Source: Henricia sp. BOLD:AAB3569 (Eukaryota; Echinodermata; Asteroidea; Spinulosida; Echinasteridae). Taken from it: a stretch of DNA of 64,000 nt. This document shows positions 1-64,000 of this stretch, one piece after another. The stretch covers positions 3,286,001 through 3,350,000 of the forward strand of contig JBBELK010000308.1 in the NCBI GenBank assembly GCA_037783545.1, read 5' to 3'. Position numbers and translations under genes: made by a program. Each line of letters begins with the position of its first letter. Position 1 is the first letter of the stretch. Below the pieces are notes generated by a model. It searched no databases. It was not told the origin of the DNA and saw only the letters and a program-made list of their open reading frames with translations.

Positions 1-954
1 ACCCCCCTAGGCGGTAGGCCTCTACGAAAAAAATACCGAGTTGACTCGAAACGACGAAAGACGAACATGACATGCATGACGAAAGGCAGAAAGCTTATTT
101 TTTTAACGCGTTATTCATAAGCTGTCGCTGCAATTTCAGAAGGTAATTCCCCTCCATTTTCGTTCTATGTATACCGAAAAGACAACGAATTATCTGCCAA
201 ATTACCAGTGTTCAATAATTTATATGTAAAAACTCAAAACTTGATGACTGTGCTGAAGAACTAGAAAAAGGGACCGCGCTCGTCGTGCCTGTTGATTACA
301 CATGTCAAAGGTCAGGAAACCCCTGTGACATTTGTCCTCGAATGAGAACATATTTTTTATTTCTAATTATTTTCTGTATTTAGTACTTCGTATATTTAAA
401 CATAACACTTATATTTATATTTTAAATGAACAAAATTTTTGCAATTTAAAAAGTTTAATCGCCGAATTGTTTATTCCTTTAAAAAAGTGTTTAACTAAAG
501 AGTATTTTTTTACTGCAGCTATTTTGGGATTGCATGATGTAATACAATGACGTCATTGCATGGGATTCCCAAAATACACGACTGACAACAAACAACACGT
601 TTTGCTGGCTGTGGTGCAATGAATGATCGAATGTGGTGCAATATTTTACCTAGTACAGACAAAACGATATAAAACAGCCATCAAACCTACACCGCGTATG
701 TCAGAATATACAACATAGCGTTGACGAAAAACGGTTTGTATTCTTGAGGGAAGTAATTTCGCGAAATGTCGGAAAGGCGAAAGAAACGAACACGATCAAT
801 GTTTGAAGATCCTGGGTGAATGTAAACATTTCTTGAGCTCTCTAGCTGCAACTCGAGATTTTGTTTTCGAGAGCACGTGAGCGCTAGCCTGACGCAAATA
901 TTGTAGTTGGATTGACAGTTTTCTGCCGCAAATAAAGAAGAACCACGTATCAAC
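1..954. other. 5' flank of the E2 gene
   Basis: No gene is recognised here. The stretch is AT-rich, with one short ORF (332-550) that has no recognisable domain. A TATAAAA match lies at 668-674, about 280 bases upstream of the E2 start codon. It could be a core promoter with a ~250-base 5'UTR, but nothing else supports it. The ~110 bases before the ATG are G/C-richer and fit a 5'UTR. Confidence 0.3.
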
Positions 955-3209
955 ATGGCTATCGAGGAGAAGTCGTTTGGCGGGCGAAGCCTGGCCAAGG
1001 ATCTCTACCGTCTAATGAAGAACATTGACGGCATGTCGGGGGGCCAAGCTCGCCTGGCGGGATGGGACGAGGCGGACCTCAAACACGGCATCTCGGTGTC
1101 TGTTATTCCAGACAGTGGCATGTACAAGGATGGAGAATTTATGTTTCAGGTAAGGAAAAATCCTTGCACATAGGCCTACATGATTTTTGTTAGCATTAAC
1201 TTAACCCATGCACGGATTTTTAACGTTTTCTGAAGCTTTGACGCATGCATCTATATGTAGCTGAAATTTCTGCAGTCTAGTTTATTAACATTCTTCCTCA
1301 AAAATGTTATGCCTTTATTCCAAGAATCCATAACAAGTTTTATCTTGCACATACTATACTGGCTGGGCCTAAAGTCCCAGTACATTATTTGCAGTTACCC
1401 AAAATTATACTTCACTATAGTTCACAAGGAAATCCCGACTTACAGTGTAATTAACAACGGCAACATGATTTGTTCCCGTGTAAAATGGTACCTTTGCCAA
1501 CTGAAAAATTTACTGCAAAATTGACCACTTCCACACAAAAATATGCATGGATTTGACGGCTTTCTGAAGTATTACTGAATCTATGTGGCTGAAATTTCTA
1601 CAAGGCAATTAATCAATATTATTTTATAGTTATGCTGTGTTCTCGTTTTCAAAGGTTTTTCAATCATGTAATCTACTGTCTTTATAGAAGTGCGAACAAA
1701 CGTTTGGCAAATGGGTAATTCTTAAAATTAGGAGTCTAAAACTTTGGTCTCCCAGTTATGTACGACACCCTGTGCTTTAAAAATATCCACTCATGATCAC
1801 AGATTGTCAGAAATAGACCGATGTCTGTGATTACAAGGGACAGCACCAATTTCATGCATATTTTGTTCTTTGATTACTGACAAATATTTGAAACAAAGGA
1901 CCATAAAGGCTCATAATTTGTTCCATTATATAAAATAGGAATTTGGTGTCCCGGGTTACCTACGCCAATGAAAATTAGCTGTAGAATGAGTTTGCATTAA
2001 CCTTGGTGCCTTATCCACACACAAACTTTAAATTTAAGTGGCATTTACGGAAATAAAAATAAATATATTCTATTGGAAAACCCCTTTAATCACTAAGCAC
2101 ACTTGAAAATCTTAAAAAGCATGTCACACTTTTTGACCCATAATTTTGGGAATTACCCAAATACACAATGTACGTACGTGTACTGGTCAGAAAGAATTTT
2201 GCATTTAAATGCCACACAATCAACACAAAAAAAAAGCAAACGAAAATGAACAATCTTTTCCCTCCATTATACATCAATCTGTTTGGTGAAACCCATGTTT
2301 ATAATTTCATTGTTGTCATTTCAGATTACATGCAACAACAAATACCCAGAGGCGTCCCCCGATGTGTACTGCAAGACCATGGTCTACCATCCCAACATTG
2401 ACAACATTAACGGCGACGGGGGAATATGCCTTAACTTGCTGGATGACGACATCTGGTCCCCGTCCATGACTTTGGAGGACGTGGTCCAAGGGATCCTGTT
2501 CCTCATGCACAACCCAAACCTGGAGGACCCCTTATGTGTCTTGTTCAGCCCAGGCATGGATGAAGACGAGTTTGCCGCCAATGTCAGACAATCGCTTGAC
2601 GGGGGACTGGTCGACGGGTTCGAGTTTGAGAGGAACAGAGTCGTCAAGGAAGTGGGCGGAGCTTGCAAAGAGGACGTGGGCGAGGCTAACACTGAGAATG
2701 TAGGCGGGGCTATCACTGAGAATGTGGGCGGGGTTACCTCTGATGTTGGCGTGACTTCCACTAAGATTGTGGGAGGGGCTACAACTGAGAATGTGGGCGA
2801 GGCTACCACTGATATGGGCGTGACTTCCACTAAGATTGTAGGCGGGGCTACCGCTGATGTGGACAGGGTTGCGACTGATGTGGGCGGGGGTACCACTGAT
2901 GTGTACGGGGGTACCACTGATGTGGGCGGGGCTACCATTGAAAATGGGGGAGGGGCTACAGAGAACGAGAAGGAGGCAGTGGTTAACTGTGGTGTTGAAT
3001 TCGCAAGGGAACTCACGGACAATTCAATACCTACCAGTCATGTAGCCGAGAACAAGGACAGGAGAGAGACACACGAACAGATTTCGAGGAAGATAGAAAC
3101 CTCTGACAATAACGTTACAGGGAAAGATAGCATGTTTTATTGGGATGGCTTGAGAAAGAAAATTGTACACAATTTATTTTATTTGAAGGAAAAATTGTGG
3201 TTTAGTTGA
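955..3209 (+). CDS. UBE2M/UBE2F-like E2 conjugating enzyme with Gly-rich repeat tail (exons 955-1149, 2325-3209)
   Basis: Two exons join in phase 0: 955-1149 (donor cag|gtaagg) and 2325-3209 (acceptor tttcag|att), giving 359 residues. The start is ATG in ATCAACATGG. The UBC fold is complete. It has a DSGMYKDGEFMFQ strand, the YHPNID motif (HPN at about 87-89), GICLNLL with the presumed catalytic Cys at about residue 100, a W-P flap, TLEDVVQGILFL and NPNLEDPL helices, and an NVRQSLDGG end. The CKTMVYHPNID match and the NVxxSxxGG ending resemble UBE2M; the W-P-TL-DVV stretch resembles UBE2F. Both families charge NEDD8 onto cullins, so a NEDD8 E2 is the best inference, though a ubiquitin E2 is not excluded. 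Unusually, about 190 further residues follow: roughly ten degenerate octapeptides of the type VGGATTEN, then a charged tail. An AATAAA at 4193-4198 could be the poly(A) signal. Confidence 0.85.
1231..1640 (+). repeat. Diverged dispersed repeat in the E2 intron (two tandem relatives)
   Basis: Bases 1238-1325 (GTAGCTGAAATTTCTGCAG, then TTTATTAACATTCTTCCT and CCTTTATTCCA) match 54745-54825 closely in order and spacing. A second diverged relative follows at about 1560-1640 (ATCTATGTGGCTGAAATTTC). This is an old interspersed family of unknown type with no coding capacity. Confidence 0.55.
1712..2159. mobile_element. ~450-bp terminal-inverted-repeat element in the E2 intron
   Basis: The ends TGGGTAATTCTTAAAATTAG and ATAATTTTGGGAATTACCCA are inverted repeats. 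The interior matches the element at 56112-56557, in opposite orientation: shared words include AAATGCCACTTAAAT-type, ATGGCACCAAGGTTAATGCAAACTC-type and GTGTCACACTTTT-type stretches. Length is 448 versus 446 bases. It is non-autonomous and older than its sibling. No clear target duplication remains. Confidence 0.75.
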
Positions 3210-3299
3210 TAACGTGCCTGATTTGGAGAGTGAAAATTCCCTAGTTCGAGACGTTGATGTATCTGCGTATAGAGCTATGGTACAGTTGAATCTGTATAG

Positions 3300-3480
3300 T
3301 GGCCACCCTCGGGACAGTAAAAATAAACTGGCCGCTATAAACAGGTGGCCTCAGCCCTCTTTACAAAGGGTACATTAGCATGATACAAGTGGAATGGCAT
3401 TTGGGACCAAATGCCATTTGGGCCACTATACACAGGTAGTCTCTTCATCAAGGTGGCCTCAATAGCAGGTTTCAAAACGG
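3300..3480 (+). repeat. GTGGCC-type dispersed repeat
   Basis: Words such as GTGGCCACCCTCGGGACAG, AACTGGCCGCTATAAACAGG and CAAATGCCATTTGGGCCAC recur in inverted order at 27740-27890. The stretch directly follows the E2 stop codon. It may form part of the 3'UTR or may be a later insertion. Confidence 0.5.
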
Positions 3481-3822
3481 ACACCAAACATGGCTGATTT
3501 GGACTATAAAGGAGAAAGGATTTTAAATTTGGTTTGAGGTCCGGTTCAAGTTTAACCAGTTTTTAAAAATGTTCTTTACAAACTTGATATTTGGCACTTT
3601 GTATGAACCGGGCTTAACAGTGTACATGTATTGTTGATTGGTACAACAATTTTATAACAGAGGTCCTTTGGCCTTTTTGGACTTTAGAAATTCCTAAGTG
3701 TTATATTTCAAGAACTTTATACAAGAAAAAAAACGCAGTTTTTATAATAATGTATATTTCTCATTTAAACTTAGGGCAGCCTTACTTCCCAGCCATGCAA
3801 ATCGTTTTGCTGTAATGCACCT

Positions 3823-4063
3823 GTCCCCCCGCTGCCCCACCCCTTAGGTCGGGGTTTTGTCACATTTTTCACGCCCCAGGGTGGGGATTTTGACCAATTT
3901 AAATAAAAAAGTATGTGCATCTGATAGAAATACGCGCATGTTTTCACAGGGTCCAACGGGTGGGGATCTTTTGTCACCTAAATTTTGCCCCATAGGTGGG
4001 GATTCTGTCACGCGATAAAGTGACAATTCCCACCTCTTAGGTGGGGTAGCCTGGCGGGGCGAG
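3823..4063. repeat. GTGGGGATTTTGTCAC-rich inverted-repeat element
   Basis: The ends (CCCCCGCTGCCCCACC... and ...GGTGGGGTAGCCTGGCGGGG) are imperfect inverted repeats. The interior carries at least four spaced copies of GGTGGGGAT(T/C)(T/C)TGTCAC in one orientation. It is probably a small MITE with internal motif repeats. Confidence 0.45.
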
Positions 4064-4479
4064 GGTGGGAAACAATTTATATAGGTGCATATTGCTTTAA
4101 CAAATCTTGGATGCTCTGAAGTAAGAGGATTTCATTTATTATATAGAATTTTGCGATTTAATATTGGGCAGTGGTACCAGTATTGTGTATGCAATAAAAG
4201 ACAAAATAAACAATCTCATTTTAAAGTGATGTCATTTTTTCTGCTTTATTTCACCACAAAAATACGCCATACCAATTAGACTTCATGAAGTATGACGATC
4301 GAAACAAAAGGTATGCAAAAAGGGATTTTAAATGTATTTCTTGATCTACATGTACTTGTTGAAATTATGTTACAGAGACAGAATGTTTAATAATGTAATT
4401 TAATAAGTGCAAAATGCAGTTACATTTTTTTGCATTTACTTTTTCATAACAAAATCAATAACATACAAGTGCACCCTTG

Positions 4480-5134
4480 CGCCACATATTCCACGCGCTA
4501 CTGCGGGTCTTTAACAATTTGAAAGGGGTTATTGCACATTTGGCCAATAGAAATTAATATAATTTTTATTAACCTCAAAATATTACACACACCAATTATA
4601 GCGTTAAAAAACAAATTCAAACCTTGTCTATATCTGCAGCATCATAAATAAACACGCGGCGTCAACTCAAATTCTCGAAACAATGACGAATCGTACCCGA
4701 CGATTAATGATAACGTCCGACGTGTATTCGGGTAACTTCGGGAAAGGAGGAATTAATTCCTCCTTTTTCAATATTGGCGGACTAACATGTATATTGGCCA
4801 TCGATATATATACACTGGATGAAGCAACGTCGTCTAAAATTGTAGCCACCGTCCGCCATTGTACCCCACCAAATATACTGTCTTCACTAGTCTATACATC
4901 ATGGTCTACATGTGTTAAGTGGAATGCAAGCGATCGCATGGACCGGGAGCAGTCTAGGCCAAGCATTGTTCGTTGGGTACAATGGCGGCCAGCGCATGGC
5001 TTCAATCATGGAGGTAGGAAAAGTGCTCGTATATATAGCCAACTCCTATTGCATACTTCATCCAGTGTGTATATATACCGATGCTGTCGGACCTAAAGAT
5101 CGGTCGGGAATATTCTGGTCCGGGGACCAGACTA
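4480..5134 (+). mobile_element. Old copy of the TAGACTGG foldback family, carrying a nested MITE
   Basis: Bases 4507-4780 match 22100-22515 in order: AACAATTTGAAAGGGGTTATT, then TTCTCGAAACAATGACGAAT, ACCCGACGATTA and GGGTAACTTCGGGAA. The right end, GGGGACCAGACTA at 5122-5134, matches the right end of the complete copy at 21934-22585. The left end is not recognisable. A second element (about 4801-5083) interrupts it, with inverted CGATATATATACACTGGATG / CATCCAGTGTGTATATATACCG arms. Confidence 0.6.
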
Positions 5135-5420
5135 TGCAGTGATTACACCAACTTTCCTGTTTCCTTCATGTGAATATTATTTTGGGGAGGTATTTCATAC
5201 GGTTAGCTCAGAACGAAATCCATTTTCTTGAAAACATCTGGACAAGCTTCTTTAAAGGCATTAAGCTGCGTATTTTGTGGCACGAATTTGGCCTCACGCG
5301 CGCATTGACGAGCCTGCATTGCCTTTAAGTACGCCAAATACGTGTTGACACAATACAAAGTAGTCCCAGTAACTCTGATCCCATATCGTTTTTTTTAAAC
5401 ATTTAATGTACTTCTCAGTA

Positions 5421-5546
5421 CACTGTAAACATAAATTAGTCAAAACAGCGTTAATTGGTCATATGAGGCATCATCTTGGCCTAACTTAGTCAAAACGAAG
5501 TCTCATGACTAATTAACGTTAGTTTGACTAATTTATGTTGACAGTG
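5421..5546. mobile_element. 126-bp palindromic MITE with TA flanks
   Basis: The arms CACTGTAAACATAAATTAGT and ACTAATTTATGTTGACAGTG are inverted over more than 45 bases with few mismatches. TA lies on both sides, as expected for a TA target duplication of the Tc1/mariner type. There is no coding capacity. Confidence 0.7.
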
Positions 5547-5548
5547 TA

Positions 5549-6700
5549 CGAAAGCGTATTGCTGCCAACTTGAAATATTTTTATATCTCGTTTAAACGAC
5601 TTACTTCAATATCTCGTTTAAACGACTTAAAGAGGAAGAATCCCCCTTGACGAAAATCCAGCATTTAGGCTTTTTTCGATAGTCCAAACATCCCTCTTGC
5701 CGACGTGGATTTTTATTATTTTTTAATTGTCGGTTTTAAGTGGATAAATTGCAAGCAAAAGTCGCTTTTCGAAAATTAGATTTTCGCGATTTCTGAAACG
5801 CTCATTAGGTATTCATGATATGCGCGTGACCCCGTGACGCAATCCTGAGAAAGAGAAGTCAACACGATTGTTAGCTCCATACGTTTACACGCACAAAACT
5901 TGGAAAACCGTCTCTGTTAGATGGTGTTTTTTGAAGAATTTTGTTGGTCCAAAAAGCCAGAGATATGCCCAGTAGCTGCGTGGCTGTATGTTTTACCAGA
6001 CACTATGACAAAAAAGAGCAGAAATATTTTCTTTTCTATTACCAAGAGAGAGAAAAATGAGTCGCTCATTCTATAACTTGTACGGCCGATGTTCAAACAC
6101 GTGGGAACTACGCCCGCAGGGGACCGTACACAGACCGCTGTGAATGCCGTTCGTTCCGTGACAAAACCACCCGTCGCAATGCACCAGTATTTACTTCAAA
6201 AGAGCTTCATTGTGAGCCACAATTTCATCGTTTTTTTCACAAAACAGGTAATAGTAGATTGTTGTCATATTACATGAAGTGTTTTTCACGTTTGTATTTT
6301 GAATTACAAGGACAAAACAGGCATGATAAACATTCACTTCGTGTATTTTCCAAACAATACTGCACAGACCGTTTTGTATGTTTCTCAGGATGACGTCAAA
6401 ACCCTGTTGATAAACAAGCCAAGTGACCTCGAGCGTTTCAGAATTTCGGGTGAAGAGGGTCGGAACTGCTTTACGTTTTAAGCAAAAGCCTGTCGATTTT
6501 TTGTGAAAAACAAGTTGTGATGGTGTTGTAGACACATACACCTCCATGATAAACGGAAAAACTAAAAAAATGTGGAAGGGGGAATTCTAGCTGTTTAATT
6601 ATGTTTAAACGACATAACCGACGCATTTTACCATAGCTCCAAGTCAGCCGCAGATTCGGCCGAAAAAGCGGCCCGCTGTTTCAGCCGCCGATTCATTATG
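5549..6700 (+). repeat. Interspersed repeat, opposite-orientation relative of 11400-12255
   Basis: The start (CGTATTGCTGCCAACTTGAAATA, then ATATCTCGTTTAAACGACTT twice in tandem) is inverted at 12195-12250. Bases 6605-6690 (ACATAACCGACGCATTTTACC, then CAGATTCGGCCGAAA) are inverted at 11440-11520. Both ends therefore pair, so this is a ~1-kb repeat family with two copies facing each other around the Harbinger cluster. The interior ORFs (for example 6191-6547) have no recognisable domain. Confidence 0.55.
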
Positions 6701-7326
6701 CACATTCGAAAATGATGGAAAATCCAGAATAGCTTATATAAATCAGAGAATGTTTACCACATCACCTTAATGCTAGGTTCCCACTGTCGTGCGATCCGTT
6801 ACGAACGCCACGATTGGCCATTCGTAGCTGATCGTGGAATTTTTGTTTCCTTTTCTGAAATTTCACGTTTGGATACGAGTTGATGCGAGTCGATACGTTC
6901 TGGTACGATTTGGTGGGCTTGGATGCGATATAGTCACGATTGGTTAATTTCAGGTGACACGATCTGTCACGATCTGGGCTCCCGTTCAGATAAGATCAGA
7001 AACGTTCCGATAGGATTGTCCCGATTGAGTCCACGATTGGGGTCCCGATCTGACACGATCATCACGATCGGGGTCCCCGATTTGGGACGATCTGGTACGT
7101 GCAGATACGTTCGGATACGTTCCGATACGATCATCACGAACCGATCAATGCGCTCTGTTGCGATCGGATACGATTGTGGTCGCGATGTCTTTCACGATTG
7201 GGCTCGAGAGTGATCACGATTTGAGCCACGATTTGACCCCGACGGGTATATATACAGCCCGACTGACCATGGACTTCATTTTTTTTAAAACTTCTACAGA
7301 GTGAAGACTACAACCCACAATCATTG

Positions 7327-8010
7327 ATGATGGCAGGAGTTGAGGATGATGACAACGTGACATTTGCAGTATTACTGTATGCTTACATTATCGCCAGAGA
7401 GGAAGAAGACGAGCAGCAGCCAGACCAGCCACAACCCCAACCACAAAGGGCCAGGAGAGCTGCAGTCAGGCAGTTCTGGGTGCGACCATGGCTCACAGAG
7501 GAGAGGAGACAACAGGTTGGCCAGTTCTCCAGTCTCCTATAGACACCCAATTGAGGCTGGAGGATCCAGTAGCGTTCCAAAACTACACAAGTTTAACACC
7601 ACAGCTCTTCGATGAAGTCTTGCAGAGGGTGGTCCCAGCTATTGAGAGGGAACTCACCAGTTTCAGGCAACCCCTCTCACCTGGACTGAAACTGGCAGTG
7701 ACACTGAGGCACCTTGCCACTGGAGACAACTATCGGTCCCTTGCGTATGCCTTCAGGTGTGGAGTGTCCAGCATCTCAGAGATGGTTCCAGAAGTGTGCC
7801 ATGCAATTGTGCAAGCGTACAAAGATGAGGTGTTCAGCCTACCTGTGACCCCTGAAGCATGGACAGCCCTAGCTAACCAGTTTGAGCAGAGATGGAACAT
7901 CCCCCACGCCATTAGGGCCTGGATGGCAAACACATTGCTATCAAGAAGCCACTCCACACTGGCAGCCTCTACTACAATTACAAGGGCTTCTTTTCGATAC
8001 CACTCTTGGC
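7327..8010 (+). pseudogene. Harbinger transposase (HARBI1-like), 5' part, frameshifted
   Basis: Three reading-frame pieces follow in order. The first (7327-7542) has an acidic/proline-rich start and [16 protein letters not shown]. The second (from ~7540) reads [23 protein letters not shown], then [17 protein letters not shown] and WNIPHA. The third (~7920-8010) reads [20 protein letters not shown] then YKGFF, which holds the first catalytic Asp of the DDE nuclease. Frameshifts lie near 7540 and 7915. The two later acidic residues are missing because the 3' half of the gene is deleted. The usual length of this family is about 350-400 residues, so the copy cannot encode an active nuclease. A TATA box ends 73 bases before the ATG. 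Confidence 0.85.
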
Positions 8011-8283
8011 AGCCTGTGCAGCCCAGAGATCCTTCTTCTGGGTGACATCCTTGAACCCTGCAAGGCGTTTGCTGTAGAGGACCTCCTCTCTCATGAGGAA
8101 CTAAATGATTTCCTCCTTTTGCTTTTCAGTAAAGGCAGTTACTGTTTTCTTTTTCTTGGCTTTCTGGGTGGGGGTGGTCTCCTCTGTCTCCTCTGGTGCC
8201 GGATCTGGATGGACTGGTCCATGCTCTGGGGGTGGGGCAGCCTTGCCCTTTCCCTTCCTGCCTCTGGTACCCTTGGCTGGCAT
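8009..8283 (-). pseudogene. Harbinger MADF/Myb-like accessory protein, N-terminal remnant
   Basis: The ATG is at 8283. The first ~45 residues are Lys/Pro/Glu-rich (GRKGKGK, EETEETTPTQKAKKKK). The start of a MADF-like DNA-binding domain follows: FTEKQKEEII, then an in-frame [33 protein letters not shown]. In Harbinger elements this second protein binds transposon ends and helps nuclear import of the transposase. Here it is broken by the stop and by fusion to the transposase remnant at about 8010. A TATATATA box is 102 bases upstream (8385-8392). Confidence 0.75.
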
Positions 8284-8854
8284 CTCTAAAAGGCTCCAAA
8301 AATACTAAGAATAGCAAGTTGACAGTAAAGATGTGCTCTCTTCCAGTGTAGATCGCTGAATGAAGCGCATTCAATCTTGTCCGGTATATATATGGGCGCG
8401 AGAACTCGTAACAGATCGTGAGCGTCCGTGAAAAAGCGTGACTTCTCGTATCGACTCGCATCGACTCGCATCTACTCGTATCTACTCGTGAGTCAATCGT
8501 GTCAGGTCGTGAGCAATGGTACTCGACAGATCGTGACAGATCGTGAGAGATCGCAGCGCATCTCAACAGAGCGTGGTGTTTGTCTTGTCCAAGGTTGATC
8601 CCGATCACCACGATTTGGAAGCACGATTAGATGCGATCTGTCGCGCTTTGTTACGATCCAATACGATCTGATGCGATGATCACGATTGAAAATTAATCGT
8701 GTCGATCGTAGAAAATGTTTGAACCGTCAAAAAATTGTCTACGATCAACACGATTGCCACGACTGACCTCAAGATCTGATAGGATCACCACGATTCCACG
8801 ATTAAGACCACGATTTCAATCGTGGCGCGAATCGTGATAGTGGGAACCCAGCAT

Positions 8855-8901
8855 TAGCAGTGCTTTGCGCGCCCACTTTAGTTGCGCGCAAAGCACTGCT
8901 A
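8855..8901. repeat. 47-bp foldback derived from 12727-type element ends
   Basis: TAGCAGTGCTTTGCGCGC and its inverse GCGCGCAAAGCACTGCTA face each other across ~11 bases. The same words are in the TIRs of the 12727-15432 element. It abuts the right end of the Harbinger element and looks like a minimal two-ended remnant with the interior lost. Confidence 0.65.
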
Positions 8902-8917
8902 TGAGTGTAATACCTAA

Positions 8918-9890
8918 AGCAGGCCTCCCACTGTGCGATTTTGCTACGAATTTGCTGCGAATTGCCGCGATTAGATAAGATTACCTACGATTGTCTACGA
9001 TTGTCGCACAGTGGGAGGGTGTTTCTCGTAGGTAATCGTAGCTTGTCGTAGCTCGTCGTAGGGTTTCGTAAGTTGTCGTAACCTTTCGTGGGTTGTCGTA
9101 GAGTTTTGAACATGTTCAAAACTTTTTGATCGTACCGTGTCGTATCTTAAGGAATCGTAGCAAATAGTAAGGAATCGTAATAATTCGTACAGTGGGAGAT
9201 CACAAAGAAAATAATCGGAGACATTCGTACATGCATTCGCAATAATTCATACATCATAACGGTACGAATTCCACGATCATGTGCATGCGTGTACATGTAT
9301 GTGTACATACACATATGTGGCAGAACTTCATCTTCGGCTAGCTCTTTCATAAGAGTTTCATATGCCCCGAAATCATTTCTGCGGGTCAACCAAGGTCTGA
9401 CCCAGAACTGCCGACTGGCTTTAAGTTGCAGGCGCCGCCGTCTTCGCCTACGGCGGACCACGACGAGGGCCCCGATTGCAATAAGTTGCATGTCTGTCAG
9501 CCCCTCAACCGCCGCCATATCTTCATCAATACCCACTTCGCCCCCCAACCCAAAAGCCACGACCTGTTGCTGCATGCGCTGCCATCTTGAAAATTAACCA
9601 GGCATCCTTTTTAACGCACTCCCCTACTCGCGTGTCCCGACCATAGGATATATACCTGAGATCCCATGATGTCTTGAAACCATGCCAAATGCCCAAAGTT
9701 CCGGCGGAAAATTTGAATAGCAAGAAATCGTACGAAAAAAATTGTAGCAAATCGTACAGTGGGCGATCAAAAGTTCGTAAAGAAGTCTACGACATGCGAC
9801 AACCTGCGAAGCACTACGAATTCGTAACCGTATCGTATCTTAAGGAATCTTAGCAAATCGTATCAAAAATCGCACAGTGGGAGGCCTGCT
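8918..9890. mobile_element. Second non-autonomous Harbinger-like element (973 bp)
   Basis: The inverted termini begin AGCAGGCCTCCCACTGTGCG, flanked by TAA on the left and TTA on the right. The subterminal regions are dense in TACGA/TCGTA words, a different motif from the neighbouring element. A minus-strand transposase start (9575 downward) and a TATATA box (9649-9654) are kept. An internal copy of the TIR end occurs at about 9003-9016 (TCGCACAGTGGGAG), so a shorter derivative may be nested at the left end. Confidence 0.75.
9147..9575 (-). pseudogene. Harbinger transposase N-terminus, truncated
   Basis: The ATG is at 9575. The start MQQQVVAFGLGG leads to a run of eight arginines, then [20 protein letters not shown] and TLMKELAEDE. 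This is the conserved N-terminal block that also appears in the neighbouring Harbinger copy (RQFWVRPWL). After about residue 85 the reading frame continues into sequence unlike the family, and the catalytic domain is absent. The TATA box lies 74 bases upstream, almost the same spacing as in the first element. Confidence 0.7.
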
Positions 9891-9892
9891 TT

Positions 9893-10936
9893 AGTCACAA
9901 TTAAAGCGGGCCTCCCACTGTGCGATTTTTGCCACGAATTGGTACGATTGGGTACGATTGTGTGTAGGGTCTATAGGCAGTCTCCGATAATCGTACCATT
10001 TCGTAGGAAATTCGTGGCAAAAATCGCACAGTGGGAGGCCCGCTTAAAGCGGAGGCCGGGCGGCGTGTGGGATTTATAGGCATCGGCCGGCGTGTAGAGG
10101 TCGGCGAAAGATCGCGCGATAGGGCGGTCACAGTCACAATTAAAAGTGCCCCGCACGCTGCCATGACGGGGCCCGGGGTGTCGCCGGCCGGCGATCGGCC
10201 GACTTTCCTGGAAATGGGGTCGAATTATTGGCCAGTTTATCGGCCGGTGTCCGGCAGGCACTCGTCCGATGTCCTGCCTATGTCCCTGCTATACCCCTGC
10301 GGTATCCGGCAGGGTGCCGGCCAATTCTTACAAGGCCGTACGGCGGCCGGACGGGCATCTGTAGTGTGCCTGTCGAGTGCCCAGCGATCAACGGCCGCGA
10401 TCTGGCGGCCGTTTGTCAATTTGGGGGTGAGGTATATATAGCGGCGCTCCTCTGACCTTCTTTATTCACTTCGACCTTTCTCTAGGAGCACTCTACGAGA
10501 CGAAGGAACAAGAAGACAAAGAAGAAAATGCCACATCCACAGCGCTTTTGGGCACCTGCGAGCCCCAGTGGCTGGTCGGCCAGACGTCGGCCGGGCGCCG
10601 CCAAGTCGGCCGGACGCCGGAAGGGGCCCGGCCGGCGTCTGAGCGGCGTCTGGCCGATATATGGATTGTCTGGGTTGTCCAAATATTGGCCCGGCGCCCG
10701 CCCGATGTGTGTGATGCCCTGCCGGACATCGGTCAGGCATCGACCGATTTAGTGGCGATCAGTGTGCGATGCGAAACGCCGCACCAGGTTTACAATCCGA
10801 TTTAAAAGTAAATCGATGCCCGCCCGATGCCCAAAAATGACCCGGCAGCCGCAAGGAGTCCCGTGAGGCGCCGGCCGAAAATGCCTAAAAATCCGTCGCA
10901 AACTACTCGCAAACCCACCGCAAGCTAATTGTGACT
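9893..10936. mobile_element. GC-rich third Harbinger-like element
   Basis: The ends AGTCACAATTA and TAATTGTGACT are inverted. Further inside, GGGATTTATAGGCATCGGCC pairs with GGCCGAAAATGCCTAAAAATCC, so degenerate inverted repeats reach ~80 bases. The body is far more G+C-rich than the window and full of GGCCGG/CCGGC words. A TATATATA box (10433-10440) and an ATG 88 bases later (10528, MPHPQRFWAP...) match the promoter-to-start layout of the two neighbouring elements. No catalytic part remains. A 140-bp MITE sits inside its left end. Assignment to Harbinger rests on layout and neighbours, not on a domain. Confidence 0.55.
9905..10044. mobile_element. 140-bp MITE with exact TAA duplication
   Basis: Inverted arms of about 36 bases match perfectly, starting AGCGGGCCTCCCACTGTGCG. 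TAA on both sides (9902-9904 and 10045-10047) is an exact 3-bp target duplication. The ends match the 8918-9890 element almost fully, so it is probably mobilised by the same Harbinger transposase. It inserted into the left end of the GC-rich element. Confidence 0.85.
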
Positions 10937-11039
10937 GGGGTATCAGTCAGAACAATTTCATCATTTTCTTATGTCCGAACAGACTCCCCTTCAACTCAAA
11001 TGTTTTAATTGATTCTGATCCAGGACACACCTAATGTTA

Positions 11040-11240
11040 TATCCAACACGATATGGGGCCTAAGGACCCTCCCCCCACCCACCCCCCCACCCCCCCCCCC
11101 CCCCAACACACTCTTTCCTTTTGTTAACGCAACAACCACTCCCCCACCCCCTAAAAACTGAAAGGAATTCCTTTGGGATTCCTTGGATGTTTGAGACACA
11201 ATGGGGGAACAAGGGGGATACCCTCGGCCCCATATCGTGC
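11040..11240 (+). repeat. Dispersed repeat with expanded poly-C core
   Basis: Words CACGATATGGGGCC, CTTTCCTTTTGTTAACGCAA, CCCTAAAAACTGAAAGGAAT and TTTGAGACACAATGGGGGAA recur at 38020-38185 (inverted) and partly at 46990-47090. The ends (CACGATATGGGGCC / GGCCCCATATCGTG) are inverted repeats, so it is probably a MITE. A C-rich tract at about 11068-11105 has expanded inside it. Confidence 0.6.
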
Positions 11241-11399
11241 TGCATATGCCTAATTTTGGTTTCAGCTTCAGCCGCTGACTTATTAGTACCTAATAAAGGA
11301 TTTAAAGGGACAAAGAGCTAAAAAGTGCAAATTAAATGCTTACCAAAATATTTGTGCCTATTTAGTGACTAATTAACGAGTGAAAGTGACCCTTCTCCA

Positions 11400-12255
11400 A
11401 GTAGCTAAACGATATATAATATTTAGTCGTTTAAACGAGACAGCTGTTTCGGCCGAATCGGCGGCTCACTTTAACTAGGTGAAATGACGTGGGTTATGTC
11501 CGGTTAAGTCGTTTAAAAGCACAGGCTCGTCAGCAATGCGCGCGCGCCAAATTCGTGCCACGAAATACGCAGCTCCATGCCTTTGCTATAGAGCTGCGTA
11601 TTGCGTGGCACGAATTTGGTGCGCGCGCATTTCTGACGAGCCTGTGCCTTTAAACGAGATAACTCAGTCGTTTAAAGGCGCTGTAGATGATCTGTTTTTA
11701 AGCGATTCTGCGAATAAAACCATTATAAATCAAAAGAAAGACATCAACAAACTCATCCGAAGAAATTTCAGCTTTGTCAAATGTACCACGTTTAAAAAAA
11801 ACATGAAATCCATATGCATTTTCCTGGTCTTGGCGGGGTGTTTCAAATATTCGTTCTCAGTTGATCGGGTACGGTACTATGTGGCTTGCGTCATGCACTA
11901 TGTGGCGCACATACTGCGTGTTCGCGCGATCCATAAAAATGCATCGCGTTGGAACACGCACACGGAGTACACAGCGCCCATGCATTTTGGATCGCGTAGA
12001 TGCGAACCAAAAATAAGTAAATCGTTTGCAAACGATCTAAATAATTTCATCTTTACGGATTATTTTCTGGTAAAATAATATCATTTTGAGCGAAAACCTT
12101 TCAATAGATAGTTGCTATTAATTCAATCTTTACTTTCAGAACTTTTCCCCTGTAAACTCGTCGATTACTTTTTGGGGTCATTGCAAGTGATCCACTGGGC
12201 CTTTAAACGAGATAAAAAATATTTTCAAGTTGGTAGCAATACGCTTCCGTACTAA
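11400..12255 (-). repeat. Interspersed repeat, inverted relative of 5549-6700
   Basis: This matches the 5.5-6.7 kb repeat in reverse: GTCGTTTAAACGAGACAGCT with TTTCGGCCGAATC at the left end and CTTTAAACGAGAT... AAGTTGGTAGCAATACGCTTCCGTA at the right end. A 129-bp palindromic MITE is inserted at 11519-11647. The long ORF at 11536-12078 crosses the MITE and shows no domain. Confidence 0.5.
11519..11647. mobile_element. 129-bp near-perfect palindromic MITE
   Basis: GCACAGGCTCGTCAGCAATG pairs with the complement ending CTGACGAGCCTGTGC, and the arms meet around CTCCATGCCTTTGCTATAGAG. The internal word CAAATTCGTGCCACGAAATACGCA-type recurs at 5266-5325, 26385-26427 and 52945-53000, so this is a dispersed family. 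Confidence 0.75.
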
Positions 12256-12514
12256 TTTTTAGACACGGTTGCCATTGAGTCGGGCAGAAAAGCTTTCACT
12301 TTATATAGGGTGGGGCAGTCTTCTCTGTACATAGACAATTTCCTGAGAAAAAATAGTGATCACCGAAGCGAAAATGCAAGGCAATTGAAAATTCGAGTAT
12401 TGAACATTATTTTCCTAGATATTTGGCCACTGCAATAGAGGGTTTGGAGTATTTCTTATGAAAATGGTTCAATTATTTATCGCCGTTGTCAATGGTACAC
12501 TGGAAGGATTTTGG

Positions 12515-12711
12515 TAGTCTGGTTTCCAGGCCAAAAAATTCGATCACTAGACTGATTTTAATGTCTGGCAACTGCCAGTCCGCCATATTGAAACAGGAGG
12601 AATTCCTCCTTTTTCCGAAGGTTCCCGAAGTTACCCGAATGCACGTCCGGACGTTATCGTTAGTTGTTGGGTACGATTCGTCATTGTTTTGGGGATTTGC
12701 GTTGACGTCGC
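12515..12711 (-). mobile_element. Partial TAGACTGG-family foldback copy (inverted)
   Basis: Starts TAGTCTGGTTTCC, the inverse of the right end of the complete copy (22572-22585). Then CCGCCATATTGAAACAGGAG, GAAGTTACCCGAATGCACGT and CGTTATCG follow, colinear with the inverse of 22384-22520. The other end is lost or was replaced before the 2.7-kb element at 12727. Confidence 0.65.
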
Positions 12712-12726
12712 GTGCACGTCATCCTC

Positions 12727-15432
12727 TACACTCCTTTAGCAGTGCTTTGCGCGCGCAACTTTTAATAGTTTGCCCGCTCCAACCACTGCTAAACTTCGCC
12801 GCATATCCTGCGAAGCCAATCAGCACACCGCTTACAAAATCGTTAGGATTGTTGCACGGATAGCCAATCACAATCGGGTATCGCGCCGCGCCCCCTGACG
12901 TTCATGCATATGCATATATACCGCCGGTCCGCAGCGCGAGAAGTGAAATATACGCTTGCAAAAAAAGACGATGAAACACACCAAAAATCGGCAAATATTT
13001 CCCACTGCTAATACTCAAAACAGTCCATGTTTCCCTTCTACACAAAGAATATGTAATATTCTACCCATAAATAATGAAAATTCTACGTACATTTGTCTAG
13101 TCCAGTCGGGATCCAACGAAATCTAACGGCATTCCGAAAAAACAGAAATCCAAAATTACCGCCGTGGCGCCGTATGGTTTCCCGTAGTCTGATTGGCTAA
13201 CGATGACGTCATTGCTCGTTCCAGATTAGACTGCTTTACGGTCCACCTATTTTGCGTTGGTTAAGTTGTACGCAAAGAGCTTTATTGAATCGCCCCGAAT
13301 TCAAGTACACAAACCTTATTTTTTAAATATCTATATTTCTCTTCTTTGAACAGTATTATTAAGCCCCACTAAATCAAAACCAATAAGCCAGGCGTGTATT
13401 TAATCAAGTTTGGATAAGTTTTTACTTAAAATCACTAAGCAAGGATTTGCAAGTTCAAATTTAAATCTGAAGATTTTACTTTGTTGTACACAAGATTTAA
13501 GTAAAGGTCAGCTACTCTATTTCACAATCTTCTGTTTCCTTGCTCTATACATCTGCCCAAATAAATTTAAATAAACAGCCAAACTCACTTTGGAAAAAAT
13601 ATATATTATGGTCTTGTTTTTGTGACACAGAAACACATCATGACATAAAATGATAGACTGCTAACGGTTTTCTTTATTTATTCACTGTCACACAACTTTA
13701 CACAGTCACTACACATGACATAGTGGATTTCAAAAACGTAAATATTGCCAAAAATGTAACCCATAATACACTGTACATGCAAAACCATCTGCTGAATAAA
13801 TAGTCACATCAATTAAAAGGTTTTGCTGTTGCAGAGAGTACATCATGAAGAAATATTATTAATTAAACTCCTTAACAGCATTGTTAAATTCCAACTTTTT
13901 GAATAGATACTGAAAATAAAGAATACTCTCTGACGATATTTATTTTTAAAACAATTTTTTAAAATATTTAAATTGGAACACAGCAAGATGTTTGTTTGAG
14001 ATTTCTGGTCCAAACAGGGTAGTTTGTGTTGCGAAACAGACTTGTGAAACCAGCGACAGTTTGGGGAGATTGTTGTCTGTGTTTGTGCAAAATTTCAGTG
14101 TAAAAAACATGCCCTTTGTTTGTTTGTTTTAGCACACAAAAATTATTATCAGTTCCTCTTCGTGAGCTTCGTCGAGTGCGTAATTTTCATTCCAGGCGTA
14201 AATGTGTGCTGTTACATTGACAACGACGTTGCGTGCCCCCACGTGTGCTACGTACTCCTGCTGCATTTAGGCTTTCGTGACTAAGCTTATAGTTTAGCAG
14301 AAAACGAGACAGCGTGTTGAACTAAGACTGATCAGACTTGAAGTTGAGGAATTATTCGCTGGCTTGGCGCAATATATCTCTGTGGGGGCGCTTCATACTG
14401 CACCGCATTCTTCGGTATTTTTTTCGTATACATTGAACAAAGATTTTAAGGAAATTACCTCCTGGAATCAACACATAATGTAATTTTAAGATATTGAGCT
14501 CGTGCCAATGACGTCATTTTGGGAGTAAAACAATGCCGCGTCGTTGTGGAAGCAACGCGCACGCACATTGCTTCCACAATGACTCAGCATTATTTGACTC
14601 CCAAAATGGCATATTCGCACGTGTTCGAAAGGGGTCAATACTTCCCACTTGCACTTTTGTCGCAAATGTTGCTTTTCTGTAGAAAAATCACGTTTTCTTC
14701 CTCAAAAATTGCCTTCACTGAGTTAGTGCACAAGATAACCATTCACGCGCGTGCGCAGCGCCCTCTGTTGTCGCGCTTACGCACAGACCGCTCGCCACGT
14801 CATTTTGTGCATTACTTTATGCAGTAATTTTATCATTTATTTATCTCAGAAATGCAACATTTGCGACGGAAGTGTCAGTGGGAAGTATATCTTAGAATTG
14901 AATAAGCTATCGATTCCAACATATAAATTTACCCAAATCCGTGTTCAATGTATATGAAAAAAATACCCATTGTTCATCTCCAGCTCTCCCCTAAACAGCC
15001 TAATAAATCAGTTTTAACACACATGATTTCGCGGTAAAAGAAGAGCTTGAAAAATGTGATTTCCTCACCTTTCTATAGGGATGTACAGTGATCACGGTGA
15101 AGGATTAGTGATGTCCGTGAAACAAATACTTACTGTGTAAAACCACACTAACAACCAGGACGAAATAATGACAAAAAGGTCGACGCGACAGTGGGCAAAG
15201 CAACGTTAGTTTTGACTTACCTGGGCGCAGCCATCTTTACTGTGTCAGATGCAGGTCATGTGACAGAACCAACGTCAGGTGACAGAATCTAGCCAATCAT
15301 GGCAAGTGTCATCCAGGCTCGGTCTTGGGTGACGTCACACCCACGCGCTTCGCAGGATTTGCGGCGAAGTTTAGCAGTGGTTGGAGCGGGCAAACTAAAG
15401 TGGCGCGCGCAAAGCACTGCTAAAGGAGTGTA
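12727..15432. mobile_element. 2.7-kb Mutator-like TIR element (non-autonomous)
   Basis: The TIRs are ~90 bases, starting TACACTCCTTTAGCAGTGCT and continuing TTTGCCCGCTCCAACCACTG and CTTCGCCGCA, with a few mismatches and a 3-base indel. The 9-bp direct repeat GTCATCCTC flanks it exactly (12718-12726; 15433-15441). Long TIRs with 9-bp TSDs are typical of MULEs. A TATATA box lies at 12915-12920 near the left end, but I see no long ORF with a transposase domain in the 2.5-kb interior, so it is non-autonomous. A central-deleted MITE is nested at 14503-14611. Confidence 0.75.
14503..14611. mobile_element. Central-deleted MITE inside the tandem unit
   Basis: TGCCAATGACGTCATTTTGG at the left and TTGACTCCCAAAATGGCA at the right are imperfect inverted ends. 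The intact relative is at 58419-58612. The left arm carries an extra ATGACGTCAT palindrome (CRE-like). Identical copies recur at 17671-17779 and 20839-20947 in the other two units. Confidence 0.7.
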
Positions 15433-18400
15433 GTCATCCTCTTGCAACAGTGCCCCTTTAACGTACTCCCTAACTCCTGCATACAATGGCCCTGTTGAAA
15501 CAGGCCCCATTTCGCGGTGGAACAAGCGACGGAAATCTTGTCGCCTCTGCTGGACCAATCAGGACGCTTGACAGTGCATTGCAGCATGATTGCAGGCTAG
15601 ACTGGTTCCCGCTCCACATATTCCACATACAACGACTAAATATGAGGACCGGCTACTGTGGTGTTTAAAATAGCACTTTAAGCATTACGTCATGCATTTA
15701 TTTTTAGGAGCACATAACCGTTAATTTTCAAAGCGCGCTGCGCGCTATATGGCATGAGTGTACAACAATTTGAAAGGGGTTATTCCATATTTGACAAATA
15801 CAAATTTAATATATTAACCTAAAATATTAAATATGCCCATTTTAATAATAATATACATGTAGGCTAGCATCAAAAAGAAAATTCAAACCATGTCTGCATC
15901 ACCCAATGAGCTCCATATTGTACATGTAGTTTTAATCTTGCCCGCTCCAACCACTGCTAAACTTCGCCGCATATCCTGCGAAGCCAATCAGCACACCGCT
16001 TACAAAATCGTTAGGATTGTTGCACGGATAGCCAATCACAATCGGGTATCGCGCCGCGCCCCCTGACGTTCATGCATATGCATATATACCGCCGGTCCGC
16101 AGCGCGAGAAGTGAAATATACGCTTGCAAAAAAAGACGATGAAACACACCAAAAATCGGCAAATATTTCCCACTGCTAATACTCAAAACAGTCCATGTTT
16201 CCCTTCTACACAAAGAATATGTAATATTCTACCCATAAATAATGAAAATTCTACGTACATTTGTCTAGTCCAGTCGGGATCCAACGAAATCTAACGGCAT
16301 TCCGAAAAAACAGAAATCCAAAATTACCGCCGTGGCGCCGTATGGTTTCCCGTAGTCTGATTGGCTAACGATGACGTCATTGCTCGTTCCAGATTAGACT
16401 GCTTTACGGTCCACCTATTTTGCGTTGGTTAAGTTGTACGCAAAGAGCTTTATTGAATCGCCCCGAATTCAAGTACACAAACCTTATTTTTTAAATATCT
16501 ATATTTCTCTTCTTTGAACAGTATTATTAAGCCCCACTAAATCAAAACCAATAAGCCAGGCGTGTATTTAATCAAGTTTGGATAAGTTTTTACTTAAAAT
16601 CACTAAGCAAGGATTTGCAAGTTCAAATTTAAATCTGAAGATTTTACTTTGTTGTACACAAGATTTAAGTAAAGGTCAGCTACTCTATTTCACAATCTTC
16701 TGTTTCCTTGCTCTATACATCTGCCCAAATAAATTTAAATAAACAGCCAAACTCACTTTGGAAAAAATATATATTATGGTCTTGTTTTTGTGACACAGAA
16801 ACACATCATGACATAAAATGATAGACTGCTAACGGTTTTCTTTATTTATTCACTGTCACACAACTTTACACAGTCACTACACATGACATAGTGGATTTCA
16901 AAAACGTAAATATTGCCAAAAATGTAACCCATAATACACTGTACATGCAAAACCATCTGCTGAATAAATAGTCACATCAATTAAAAGGTTTTGCTGTTGC
17001 AGAGAGTACATCATGAAGAAATATTATTAATTAAACTCCTTAACAGCATTGTTAAATTCCAACTTTTTGAATAGATACTGAAAATAAAGAATACTCTCTG
17101 ACGATATTTATTTTTAAAACAATTTTTTAAAATATTTAAATTGGAACACAGCAAGATGTTTGTTTGAGATTTCTGGTCCAAACAGGGTAGTTTGTGTTGC
17201 GAAACAGACTTGTGAAACCAGCGACAGTTTGGGGAGATTGTTGTCTGTGTTTGTGCAAAATTTCAGTGTAAAAAACATGCCCTTTGTTTGTTTGTTTTAG
17301 CACACAAAAATTATTATCAGTTCCTCTTCGTGAGCTTCGTCGAGTGCGTAATTTTCATTCCAGGCGTAAATGTGTGCTGTTACATTGACAACGACGTTGC
17401 GTGCCCCCACGTGTGCTACGTACTCCTGCTGCATTTAGGCTTTCGTGACTAAGCTTATAGTTTAGCAGAAAACGAGACAGCGTGTTGAACTAAGACTGAT
17501 CAGACTTGAAGTTGAGGAATTATTCGCTGGCTTGGCGCAATATATCTCTGTGGGGGCGCTTCATACTGCACCGCATTCTTCGGTATTTTTTTCGTATACA
17601 TTGAACAAAGATTTTAAGGAAATTACCTCCTGGAATCAACACATAATGTAATTTTAAGATATTGAGCTCGTGCCAATGACGTCATTTTGGGAGTAAAACA
17701 ATGCCGCGTCGTTGTGGAAGCAACGCGCACGCACATTGCTTCCACAATGACTCAGCATTATTTGACTCCCAAAATGGCATATTCGCACGTGTTCGAAAGG
17801 GGTCAATACTTCCCACTTGCACTTTTGTCGCAAATGTTGCTTTTCTGTAGAAAAATCACGTTTTCTTCCTCAAAAATTGCCTTCACTGAGTTAGTGCACA
17901 AGATAACCATTCACGCGCGTGCGCAGCGCCCTCTGTTGTCGCGCTTACGCACAGACCGCTCGCCACGTCATTTTGTGCATTACTTTATGCAGTAATTTTA
18001 TCATTTATTTATCTCAGAAATGCAACATTTGCGACGGAAGTGTCAGTGGGAAGTATATCTTAGAATTGAATAAGCTATCGATTCCAACATATAAATTTAC
18101 CCAAATCCGTGTTCAATGTATATGAAAAAAATACCCATTGTTCATCTCCAGCTCTCCCCTAAACAGCCTAATAAATCAGTTTTAACACACATGATTTCGC
18201 GGTAAAAGAAGAGCTTGAAAAATGTGATTTCCTCACCTTTCTATAGGGATGTACAGTGATCACGGTGAAGGATTAGTGATGTCCGTGAAACAAATACTTA
18301 CTGTGTAAAACCACACTAACAACCAGGACGAAATAATGACAAAAAGGTCGACGCGACAGTGGGCAAAGCAACGTTAGTTTTGACTTACCTGGGCGCAGCC

Positions 18401-21400
18401 ATCTTTACTGTGTCAGATGCAGGTCATGTGACAGAACCAACGTCAGGTGACAGAATCTAGCCAATCATGGCAAGTGTCATCCAGGCTCGGTCTTGGGTGA
18501 CGTCACACCCACGCGCTTCGCAGGATTTGCGGCGAAGTTTAGCAGTGGTTGGAGCGGGCAAACTAAAGTGGCGCGCGCAAAGCACTGCTAAAGGAGTGTA
18601 GTCATCCTCTTGCAACAGTGCCCCTTTAACGTACTCCCTAACTCCTGCATACAATGGCCCTGTTGAAACAGGCCCCATTTCGCGGTGGAACAAGCGACGG
18701 AAATCTTGTCGCCTCTGCTGGACCAATCAGGACGCTTGACAGTGCATTGCAGCATGATTGCAGGCTAGACTGGTTCCCGCTCCACATATTCCACATACAA
18801 CGACTAAATATGAGGACCGGCTACTGTGGTGTTTAAAATAGCACTTTAAGCATTACGTCATGCATTTATTTTTAGGAGCACATAACCGTTAATTTTCAAA
18901 GCGCGCTGCGCGCTATATGGCATGAGTGTACAACAATTTGAAAGGGGTTATTCCATATTTGACAAATACAAATTTAATATATTAACCTAAAATATTAAAT
19001 ATGCCCATTTTAATAATAATATACATGTAGGCTAGCATCAAAAAGAAAATTCAAACCATGTCTGCATCACCCAATGAGCTCCATATTGTACATGTAGTTT
19101 TAATCTTGCCCGCTCCAACCACTGCTAAACTTCGCCGCATATCCTGCGAAGCCAATCAGCACACCGCTTACAAAATCGTTAGGATTGTTGCACGGATAGC
19201 CAATCACAATCGGGTATCGCGCCGCGCCCCCTGACGTTCATGCATATGCATATATACCGCCGGTCCGCAGCGCGAGAAGTGAAATATACGCTTGCAAAAA
19301 AAGACGATGAAACACACCAAAAATCGGCAAATATTTCCCACTGCTAATACTCAAAACAGTCCATGTTTCCCTTCTACACAAAGAATATGTAATATTCTAC
19401 CCATAAATAATGAAAATTCTACGTACATTTGTCTAGTCCAGTCGGGATCCAACGAAATCTAACGGCATTCCGAAAAAACAGAAATCCAAAATTACCGCCG
19501 TGGCGCCGTATGGTTTCCCGTAGTCTGATTGGCTAACGATGACGTCATTGCTCGTTCCAGATTAGACTGCTTTACGGTCCACCTATTTTGCGTTGGTTAA
19601 GTTGTACGCAAAGAGCTTTATTGAATCGCCCCGAATTCAAGTACACAAACCTTATTTTTTAAATATCTATATTTCTCTTCTTTGAACAGTATTATTAAGC
19701 CCCACTAAATCAAAACCAATAAGCCAGGCGTGTATTTAATCAAGTTTGGATAAGTTTTTACTTAAAATCACTAAGCAAGGATTTGCAAGTTCAAATTTAA
19801 ATCTGAAGATTTTACTTTGTTGTACACAAGATTTAAGTAAAGGTCAGCTACTCTATTTCACAATCTTCTGTTTCCTTGCTCTATACATCTGCCCAAATAA
19901 ATTTAAATAAACAGCCAAACTCACTTTGGAAAAAATATATATTATGGTCTTGTTTTTGTGACACAGAAACACATCATGACATAAAATGATAGACTGCTAA
20001 CGGTTTTCTTTATTTATTCACTGTCACACAACTTTACACAGTCACTACACATGACATAGTGGATTTCAAAAACGTAAATATTGCCAAAAATGTAACCCAT
20101 AATACACTGTACATGCAAAACCATCTGCTGAATAAATAGTCACATCAATTAAAAGGTTTTGCTGTTGCAGAGAGTACATCATGAAGAAATATTATTAATT
20201 AAACTCCTTAACAGCATTGTTAAATTCCAACTTTTTGAATAGATACTGAAAATAAAGAATACTCTCTGACGATATTTATTTTTAAAACAATTTTTTAAAA
20301 TATTTAAATTGGAACACAGCAAGATGTTTGTTTGAGATTTCTGGTCCAAACAGGGTAGTTTGTGTTGCGAAACAGACTTGTGAAACCAGCGACAGTTTGG
20401 GGAGATTGTTGTCTGTGTTTGTGCAAAATTTCAGTGTAAAAAACATGCCCTTTGTTTGTTTGTTTTAGCACACAAAAATTATTATCAGTTCCTCTTCGTG
20501 AGCTTCGTCGAGTGCGTAATTTTCATTCCAGGCGTAAATGTGTGCTGTTACATTGACAACGACGTTGCGTGCCCCCACGTGTGCTACGTACTCCTGCTGC
20601 ATTTAGGCTTTCGTGACTAAGCTTATAGTTTAGCAGAAAACGAGACAGCGTGTTGAACTAAGACTGATCAGACTTGAAGTTGAGGAATTATTCGCTGGCT
20701 TGGCGCAATATATCTCTGTGGGGGCGCTTCATACTGCACCGCATTCTTCGGTATTTTTTTCGTATACATTGAACAAAGATTTTAAGGAAATTACCTCCTG
20801 GAATCAACACATAATGTAATTTTAAGATATTGAGCTCGTGCCAATGACGTCATTTTGGGAGTAAAACAATGCCGCGTCGTTGTGGAAGCAACGCGCACGC
20901 ACATTGCTTCCACAATGACTCAGCATTATTTGACTCCCAAAATGGCATATTCGCACGTGTTCGAAAGGGGTCAATACTTCCCACTTGCACTTTTGTCGCA
21001 AATGTTGCTTTTCTGTAGAAAAATCACGTTTTCTTCCTCAAAAATTGCCTTCACTGAGTTAGTGCACAAGATAACCATTCACGCGCGTGCGCAGCGCCCT
21101 CTGTTGTCGCGCTTACGCACAGACCGCTCGCCACGTCATTTTGTGCATTACTTTATGCAGTAATTTTATCATTTATTTATCTCAGAAATGCAACATTTGC
21201 GACGGAAGTGTCAGTGGGAAGTATATCTTAGAATTGAATAAGCTATCGATTCCAACATATAAATTTACCCAAATCCGTGTTCAATGTATATGAAAAAAAT
21301 ACCCATTGTTCATCTCCAGCTCTCCCCTAAACAGCCTAATAAATCAGTTTTAACACACATGATTTCGCGGTAAAAGAAGAGCTTGAAAAATGTGATTTCC

Positions 21401-21764
21401 TCACCTTTCTATAGGGATGTACAGTGATCACGGTGAAGGATTAGTGATGTCCGTGAAACAAATACTTACTGTGTAAAACCACACTAACAACCAGGACGAA
21501 ATAATGACAAAAAGGTCGACGCGACAGTGGGCAAAGCAACGTTAGTTTTGACTTACCTGGGCGCAGCCATCTTTACTGTGTCAGATGCAGGTCATGTGAC
21601 AGAACCAACGTCAGGTGACAGAATCTAGCCAATCATGGCAAGTGTCATCCAGGCTCGGTCTTGGGTGACGTCACACCCACGCGCTTCGCAGGATTTGCGG
21701 CGAAGTTTAGCAGTGGTTGGAGCGGGCAAACTAAAGTGGCGCGCGCAAAGCACTGCTAAAGGAG

Positions 21765-21933
21765 TGTAGTCATCCTCTTGCAACAGTGCCCCTTTAACGT
21801 ACTCCCTAACTCCTGCATACAATGGCCCTGTTGAAACAGGCCCCATTTCGCGGTGGAACAAGCGACGGAAATCTTGTCGCCTCTGCTGGACCAATCAGGA
21901 CGCTTGACAGTGCATTGCAGCATGATTGCAGGC
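21765..21933 (+). repeat. Host dispersed repeat, left part (continues at 22596-22890)
   Basis: Bases TCATCCTCTTGCAACAG... CTGCATACAATGGCCCTGTT... GGACCAATCAGGACGCTT match 26426-26596. The match resumes at 22596 after the inserted foldback. The continuation has GGCGATTGGCTGACTATTTAAAG, a CCAAT-plus-TATA-like arrangement also seen at 26692-26708. The family's nature is unknown. Related segments end the first two tandem units. Confidence 0.7.
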
Positions 21934-22585
21934 TAGACTGGTTCCCGCTCCACATATTCCACATACAACGACTAAATATGAGGACCGGCTACTGTGGTGT
22001 TTAAAATAGCACTTTAAGCATTACGTCATGCATTTATTTTTAGGAGCACATAACCGTTAATTTTCAAAGCGCGCTGCGCGCTATATGGCATGAGTGTACA
22101 ACAATTTGAAAGGGGTTATTCCATATTTGACAAATACAAATTTAATATATTAACCTAAAATATTAAATATGCCCATTTTAATAATAATATACATGTAGGC
22201 TAGCATCAAAAAGAAAATTCAAACCATGTCTGCATCACCCAATGAGCTCCATATTGTACATGTAGTTTTAATCTGCTGTTGCAATCCCGTAACTACGTAC
22301 CATTCATAGTGACGGTTACCGTAACTATAGCCATGCACTGAGAGCCACTGCGTAGTTTTTTAATCCGTGGCATCACCATAAGTACACACGCAAAATTCTC
22401 GAAACAATGACGAATTGTACCCGACGATTAACGGTAACGTCCGGACGACCGGACGTGCATTCGGGTAACTTCGGGAACCGTTCGGAAAAAGGAGGAATTC
22501 CTCCTGTTTCAAAATGGCGGAATTGGCGGATCCCGGACCTTAGATTCAGTCTAGTCAAATAATTTTTGGTTCGGGTACCAGACTA
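21934..22585. mobile_element. Complete TAGACTGG foldback with 10-bp TSD
   Basis: The ends are TAGACTGGTTCCC (left) and GGGTACCAGACTA (right). The 10-bp repeat GATTGCAGGC flanks it exactly (21924-21933 and 22586-22595). An uninterrupted paralogue at 26587-26596 has a single GATTGCAGGC, which confirms the insertion and its limits. The 652-bp body has no ORF of note. Partial copies are at 4480-5134, 12515-12711 and about 23050-23412. Confidence 0.88.
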
Positions 22586-22595
22586 GATTGCAGGC

Positions 22596-22890
22596 ATTCA
22601 AATGTAACGCGCGCAGATTGTAAACACCGTGCATGCATGTGATACATGTATACTCGGTAATGCTGGCCGTTGTCCGCGTCGGCGATTGGCTGACTATTTA
22701 AAGCATACTGGGAAATCCGTTCCATTACATTCGTCAGCATGCATCCCTGTAAAACTGCGGAGTAAATTAAGATCGTCGTTTGAAAGTTTGGTATAGGAAT
22801 GGGACAGTCACAAGGAACGGAACTCAATACAATTTCTGGGAAAGTATAGAAATCGTTTCTTTTCGGCATAACATGACCGAATTGATTAAA
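22596..22890 (+). repeat. Host dispersed repeat, right part
   Basis: This continues 21765-21933. ATTCAAATGTAACGCGCGCA, GTAAACACCGTGCATGCATG, AATGCTGGCCGTT and GGAAATCCGTTC are shared with 26597-26880. The short ORFs over it are not supported as genes. Confidence 0.65.
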
Positions 22891-23049
22891 TTACATCAAA
22901 ATGACTCGGGCGTGAGTTGGCTCAAGACAACAGCCGGCTCACTCCACATATTTGCGTGGATTTCCTCAGTAACGTCGCTTTGCAAATTCCCTGAGATCTC
23001 AGGATGCGTGCACGTATGCCTGCCCGGCCCGGGCCGCTGCGTGTGTATT

Positions 23050-23412
23050 TATGGTGATGCCAGGATTTAAAACTACGCAGTGGCTATAGTTACGGTAACC
23101 GTAACGCGATAATGAATGGCTATAGTTACGGGATTGCAACAGCAGATTGAAACTACAATACGGAGCTCACTGGGTGATGCAGACAAGGTTTGAATTTGCT
23201 TTTTGATGCTACATGTATATTAAAATGGGCATGTGTAATATTTTTAAGGTTAATTTATTAAATTTGTATTGATCAAATATGGAATAACCCCCTTCAAATT
23301 GTTATACACTCATGCATTTGAAAATTAACGGTTATGCGCTCCTATGTTTAAATGTAGCCGGTCCTCATACTCAGTCGTTGTATGTGGAATATGTGGAGCG
23401 GGAACCAGTCTA
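23050..23412 (-). mobile_element. Inverted partial copy of the TAGACTGG foldback
   Basis: It reads inversely to 21934-22375: ATGGTGATGCCAGGATTTAA, CTACGCAGTGGCTATAGTTACG, CACTGGGTGATGCAGAC, GAATAACCCCCTTCAAATTG, ending GGGAACCAGTCTA. With the complete copy it makes a ~1.5-kb inverted arrangement with ~400-base arms. Only one terminus is present. Confidence 0.7.
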
Positions 23413-25234
23413 AGATTTTGGGGGAATTCCCCTCACACGAACATTAAACAAGCTAGAAACTGTACGGAATTTTACCAGTTTAGAACAGAGAACGATTTCT
23501 GAGCTAAATTTCGAAAGCAGATTTTAGAAGTCAAACGTGGATATCGCCCGGAAATTTAGGTAGGTCCTGTGTTTTTAGAAAATATTTCTTCAATCAATAT
23601 TACCGCAAATGCAGCCGCATGTATTGTACTTTGTCTTAACCCAAGGACATTTAATTCGCATGTACAAATCCACGTATATTTTTGGTCCATATTATTAGTA
23701 GGCCGGTGAAACACACTCAACGGTTCCACTAGACAACGCATAAAAACACGACAACGATGGACAATTTGTTGATGATATTTCACAGGGTTTCACAACAATT
23801 TGCAGTTTATTTTCATGAAAAACTACAGCATTCTTTTTACAAGAATATTAAATAAAAAACTCCAAATTATCACAAATATCAGTAAAATTACCCACTTCAC
23901 GCTCTTCGAGCTCGGCCGACCGGCGCGGCGCGGCGCGCTGGTGCCAGTGCCCGGTGTTGAAATTGAGAATTTATCACTGGAAAATCTTACCCAATCTCAA
24001 CTTTGAAAAATGGGTAGATTTTTATGGAAAAATCTGCCGATTTTGTGAAACGCGCAACTTTCAACGAAAAATAGGAACGATTGTCCGTCTCCAGGTGAAA
24101 TGGGAATGAAATCTGCCAGTATTTTCCAGTAGAAATCAGGCTGCGAAATATGGTATTATGTGCTGCAAATTCGTGAATATTGTTTACCCCAAAATTCAAC
24201 TTTTAGTAATTTTTTAAATGTTTTTAAAAATAATTTCTCTGAACCTGTTGTCATATTGTGTACTGTACCTACTGACAAAATTTCAGCTAAATAGCATCAT
24301 CAGAACCTGAGAGATGACCTTTTTGCATATGTCATTAGTTGGACTTGTCTCCAGAGCACAAATTATTGAAATTTGGTCTTTTAGCCCAAATTTGGGCCAC
24401 TGTTTCACAAGAACTGAAAATTAGTATTATTTGTAACACACTTATATTTTTAATAAAGGCAGCAGACCTTCATATATGTGAAAATGACACATTACATTGC
24501 CTCAGATCACCAAGAATAAGGCATCTGAACTACACACCTTCTTGAAATGTAGGCGATTTGGGCTTAAAAGTTGGCCCGTTTGTGAACTTACGGGCTTTTT
24601 TAATGCACCTTATTTAAATAATGAGGTGTATAACTTGGGAAAGAAACACTGATATGTAAAGTTTGGGTGATTTACTTCCAGGAAAAGAGCAAATAAGATA
24701 TTTAAAGCCTATGAATACATGTATAATAGAAAAGTTGGTGTGAAATCACAATTGTTTTTATTTTTGCCATTTATTTGTTGAGTTGTCTAGGAATTGGTCA
24801 TTTTTTTCAAAACCTTTTTTATCCATAACTTGGGAACCCCTGTACCGATATTCAAAATGTTTTGTAATCTACACAACAAGGTCCTTCAGGGGAATTTGAT
24901 TTAAAGGAGCGCTTTTGATTTGTTCATTGTCCTGCCTATTATTAGCATAACAATAAAAATGTTACGTTTTTTGTTTTTATGCCTGTCCAAAATTATTCAT
25001 ACATACCAAGTCTCAGATTTGATAATTTGATGCCAACGTTTGTGATGATGCACATGGTTAATTTTGATATTCTAAAGTTCTTTATAATGTTATGCAATTA
25101 TTCCAAAATGTGTGTATAAAATCTGAATGCATTCCAAATGTGTTCTATTGAATGACCAATAAGGAATGATATGATGCAGTCATTCTCATTTTATGGTCAG
25201 CATCGAAGAAAAATGAACTGAGGTTCGGTTGTGA
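23413..25234. other. No gene recognised
   Basis: AT-rich sequence with only short ORFs and no splice-bounded coding block that I can recognise. A small GC-rich island (CGGCCGACCGGCGCGGCGCG, 23912-23931) is unexplained. No inverted termini were found for this stretch. Confidence 0.4.
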
Positions 25235-26018
25235 GCACTTTCACACCAAAGGTTGCCTTCAAACTGCCAAAACAGTCCAAAAATTAAGTTCCATATAGCC
25301 ATGCACCCAACTTTTTTATTGATCAAATGCTCATACGTGGGGATTACAAATTTGCAATATCAAGGCTACAACTTTACCGGTTGTGGGAAAAAAACCAACT
25401 CCTGTTGGTATTTTACATATAGCCTACATTATTTATTACTGGTTCTGCAGGGAGAGGACAGCTTTTTAACAGAAATTATGAGTAAAAATTTTGAATGCCT
25501 AAATACCAGTTTTACCGCATTAAAACAGGGTTTATTGTTTTATGGCATATAAACTATAGGCACCTAAACTTTCTTTTAGACATTTTGTTGTCATGTGGAA
25601 TTCACAAGGATTTGCTTCATTTTAATAGGTTCTGGAGAGGACATTTAACAACTTGTGCGTTTAACAGAAAATGGCATGGTCCACATATTTAATAATAACT
25701 TTCGATTGCCTCGATTGATTTTCCTGAAATTTGGAATGGATGTATAGCCAGGATGATATTTGTCATTGCTATCCATAGTGTGTATATAACAGTCAATGCA
25801 ACAATTTTTATTCCACGTAAAAAAACAAATACATGTAATGCGAAATATCCGTGGTAGTTCATTTTTGGCTAAAATTTGTGTTAAAAATGAGGATAATGTA
25901 GCCTCTCCCTATCCTGGTACATATATGGTACAAACATGAACAAAATCCGTCCAATAGGAACGGAAATATTTGCCGTTAAAATTGAAATTTATAAATGCAA
26001 CCTTTGGTGTGAAAGTGC
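25235..26018. mobile_element. 784-bp TIR element
   Basis: The termini GCACTTTCACACCAAAGGTT and AACCTTTGGTGTGAAAGTGC are exact inverses over ~22 bases. No TSD was found with confidence, though TTGTG occurs just outside each end. The interior ORF (25253-25552) has no recognised domain, so this is a non-autonomous DNA transposon of unknown superfamily. Confidence 0.7.
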
Positions 26019-26219
26019 CCTTGTGCATGCATAGTGAATGCTCAAAAAAGAGAAAAGGCTATTGTGCTGTGGCGAACGACGCAGTATATAGCGCCATATG
26101 GACTATAGTCACACCCTGTGTATGTGTAGGCGTAGTGTACTGATGCACTAAGTACGGCAAATGACATGCACACAGTGCGTGATATATTGAAATAAATGAC
26201 GAGTATGGCCAGGGGGGGT

Positions 26220-26380
26220 TTGGGGGTCAACCACCCCCCACCCACCCCCCCACCCCCCCCACCCCCCCCCCCCCCACCCCCCCCACCCCCACCCCCCCCC
26301 CCCCCCACCCCCCCCACCCTCCCACCCCCCCACCCCCCCACCCCCCCACCCCCCCCCCCCACCCCCCCACCCCCCCCCCC
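26220..26380. repeat. C-rich (CCCCCCA)n low-complexity tract
   Basis: About 160 bases of C runs broken by single A (rarely T). The minus strand is a long series of G runs and could form G-quadruplexes. Proline- and glycine-only ORFs over it are artefacts of composition. Confidence 0.9.
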
Positions 26381-26425
26381 GCGTCAGCAATGCGCGCGCG
26401 TGCCAAATTCGTGCCACAAAATACG

Positions 26426-26880
26426 CATCCTCTTGCAACAGGGCCCCTTAAACGCACTCCCTAACTCCTGCGTACAGTGGCCCTGTTGAAACAGGCCCCA
26501 TTTCGCGTTTTCGCGGTGGAACAAGCGACAGAAATCTTGTCGCCTCTGCTGGACCAATCAGGACGCTTAGCAGTGCATTGCAGCATGATTGCAGGCATTC
26601 AAATGTAACGCGCGCAGATTGTAAACACCGTGCATGCATGTGATACATTGTACTAGTATACTCGGTAATGCTGGCCGTTTTCCGCGTCGGCGATTGGCTG
26701 CTATTTAAAGGATACTGGGAAATCCGTTCATTACATTCGTCAGCATGCATCCCTGTTATTAATTTAAAAAAAATGCGGAGTAAATTAAGATCGTCGTTTG
26801 AAAGTTTGGTAGGAATGGGACAGTCATAAGGAACGGAACCCAATACGATTTCTGGAAAGTATAGAAATCGGGTCGCCGAC
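26426..26880 (+). repeat. Uninterrupted paralogue of the 21765/22596 host repeat
   Basis: Colinear with 21774-21933 joined to 22596-22865. It contains the empty target GATTGCAGGC at 26587-26596. Its left edge (ATCCTCTTGCAACAG) also preserves sequence next to the target of the 12727 element. Confidence 0.75.
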
Positions 26881-27139
26881 GGAGTCAACGAAAGTTTAAT
26901 GACCCGGAATCGACTCCACCAAATAGACAGCCGAAGTGTGATATCGATGATGTATACTACATTAAAGGGCAGTATACATGATTGGTACGTATCTCGAAAA
27001 TCAGAAATGTTCACAGATTTACGGCGAACTTACACATTATAGACATGATGACCGTAGAAAACTTCCCCTGAAATGGTTTTGTCTGAAGTGATAGTCTTTG
27101 AGAAATGAGTAAAACAATTATTGTTCGTCTCATGAGACG

Positions 27140-27330
27140 AAAATTCTCCCAAAAACCATTTCGCCTAAGTGCTATTTCGCCCCCAAATCACTTCGTCCGA
27201 GTGCCATTTCGCCCCAAATCACTTCGTCCAAATACCACATCGCTCAAATGCTAATTCGCCCCAAAACCACCTCATGCACAGGCGGTGGTTCAGGGCGAAG
27301 TGGTTTTGGGGCGAAATGACTGCAAACCCG
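27140..27330. repeat. TTTCGCCCCAAA-type minisatellite
   Basis: Alternating ATTTCGCCCCAAATCACTTC-like and CACTTCGTCC/ACATCGCTC phrases repeat about five times with ~30-base spacing. An inverted phrase (GGGCGAAGTGGTTTTGGGGC) follows at 27294. Imperfect copies only. Confidence 0.6.
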
Positions 27331-27734
27331 GCCTTTTTTTTTACTGTTTTCTCAAAAGTTAGACGAAGTACGGAGCTTGTTTTTGCTCAGGTTGGTTTTA
27401 ATCGTGCATGTCTTCTATCACACAGGGGGATAAAACTATTTGTAACAGTTTACAATCATGTATACTATCTTTAAGAACACCACCACCCCATCAAATTTTA
27501 ACATGAAAAAGACGTACACTACAAACAATTAAAAACCATTTTCCAAACCTGTCAAAAAGACTTGAAACGTAATCGCTAGAGTTGAAAAATGCCTTGAAGT
27601 CCCCCCTTACGTCTTAGGGAGGGCGCTCTTGGGATCGCGACCGCCACACTATCAAAAGCTATTTCGACCAGTTGCCACCATATACAAAGCATAAATAACG
27701 GGTACAAGAAGTTCCACATTGTACAAAATCGTTA

Positions 27735-27895
27735 CCTTGATAAACAGGCCACCTGCTTATATTGGCCACTTGTCTTGTTTCCCCCAAATGTCATGTGTTA
27801 ATGGTTAAGCAACCTATTATAAAGAGGTAGTACCCAGTTTATAGTGGCCAGTTTTTACGGTCCGTCCCGAGGGTGGTCATTATATAGTATATACA
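27735..27895 (-). repeat. GTGGCC-type dispersed repeat (inverted copy)
   Basis: Inverse of the 3300-3480 repeat: ATAAACAGGCCACCTG, TTTATAGTGGCCAGTTTTTAC and CCGAGGGTGGTCA. The copies are diverged. Confidence 0.5.
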
Positions 27896-27992
27896 TACAT
27901 GACAAGTGTTACTGTATCTGTGTATGCCTAAAGCTATGCCGTGGGTTAAAATTAAGATTGAAATATATTTATAGAGATGAGTACAACCTGGC

Positions 27993-28157
27993 GTTTTCGC
28001 GACCACAACCAGAAGAAAGAAAAAAGTTTCTCAGTGACGTGGTGTGAATCCAACCAATGGCCAGCTTTGATTGTTGGCAACGTTATCCCAAGCTGTTCCT
28101 TCATTGGTTGACTCAATAATACGTCAGGAATGTGTTTCTGGTTGTGGTCGCAAAAAC
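27993..28157. mobile_element. 165-bp MITE with GTTTTCGCGACC ends
   Basis: GTTTTCGCGACCACAACCAG and CTGGTTGTGGTCGCAAAAAC are inverted ends with one mismatch. Two CCAAT-containing stretches inside (CAACCAATGG, CATTGGTTG) also face each other. No coding capacity. Confidence 0.7.
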
Positions 28158-28204
28158 AAGCCCCTGCTTGTGAGGACGCCATTTTGAAAGTGATCACTGA
28201 ACTT

Positions 28205-28440
28205 TTACGTCACGTGACTACCTGTAAGACAGATTACATGATTGGAAAACAGGAACAACGGCATCACATAACTAAAGAATAATGTTGATAAACTGCTTTG
28301 TAGAAATTTTAGGCATAGGTGCAATAGTACCGTGTTGAATGAATGGTATAAAACATGTAGACTTATATAAAGCACTTTCAGTTGGCAATTTCTCCTACAA
28401 AGGTACCATGGCATTTACGGGGAAAACAATGTTGTCTTTG
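28205..28440 (+). repeat. Dispersed repeat, 'GATTGGAAAAC' family copy 1
   Basis: It shares GATTACATGATTGGAAAACA, AACTGC(T/C)TTGTAGAAATTT and the (T/A)GCAGTAATAC-type phrase with 46826-46945, 38490-38700 and 54050-54200. Non-coding and diverged; the end limits are unclear. Confidence 0.5.
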
Positions 28441-28685
28441 TTACCATTGCTATCAATTTAGTCGTTTTTCTTGTCAACTCATGAAGTAAAATTTTGGGTC
28501 ACTGCATGATGTAATGGGGTTTTAACACATCACAGTGATGGCTGATTTGTGTGCAATATATTCTGCATGGGGCCTCTTTTAGCGATATTTAATAAACCTG
28601 AAACACATCTGTACTTTGTGAAGCAATCAATTTGTTTTGTAACCCAGATTGCTTCCCCGGCAATAGCACAACCAACGAAAAAAAA

Positions 28686-29822
28686 ATGCCTAGCCCAAGC
28701 ATTCCCAGACCAGAACAGAAAGAGATGAATGATGCCTTTAGTATCAGCTCAATGTTAGACGACTTAGAAGGTGGGGTACAGGGCTTCTTCAGATGTCGGA
28801 AAGCCGCAGTACAGTTAATCCGCGATGAGGCAGACTACGTCCAAAAGCACCACAAGAACACCCGCATTGCTACGGTAATGGCCTATCAAAGAGGCAAATA
28901 CAATTAAAACAATTTTGAGAAATAAATTTAATATTATTTAGGGTGGGTTTGGCCGGTCTTGAACGTACGTTTGAAACCGGCTGGGGGCCTGGACGCTGAT
29001 AATGGCCCGAGCCGCAAGGCATCAAAATCTTAAACACTCATGGGGGAAAAAGGGAGGGGTCAAAAATGTTATCTGGTCACGCTCCTTTAAGCTAGGGCCA
29101 CCACAGTTGCTCTTGCTCCCACCCCCCTCCCCCAACAAAAAAATCTAACATGCAATAACATGTTCCGTTTATAGCTTTCGGGGGCTTCAGCGTCGATCGT
29201 AGGGACTGCACTTAGCATCACAGGTTTTGGACTGGCATTCGTCACTTTCGGAGCTTCCCTTATTGTAAGCTTCGTCGGAGTTGGCATTGGAGCAGCCGGC
29301 GGACTGACAATAACTGGAAGCATCGTCGCAGAAATCATCACGTCTCGTCTGGCATCTAAAGCTGCACAGAAGATACTCAAGGAAGACGAAGAAGCCTGCG
29401 AAAAGCTCAAGGCAGCCTTCGAGCGACTCAACACGCTCTACGCGAAATTAAAAACATGCGGCAGTTTGCTTTCCGGCGGCAAGCAAATATATAATGTCGT
29501 AGATGCCCTGATTGACCTAATCAAGGGGGGCGCGGGCGCTATTAGAGTTGGGGAGGCGGCAGGCCAAACGGCCTTTGAAGCAACACGTACTATGGGAAGA
29601 GTCTTCGCGATTGCTGGTGTCGTGTTTGCAGCGGTCTCACTGCCGTTTGATTTGTACACGCTGGTAACCACGGCGGTACAAATTCATAAGAAGTCGGTTT
29701 CCAAAACGGAGGGTGCAATCCGAGAAATAGCTGATAAGTTGGATAGTCTGAGTGAGCAGGATATGCAGCGTTGCTGTAACGAGATCAATCGTATTAGAAG
29801 AAAAATTCAATTTGAGTCCTAG
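28686..29822 (+). CDS. Apolipoprotein-L-like protein (exons 28686-28874, 29175-29822)
   Basis: Two exons join in phase 0 (donor attgctacg|gtaatg at 28874; acceptor gtttatag|ctt at 29174) to give 278 residues from the ATG at 28686. A further 5' exon is possible because aacccag precedes 28648. Order: a hydrophilic N-terminus; a helix around FRCRKAAVQLIRDEADYVQK and HHKNTRIAT; a long Gly/Ala-rich hydrophobic hairpin (SASIVGTALSITGFGLAFVT, GVGIGAAGGLTITGSIV, about residues 64-112); an amphipathic Lys/Glu segment; a second hydrophobic stretch (RVFAIAGVVFAAVSLPFDLY, about 199-218); and a C-terminal helix ending NRIRRKIQFES. This is the APOL layout, a family of colicin-like/BH3-region proteins that act on membranes and ion flux. 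The biological role here is unknown. No AATAAA was seen just downstream. Confidence 0.82.
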
Positions 29823-30204
29823 TCTTTTAGGCCGTGAGACAGCTCCACTTATCGTTCAGTTTTGTGGTGATCATCTGGTAACTAAGTGCAAACCACTGAT
29901 AAATTAACTTTATTTACGTAGAAACAAAACTAGCTTGTTACCTTTATCCAATAATTGCCAGTTAAACGGTAATTGAACGTTACAAATGACCTCAATTATG
30001 TCTGAAGTGTCCTTTGTTGGCATGCATATTTCTAGGATCAAGGTTGCATTGTCAACCTATGCATTCAGTCATGTACTAATCAACAACTTTCACTGGGAAC
30101 AAGGATGAAAGAAAAAATGGCGACGTGCAAGGTATATGTGCAATGCACCGCACTACGAAGACGCAGAGGGGACATTTAAGTATTGTGCTTTAAAAAAAAT
30201 TAAA

Positions 30205-30282
30205 AATATGTACGTACGTGATGATAATAATACGTACGTACGTGATAATAAATACGTATGTATTTGATAATAATACGTACGT
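30205..30282. repeat. TACGTACGTGATAATAA tandem repeat
   Basis: About four ~22-base copies of TACGTACGTGATAATAA with slight variation. They abut the left end of the large foldback that starts at 30285. Confidence 0.8.
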
Positions 30283-30284
30283 TA

Positions 30285-32133
30285 GGGTCATTCCGCGTCA
30301 AATCAACCAATTTTCTGAAAAGTTCCCAGGTGACCCTCTCAGATTTTGATGAAATTTCATAAGAATGATTGAGTGTGGCCCAAATGAACACATACAAAAA
30401 AGTAAGATCATACTCCATGTCGTTTTCGAGATATGACCAGTTGAAATTTGGTCAAGAGGGCCATTTTGTGCTCGTGCGAGTCGCGAAAAGTGATTTTTGT
30501 GATATTTTCCGACTTTGAAAGCTCATAGTTCAGTCTTTGTACCAGGTAGAGAGCTCAAATTTGGTATTCTAGCTTACTTCTTGGCAAGATTCATGAATAT
30601 GCACTCAATTTAACTGTATCTGCTTTATTTTTCTGGTTATGGTCACCCAAAGTAGGCACTTTATTCAGCCAAAAATGTTTTTTGTGATTTTTGGGGTCAC
30701 CCTGTGCCCACATGATGGGTCAAATAAATCCTATATTCCCTAGGTATTATCTATGGGTGCATGTCTATACCCATAAGCAATTATAAGCTCACCAATGCAT
30801 TAATTAAGAAATGGCATGGGCCCAAAGTTGGCTCCAGCCAGAAAAAAAGGTCAAAAAGACCCCTCCCGTCTTGACCCTGGTTGACCCCGCGATCAATTGA
30901 ATTTTTTTTTGAAATTTACACCACTTAAACATATATATTATATCTACTTATACACTAAATTTCAGCTTTGGCACTCAACTCCTTCATGGTGTGGTGGCAA
31001 TTTGAGAAATAGACGTTTTTCGCACCTTTTTCCTTGATTTGCAAAAATGGGTATTTGTCAAAATGCGTAATTGTTTATTTATTTGTTAGCTTAAGATGTA
31101 AGGAACATTTCTAGAAAGATTTGGGATGGCCACTCTTACAGTTTTTTAGTTACAATAATTTTAACATTGGCTAACATGTACATGTAAATACCATGTAAAT
31201 AACATGTAACTGTGTCTGTACATGTGCTGTACATGGTATTTACATGTTATTTCTAAAAACAATAATAAAAACAAAAACAAACTTTTTCTGATGAATTTTA
31301 GTGTTGAATATACTTTTTTTCTAGCTGCAAAAAAATAAATTACACAAGCTTCAAAGTTGAAATACACTGTATGATGTTAAATTACTGTACGGATTTATGT
31401 TTAAATAAGCGAAAAACTTATATTCAAATTGCCACCACACCATGAAGGAGTTGAGTGCCAAAGCTTAAATTTGGTGTATAAGTAGATATAATATATATGT
31501 TTAACTGGTGTAAATTTCAAAAAATGTTTCAATTGATCGCGGGGTCAACCGGGGTCAAGACGGGAGGGGTCGTTTTGACCTTTTTGTGGCTGGAGCCAAC
31601 TTTGGGCCCATGCCATTTCTTAATTAATGCATTGGTGAGCTTATAATTGCTTATGGGTATAGACATGCACCCATAGATAATACCTAGGGAATATAGGATT
31701 TATTTGACCCATCATGTGGGCACAGGGTGACCCCAAAAATCACAAAAAACATTTTTGGCTGAATAAAGTGCCCACTTTTGGTGACCATAACCAGAAAAAT
31801 AAAGGAGATACAGTTAAATTGAGTGCAGATTCAAGAATTTTGCCAAGAAGTAAGCTAGAATACCAAATTTGAGCTCTCTACCTGGTACAAAGACTGAATT
31901 ATGAGCTTTCAAAGTCGGAAAATATCACAAAAATCACTTTTCACGACACGCGCGAGCAGAAAATGGCCCTCTTGACCAAATTTCAACTGGCCATATCTCG
32001 AAAACGACATGGAGAATGATCTTACTTTTTTGTATGTGTTCATTCGGGCCACACTCAATCATTCTTATGAAATTTCATCAAAATCTGAGAGGGTCACCTG
32101 GGGACCACTGGTTGATTTGACATGGAATGACCC
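30285..32133. mobile_element. 1.85-kb foldback element with ~710-base arms
   Basis: Arms 30285-31006 and 31425-32133 are inverted with scattered mismatches. They start GGGTCATTCCGCGTCAAATC and end GGTTGATTTGACATGGAATGACCC-type. GTTA occurs directly outside both ends (30281-30284; 32134-32137), a possible 4-bp TSD. The 418-base loop is AT-rich with no transposase ORF. The terminal GGGTCATTCC word is shared with 55727-56582, so they may belong to one family. Confidence 0.85.
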
Positions 32134-32591
32134 GTTAGTGATGTCAAAATTCCATAACATTGGTGTTAAAATCATGGTGAGACAGTAAAAAAAACTCCTC
32201 GAGGCATGACATGAAAAAAAATAGAATAAAACCAAATGTATGGGGGAACAGAGCCCCCGCCTCCCACCGTATAAGCCTACTCGTTAAAACCGTGGCATGT
32301 TTCTCTTTTAAAAACCCTTATTTATTCTCTCATTTTAAAAGCTTTGACTCAATAGATGTGGAAAATGTTAAGTGATCGAGAAATTAAAATTGAATTGAGG
32401 CGCGCGCTAGCTGATGTGCCCCAGCATTTCTCAAATCTCCTGCCGATCTGAACAGTCATCAGTCCGAAGCAGTCGACACCTGTCAAGTACACTAAAAAAA
32501 TAATTCGTTGAGGAAACTTAAACAAATAAAAGCAAGTCTGTTGCTATAGTCTTGGCCCAAAACTATTCTAGTCGATATTGGTTTGTGTATG

Positions 32592-32633
32592 TACCACAGA
32601 CATAAAGAACCTAGGTTCTTTATGTCTGTGGTA
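32592..32633. repeat. 42-base perfect palindrome inserted in a foldback arm
   Basis: It starts TACCACAGACATAAAGAACC and reads identically on both strands with no spacer (centre CCTAGG). The sibling arm near 33350 reads straight from CGCGT to ACACAAACC without it. It is therefore an insertion or expansion, not an original part of the element. Confidence 0.85.
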
Positions 32634-33101
32634 TGTACGCGTTGGCTATTCCCGGTAGTGCGCCCTCTTGCAGCACTAACATACCAGCCATTTGCTCGAC
32701 TAGAATAGTCTTAGGAATCTCTCCCGGAAGGTTTAATTTTTTTTTTTTTGGCTAGGCTTTCCTAGGAAATGAATCAGCGAGCGACCCAAATACAGCGCGT
32801 CGGCCGGATGCAGCGCGCGACCCAAATACACCGCGTGCACGCGCTTCGAATGGTTTGAAAAAATATAAGGTGGCTTACAAGAATCATCGAACATTACCGT
32901 TTTATCGTTGCTAATATTTTCGGTGGCATAATTTTCTTGGCAAATGTTTGTGAATATATTTACAAACATATTTGCAAAGGCGTATGACATCGCAAAATAC
33001 ATTTGTTTATGAAGATAATTGCGACATTGCAAATATTTGCAAAGATATCTGTGGTATGCCATGTCCCTTGTGTGCCATCATAAAACCCTGTGCAGCTATT
33101 T

Positions 33102-33229
33102 AGGCTGGATCCGAATTAGTGGCTTTGGCTGTGGCTGTGGCTGTTGCTATGGGCGGACAATGAAAGTCCTTAGAAACAGCATAGCAACAGCCGCAGCCAC
33201 AGCCAAAGCCACTAATTCGGATCCAGCCT
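33102..33229. mobile_element. 128-bp hairpin (AGGCTGGATCC)
   Basis: AGGCTGGATCCGAATTAGTG pairs perfectly with its inverse at the right end. The arms extend ~50 bases through GGCTGTGGCTGTGGCTGTTG. The loop is ~25 bases. Probably a small MITE. Confidence 0.8.
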
Positions 33230-33896
33230 TACATAAAACGGTACCGCCTCCAATGCTGAACTTCCGGGAGAGATTCCCAAGACTATTCTAGTCGAACAAA
33301 GGATTGATCTGTTAGTGCTGCAAGAGGGCGCACTACCGGGAATGGCCAACGCGTACACAAACCAATATCGACTAGAATAGTTTTGGGCCAAGACTAGTCC
33401 GTTGCCTTGATTCAGTTACGTCCTTTCAACTTAACGTATTTTGAAGTTAAAGCCATGCCTACTTGTTTGTCAAGATTACTTTGTGTCAACAGTACTGAAT
33501 ATACTTAATTATTTCAAAATAAGTTCTTTTTAAATTTAAATTAGTAATTTCAACTTCTGAAAATGTAAGTTCTTTTTACTCAATCTGGTAAATATTTATT
33601 ACTTATACATGTAGTTGTATTTTTTAAAACAACTAAAAAAACTAAATGGAATGCATTCACTCTCATTTTCTAAGTATTTCCAATGTCCAGTGTTTTTAGT
33701 TGTTGCAACTTAATAACCTGTAGTAAGTTTATAGGTTTGTCAATTGGATTTACTTGCTCTTGACTGAAAGATGTCTATACTAATCGCATCATCCGTTCCG
33801 TATCCAGAGATAACCGGACGGTCTTTGCTCCAGGATATGTCTCAAGATTCAACCTATTAAGGACCCAAGAGTCGTTTCTCGGGAATCAATACTTAC

Positions 33897-33957
33897 CTCA
33901 AAAAAATGCTCCAAGAGAGCCCGACAGTAACCAAAAACTAAGCAACGTAACAGCCAT
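33897..33957 (-). pseudogene. Candidate signal-peptide first exon with stop at donor
   Basis: ATG at 33957 in ACCATGG context opens MAVTLLSFWLLSGSLGAFF, a good secretory signal peptide. An ideal donor (gag|gtaagt) follows at 33897/33896. A run of seven T on the coding strand creates TGA immediately before the donor. With six T the frame would stay open into the intron junction. A palindromic GCGCATGCG (NRF1-like) lies ~45 bases upstream. It could be a real first exon with a length error in the homopolymer, or a decayed one. No downstream exon was identified. Confidence 0.3.
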
Positions 33958-34669
33958 GGTTAGCACGCCGCAGAAACAAGACTTTGTACGTCCCCTACGC
34001 GCATGCGTAATTATGCACGGGTCTTACCTAATGTCCAACCAACCATGGAGGAAGATGAACCAACACACAAATTACAAAAAGACAAAACGTAATGTTCACT
34101 GAATTGTTTCCATTGGTTTTACTAAAATTTGTTGCGTTCCTGTACGGCATCAATTTTATGTTGCATTTAAGTATTGTAAGATTCAGTAAATAGAACTAAT
34201 AATATTAATTTCACTTTTAGTGCATTTCACTTTAGAATTAACTTAGTAAACTTGCACACGGAGTACAAAATTGTATAAGTGTTCTTAACTAAATTATTGC
34301 AACTATTTGTTTAACTTAAACTGGTTTTGTTCCCGTAAAAAGGAATTTTACGTTGCGCAAAATTTTAAAAATTTCAGTGCTTCCTACTTTACAAAAACTG
34401 TAAAAGAGACGACAATATGATTTCAGTAATTGTTACTCAAATATAACAAATAAAGTTAACTTAGTTTTAATATTGTTACTTCTACTAATCCAACGTGTTG
34501 TTAACACAAAGAGTTCTATCCACTTGTTAACATTTCAAGTTGGTATAACGCCATTATAAACGTAAATGCAACAATAACATAGTTTTGTGTAATATTTACT
34601 CATTTGTCTCGTTTAAAATTTACTTCAGGTCAGCCTCATTTTTTTGAGTGTATAGAAGGCTGGCTTTTG

Positions 34670-35240
34670 GATTCGGAGATGTGCATGCAGGAGGAAGATC
34701 TCCTATTTTGGGAACAGTAAGGGTTGCTCTCCATCTCTGGCAGTTGAAGCATTGAAACTGGTGGTTCCTGATTGCCTTTCTACCATGCACAATCCCGAAC
34801 TTCCTTCTGATTTCAGCATGGACATGTTGTGGGCCATATACTGTATCATGTTCTTGTCATAGGCACGGATTAGGAGTTGTCGAAGGATGTGTTTGGTCGA
34901 ACACTTGTATCTGCACTTGTATGCCATGTCAAGACGATAGTATAAATCACTCCACGAAGTGATGTTCTCCAAAGATCTGGTCAACTCCTCTAAAGAAAGG
35001 CTGGATACTGTACGTTGAGCCCCTTTGGTGCGACCCTTGACCCGGCCATGATGTGCTCGGCATCTTCCGATTGAAAATGGGCCACTGCACCAAAGATCCT
35101 CTCTGAGGCGTCACAGAAAATATAAAGCTGCTACGTCTGGGTTGATGTCTGGTGTTGTGTTAGACTGTTGTGGTAGCTCGCTTTTGCACTTTTGCCACCG
35201 GTTCGTATCTCCTGGTTCCAGGACTTTATCCCAGTCACGT
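34670..35240 (-). pseudogene. BEL/Pao pol remnant: RNase H-like and integrase zinc-finger part
   Basis: Read on the minus strand in shifting frames. WDKVLEPGDTNRWQKCKSEL (about 35240-35165) is the region between RT and RNase H. FIFCDASERIFGAVAHF and SRVAPKGAQRTVSSLSLEEL (about 35130-34985) match the FxDAS and RVAPK blocks of Pao elements. RRKFGIVHGRKAIRN and CFNCQRWRATL (about 34820-34720), followed by LPPACT, match the integrase HH-CC entry region. Several frameshifts and stops break it. The rest of the integrase is not seen. Confidence 0.75.
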
Positions 35241-35774
35241 TTTGTTTTCTGCAAGTCCTGCACAATGACATAGGTAGTCTTAGTAGTCTAGGCCCTAGAC
35301 GGTCATTATTTTGTTGGATACCCGACTGCCGCGAGAGGGCGTAATCACAACTTACCGATCCGATAGACTCGCTCCTAGTCCTATCACCATATCGTTTTAT
35401 TGTCTGTGTTGCGGCGATCGGTCTTAGGGATGAACGCACCTTCAAAACAAAACAATAACAACGTCTAGGGCCTAGACTATGACATAGGCTGTTGCAGTGA
35501 AGGGGTCAGGTATATACGACGGGGTCGAACTGACTGGCTAAGGTTTTCACTTCTCTGAGCTGGTATTGCAGGTCGTCAGTGCTGCAGTCCCACGTACTTG
35601 CGCCCGAGCATGAGTTCGGCGGTATAGATCTAGTCCCACCAAATACATACCAGCCACAGATCGCAATCGTTTCAAAGGGCCTTTGGACTAGCTAGGTCAG
35701 CTACAACACTGGGCAAGTTACTATAGCCGCCCTTGGGAGCAAGTCATGTGTAGCATCAAGCTTCATTCTCTCAG

Positions 35775-36860
35775 CATCCAAGCAATTGTCAACGCAGAAT
35801 GATTGGTCTACTGCGGTAGCAACTTGTGGGTCCTCTTCTTGACGGTGGTCGCATTTTTCGCATAGTGGCGAATAAGCGATTTTTCCGAAATTGAGATTTT
35901 GTCATATTTAGGGTTCTAAAGATGCCAATTTTCATTTGTGAAGGTTTTAAATCAAAAATTTGAGTGGTTTTTCAGTAATTAAAAAATGCAGAATGGGGAA
36001 TAGGCTCATGATTGGCCGAGCGTTTTTTGCGTAGTGACGAATACCGACATTACGCTGGTGACCGATGGCGCCTTGCGCATTACAAGGCAACGCCTCCTGC
36101 CGGGAACCAACAGACACTGCGTGAACCAAACACTCCTAACTTGGGGAAAAATCAAACACACTGTGGAATTTGCAGCGTTTGAGAAGGAATTAATTGATAA
36201 ATCAAATGCTAAAATAACCACGTGTCCATCTGTGTAAGTACCAGCCTTGTCTGAAATCCAGATGGGATAATATCAATGACGAAACTGAAGGCGACAGTTC
36301 AGATTTTCACAGACGCGTGCAAAAGAATAGGCGCGGCGAATAAGTACCAAAGCCGGCTTGCATTTTTTGCATAGTGACGAATCGTGAAAAAGTCCATAGC
36401 GTTACGAGCGGTGAATAAGACGCACGTGGTGTTGGTTTTTCGCGTAGTTCGTGGAACCAATATCCCTCCGAGATTACCCTTACTTATGCCAAAAACCCAA
36501 CATAAGTTTAGTAAAACTCTTCGCTAATAACAATTTTCTAACAAAAATTGAATTTTGTTACGAAAAGAAAACGAAATCCAAGAACCAGAATATGCATTAC
36601 TAAAAAGCCGTATAACTCGAAAGTGGAATTTTGCTGATTCGCCACTAAGTGGTGGGCCTATAAGTACATGTAGGTGCTGGTTGAGTACCTGGTTCTGGTA
36701 CTGGAAACACGGGGCAGTAATTCCCGTTGTGCATATGTTCAACAAGGTGATGTGGAAAATATACCAGCATTCGTCGGATTTGGCAGCTTCCTCCAGTGAC
36801 AGGATTTTGGCATAGCCACCTTCTACTAACTTCTGGACCAGCTCGTGCTTTTCTGCTAGC
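35775..36860 (-). pseudogene. BEL/Pao reverse transcriptase remnant, interrupted
   Basis: LVEGGYAKILSLEEA and CWYIFHITLLN (about 36840-36740), then FQYQNQVLNQHL (about 36700-36660), correspond to the N-terminal RT of Pao elements. The catalytic box is at about 35800-35780 and reads FCVDNCLD, so the second Asp of the YVDD-type motif is Asn. Between them, about 35846-36520 is unrelated sequence, probably an insertion that displaced the RT core. The element cannot be active. Confidence 0.65.
35846..36520. other. Unidentified insert in the BEL/Pao RT region
   Basis: The insert carries repeated phrases of the type TTTTTCGCATAGTGGCGAAT, TTTTTGCGTAGTGACGAAT and TTTTTGCATAGTGACGAATC at irregular spacing. 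Its ORF (36034-36237, +) has no recognised domain. It may be an inserted element whose ends I cannot define. Confidence 0.4.
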
Positions 36861-37149
36861 TGTGGTCGGTTTCTAAGCGCTTTTCAGTCCTTCTCGGGGT
36901 GGGACGAACAACTTGGTATCATCAGCTCGCAACAATTTAAGTAGGTGATGTAACTTTGTATCTAACTTCTGGCATTCACACGAGTTGTTTTGTGTTTAAG
37001 CAACTTCGCGGCTCTTTGGTCTCTCTTAGAGGGAACTATACATGTATCTCATTCACATGCGGAAGATTGTCTTCTTGCCCGAGTCTCTCGACACGTTTCA
37101 TCAGATTCGTGGTCTCTGCTGGGGCTGAAACTCTTTCATCTCTGCTCAT

Positions 37150-37870
37150 CAGCCTTTTGCTCCAAGATGGTCTCTGATCTGAAGTGTCCAACCTAACTTG
37201 GTCAGAACGGCTACTATAGTGCTCTGTGAGGTCCAAACCTGACAGGTTTTCTCGGCGTGATGAGGTCCATTTGATCTGAACCAATAAGGATCACCGGTTG
37301 AGCACACCCAATTCCTGATAGCGGCAAATCCCGGAGATATATGTGGGTACTTCTGTTGCAGGGTTTTTACCTCATGTATTCAAAGAGGCACAGGTAATTG
37401 GGAGCCGTGAATATGCCATTAAGGGAGAATTTGGAACCAGGCTTGACATACGATAACAGTGATAGAGATACGGATTGGCCCTGGCATATGACGTTGTCTT
37501 CCCCGACGGTTCTCCAATGCATGGTTTCTGGTTTACCCTGTATGTTGAGCTGTCCCTTGCAGAAGCATCGCTCGGATCCATCATCTAGCAGTGCATAATA
37601 AATAAGATCAGAGTGTATGCTTGTACTTGGGCCATGGCGGACAACTCTCACTAGCAAGATGCCAGGATGTTGAGATTTATCTTTGCAGACCGACTTCATA
37701 TGGGTGGTCAACATAGGTTTCACCAAATACACATTGGTGGCTTCCTTGGCTGCCTCGTCCAGAACCATCAGGTGAAGCTGCTTGCACTGGTGGCATGGTT
37801 TCGTCAAGGTGCAGAAAGCTTCAGGTCTTGTTTGCGGCAACAATTTCAACAGCGCTTGTTGTCTTGGATC
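37150..37870 (-). pseudogene. BEL/Pao aspartic protease (DUF1758-like) remnant
   Basis: The minus-strand ORF from about 37849 to 37367 has a Cys/His cluster (CHQCKQLHLMVLDE), then the protease active-site block YYALLDDGSERCFC with the catalytic Asp in LDDGS. Downstream, VILIGSDQMDLITP (about 37295-37255) and AVLTKLGWTL (about 37210-37190) are the next conserved Pao blocks, in different frames. The family is the Pao/BEL LTR retrotransposon polyprotein. The frame breaks and in-frame stop show decay. No LTRs were identified. Confidence 0.8.
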
Positions 37871-38019
37871 TACTTGATGTTATCGGGCGTTGTGTGACTT
37901 GAACTTCCGACAGCCATTCAGGAAGTGATTCTTTAATTCGTCACATATAAAGGGCAAAATAACTTGATCTTGTTGGATATGGGGCCGAGGGAACGACAAC
38001 GCCGCCGCTCCCCCACCAT

Positions 38020-38185
38020 TGTCCTCCAATTGTGTCCCAAACATCGAAGGAATTCCAAATGATTTTCTTTCAGTTTTTAGGGGGTAGGGTTGGTGAGTTA
38101 ACAAAAGGGAAAAGTGTGTCGAGTCATAGGGCGTTAGGGGGCGGGCGGGGGCCGTCCCTAGGCCCCAAATCGTGCTGGGTATATT
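38020..38185 (-). repeat. Inverted copy of the 11040-11240 repeat
   Basis: GTGTCCCAAACATCGAAGGA, CAGTTTTTAGGGGGTAG, GTTAACAAAAGGGAAAAGTG and GGCCCCAAATCGTGCTG match the 11-kb copy in reverse order. It appears inserted in or next to the 5' part of the BEL/Pao remnant. Confidence 0.6.
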
Positions 38186-38479
38186 CTCTCCTTTGGTTGG
38201 TATCAGTCTGGTCGTGAAAATGTGGCCTGGGACTGCAACATTTAACCTACGTGGCAAACTGAGGTAGCGTACGTTTTGCCCAAGTTTGGATTCAGGGCCA
38301 GACTTCACACAGTATTTGATGAAGTTGGTGCGGAGACTGGGGGAGAGCTTGCTCAGTAGCTTATCTACATGTGAGGCACAGTGAAGTTCAACTCAGTCTT
38401 GTTGGTTTAGCCGGCGCGGCATTCACCGCCCATCATGCCGCGCCTACTTTTAAAAAGTAGGCGCGTATGGCAAGTCAAA

Positions 38480-38700
38480 AGATTCACCCACAAGAATAAC
38501 CTTGGATAAATTGCGGTTAAAAGTAGTATACATGTATATACACGATTGGTAAACTGTTAAAAACAGCGTGAATTCCGTGGCACTGGTAATTGAAAGCCTA
38601 CAGTGTATGTTGAGAAAACTACCTTGTAGAAATTTCAGCCAATGCAGTAATACCCGGTACTCTAGAAAACCTGAAACAAATCCAAGCATGGTTTTTGTGC
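38480..38700 (+). repeat. Dispersed repeat, 'GATTGGAAAAC' family copy 2
   Basis: It shares ACGATTGGTAAACTGTTAAAA, ACTACCTTGTAGAAATTTCAG and GCAGTAATAC with the copies at 28205, 46826 and 54050. Diverged and non-coding. Confidence 0.5.
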
Positions 38701-39327
38701 ATGAATGAATGGCTCCACAAATCGCCTACAGACGATCTTTATTTGTAGATTCAAATAGTTTTGTAATTTTTCTCATGAATGGGGGTACTCGGACGAAATT
38801 TCACAGGATGATTACTACCATTACCATCTTGATAACAAGTATTAAGCTTGTAGATCATAATTGAGACATTTTTTGGAGGGTAATTACCAAACATACCTTT
38901 AAGATGGGTTGGTTGTCTATCCCGTCTGGTATCTGAATTTGGATGAAACCTTGGCTAGGAAACAGAGTCGGGAAAAAAGGGGCAAATAATTTGAAACGAA
39001 GTCGACATGCATGGTGTCAGCCATGACGGGCCATCCGGGCTGCATTCGGGCACACAGTTCTTGTTACTTCGAAATGATGCGTGCGCACTCAGGTCACATC
39101 GCGTGAATGGCAAACGTGCAGTCTGCATGCGCGAATGGCTGTCTCTGGCCTTTGCTCGTACCCAGCTTGCCCTTACAGGGCACTGGGACAGGCTAATGTG
39201 TCTGCACCGATTTTTGTGACGGAAACATGTGACGCAAAGGTCACATATACATGCCCGCGGAGCATTGTGGGTTGCTTGCTGCTAGACGAATAATTAATAA
39301 ATAGTATGTGCTTATGTATTCAGTGCA

Positions 39328-39507
39328 AAAATAAAATTTACAAATAAAATTAGTGTACTTTGCGCGAGACCCACGTTGTCTGCTGATAAATTGTTTTTAC
39401 GTCTGTTTACAAGAAAAAGACGTAACCTCGTGGATCACGTGTCTTATAAAACAGACAAGGCAGTCTCGCACACAGTACACTCATTTTATTTGTAAATTTG
39501 ATTTTTG
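39328..39507. mobile_element. ~180-bp hairpin MITE
   Basis: AAATTTACAAATAAAATTAG with TGTACTTTGCGCGAGAC pairs with GTCTCGCACACAGTACACTC and ATTTTATTTGTAAATTTG. No coding capacity. Confidence 0.65.
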
Positions 39508-39665
39508 TTTGCATTGGATATATGAGCGTTTACCGTTAACATACTTTTTATCAATTTTTCGTGTGGTAGTATTAAAGCAACCCACAAAATCTGTGAAGGC
39601 ACATCAGCCCATACCAGCGCCCAGTATGGGCGACTGGGAACGAGCGAAATTAGCCCGTCCCAGCG

Positions 39666-39910
39666 TAGCCTTGGTTAGGCGTTCATCGATAGTCCAGGGC
39701 GTGAGCTAACAGTAAGCACGCCTGTTGTCCCTGGATTTCCAGCGCAGAAAAAAAGAAATACATAATGTGAACACAAGGCGTTCATACCGCTTAAGTTAAT
39801 TTGCATAAACTTGTGCCACGCGAGGTCACTGTTTACGCTGGAGAAACGAGCCACAGGCGTGTACCTTTAGCTCACGCCCTGGACAATCGGTGAACGCCTA
39901 ACCAAGGCTA
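39666..39910. mobile_element. 245-bp TAG-ended foldback with exact 9-bp TSD
   Basis: The ends TAGCCTTGGTTAGGCGTTCA and TGAACGCCTAACCAAGGCTA are exact inverses. GTCCCAGCG is repeated exactly on both sides (39657-39665; 39911-39919). Confidence 0.9.
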
Positions 39911-39950
39911 GTCCCAGCGCCCTCCCTGTAAGGGCGAGCTTGGTACGAGC

Positions 39951-40547
39951 TAGCCCTACAAACAGGGCTGTAAATGGCTCACTTATGAAATCTGACTTAC
40001 TACTGTCGCTATTACAGCTCTGCTACAAGGCCGTGTGAAAATGCCCGATGTCGAAACTGCCGAAATCCGAGATAGTTTGACTCAAGACTGCATATATTGC
40101 CCGAAATACGTACATCAGACAGAGCACTTTCACATACACCATTGTAATCCTGAGAGTTTAGTGATTCATAACATAACATTACCTTACGGAATCGTCGATT
40201 TGGCCATCTACGGCGTCTTGAAAAATTGGACAATATTCATTCAGCGTTCTGCCCTGGGCACCGCTATTTTAGCTGATATGCTGGACGATGGTGGCGCTTC
40301 TCGATCATGAGAAGTCAAGGAGCCCGGCTGTGAATATACATATCCACATGTACAGTACACACACGCACATTACTTTGTGCGTACTGTACAGCCTTACTGC
40401 ACTGCGCGCATGACGTACTTATATGAATTGTGGATCTATTGTCACATCATTTAAATATGAAAACCTGCCCTCTATCATGGCCGCTCCAATAAGGTCTATA
40501 AGTCAGATTCCAAAAGTGAGCCATTTACAGCCCTGTTTGTAGGGCTA
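39951..40547. mobile_element. 597-bp TAG-ended foldback, imperfect 9-bp TSD
   Basis: The ends TAGCCCTACAAACAGGGCTG and CAGCCCTGTTTGTAGGGCTA are exact inverses, continuing AAATGGCTCAC / GTGAGCCATTT. Flanks GGTACGAGC (39942-39950) and GGTACGACT (40548-40556) agree at the first seven positions. An ORF inside (40035-40310, +) has no recognised domain. Confidence 0.8.
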
Positions 40548-40592
40548 GGTACGACTACGAGCGAGTCTGGCATGGTCTGATATGTCACACAC

Positions 40593-41251
40593 TAGCTAAG
40601 ATAATCTTAGCTCTTGCTTTATCATTTTTCATTGGGATGTGGTCTTTTCACCAGTAGAGCTGAGATCTGCTTTAAGAACATGAACACGCTATCACAAAAC
40701 AAATGTGCCATTTTCTCACCGTGACACACTAATTCCCCCTAAAACTCACCCAAACCTTGTCAGGCATAACCACTACGCAGGTCCTTGAGGGAAATAACCA
40801 GCCTTGATGATTATTTTGCCAACAATTCCAGCGAAACAAACCGCGGTATGCTCACAGCCTAGCCGTTGTTTGTCTGGTTGTGTTCAAAAAGTCTATCTGC
40901 CTAGTCTGTGTACAAAGGAATACCAATGCGCATTGGTTACCAGACGTTTAGATCACGACTTTTTGAACACAACATGACAACGGCTAGGCTGTGAGCATAC
41001 CGGTTTGTTTCGCTGGAATTGTTGGCAAAATAATCATCGTGGCTGGTTATTTCCCTCAAAGACCTGCATAGTGGTTATGCCTGACAAGGTTTGGGTGAGT
41101 TTTAAGGGGAATTAGTGTGTCACGGTGAGAAAATTACACATTTGTTTTGTGATAGCGCGTGTTCATGTTCTTAAAGCTTCTCAGCTCTACTGGTGAAAAG
41201 ACCACATCCCAATGAAAAATGATAAAGCAAGAGCTGAGATTATCTTAGCTA
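40593..41251. mobile_element. 659-bp TAG-ended foldback with exact 9-bp TSD
   Basis: The arms of ~300 bases start TAGCTAAGATAATCTTAGCT and are almost complete inverses, leaving a loop of about 50 bases. GTCACACAC is repeated exactly (40584-40592; 41252-41260). The differences between arms are single-base. Confidence 0.92.
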
Positions 41252-41269
41252 GTCACACACAGTAGTGAC

Positions 41270-42147
41270 TAGCCCCGCGAGCAGTGCTTCGGTTTTCAAA
41301 ACCTTAGCCCTGTCTTCTGCTATACACAAAATCTGTGGCAAACTCACGCAAATGAAATTTGGCCCACGGCTCTGATATTTGCTCAATAGGTGCACTCACC
41401 CCAGTTTATCAATATTCCGAAGAGTACGCATCGATCCGATGTCTAGTTTCGGTGAAATCGTGGGGACAGTTTGAGACATTACTTACAATGAAATTCACAC
41501 TCTTTGACCAAAAATCAAATATGCGCATGCGCGAGGGCGGAGAGGTCAACATAATAGCGCCATCTCGCGACGGCGTCGTCACGTACCAGCTGCACAACGG
41601 CTGTTTCATGAGAGAGCACATCGACTCTATGGTGGCGTACAAGAGACGTCGCAAATCAAAGTTATCTTTGCAATATGATGTCGAACAACTTCGATATCTA
41701 CCTGAAAATGATCAAACGTCTGGCTTGGCGGCATGGCATCGCGTGCAGCGCGCGCTGTACGTGTAGATCTATAGAACGTACCGCGCGATAGAGTCGATGT
41801 GCTCTCTCATGAAACAGCCGTTGTGCAGCTGGTACGTGCGACGCCGTCGCGAGATGGCGCTATTATGTTGACCTCTCCGCCCTCGCGCATGCGCATATTT
41901 GATTTTTGGTCAAAGAGTGTGAATTTCATTGTAAGTAATGTCTCAAACTGTCCCCACGATTTCACCGAAACTAGACATCGGATCGATGCGTACTCTTCGG
42001 AATATTGATAAACTGGGGTGAGTGCACCTATTGAGCAAATATCAGAGCCGTGGGCCAAATTTCATTTGCGTGAGTTTGCCACAGATTTTGTGTATAGCAG
42101 AAGACAGGGCTAAGGTTTTGAAAACCGAAGCACTGCTCGCGGGGCTA
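41270..42147. mobile_element. 878-bp TAG-ended foldback with exact 9-bp TSD
   Basis: The arms of ~370 bases (41270-41638; 41788-42147) start TAGCCCCGCGAGCAGTGCTT and are nearly perfect inverses. AGTAGTGAC is repeated exactly (41261-41269; 42148-42156). Its left TSD begins one base after the previous element's right TSD. The 135-aa ORF spanning the left arm and loop has no recognised domain. Confidence 0.93.
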
Positions 42148-42156
42148 AGTAGTGAC

Positions 42157-43212
42157 ACACACTCGCAGGTCTCGGAAACAAATCCGACATAGGCCTAGGC
42201 CTACTGCTCAAAAGAAACTGACGAAAATACAGGCATACATCACAGAAAACCCTGAGAACCTTTGTGGGATCTTGGATGCTATGTGGAACAAACCTTATGA
42301 GTTGTTGTTTCAGTTATCGAGTCAACACGTTGAGCAAATTCACCTAAATTCCACCTGATTCCACCCACCATCTTCGTGCAAATCTTCGCGCCGTTTACTG
42401 AATAGGTGCACCATCTATTGAGGGCGCTATTTGATGAGACCGCTAAGGCTGTCTTTGAGCAACTTTCATGTACAGATCTAAAACACTGTTCACATGCGAA
42501 TGTTGAATTTTTGGCTTCGTGTTGTAAACACAATAGTCTTTTAAAATAATATTATCGCCTCATGGGGTCATTTGATTTGAACATTGTAAATTTCACATGG
42601 ATCTTTTGTATAAACTCTTTATTAGATGATATTGGCTATTCAAGTGTTGCGGAATGCATGATACCAGTGTAAATACTTATTCAAAGTGTATAAAGTAAGT
42701 GTTTTGATCGTAGACTTAAAAATATTGCCACCCAAAACTGGCACAGCGATGTATTAAATAACAGGCAAAATTAACCTGAATTTGGAAAACTATATTGTTA
42801 AGCTAAACAACTCGCATAGAACGACTATAGCTCGATTCCGATGTGAACACATCATTTACCTATTACTGAATTTCGTTACCTTCCTCCCGATTCATTTAAT
42901 AATGTTTCTCTGTGTCTTCTATGTAATGAAGACGATCTTTGTGATGAAATTCACTGTGTTCTTGTTTGTACTTCACAGAGAGGTCAACTTTAATTAAGAA
43001 ATTCTACTGGACACGCCCAAGTAAAGATAAACTCAGTTTACCTTTCAACGTTTACAACTATAGCTCTACCAAATTGTAATCTCGCAAAGTTTATCAAGAT
43101 TATTATGTCTAAATTTCTTTAAATATTTGTATTTTCTTTTATTTGTCAACCACCTTTTTGTATTTTCAAATTTTAACATCATTTGTGTACTTTTAGATAG
43201 CATAGCATTTCA
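42157..43212. other. No gene recognised
   Basis: AT-rich unique-looking sequence. The short ORFs (42152-42358, 42279-42533, 42782-42997) lack recognisable domains and bounded splice sites. Confidence 0.4.
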
Positions 43213-43408
43213 CACCTTTGGTGTTAAATTAACACCAGTGGTGTTGTCTTATATAGATACTAAGCCAGGTGTTAAATTTTAACACCATGGGTGTTAGTTT
43301 TTATTCTTCAATTGGAATAAATGCATTATTTTTAACACCCTAGGTGTTAAAACTTATCAGGCTTGGTATACTAGACAACACCACTGGTGTTAATTTAACA
43401 CCACAGTT
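43213..43408. mobile_element. GGTGTTAA/TTAACACC inverted-repeat element
   Basis: GGTGTTAAATTAACACCAGT with GGTGTTGTC on the left mirrors GACAACACC with ACTGGTGTTAATTTAACACC on the right. Four further GGTGTTAA-type boxes lie between them in both orientations. The right terminus TTTTTGCAGTGTA may end in the TACACTGC TIR; the left end looks shortened. Confidence 0.65.
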
Positions 43409-43914
43409 TTTGCAGTGTATTCGTTCTTTCTTAATTTCCCTTTTCTTTGTTAACTGTATATAATTTTCTTATATTCCATTGTTGCACTTGTTTAAAGTAA
43501 GCTTTACTGGCTCTCATACTCCATTTGGGTTCGCAGAGGTCGAATAAACCATTCAAACCAGCAATGAAACCAGTACACCCATCGCCCCCATATGTACAAT
43601 ACACAAGTACTGTATGCATGCGCATCCACACAGAACGCGGTTTGACACGGAAATACCAAAGCAACCTAACGAAGACCTCATGTTTAGAGAGCAAAAATTA
43701 AAACGTGGCGTATAGGTTATTTAGAGTTACGGAGGGAAATTAGGGTGTCGTTTTTGGCCAGTGAAAAAAACTATCCGCGTTTGGTGGCGGTTGAGATACT
43801 TTTTGTATAAAGTTTGTGTGTACGTACGTACGGGAATGATGTTGTTGATGGTAATGGCATCTTGGGCAACTAACGGTATATATATTAGCTTATTTAACAT
43901 TACTTTATTATCAT

Positions 43915-44107
43915 CGACTTGAGATGACGAAGAAGGAGATGCAGTTTTAGAAGTGGGAGGAAGACCCCCAGGGAAATCTCCAGGAGAAAACCTACGCGGT
44001 CAAGTAGGGACTGCAAACCCAATCCACGTATACAGGCCCCGGAATCGAACCCAAGACGCCAGAGGTGAAAGGCGAGGAAAGAACCACTACACAACTCAAC
44101 CGCCCAA
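43915..44107 (-). repeat. tRNA-derived SINE (minus strand)
   Basis: Read on the minus strand, GCGGTTGAGTTGTGTAGTGG supplies an A-box-like segment and GGGTTCGATTCC a B box about 35 bases later. Then a conserved-looking tail (GGGTTTGCAGTCCCTACTTG, TTTTCTCCTGG, TCTTCCTCCCAC) follows. It is a Pol III-derived SINE and not a functional tRNA. The 3' end is uncertain. Confidence 0.65.
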
Positions 44108-45522
44108 CTAAACGTTTTCATCGGACGTTCGTCTTATAAACCATGGCGAATCTTACCACCGCGAGGTCAGGTATTACCCATAAGTTCCAAGGGTGAGTCA
44201 CTGTTTTAAATCTCAGCCTCTATTGCCTTAGAATTTCTGCCCCAAATTTCCAACTTCCCATGCTCTGCACGGTTTAGTTATTGCAGCCTACACTCGGTAC
44301 CCTATTTCCCGCGTTTAAAGCGAGCGGTTTCCTTGAGAATAATGAGGGAGTTCCCCAACTGCAAAGTCACCAACGCACTCTGTGATAGGTCCACAGTAGC
44401 CACAATGCAAATGAGTAGGCGGGGCTTAACTGTTGGACTCGCGCAATTGTTATTGGCCAGTAGTGTCTCTAAGCAAATAAAGGGCGGCCTAAAGTTTCTT
44501 TACAAAGCCATTGATTGCTTGTGTAAACGGAATCGCCGATAAGGCTCATTGTAGACGTATACTTATCTGAAGAAGATAAGAAATCTGTGCCTTTTATTCA
44601 TCGGAGAAGGGGTGGAGTTTAAAAGTTCAACTTGTGGCCATCATTCCGGAAGGAAATCCCTGTTAGTAATCTAAGATACAGACGGTAGAATTTTCCCCGT
44701 ACGGAATTAATGACCCGCTCATAAAACAGGAACAACTTGAACGCAAAGTCACCACAAGTGGTTAGCAAGTTGGACTGCTCGCACGCAAGTTGGATAGACT
44801 GCTCGACCGGTTTTATGCAAACTGCAGCATAAAGTGTACACAACTTGGATTGTTCGTCCGAAGTTCAGGTCAACCGCCTCGTGCAATTTAACCGTGTTAT
44901 CTGGCATATTATTTCTGTTCGAGAGGAGAAACGTACTCTGAAGGTTGGTTGGGAGTTCTCAAAAGGAGAATATTCTTCACACAAAATCACTAAAAAGGTA
45001 AGCCTTTGCTCAACTTTTAGTTTTCTTCTTTAATGTATTTGTTGATTTAGTTGGCAAGTTTTAGACCTAAAAGTTTTTTGTTTTTTTTAAACCGGCGTAG
45101 CTAGGGAATTCAAACTTTTTAAGTTTCTTTAATAAACAATACACATTCTGTAAAAAATACAAAAAAATTTCAAATTTGTTCAAAAAATTCCGAAAACCAT
45201 TTTAACTGATGCGACAATAGATCCACCAAGTGCCTATACTCGTGTATGACGCACGGTGTGACTGCATCCTGCGCTAAACCGAATGCATCTGAAATGAACT
45301 TGGGAGGTACTTTGTTAAAACTGAACAAGAAAACCAATATTTTTTTTATCGAATCTTTTTACTGAGATTTTCGGAGTCATGTTCTTTATGCGAAGCCCCA
45401 GGCATTTTTTTCTGAGCTGTTTTTCAGGAAGACAGTTGTTAAAGAGTTGTATAGGCGTAACGTCTCCGCGACCTATATCGCGTGCTAACCGACACGTTTT
45501 TGTACTCACTGGCGACGCCATC

Positions 45523-45606
45523 CCCCCCCCCCCCCCCCCACACCCCCCCTCCCCCCGCTCCCGCTCCCCCCCGCTCCCGCTCCCCCTCCCCCCGCCCCCC
45601 CCCCGC
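45523..45606. repeat. C-rich low-complexity tract
   Basis: C runs with CCCGCTCCCGCTCC interruptions, directly upstream of a SINE. It yields spurious Pro/Gly ORFs on both strands. Confidence 0.9.
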
Positions 45607-45637
45607 CATACGATAATTTCAAGGACACGTTTTCGGG

Positions 45638-46025
45638 GGTACCGTGGCCGAGTGGTTTGGGTAGTTGACTCGCAATACTCGGGTGCAAACTTGGGTTTGC
45701 GGGTTCGATACCCGGCCATGGTACCTGTGCCCCTGAGCAAAGCATCTAACCACAATTGCTCCATCCTTCGGAAGGGATATAAAGCCGTTGGTCTATAGTG
45801 TGTCGAGTATAACGTACTTAAAGGATCCCAGAGGCACTCTTTCGTGAAGAGTAAAAGGTGATTCTCCGGTGTCTCTGGCTGCCGATGGCGCCACCCACCT
45901 ATGTATCTCGATGTTTAGGTGAAAGATACTTGTAAGCTTCTGTAAAAACTCATAATAATGTACAGCGCATGTGAACATGCTCATATGGAATGTGCCCTAT
46001 AGAAATGTAATATTGATAATCATAA
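45638..46025 (+). repeat. tRNA-derived SINE (plus strand)
   Basis: GGTACCGTGGCCGAGTGGTT (A box, tRNA-Ser/Leu-like) and GGGTTCGATACCC (B box) start the element. The tRNA-like part closes with GGTACC at about 45724, pairing with its own 5' end. A body with CCCCTGAGCAAAGCATCTAA, AAAGCCGTTGGTC and a tail near 45996 (GCCCTATAGAAATGTAATATT) follows, resembling LINE-type 3' tails. The anticodon arm is degenerate, so it is a SINE and not a tRNA gene. Confidence 0.75.
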
Positions 46026-48280
46026 TTACGTGCAGTTTTCTTTCGAAATATAACGCACTTTAAAGAGAGCGTTGTCGGTCGCATGCAATTTATTCTACGT
46101 GGACACCACTCAACACCTTAGCGATTTCATTTCCTGTTGTCGGCAAAACAACACAGGTTTTCGGCCTTCCAATGGTTCCCTAGAAACCTATTCATTATGC
46201 GTATAAAGCACCAACGGAGTCGAACGGACTCGAAATAATATACCAAACAGAATGAAAACAAGTTAATTTTTGAGATCGTAAAACAACAAGAATTGCTCCC
46301 CTGGGCCCAGGGCACAATTTTGTGCGGATATGCCATGCGTATGCCTGATGTCCACACACGTCCTTCAATTTATTTTCAACCACATGTCCATGCACGTGTA
46401 GCCTACATGTATTTTGAATTTATGCGCATTTCTTTCAATGCAAAAATGGCTGCCCCAATTTCCATATGATTTGCATAAACTGAAATAATTTAATAATACA
46501 TGTAGCAATGTAGCAATTTATATAACGTGTTGCGATTTGTTTTCACAATTCACATTATATCAATAACATATTCACACAAGCTGTAATTTCACATTCGTTT
46601 GAAATGAGCTTACAAAACCGCCATTTTATATACAATGATTTGCTTTTGCAAAGTCTGCAGTAAACTTTAGCTACTGTATAGGCAATCAATACAACCTATA
46701 TGTGTATAATAAAGGTATAAAACTGACATTGCTGGATAATATTTGATTACTTTTTGGAAAATAATATAGGCATTCATAAGTGCTTCACATGCACTATTAC
46801 CCCTGGCCATTGGGCACTTAAAGATTACATGATTGGAAAACGTTTTAAAACAGGAACAACAACTTTGTATTTACGGAGTAATAATGCCGATAAACTGCCT
46901 TGTATACATTTCAGCCATATATGCAGTAATACTTCAGAAAACTATACAAATTCACAACGGTACCATTTTACGCGAGGAAAAATCCTAAAAAGAGTTCCTC
47001 TAAAATTCCCTGGATGTTTGAGACACAATGGGGGAAACAACGAAAGGCAAGGGTACCTCTGTCACATAATAGTGCTGCACATGTAATATAGATACCAGCT
47101 CGTGTCTTGGTTATTACAGAAAGTACGTGGCCCGTTCAAAATTCATTGTACTTTGTTGCTAAACAAAGGCCTCAAACGTGTCCCAGTCCTTTATACATAT
47201 TTACATACCGGCGGACACGGCCCTCAGCTATAAGGTCCTTTCTCAGAGCCGACCGGCTCCGTCCACTGTCCGACGAACTCACGCCTTCGTCCCCCTTGCA
47301 TACTGACCTTAACTCGGTGGCCTTATCCCGTGCCCTGGGGCCCCATGTACCCCTAAAGACATCGTCTAACGAATCTAATTAATTAGATGAAATATATACG
47401 GTATAGTAGGTCAATTTTGGTGGTTCGCTGTTTGCCAACTCATGCCACTGACAGATGACAACTCTTTGACGACCGCATTTTCTGACTCAAAACACAAGTC
47501 CTAATTTACCTTATACTGAACCTTGTATCTTATGAATCCGTGTCGAAAGACAAGTATATAACATGCAACGGCCGTCGGATTCAATCCAGGGTAGTGGATA
47601 CTTTTTGTCGTGTGCCACAAAATGTTGGTATTGCAATTTGTCTGATTTCAAGTTTCAAAAAATTAAGTGTTAGTACTGAACTGAGTTTTTAAGTCAAGAA
47701 CAATCGAGATTTTGCAACGTAGAATCATGTTCACAAAGCCAAGAAAAATGTAAAAGCCAGAACATTCAAAATACAGGGGTCTATTTTTTAGACCATAACC
47801 AAAATAATACACTAAATATTAGGGCCTATGTTTCTGACGTAATCGTTGATTCAACCAATTAACATGCAGATTTGGTTTTCTGCGTACAAGGAAAGGTCTT
47901 CCATTGGTCAAATTTAATGCAACGTCACAAAAGGTATTTTTGGTTTACTCGAGTTTAGATGAACCTTATAAAATGGCAGATTTATCCAGGCATAGTCCTA
48001 TTCTTCGAGTATTATGCAAAAAGTAAAATGACATTGCACTTGTCCGTTTTCGTTTGAAATGAAAAGAACCGTATTTTATCTGTGACCTTTGCAAGAATTA
48101 AATAATAATTTCTTTACTAATTGAAAATCTTACTGAAAAAGTACAAATTAGCACTGGCAACCTCGTTTCAGATGCCCACTTGTATTACTATCACTATTAC
48201 GTCACGCGTCTTTTCATTTGCAAATTTTATCACAAAAGAAAGCACCGAGACCTTCGTTTTCGATGACAATTTGAAATTCC
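46026..48280. other. Repeat-rich intergenic stretch without a recognised gene
   Basis: Contains copies of two dispersed families (46826-46945 and 46985-47095) and a segment at 48150-48280 (CTTTTCATTTGCAAATTTTA) that recurs at 59780-59860. The ORF at 47107-47382 has no recognisable domain. Confidence 0.45.
46826..47095 (+). repeat. Two dispersed repeats in series
   Basis: 46826-46945 belongs to the GATTGGAAAAC family (GATTACATGATTGGAAAAC, GATAAACTGCCTTGTA, ATGCAGTAATACTTCAGAAA). 46985-47095 matches part of the 11040 repeat (CCTGGATGTTTGAGACACAA, GTGCTGCACATG). Confidence 0.55.
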
Positions 48281-48350
48281 TTAAATTAAATAATTGACCA
48301 CCACGGAGCAAGACTTTAAATTAAATAATTGACCACCACGGAGCAAGAAT
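48281..48350. repeat. 35-bp direct tandem duplication
   Basis: TTAAATTAAATAATTGACCA plus CCACGGAGCAAGA(C/A)(T) occurs twice in tandem with only the last bases differing. Confidence 0.9.
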
Positions 48351-49959
48351 TTCCCAGAAACAATAAAAATGTTGGCACCAAATTAATAACTTCGGCCAAG
48401 GTTTTAATGAAGGGGACCGCCTTTTCTGCAAGTTATGATCCGCCGATTAAATTACTGAAACGTTCCCTGCGGCTGTTTCATTGTTGTTACAACATTTTCT
48501 CAAGTACACGCGAATGTAACCAAACCCTTGTTACTTTGTAACGATTCGTGATGTTATCTCGAAATGGGGCCAGCCGAATTAGGTTGCTACGGGCAGGGTA
48601 AAGATTGGAAGAATGAACTTTGTTAAAACTCTCAAAACCTTTCAAGAAAATCTCTCAGTGGGTTTTGTCCGGCCTTTAAAGTGCGGAAAATGGGTGCCCT
48701 AATTTATTATGGAGATATTTCCTGCAGGCTCTTGATATGTCAGTAACACCTGTTTTATCAGATTTTATATTCGTTTCCCACGTAAATGGAATTTTTTTTC
48801 AACTCATTGGTCCCACAAGTTTCGCAAACCTTCTTGCGTTACAACTATATACAGGGACATGGAAGTGCGTTATTTTTCATATTTACAAAGTCATGATGTG
48901 ACAATATCCGCAAAGTTCCTATACTCTTGCACGACGCACGGTGACAATGCAACTCCACCCCCCCCCCCCCCCCCCGTCATGGCCGCCCGTGCAAAGGGTC
49001 TATAGCAAGCCCTTTTTAAATTTTCCTCGTGAAGGCGCTATAATTATCACTGGTATCCACTGTCGTCCTTTTTACCAGCGTCAGCAGTGCACTGACCGGG
49101 GTCTTTGGTCTGGCTCCAATATTTCCAAACTTTCTAAACTTTCGTCAGAATATGATCACCGACTTCCCCTTGTTGTACGCATAGAATGCCTCATCCATAT
49201 CCCCCCGTTAACAGATCTGCGTCAAGGACAAGACACGATGAGTAATATGGCTGACTGAGTGCTAAACTTGACCACTGTGCTGGAAATACCCTCCGTCGGT
49301 GTGCGCATGCCCATGTTGGTTACGTCCGCGCAGCGTTCGAGCACGGTGTTCACACGTTCGAGCGAAGTGACCTACATGCAATGCGCGTGGAGTATCGAAA
49401 GTAACATGCTCGAACGCAGCCTTTACGTAGAACAAATTCGGCACACATGCATGCCAGCCTGTTGAACGTGAACTTGAATAGACAGAACCAAGGAAAGACG
49501 TGTGACTTATGTGACTGGGTCCCTTCCGTTCTTATCATCTGGGTGGAATGACTTTGCATCTTATGTGTACACATAAAACCCTCGAACGACGGGTAATATC
49601 CTTCGTTTGAGGGACTGTTGCAGTTTCTCAGACGTGTACCTCAGACGTGGCAAGAAAATGATCGGAAAGCCAGATTTCCGACATTTATCACACTACATGT
49701 GTGTGAAATCACTGCGTCAAGTATGTTTTAATTTGCAAAGATTGTGCAGCATAGACCGTATCGAATAGCTGCCATCTTGTAGGGCAGTTTCTTTGTTCCG
49801 CGAGGACATGCATGGTTGCACGTTTTGCACTTGCATTGTTGACCAGTTATGTAATGCTGTCGTTTCTGTTTTCAAAAGTTCCAATCATATATCTATCTTT
49901 ACAGTAAAAACCCACATGGGCATTGTGTACGTATAAGGCGCGCGTTCATCATAACTTCA

Positions 49960-50203
49960 CAGGGGCGGATCCAGGAATTTTTCCAGGAGGGGGTTTTGCC
50001 ACCAGGGAGGGGTTTTGCCTATCAGATTTTTATGTCTGCTTGTTTCGGACAGGCGGACACGCAAAAAATGCATTACATTATATTTTTTGGTGTCGGAGCA
50101 GGGGGGGGGGGGGGGGGAGGTTTGACCCCCAAACCCCCCTCCCCTCCCCCCCCCCCCCCCTCCCCTCCCCCCCCCCCCCCCCCCCCCTCTGGATCCGCGC
50201 CTG
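49960..50203. mobile_element. hAT-like MITE with G-run and C-run core
   Basis: The ends CAGGGGCGGATCCAGG and CTGGATCCGCGCCTG are imperfect inverses of the CAGGG type common in hAT elements. The interior holds an ~18-base G run and C-rich runs that pair with each other. An 8-bp TSD was looked for and not found. Confidence 0.6.
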
Positions 50204-52337
50204 CGTTCACTGGACACAGAACACGGTAGTAAGGAGGCCAGTTGCTAGCATTACATACACCACTGATTTGTTTGTACCATGTAAAAACTCCATACACGAT
50301 TAACAAGACCGCTCTAAAACGTTACCCATGCAGAGAACGAATCAATTCAAGTACATCACTTGAATGGGACTAAAAATGGTTGTGTGTTTTAATGGTGCTT
50401 GTGATCAAGTGGTCATAAGGCAAACTCAATCAGGCACTCTAAAGCGGTTTTTAAAATGGACAAATATTTGCGCGCATTTCGTTCCCAATTTTAATATATA
50501 GTCAATATTATTCCACTGTACGTTTTTCTCGCAAAGTGGTATAACGGCCGAGGTTCAATATACGCGCTGCGGTAGAAAGTTCGCCATTTCGATTTTCTCC
50601 AGTGCATGCGCGATTTAGGCATGTCGATTTTCCGCCGTTCGCATCGCTTTGCGCAGATTCTCAATATTTAGTTTCAATTTTATTTTGGTAGGAATATATA
50701 ACGTGTAGGCCTAAACCCCTCGTTCAAAATAATTGCAGAGCAAAAATGGTGCCGTCCACTTTTTTTAACAATCATTATCGGAGACGACTGTGTGACGTTA
50801 CACGTCTACAGCCAATAACGTGAATGACTCACAACTTTAATCCAATGAAAACGCACTTACGCAACTTCCGGAAATCCCGCGCTCTCAAAGATTTGTTTTC
50901 TCTTAATCCAACTAGGCCTATACTATAGTTGTACTGCTCGGGAAAAATTGTGGGGGATTTTACCGCGCCAGGGGAGGAGCCTCGTAGATCGTAGGAGGGG
51001 GCCAACAGAGGCTAGGATTTCCGTCTTCGTAAGGGGTCAATAGAAAGGAAATTGGGGATGCACAACAGGGATTTGGACGGTGACTTTGGAAGAGGGGGCT
51101 GAGAAGGTACTGTATGAGTCATGGGGCACAATTTGCAAAAGTATTAGTAATACACTGCAGGATTACTTTTGCCGTTACAGCAAATGCCGATAGGCTACAT
51201 TATTTTCCGCCATTTAATAATTATCAGTGTTTCATGATTGGTAAACTGTTACAAATAGTTTTATCCCCCTGTGTGATTCAAGATAGGACCTATGGGTCTT
51301 TCATTGGTCGATTGATCGAAGCGCGTCAGGTGTATCAAGAACGCGCGCCCGCACAACACCGACCCACTAATACTAATAGGGTGCTCAGATGTCAACACGG
51401 CACTTTTTGCACGCGAGCGGTCATAAGTTCTGTGCGATCATCTCAGATGGATCTGTCTGCTTGCAACGTAGCGTGATAGCGGTTTTGGCCGCGGTAGCCC
51501 TCCCTATATTAATAGCGCCATTTATGCGAATTACTGTAATTAAACTTTGGTCATCTGTCCTTGAAAACCGCAAATTCCCATCTAAATGTATGACTTCCCT
51601 CCGTTACGTATTGTTATTGCAAATGTTATCTCTGCGAGGTCAATGACCCGGGACCAATATTGCGTGCAATATTGTCGAGACCACCGAAATTAGCCGAACT
51701 CGACACTTCCTGCGTTCGACCACGTGTTCGTGTACATCACTTCTGGCCGTACGTACACACAAAAAAGGCTTTCGTGTAAGCGAACTCGGACGAGTCCGGA
51801 GTAGGCCTACTTCGCGGAAGGAAAAAAATCAATGTCGGTTGTGTTGTTTGCCTTCAACATTTCTTGTCGAATATTGCATTAGGTAAAATAAAATGACATT
51901 GGCGAAGATAGAAGGAAAACGAACGTTTGCATTTAACGATTCGGATATTAAACAGTCGAGAATGTATTTTCAGCACAAATGTCGAATTGGGAAGTTTTTA
52001 AATAAAGCAGCACTCAAGCATTTCGTACTCAATTTCGGGTTACCGAAATGAAATTGACATAGGAATAGCTGTAATCAGTCATAAACGTTGTAACATATTT
52101 TGCATACAAAAAGAAAATTAGAGATCGTGTTTATCACGTGATAAACACGGGGCTTTTTAGAGGTTTGTGTTTCTATCATTTACAGACCGTTCTTATTTTG
52201 ACACTAGGTGTCGTTAATAGCACGACAGACAGAAAAAGAAGAGATATGTAGGCCTATTTAGAAAAAGAAAAAATCTTGATAAGTTTGTCTTAAGTGTAGC
52301 TAAATTTTAAAAGCTAAATTTTTCTTCTTTCCTACAG
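50204..52337. other. No gene recognised
   Basis: Mixed AT-rich sequence. The short ORFs (for example 51114-51476) have no recognised domain. It may include promoter and intron sequence of a gene whose first exon could be at 52338. Confidence 0.35.
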
Positions 52338-52470
52338 AATACCCAAGACCTGCCTCTTTTGTCGGACTCAGAAACACAGACACCAGTTACAAGTATCCCA
52401 CAATGCCTTGCGGTCTGGCATGGATACCCATCTTCTCAGCGGTGACCTCTTTGGGAACCATTCTAGTAAC
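52338..52470 (+). CDS. Candidate first coding exon, DRAM/TMEM150-like (partial)
   Basis: A pyrimidine-rich acceptor (tttcttctttcctacag) and a consensus donor (aac|gtaagt) bound 133 bases. From the ATG at 52403 it reads MPCGLAWIPIFSAVTSLGTI then LV, with phase 2 at the donor. This is a hydrophobic first membrane segment of the kind that starts DRAM/TMEM150 (Frag1/Sfk1) proteins, six-span membrane proteins of lysosome or plasma membrane. Upstream of the ATG the frame is open back to the acceptor. An alternative frame is also open across the exon. I could not find the next exon in the window, so the family call rests on ~20 residues. Confidence 0.35.
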
Positions 52471-54040
52471 GTAAGTACCCGACTAAAATGTAGTAAGCGT
52501 AATAATGGCTTCGTCTTGGGATTATACACACGAGTCTATGGAAACTGATCATCAAGCCGTATACCTAGCGGCTACCGTCGAATCGTGTGTAGGCCTTATA
52601 CTTTCAAGACGAAGCGAAGTAATTTGGATGCGATCTATAATCTACGTCAGCACACTAAAGATGACGTCAGCATGATGTCACTGGACGCCAATGTATATAC
52701 ATGCCCTATACATGTACTGCTATATACGACCCCAGCTAATAAGTGTTTAAACAATTCATCATTTTTGATGACGTCATCGGAACGTCACAACGTTTTGCTG
52801 AAGACGCACAACAGCTTTGCTAATGGGTTAGCAGTCAAACTTTTATGACAAATTGTGTTCTTAAAAAGAGTAGCACAACACCAGTCAATCTATTGTAATA
52901 CACATAACATGATTTGTAACTGCTAACCCATTTATTGCAAAGCTACATGGAGCTGCGTATTTCGTGGCACGAATTTGGCGCGCGCATTGCTGACGACCCC
53001 CTGTCTTTGAGCAATTTTTTTGCTAAACGGATTTATACAATTGGCTCCAAGTCACACAATATAATTTCTGCCGTAGCCCAATATTGAATATCCATGACAC
53101 ATTTTCATAACTCTGTTTAGCAGAAAATATTTGGCAAAATTAATTTGCAAGCTTAGCAATACCAGTCAAATACAATGTAGATCGTAGCATATACTTTATA
53201 TAGCCCCCAAGGAGAATTATAGTTATAAATTCAGCTTCTAGAGGTCCAAAAACATTAAATGGATTCCAACATCATTCAAATTGGACAATTTTCTCTGTCA
53301 TTTTATGAGGACATGAAATAAGGATATAGCGGCCATCTTGAAAAATGGCGGCCATCTTGAAAAATGGCAGCCATTTTGTATTTTTAATTGGCTAATGGGC
53401 TTTCCGAATAAGTGGCTCAAGAGGGATATACATGCAAAATGTGGTGCTTGTATCCAGTTTTGAACGATTGTTTCACTTATCTGCTGCACTAATAGCTTGC
53501 AACGCGTTTTTGTAAAACACAAATTTTCTGTGCTAAGCGGTTTTCCATGAAATTAAGGCCTGTAGGCCCTGTACTCGCTTCTGGTAAGCCCCGTTTAATT
53601 GAGATGTACCACACGGTCCCACCATCTCCAATTTATTGCCCCAAATCCTTCTTACAAATCCCCAAATTACTCAATTTAACTCCACATTATTAAATTCCTT
53701 GCGTCCAAACGCTATAAATAACAGTCGTTGACATAATCCCGTTTAATATGTCAACTCCCACCGCGGAGTAAAAACTACAGGGGGCAATGGTTTCCATCCG
53801 GGATATCGGATTAAGTTTTTACAATCCCCTGGATTTGAATAGGGGATTAACTTTCGTTATGAGAGGATAAAGGGATATGTCAAACATGCGTCCAGGTGTG
53901 CAAACGGTACAACGTAAACATGCTTTGTCCGTGAATAATAGGTGTCGCCTTTACAATACTTCCGGACTGTCAGTCATGTACTCAAATGAAGTAATTGGCA
54001 GCTTTAAAGGGACAGTGTAAATTTTGGTGTCCGACGCCAC
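52471..54040. other. No gene recognised
   Basis: AT-rich, possibly intronic if 52338-52470 is real. A copy of the 11519 palindrome family is at 52945-53005, and a tandem GCCATCTTGAAAAATGGC repeat (two to three ~19-base copies) is at 53331-53375. Confidence 0.4.
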
Positions 54041-54049
54041 GAAATTTTA

Positions 54050-54840
54050 CAAGTTAAAAGTTAAAGGTAAAACACAGTGGTAAACTGTTAAAAGGAAGCC
54101 CATGTTGATAAGACTACCCTGTAGAAAATTCAGTCACATAGGGGCAGTAATACTTCTGAAATCTTGAAAAATCCACGCATGGTTTGTGTTGAGTTTAATG
54201 GGAAAAACTTTTTTTTTGCAAAAGACTTTTTAGAAAACCACCTTAAGTTGTTAATTTCTAACAAAAAACTTTGACTGAAATAAAATTATGTGGTGTTTGG
54301 TACCATTGTTATTATCACTTTTAGTAAGGTTTTTCTTGTTAACTCGTCACTGCAAATGATGTACTTTCAGCAAGCATGCCATTCGAAACTGGAAAACCAG
54401 TTAACACCACCAAAAAAATAAATAATAAAATAAGTAAACATTAAAATAAATTTCACCATATACTTGTAGTTCAGGACTCCAAAACTTTGTTCGTATATAT
54501 TGGAGGTCGTAAAATGTATAATTTGCAATGAACAAAACTTTTAATTCATGAGTTCACGAGATAAAAACTTCCCAAAGTGTTGATAGCAATGGTAACAAAC
54601 ACCACATAAGCTCATTTCTGTCCAAGGTGGTACTTTCTGTAAGAAATTAACTGAAAGTGATTTTTTTAAATATATGTGTGCACACACATTGTTTTACTAT
54701 TTACCACAAAAAACATGCATGGTTTTAAAGATTTTTGAAGCAATGCTGTATCTATGTAGCTGAAATTTCTGCAGGATAGTTTACCAACATTCTTCTTTAG
54801 ATATGCTCTGCCCTTATTCCAGGAATGTTCAAAAGGGTTT
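54050..54840 (+). repeat. Dispersed repeat copies (two families)
   Basis: 54050-54200 belongs to the GATTGGAAAAC family (GGTAAACTGTTAAAAGGAA, GACTACCCTGTAGAAAATTC, GGGGCAGTAATACTTC). 54720-54840 matches 1238-1325 in the E2 intron (CTATGTAGCTGAAATTTCTG, ATAGTTTACCAACATTCTTC). Confidence 0.55.
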
Positions 54841-55726
54841 TATCTTACAAAATGACACATGCATGGCGGAGACTCACGTACATTCATTTCACGAAATATA
54901 CTTGCGTGTACACGCAAAAAATAGTTCATGCAAAAATCCCGCGTATAATCTAACTGGCACGTGCGCTGTAACGTGCTTCTTGCTACCGACCACGTGGTTC
55001 TCGCCATTATAGCCTTTATTAATTGTACGTAATAACATGTTTATGCCGTTTGTGTCTATTTTCCGGCGTTCACTGCAGGAAATTGTGTCCGTTTGACCTT
55101 TTAACGCCAATGACCGTGCTTGCTCATAAAATCAGTTTCATAATTCCGTGCTCAATAATTGTCGTAGGCCTAGGCCCTATATGGAGTCCGTGTTTGTTTT
55201 GTCTCTAGCAAACATTAATTTGCTTTTAAAGTAGCAAATATTTCACTTACTTCCGATTGACTGCCCAACCTGTTGATGGATCAATGCCAGGCGAACAGAC
55301 CAGCACAGGTTGGTCACTTCATTTTCACCCGGCAGCTTCCACCTGTTACAATGTATTTAATAAATTGAAGGGTAAAGGACGCGCTGCTGATGTAACTTGA
55401 CGGTGCACGCAATGGCCGTAGGCCATGGGCTAATTTCTTGGCGCTACAAAGCAAAAAAAAAATTGCTTAGCAGAACATTTCTTTGCTTAGTAAAATGTGC
55501 TACAAGCCAAAATATATGTCAAGGAGCATGATGTTTGAAAATAATAATATTTGACTTTTGAAAGTGTTTGACCTTTGGTTTCATGTTTGTGGGTATAGGC
55601 CTATACTATTTTACGAATTTGGCCCAAACGGACTTCTTCTGCTTAGGCTTGGTGCATCTCTAACGCAAATAAAGAAACATCTAACTTTAACACTAACTTT
55701 AATTCTTACCATGTTCAATCGATCAT

Positions 55727-56582
55727 GGGTCATTCCACGAGGTTGGGTATAAAAAAAGTGTGACATACCAGATCTTAAATATGAGTAACATTCCAGCCCA
55801 GCTACTTTAGTAAGTATATTCAAACACCAATTACACTATACTATAGAAGTATTTACATCACATTGTAACAAAACTACAGACCTCCAAAATGTACTCGTAG
55901 TGTTAAACGTTATGTGGTGTCCATGTTGCGTATTGGTATAAGACAAATATTTCATGATCTGTGAGAGATTGGTCAGTGAAAACAACATGATTATATTGGG
56001 ACACCCAGCCATATTCAGTGCAACAAATATTTCACCAGATAAATAATTCTCCAGTCTTTAAATAAAAGAACTTGTACCAACGCAACATGGACACCGCTTT
56101 TTGTCTATATATGGGTCATTCCCAAAATTAGGGGTCCAAAAGTGTGACATGCTTTTTATGATTTCCAAGTGTTTTTAGTGATTGAAAGTAGTTTCCCAGT
56201 AGATAATAATTATTTTTATTTCAACAAATGCCACTTAAATGTAATGTTTGTGTGTAAATATGGCACCAAGGTTAATGCAAACTCATTATACAGCCAATGT
56301 TCATTGGCGTATAGGTAAACACCAAACTCCTATTCAATACCATGGAACAAATTATAAGCTGTTATGGTCTTTTGTTTTAAATATTTTTCAGGAATCAGAG
56401 AACAAAATATTGAAGAAAATGATGCTGCCCCCTATAATCACAGGCCACAGTCCATTACTGAGAATTTGTGATCAGGAGGGGTAATTTTTGAAGCAGAGAG
56501 TGTCGTACGTAACTGGGACACCAACAATTTTGGACCCCTAATTTTGGGAATGACCCATATATCCAACCTCATGGAATGACCC
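55727..56582. mobile_element. GGGTCATTCCACGAGG element enclosing a sibling
   Basis: The left end GGGTCATTCCACGAGGTTGG and right end CCAACCTCATGGAATGACCC are inverses with one mismatch. The element at 56112-56557 lies inside, close to the right end. Confidence 0.75.
56112..56557. mobile_element. 446-bp TIR element with TATA flanks
   Basis: TGGGTCATTCCCAAAATTAG and CTAATTTTGGGAATGACCCA are exact inverses and continue GGGTCCAAAA / TTTTGGACCC. TATA flanks both sides (56108-56111; 56558-56561). It is the younger sibling of the E2-intron element at 1712-2159. The ORF at 56248-56484 shows no domain. Confidence 0.85.
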
Positions 56583-57032
56583 CTATGCATTTATCCGGGT
56601 AGATAGTTCGGACGTCGCCGTTTATGGGCAGAAAGATCAATGAAACTTAGAGAAGACTTCCATGCACATCACGCGGGTAAATCTTTGGAAAACAACCCCC
56701 TTTTCATGACAGGTTTATTAATTTGAGGGTGTAGCCGAATCGAAGTGAAGGAAACGAGGTTGCCCTGGGGCGGTGCATGATGGGAATGTCATCAACACGC
56801 AAAGTCCAGAACAAATGAAATGTCTTGTGCCGTGTTGTCAAAAAGCAGCAAAATGTTTTCCCACGAGTTTATTAAATGAAGTGGGGATTACGGGATTTGA
56901 TCGGGTGGATAATTTTGGAGTCAACTGTGCTGGTTATGGTGTCTAGCGCAGATTTTGTCGCCGACCCAATTCTAGTGACGTTTAAAGGTGCACTCTTTAT
57001 GTAGTGCCATGAGTTTGTTTTCGTGTTATATA

Positions 57033-57278
57033 TGGGTCTTTCTATAAATTAGGGGTCCAATGTTGGTGTCCCCGTTACATTTTACATCTTGTTTTTGTAA
57101 ATTCAGGACACATTCTTTAAATACTTTCCATCTCAAAGAGTGAGTACATAAAGTACAATTCATACAAAATGGTTTAAAAGCCATTTTAATGATTTGTGTA
57201 CGAAAAATAACACATATCAGGTGTAACGGGGGACACCAAATGTCACACTTTTGGACCCCTAATTTATAGAAAGACCCA
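57033..57278. mobile_element. 246-bp TIR element of the same group
   Basis: TGGGTCTTTCTATAAATTAG with GGGTCC and its inverse at the right end. Left flank TATA, right flank TATT. The arms then share GGTGTCCCC / GGGGGACACC. It is closely related in terminal layout to 56112-56557. Confidence 0.8.
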
Positions 57279-58418
57279 TATTTGAGTAATTGAACGGCTT
57301 ATGGTAGGTGTGAAAGAGTGTAGCTTTAAACTGAAATACTACTCGACGAAGTCCACCTTTGCACTTCCTAAGCATTAGTATCACCTCAGCTTTGTCCGAC
57401 TCTAATTAAATCGGTGAATTTCAGAGGCTCGTGTTAGTGACAAATCGGAAATTGTATCGCCGTTTTCACAAAAGTCTGGCCATGCAGATTTGTAAACAGA
57501 CAAGAGTTTGTATCAAGTTTCCGTGTACGTTTCATGCTGGCATTACTCCAATTAGTATTTTTCGTGTAACAATTTTCATAATATCTGGCGCCCCGAATTC
57601 TTCACTTTCAAATGGAGGTGCAATTTAGAAAGTCACATACTGCGCTGTTGTTGCTACGTGGTGCATGCCATTACCAATCAACCAACAGTCTGGTTGCTTT
57701 ATGCCATTCTCTCCCAAGGGGAACATGGTATATCGATTATGTACTATGTATCTGCCGCGGGCAACACATAGCAACAACATTTTAGTCTGGACAAGTGAAA
57801 ACTAAGTGTACATGTGAAAGGGGCGCCGGTACACCAGATTCTCAGATACACAAGGATATTTCGTAATCTCACAATGTTTCACACTCTGTTATTTCGGCAT
57901 TGGTTACTTTTATGACAACTTTTTTGCAATGCATTTTACAGCTGTAAAACTGATTTTTAAAAACTAAAATCACTTTTGTGGAAACAACCAACTCTTCTTC
58001 TTTCCTGTAACCCATAGTTTTCCAACTTTTGAACGATAATTCTGAAACAAAAATACAACTTGTTACCTGTTTTGTCAGCTTCAGCATTCAATTTTTCTCA
58101 CTCACCTGAATTTGACTTGCTGTTTCATGTTGTATAAAACACCCACTCATTCACCAATCAGAGACCCGGTATTAAACTATAAACCTTTCTCAGCCAATCA
58201 AAAACGGCCTTTCATACCATGCTGAGCATAAAACGCCGTCTTGAATTTGTTATACCTTTGCGGCCAGTTATTTCTGTTTTTACCTCATAATTTCCCTCAT
58301 CAAACCCTGCACGCTTTTCACAAAAATAATCTTGTCATTCTGAAGAAAAAGATAAAGGGTAACACTATAGGTAAGTGGTTTGATAAAAATGACACTTTTT
58401 AATCTCTTATTGAGCTCG

Positions 58419-58612
58419 TGCCAATGACGTCATTTTGGGAGTAAAACAATGCCGCGTCGTTGTGGAAGCAATGTGCGTGCGCGTTGTGTGTCCATAGCGC
58501 GTTGAGGCTCCCATTGGTGAACTAAACCGCGTTACGCCCACCAGAGACACACACAACGCGCACGCACATTGCTTCCACAATGACTCAGCATTATTTGACT
58601 CCCAAAATGGCA
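58419..58612. mobile_element. 194-bp palindromic MITE (intact relative of 14503)
   Basis: The left arm TGCCAATGACGTCATTTTGG... and the right arm ...GACTCCCAAAATGGCA form a long stem through GTTGTGGAAGCAATGTGCGT. Flanks (TTGAGCTCG left; ATTCGCACGTGTTCGAAAGG right) also match the tandem-unit copies, so the mobile unit or its host repeat is longer than the stem. Confidence 0.75.
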
Positions 58613-61226
58613 CATTCGCACGTGTTCGAAAGGGGTCAATATGGAACGGTGTCCTAAAAGTTATGAATGCCCAGAGTTAGTTGGACTCGTGGACAAATTA
58701 AAATCAAATTCTAGAAACCTGGAAAATGTCTCACACATAGTTGCACAATTCTACATCTGAATGGTACAGTCAAACGCTTAAACACACATCCATCCATTTA
58801 TAATATCCATAAAAACAGAAAACGATATAAAAACTTGGTACAAAAAAGCCAGCCGATGTTTTAGGAGTCACACCGACCTCCGCAGTTAATTTTCATAAAA
58901 AGCATCGGCGGTTTTATCGTGCAACTTCTAAGTGTCGTTCGCGCCATTTTATTGTCGACCAACAAGGTTGTTTCCACAGGTAAACCTTTTTTGGCCTTTT
59001 TGAGTAACTACTTTAGGAAATGTTTGTTTTTCTTCCTTTTTTTATCGGAGACAAAAGTACCTGCACCTGCAAGCGCGTTTTCAATGTGTGGCATTTACGG
59101 CCAAGCGGCCGTGAAGTTTACCGCTTGTTTTTGAAATTGCGCTCTCAGGAAAATCTTAACGATAATTCTGTTTTATGAAATAATTCGTCCATTGTTTGTT
59201 TCAGTGATGGTGGTTTCATAAATGTCTGGAAAGATTAGGAAATCATTGATGATTGGAATAAAAAAATGACTTGGCATTTTTGAAATGCATCCACTTGCTT
59301 ACACATATACGTTGAATTCCCAAAAAGTCACGATAATGGATTATGTGCCACAAGAGGGCGGGCTTACTAAACGCACGTCCGATTGTATACTTAGTGTTGT
59401 ACTGATAACTTTTTAATTGCGGAATCATCACCAAAAAAACATCTGTAAAACAGCCTTTACATTGACCATAAAATAACTATAATTACAAGAACAGGTAAAA
59501 GTAACTTCAGTGACACATTTAAAATGAATTTCAGTGACACAAAATCTTGTTTCGTGGGATTTTCAACCGGAATCCCAGACACGTGAGTCAACCTCCGGTC
59601 TTGTCTTTTGTAATCTTTAGGGAAACATTAACTTGTTAAGCTCAACCCAGAATTTAACTTTGTCTCTAGTTTTCAATTTTGATCCACCATACTAAATCTA
59701 TGTCCACTGAAAACGATAATTGACAAATTTCAAATTAACATGGACAGCCTCGTGTTGGATGCTGAGCCATTGTATTACGTCACACGTCTTTTCATTTGCA
59801 AATTTTATCACAAAAAAAGCACTGAGGCCCTCGTTTTCGATAACAATTTGAAATTCCTCAATAACCGACTTTGAACGAGGTATGGTTTCCCTTTCTGCGC
59901 ATTGTTTTGCGCATACTTCGAATCGATAATAGACAAATCAGGGCAACGTTGGCCAACAATTTCGAGTGGAACGAATTGTGCGCCACCAACGTTCGCCAAC
60001 GTTGGCCAACAAACTCTTGGATTGTTCGCGAGTCATTTCAAAATGGCGTGCGCGACATGAAAGATGACAGACGATGGTTTGCAGTTTAGAAAATAAATAA
60101 ATCGCACCTTTCGTGGATTTCTCCCTTATTGCTGGCGATAAACAATCAATAGCAACATGTCACATTTCCTCAAAAATTTGGTAAGCAGCGGAGAGCCACA
60201 TTGCAACGTCGGTACGACTGCTGTGACTGTGGGCGCCGCCATCTTGACAATGTATTTTGGCAAACAATCCATTCCACATTGAGCAAACGTTGGCACCAAC
60301 GTTAACGAACCGTTCGCGTGTTTGGAACGCAGCTCAGTTCTTTGTGCATTATGAATTGAGATATACATGTACCAACATTTTCGTTGGTGACAGGCACTAA
60401 TTATAAACATATTAACGAAATGCTTAATAATGCTTTTATTTTCACTCAGGCTTTGGGAGAACACACTTTCCACGGTTGGTCTTCATTGTCACAATTATTT
60501 TGCTTGGGCTATTCCCGATTGACCTCGGGTCAACTGTTAAAAGTAAAATGTGCGCATACTCAGTCAAAAAACAAATCTGATGTCGCCTATTGGACCAACA
60601 TCACAAAGGTGTTATACGGTCTGATGCGCAAGTGCTACTCTAGTTCCCAAGCCCAGTTGCTGGACTACGTCCCGTGACGGGTTATGGCACTTGTGTCCCT
60701 GGGCAAGGCACGTTACACGTTATGCTATGTATTTGACAGCCAGCACACAAAAGCTTTGGAATCTGTTTCTAAAACGCGAAGTATTTTTTATTGATTTCTG
60801 TCGTTGCGGCATTAACAAAAAAACATCACTTTCCGTTTTACCCAATGCATATTTGCACCCCCCCCCCCCCCCCCCCCCGCCCCCACCTTGTATCAGTCAC
60901 AGAAACGCTTCCGTTCCAGCCAACAAACGACTGCTTTAAATCTAGATTGATACACAGATTATGAATTAATGGCCGCTGACCTGTCGGATACCTATAAGTC
61001 CCATAGGCCTTCAGTCCAGGAAACATTTTCTTTTAGGTAAGTTGGACATATAGTCACGGCTTGTTGGCAATGTAAGTCTCGACATTTCTATCTTGCTTTT
61101 TGCGAATCACTCCAATCCGGTAACCAAAGCCGGGGGACTTCCACTGAATGAACTATATGTTTTTGCTGTTGCTGAAGCTGCATTTGTTTACTTCGAACAA
61201 GTTGCGCGTCTTTGTATATATGGTTG
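58613..61226. other. No confident gene; scattered repeats
   Basis: 59745-59860 matches 48155-48280. 59945-60015 and 60275-60310 carry repeated AACGTTGGCCAAC/AACGTTGGC words in both orientations. 60680-60720 has a SINE-like GTGTCCCTGGGCAAGGCACG phrase. A poly-C run lies near 60857-60880. No domain was recognised in any ORF. Confidence 0.4.
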
Positions 61227-61300
61227 TGTACGCGAAGGCGGGCGCGTCGCGTGTACGCGAAGGAGGCCGTCGCGTGCACGCGGAGGGGGCGCGTTCGTGC
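61227..61300. repeat. CpG-rich ~25-base minisatellite (three copies)
   Basis: Three successive variants of GTGTACGCGAAGGCGGGCGC followed by GTCGC: GTGTACGCGAAGG, GTGTACGCGAAGG, GTGCACGCGGAGG. The CpG density is far above the surrounding AT-rich DNA. Confidence 0.75.
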
Positions 61301-61515
61301 ATGTAATGGATGAGCGCTTTTCGTTCTAACAGCAACATAAAACGCACATCCCATGCACTGGACGCCCCCAGCTATGGCGGATATACAGGGAAGGATACCT
61401 CAGTTACCGGATTGGTCTATAGTTTAGATATTGACTACATGTAGTTAGCTATACGGCGCTCTGTGAGTGCCATCCTTGTTTAGATATCGAGATAATTTAT
61501 AACCAAGTTGACTTA

Positions 61516-61860
61516 TAACGTGGATTATGTCGGCTTGGCGATATGCTACTTGACTCGGTGAGATAATTTTGTTGCCAAATCGACATCCTAGATTTAATAA
61601 GTCGACTTGGCGAGATATTTTATGTCGCCAAGTCGCTTTCCTGAAATCAATACGTCGACTTGGCGAGATAATTTGTTGCCAAATCGACTTTATACATCTA
61701 CTATGTCGACTTGGCAACATAAATGATCTCTCCAAGTAGACTTATTAAATCTAGAAAGTCCTTATGGCAACATAAATTATCTCGCCAAGTCGACTTATTA
61801 AATCTATGAAGTCGCCCTCGCAACACAAATTATCTTGCCAAGTCGACTTAATCCACGTTA
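61516..61860. repeat. Array of palindromic GTCGACTTGGC units bounded by inverted ends
   Basis: About five ~65-base units repeat. Each has (A)GTCGACTTGGC(G)AGATAAT and then an inverse (T)TGCCAAATCGACTT half, with an AT-rich (ATCTA/TTAATA) spacer. Dyads sit at CCAAGTCGACTTGG-type centres. TAACGTGGATTA (61516-61527) and TAATCCACGTTA (61849-61860) are exact inverses at the two ends. Confidence 0.8.
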
Positions 61861-61903
61861 GAAGTTAGTCTAGTGCAGGACATTTTTGTTACAACACAGA
61901 GTA

Positions 61904-62150
61904 TCGTGGCAGAGTGGTATAGCATATCGAACTCGAGACTTCGGTTAAAACTGCAGGCCATGACTTCGAATCCAGGCCGCCCAGCGTCCATGGGCAAGGC
62001 ACTTAGCCATACATTGCAAATAGGTACCTATGTGGGAGAAGTGAAGATGTTGTTTTTGTTTAGCGGATGAGCCTGCCTAACAGGCAGCTGGGACTTTATA
62101 ATCTACAGGGAGCTGAGCAGGTTCAATACAGGAATGCTATTAAAAGACAT
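61904..62150 (+). repeat. tRNA-derived SINE (degenerate)
   Basis: TATCGTGGCAGAGTGGTATAG resembles an A box and ACTTCGAATCCAGG a B box, with ~40 bases between. Then CCATGGGCAAGGCACTTAGC follows, a phrase close to that in the SINE at 45638. The 3' end is not defined. Confidence 0.6.
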
Positions 62151-62326
62151 GCAGCTAGGGGTCAGTGGCGCACCCAAGGGGAGCCCCGAGCCCCCCAGAG
62201 GTTTTCATTGAAAAACGAAGATACAATATACACCTACAACTTAAACTATTCGCACTTACGTGAATATAAAACATTGATGACGTCATCGACAAGATGACCA
62301 TACAAAACGCAAGCGCTTGGACTTTG

Positions 62327-62664
62327 CAGGCCCGTAACCAGGGGGGGATCGGGTGGATCGGACGATCCCCCCCCCCCACCCCCCCCCACCCCCACCCCCC
62401 CCCCCCCCACGGAACAGGGAGTTCCGCTCTACAAAATAAAAATTCAATATTTCGAAATTCAATATTTTCGTCGCACAATATAGCCAGTTGTTATTGTATT
62501 ATGTTGTTGTATATCACACAGTGATCATATCTGAAAGGGGGTCATCTACTTATCCATGCATTCTTCGTTATGTATGCAATGTTATGTATAGCCGGCTGTT
62601 TCAAAACTTGTGCCTGACGGCACTATTCGATCCCCCCCCGCAAAACTCGCTGGTTACGGGCCTG
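62327..62664. mobile_element. hAT-like MITE (CAGGCCCGTAACCAG)
   Basis: CAGGCCCGTAACCAG and CTGGTTACGGGCCTG are exact inverses. The interior GGGGGGGATCG / CGATCCCCCCCC also pairs, and a C-rich run (about 62367-62409) has expanded inside it. No 8-bp TSD was visible. Confidence 0.7.
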
Positions 62665-62847
62665 CTATAGGCCTAAGTAGGCATCATGGGACAAGTTGTG
62701 TCAGCCAGCCCCCTCCAACGACAAATCCTGGGTGTGCCACTTGATACGTGATGTGTGCGCTAAATACAATCTACATTATTACAGTGCTCTAAGCTTAATT
62801 TTCAAAAGTGCATTTCAAAGTCAACTAAAGTGGTAGATGTATATATC

Positions 62848-64000
62848 TTAATTTGAAGGCCTGCAACACCGCGGTCTCATTTTACTAAGATACACCTTGT
62901 ACTCTTTCCTAAACCGTTTGTTGGCGAAGCTATAAATGAATGGATTGACGATGCTGTTGGCGTAGACTATCTTGCTGAGAACGACAAAGGCCGCGTCGTG
63001 AACGTTCCAGATGTTGTCCGCGTCCCCGTTGATGATCGAGTCGAGGAGGGAGTAGGTCTCGTATGCCAGGTACGGGGACCAGAAGATAAAGAAAGTCGTG
63101 GTGGCCAGGAGAAGCATCCTGGTCACCTTCTGCTGCCGAAAACCCTGTTGATGGTGCTTCTGATGATGATTCGAAACGCTTCTTTCCCTTCGAAGACTGG
63201 AATCGAGAGAAACAGGGGTCGAATCCGAGATCTGTTCTGCCTTGAGAGAAACAGGGTCGTTCCGGGGGTTAAATACCCTCAGAGGAAAGAATCCGTAATT
63301 TGTCGAGTCACAGCAGGCCGCCAAAGGCTTTGAAGATCTTTTCATCTTTTCAGTATTTCCAGGAGATGCATAATTTCTTGGTTCGAGGTCTGCCGGTCCG
63401 GATGCTTCCAAGGCTGGCGTCTCCTTATCTGGTAACGGCTCAGTGGTGAAAGGCTTTTTGACCTGGCTTTTCGTACGTCGTTTTGATGTAGCCGACGACT
63501 TAGGGTTTATTACTCCCTTGGACAAGGAGTGTTTGGTGTTTTCTTGCATGACGATCAGACCATTGAGAGGTGAATGAGGGCGAGTCTTGAAGGAGATTTC
63601 TGGAGTAACACCAATGTAACTGATTGAGGGACACGTAGATGCGACTGTTTTTAAGCTGTTTTCCGTTGTTTGATTGGTCGAGCTTCCTGATGCAGATGCC
63701 TTCCAATCGAGTTCAGAAGCAGTGGCTTGTAGCGAAGGGGTGTCAATTGGTGAATTCTCTATGAGGTTGGGGTTCAAAGTAATTTGGGAAGAGCGGGTGT
63801 GCGACCCGGGGGTTACTTTCCTCGCCTTCTCGCGAAGGAACTTATAGATCTTGAAGTACAGTGCGATGACAGTGAACTTTGAGAACAGGTACAGGCCGAC
63901 TGGAATGAAGACCACAATGGCGCGAAACTTGGACTCATGGTCGACAAAGAAGTAGATGAATTCAGGCACCATTATGAGGAGGCTCGTGACAAAGCACGAG
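62848..64000 (-). CDS. Rhodopsin-class GPCR, C-terminal part (truncated by window edge)
   Basis: The open frame enters from 64000 and ends at TAA 62848-62850, giving 383 residues. The frame is open before the ATG at 63972, so that ATG is internal. Order: the end of TM4 (SCFVTSLLIMVPEFIYFF); a short loop; TM5 (FRAIVVFIPVGLYLFSKFTV then IALYFKIY); a very long third intracellular loop of about 230 residues, rich in Ser/Thr/Pro/Lys; TM6 (MLLLATTTFFIFWSPYLAY, with FWSP in place of CWxP); an acidic third extracellular loop; TM7 with NPFIY in NSIVNPFIYSFANKRF; helix 8 (KRFRKEYK) and a CC pair (CCRPSN end) that may be palmitoylated. The DRY motif and TM1-3 lie outside. A long loop with a short tail recalls amine-type receptors, but the ligand cannot be inferred. 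Confidence 0.88.
   Translation of the reverse strand, partial: SCFVTSLLIMVPEFIYFFVDHESKFRAIVVFIPVGLYLFSKFTVIALYFKIYKFLREKARKVTPGSHTRSSQITLNPNLIENSPIDTPSLQATASELDWKASASGSSTNQTTENSLKTVASTCPSISYIGVTPEISFKTRPHSPLNGLIVMQENTKHSLSKGVINPKSSATSKRRTKSQVKKPFTTEPLPDKETPALEASGPADLEPRNYASPGNTEKMKRSSKPLAACCDSTNYGFFPLRVFNPRNDPVSLKAEQISDSTPVSLDSSLRRERSVSNHHQKHHQQGFRQQKVTRMLLLATTTFFIFWSPYLAYETYSLLDSIINGDADNIWNVHDAAFVVLSKIVYANSIVNPFIYSFANKRFRKEYKVYLSKMRPRCCRPSN

Follow-up and report, generated by a model that had tools for sequence, protein, structure and literature searches.

A likely clan of nine foldback families with TA[G/C] ends, mostly symmetric tips and 9-bp target duplications in a Henricia genome

Introduction

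Hairpin elements of unlike sequence are usually classed separately. Among DNA transposons, the MULE superfamily is characterized by 8–11-bp target-site duplications (TSDs) and long terminal inverted repeats (TIRs), often exceeding 100 bp, hAT elements by 8-bp TSDs, with some ends beginning TAG, and the P superfamily by 7–8-bp TSDs. Inverted-repeat foldbacks are also represented by Drosophila FB/NOF. Muta1 and related foldback MULEs of Aedes aegypti, in the accessible part of their description, share with the elements reported here an 8–9-bp TSD, long TIRs, foldback structure, a palindromic terminal motif, many derivatives that mostly have only the TIRs in common and identical recent copies (PMC5225508). 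According to the same text, in Muta1 a terminal palindrome of 10 bp leads into 12-bp tandem repeats, and the transposase is known (PMC5225508), whereas the present elements have a dyad of about 18–20 bp, TA[G/C] starts, one short array only (in F1) and no transposase found. The Tm1 Mutator/Foldback elements of root-knot nematodes are likewise foldbacks largely without transposase and without a clear target consensus, and have TSDs of 8–10 bp, mostly 9 bp, in 45 of 53 cases, as far as the available text goes; they differ in their asymmetric 7-bp outer motifs and tandem repeats of about 14 bp (PMC3169594), where the elements here have inverted, dyad-bearing tips. Drosophila Tetris, in the available account, is an inverted-repeat foldback with 8–10-bp TSDs and no known transposase, but has 220-bp tandem repeats in its TIRs and few complete copies (PMC4079207). 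Rehavkus is listed with 9-bp TSDs, as found here, and TIRs of 26–400 bp; a PHD finger and a minisatellite, reported in the same accessible excerpt, set it apart (PMC6446971). In the open-licence literature, at the level of titles and abstract openings, no foldbacks with TA[G/C] dyad tips and 9-bp TSDs were found described.

Materials and methods

The window is the whole 64,000-nt stretch of DNA analysed; families were also followed in the 740.7-Mb genome. Copy number rests on the families searched there, and F6 was judged from its window copies. Inverted repeats were scanned with 20-bp tips, at least 16 of them paired, and exact 9-bp flanks, the terminal letters being left free; ten scans with displaced flanks served as controls. 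An exact-stem hairpin test was weak for most families and a mismatch-tolerant dyad test was used instead. Two transposase profiles, PF10551 (MULE) and PF20700, were searched in the genome; we take PF20700 to cover Rehavkus.

Results and discussion

Elements in the window

The initial annotation had listed six foldbacks (F1–F6 below), and at all six coordinate pairs the tips and flanks read as it described them, with exact 9-mers at 39666–39910, 40593–41251 and 41270–42147, an exact 10-mer at 21934–22585, and 9-mers with one mismatch at 32545–33396 and two at 39951–40547. A seventh element, F7, is added here. A strand is given for the one feature that has one.

12727..15432: F7 element, 2706 bp; TAC...GTA, exact 9-bp TSD GTCATCCTC; missing from the earlier list
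21934..22585: F6 element, 652 bp; exact 10-bp TSD GATTGCAGGC; arms differ beyond the tip
23038..23412, minus strand: second, partial copy of F6 in opposite orientation; its end supports the TAG boundary
26509..26648: paralogous empty site of F6, with a single GATTGCAGGC
32545..33396: F1 element, 852 bp; left end TATAG (two extra bases); 9-bp TSD with one mismatch
33102..33229: about 128 bp of F1 that the listed alignments with other copies pass over
39666..39910: F2 element, 245 bp; exact 9-bp TSD GTCCCAGCG
39951..40547: F3 element, 597 bp; 9-bp TSD with two mismatches in the window copy
40593..41251: F4 element, 659 bp; exact 9-bp TSD GTCACACAC; perfect dyad in the left tip
41270..42147: F5 element, 878 bp; two arms of about 360 bp that fold back almost perfectly; exact 9-bp TSD AGTAGTGAC

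The empty site keeps the boundary proposed for F6 and supports insertion. The one-mismatch TSD of the window F1 is obtained only if its left end is TATAG. Alignments of F1 to other copies break off at query 558 and continue from 685; the skipped segment is itself a small inverted repeat, for which no convincing TSD was found. The array at 32775–32835, in F1, is the only one that the repeat finder lists within the six elements. The long TIRs typical of MULEs are seen in the F5 arms and in the paired stretches of F4 (75 and 160 nt); F2 is only 245 bp overall, and the tip pairs of its relatives span at most 1,150 bp. The longest open frame inside F1–F6 has 136 amino acids and, when scanned, gave no Pfam match above the cut-off; Rfam and tRNA scans gave no matches. 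Long inverted repeats, TSDs, many copies and no transposase found together correspond to a foldback or MITE-like structure.

Scanning the window yielded four inverted repeats with exact 9-bp flanks; the ten displaced-flank controls yielded 4, 2, 0, 0, 3, 0, 0, 0, 0 and 0, and eight of these nine control hits span a 3,168-base tandem array, one lying elsewhere. Every 8-bp hit in the window was a palindrome in itself, a tandem-array pair or F6 in shifted register, and 14 of the 16 in the fetched loci were self-palindromic, the other two being L025 787–1183 and L038 992–1835. The 7-bp hits were shortened forms of the 9-bp ones.

Terminal signal

TA[G/C] forms the end of each of the nine families studied. 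TAG alone was rejected as the common feature, F7 and F8 beginning TAC. The end rule emerged without being required, for F7 in the window and, in DNA flanking the loci retrieved for F4, for F8 (L011 and L017) and F9 (L024), and the terminal enrichment that the initial annotation had proposed to look for was found in the window and in 58 loci. Beyond the first three bases the tips have a mean identity of 0.31 over 17 bases; four of the 36 tip pairs (F3/F5, F3/F8, F3/F9 and F5/F9) agree at 11 of those 17 positions.

In seven of the nine tips the two halves pair about a centre 10–11 bp from the end, the dyad spanning about 18–20 bp and its letters differing between families; the fit is poor for F2 and for the left F6 tip. 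Over an axis range selected after inspection of the tips, the mean best pairing of the nine was 0.68 compared with 0.44 after shuffling, a value reached by none of 20,000 shuffles. The same count (0/20,000) was obtained when one of the like tips F3, F5 and F9 was kept and when 24-mers from arm interiors were used for comparison; with only F2, F5, F6, F7 and F8, 132 of 20,000 shuffles reached the observed pairing. The earlier statement that the elements share only TAG...CTA is supported as to a shared end and not supported as to 'only' and as to TAG, two families having TAC, seven of nine tips a dyad and four tip pairs a further likeness.

Target duplications across copies

Exact 9-bp TSDs flank 49 of the 72 tip pairs scored, an exact 10-bp TSD flanks one, and the remainder have two mismatches (5) or no duplication (17); with displaced flanks, one of 72 reached two mismatches or fewer. 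No exact 8-bp TSD was seen (0/72), which is unlike hAT elements, including the hAT MITEs that resemble these families in their TAG ends, and unlike the P superfamily; the 9-bp, rarely 10-bp, length lies within the MULE range and agrees with that of Rehavkus. L038 992–1835, an inverted repeat outside the nine families, combines TAG...CTA ends with an exact 8-bp flank, CTTTATAG, as a hAT MITE would, so a TAG end can also accompany a length other than 9 bp. The F4 family shows the same boundary with an exact 9-bp TSD at 15 of 20 loci, the window copy included. With boundaries placed by eye at TAG/CTA, F1 copies elsewhere have an exact 9-bp TSD in three of four fetched end pairs, and F3 copies an exact 9-bp TSD in four of six, an exact 10-bp TSD in one and a one-mismatch TSD in one; the weak window TSDs of F1 and F3 are repaired by these better ones. 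Two parts of the initial proposal are supported: the families are mobile and duplicate 9 bp, rarely 10 bp, of their target, and families independent of one another follow a common end rule.

A young family and its palindromes

Of 40 scored F5 candidates, 27 are full length at 99–100%. Exact 9-bp TSDs stand at the outermost tips of all 20 fetched copies, drawn from the best of these 40. In an alignment of 17 of the 20, five copies show no difference from one another in 879 bp and the other 12 carry 1–4 substitutions over that length, with a mean pairwise difference of 0.26%. The 20-bp tip occurs 972 times in the genome (reversed-pattern control, 0), and an F5-like tip pattern, covering one sub-clan, has 1,707 matches compared with 53 for its control. 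Pairs of F5 tips also span 2,680, 3,327, 6,828 and 8,679 bp, at C3, C3, C38 and C19. F5 is a very young family that looks recently active; its enzyme was probably still working until lately and should therefore be findable. The end requirements of the transposase are open to direct test through this recently active family.

Two 55-bp F5 tip pairs led to the prediction of palindromes consisting of the first 27 bases of F5 folded at their own GGTTTTCAAAACC, and both sites match without mismatch; three others carry 2–3 mismatches (five in all). Tip-to-tip foldbacks thus exist, and they can be explained as deletions between both GGTTTT[C/G]AAAACC copies of one element.

Search for a transposase

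PF10551 domains gave 19 matches, none tied to these tips. Five of these loci were read and none has TA[G/C] ends with a TSD; the only one with clear ends, L080, has GAAGC... tips, a 10-bp TSD and 16-bp subterminal repeats. At L079, L081, L082 and L083 no acceptable TIR with a TSD was found, L079 having two weak 8-bp pairs and L082 and L083 apparently being parts of a longer duplication without a clean boundary. PF20700 gave five matches, of which four lie together on a single contig, with matches at C871 and C921; four of the five contain an internal stop. No autonomous partner carrying these tips came to light in the DNA surrounding the five domain matches, of 24, that were read.

Origin of the elements

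The TA[G/C] end, the mostly shared symmetric tip and the 9-bp duplication likely unite the nine families into one clan. The explanation that we favour, and regard as probable, is that they are non-autonomous foldback DNA transposons moved in trans by one or a few transposases, most likely MULE. That one transposase serves all families is unproven. MULE membership is unproven too, because the L080 tips differ and L038 has an 8-bp duplication. Movement would be of the cut-and-paste type and catalysed in trans. A DDE transposase, with MULE as its most likely superfamily, would bind the terminal module as a dimer or tandem domain pair and would pair any two such inverted ends, whatever the interior, and integration would occur with a 9-bp stagger and a mild preference for G at target positions 1 and 2. 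Many unrelated-looking foldbacks would result because only the tips are read and the interiors are free to vary. Several findings run counter to this explanation: the TSD of F6 is 10 bp and not 9, 17 of the 72 tip pairs lack a duplication, L038 joins TAG ends to 8 bp, the dyad is a poor match for F2 and the left F6 tip, neither L104 nor the five MULE loci read proved to be an autonomous element with these tips, and a TA[G/C] start differs from the G/C reported for most arthropod MULEs (PMC13359780).

A serious contender, with a likelihood approaching one half, is a set of several transposases, one per tip family, which all cut with a 9-bp stagger and have kept like TA[G/C] ends by enzyme ancestry. 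Such a set would suit the wide divergence of the tips past the first three bases and the different ages of the families (F5 near-identical; F2 relatives 71–87% identical among 39 other scored candidates), but it sits less easily with a 9-bp TSD common to nearly all families, a dyad common to seven of nine and the residual likeness of the F3/F5, F3/F8, F3/F9 and F5/F9 tips. We think it unlikely that the enzyme represents a DDE superfamily yet to be described, one that cuts with a 9-bp stagger and acts on TA[G/C] dyad tips. The tips are indeed unlike those of L080 and unlike the conserved G/C within the first three TIR bases which, in the available part of the source and without being a defining trait, is given for most arthropod MULEs (PMC13359780), and no transposase is linked to them; an absent partner is, however, weak evidence when two profiles were searched and five of 24 domain-match loci read. 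Slightly less likely still is an enzyme from the Rehavkus/PF20700 'Mutator' branch instead of the PF10551 MULEs, for which the PF20700 cluster and the 9-bp TSDs listed for Rehavkus in the accessible excerpt (PMC6446971) speak, and against which stand the small number of matches and the internal stops in four of the five.

Two further explanations would deny transposition altogether. Hairpin snap-back during repair or replication, producing foldbacks that never transposed as units, could draw on the exact 55-bp palindromes, yet these are also explicable as within-element deletions, and the near-identity of full-length F5 at many sites, each with a different exact 9-bp TSD, points to transposition; already disfavoured for F4 and F5, snap-back is very improbable, and the foldback-generating process offered by the initial annotation is unnecessary to explain mobility. 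Chance, or selection by an earlier reader's eye, would be in keeping with the choice of elements by TAG and with window controls that are not all zero, but it can be practically dismissed, being already refuted by the position of eight of the nine window control hits across the tandem array, by boundaries common to genome copies and by the F5 tip count.

Returning to transposases acting in trans, we offer as a speculative and rather improbable refinement that the clan enzyme responds less to the individual letters of the terminal 20 bp than to their two-fold symmetry. A dyad would then persist through the turnover of its bases, one enzyme would mobilize unrelated foldbacks, tip palindromes would seed minimal (55-bp) foldbacks and the enzyme would perhaps represent an undescribed 9-bp-stagger DDE group. 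If an enzyme recognizes symmetry instead of sequence, grouping transposons by their tip sequences underestimates the range of elements that it moves.

Two F5 loci support recognition of the ends only: at L064 two F5 elements and the 24 bp between them lie inside one outer 9-bp TSD, and at L076 the first 20 bp are in tandem and the outer copy was used. In L104 (5,489 bp), the sole long F5-tipped element read, the extra length comes from a nested 5-kb repeat and not from a transposase; capture of host DNA was considered for it and rejected, as the interior is a 5-kb repeat present elsewhere, at 97–99% in the longer matches.

Elements, copies and target duplications

The coordinates, tips and flanks given in the initial annotation for six foldback elements (F1-F6) were borne out on re-reading the sequence, and three further families (F7-F9) came from a scan in which the terminal letters were left free. 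The longest open frame inside F1-F6 is 136 amino acids, and a Pfam scan confined to this frame returned no match above cut-off.

Foldback families in the window and in fetched genome loci (L numbers)
F1, 32545-33396, window element
F2, 39666-39910, window element
F3, 39951-40547, window element
F4, 40593-41251, window element
F5, 41270-42147, window element
F6, 21934-22585, window element
F7, 12727-15432, window, newly found by the letter-free scan; TAC...GTA, target duplication GTCATCCTC
F8, L011 3133-3545 and L017 2338-2886, from the flanks of loci fetched with F4; TACCCCTAGAAC
F9, L024 2314-2924, from the flank of a locus fetched with F4; TAGACCCGTGAACAGGG

Four elements from four families lie within 2.5 kb (39666-42147), and the gap between F4 and F5 consists of just their two target duplications. 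The sequence flanking F6 is found again at 26509-26648, carrying one GATTGCAGGC; this is as expected for the pre-insertion site with a 10-bp duplication and keeps the element boundary that had been proposed. A partial second F6 copy has the same TAG tip, ending at 23412, within different flanks. This speaks for a boundary at TAG with 10 bp duplicated rather than for CTAG ends with an 8-bp duplication.

Searches of the genome (740,731,340 bases, 2,104 contigs) gave 222, 109, 123, 86 and 123 match rows for F1 to F5, respectively, with several rows per copy; 40 candidates were scored in each family search. An exact 9-bp duplication borders TAG...CTA in 15 of 20 F4 loci (L016 and L025 are partial matches; L014, L022 and L023 have none) and the outermost tips in all 20 fetched F5 copies, which were drawn from the top of the 40 scored candidates. 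Among seven F1 loci (L002-L008) two duplications are exact, two are absent and three loci lack a findable tip pair; three of four further F1 end pairs are exact, the failing pair being the same copy as L003. The 29 F2 loci (L030-L058) comprise six exact duplications, four with two mismatches, three without duplication and 16 without a tip pair, and the six F3 end pairs comprise four exact 9-bp duplications, one exact 10-bp duplication and one with a single mismatch. Tips were also paired automatically (at most two mismatches in 14 bases, at most 3.4 kb apart) in the window and in loci of at least 200 bases, leaving out L001, L009 and L029 as window copies. Of 72 pairs, 49 have an exact 9-bp duplication, one an exact 10-bp and none an exact 8-bp duplication; five have two mismatches and 17 no duplication, the latter include some false pairings and some tips internal to L064 and L076. 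With flanks displaced by 9 bp, one of the 72 pairs matches with at most two mismatches. A mild target preference is seen for G at duplication positions 1 (0.42) and 2 (0.38) (56 exact duplications, symmetrised).

F5 was aligned over 17 of 20 copies (L064, L076 and L078 were excluded for length). Five (L059-L063) are identical across 879 bp, the other 12 lie one to four bases from these, the window copy differs from them by one gap, and the mean pairwise difference is 0.26% (136 pairs); full-length matches at 99-100% make up 27 of the 40 scored candidates. Exact copies of the 20-bp F5 tip number 488 forward and 484 in reverse, against none for the reversed pattern. It is nearly certain that the elements are real, not products of chance, and recently mobile. 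The duplication of the F5 copy L073, AGATAATCT, matches part of the F4 tip sequence, which suggests insertion into an F4 element.

Letter-free scan

The window and 58 fetched loci were scanned for inverted repeats (20-bp tips, at least 16 pairs) with exact direct flanks of 7, 8, 9 or 10 bp. The four 9-bp matches in the window are F2, F4, F5 and F7. TAG...CTA had been proposed as the common termini, and 25 of the 30 9-bp locus matches do start with TAG, but F7 has TAC...GTA and two locus matches start with TAC; the shared triplet is accordingly written TA[G/C]. The remaining three are F1 or F2 variants with left ends CAG, AAG and TAA; L015 and L056 deviate at the right end. Since L009 and L029 overlap the window, part of these matches is counted twice. 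Displaced-flank controls, summed over ten offsets, gave nine matches in the window (worst offset four) and 17 in the loci (worst offset seven); read singly, eight of the nine window matches span the 3,168-base tandem array, and one of the 26 starts with TA[G/C], within an F8 arm.

The 8-bp class in the window holds only palindromes, tandem-array pairs or shifted F6, and palindromes account for 14 of its 16 locus matches. Of the remaining two, L038 992-1835 is an 844-bp TAG...CTA inverted repeat with the exact 8-bp flank CTTTATAG; it departs from the 9-bp rule and could be a member of a different superfamily, perhaps hAT, going by its 8-bp flank. The other, L025 787-1183, is a 397-bp inverted repeat with tips GGTATTTTTTTCG and the exact 8-bp flank TTAAATAG; a similar arm occurs at window 20750.

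A symmetric tip in seven of nine families

Mean identity among the nine tips is 31% once the initial triplet is set aside, the pairs F3/F5, F3/F8, F3/F9 and F5/F9 sharing 11 of 17. In seven of nine the halves pair about a centre at base 10-11: the dyads of F1 (8/8 pairs) and the F4 left tip (9/9) are perfect, fixed-axis pairing gives 6/9 each for F3, F5, F7 and F8 and 5/9 for F9, and the fit is poor for F2 and for the F6 left tip. The mean best dyad score is 0.68, against 0.43 for arm-internal 24-mers and 0.44 for shuffles, neither of which reached 0.68 in 20,000 trials, over an axis range picked after the tips had been inspected. Shuffles reached the score in 8/20,000 trials without F1 and F4, 0/20,000 keeping one of F3/F5/F9, and 132/20,000 with only F2, F5, F6, F7 and F8; a plain exact-stem test gave a weak result. 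A tip pattern like that of F3/F5/F9 occurs 854 + 853 times in the genome, including the 972 exact F5 tips, against 25 + 28 for the reversed control; with one additional spacing base the counts are 18 + 18 against 4 + 7. The families are likely to form one clan with a common end module.

Composite and very short foldbacks

The first 100 F5 tip places listed form 40 neighbouring +/- pairs, of which 31 span 55-1,155 bp, five 2,680-8,679 bp and four more than 20 kb. In L064 one exact outer 9-bp duplication encloses two F5 elements and the 24 bp between them, and in L076 the first 20 bp are in tandem, with the duplication outside the outer copy; both are products expected of an enzyme that would read only the tips. 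L104, F5-tipped with an exact 9-bp duplication, owes its 5,489 bp to a nested 5-kb repeat that occurs elsewhere in the genome. This repeat (L104:259-5278) is young, its longer matches being 97-99% identical, and has no open frame longer than 138 amino acids.

Two F5 tip pairs span just 55 bp. Because GGTTTTCAAAACC sits just inside the F5 tip, such pairs are predicted to be the first 27 bases folded back there; the predicted 55-mer has zero mismatches at both places and two or three at three others.

55-bp F5-tip palindromes, perfect or near-perfect (genome contigs, C numbers)
C9:453164-453218
C37:1338606-1338660
C340:2452545
C861:528012
C297:1035107

Snap-back copying is one possible origin of these palindromes; another is a deletion joining the two near-identical palindromes within a single element. 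At C23:1011348-1011405 two F5-like tips form a 58-bp pair.

Probable relation to Mutator-like elements

Profiles for MULE (the Mutator-like superfamily) and PF20700 run over the genome, with a reading of five MULE loci, yielded no transposase for these elements. There are 19 MULE domain matches, and PF20700 has five, four sharing one contig. Clear ends were seen in one of the five loci read, L080, where a 2,433-bp MULE (3269-5701) has a 10-bp duplication CCTGCATGGC, a 479-amino-acid open frame and 16-bp subterminal tandem repeats. It is foldback-like, but its tips are GAAGC in contrast to TA[G/C]. The MULE assignment therefore rests on duplication length, long TIRs and likeness to Muta1, the foldback-type MULE of Aedes aegypti, which is described as having a palindromic terminal motif and derivatives that mostly share only the TIR (PMC5225508). 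Against it, the TA[G/C] ends are unlike the G/C TIR start reported for most arthropod MULEs (PMC13359780). On balance we favour MULEs; a single enzyme that reads the symmetry may be at work. Foldback transposons that duplicate 9 bp of target are already known, and a search of titles and abstract openings in open-licence literature brought up no description of a TA[G/C] dyad tip across many sequence families.

Other features of the window

A tandem repeat of period 3,168 occupies 12765-22300, every 250-base block compared within 13001-19000 being identical; it starts about 40 bp inside the F7 left tip, so that the one left tip is accompanied by three right tips. The array is either a recent duplication or an assembly artefact. 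A large inverted repeat lies at 30322-32105 (525-nt arms, 97% paired), with no flanking direct repeat of at least 5 bp near its ends. Open frames at 29175-29822 and 2250-3209 match Pfam apolipoprotein L and ubiquitin-conjugating enzyme, respectively.
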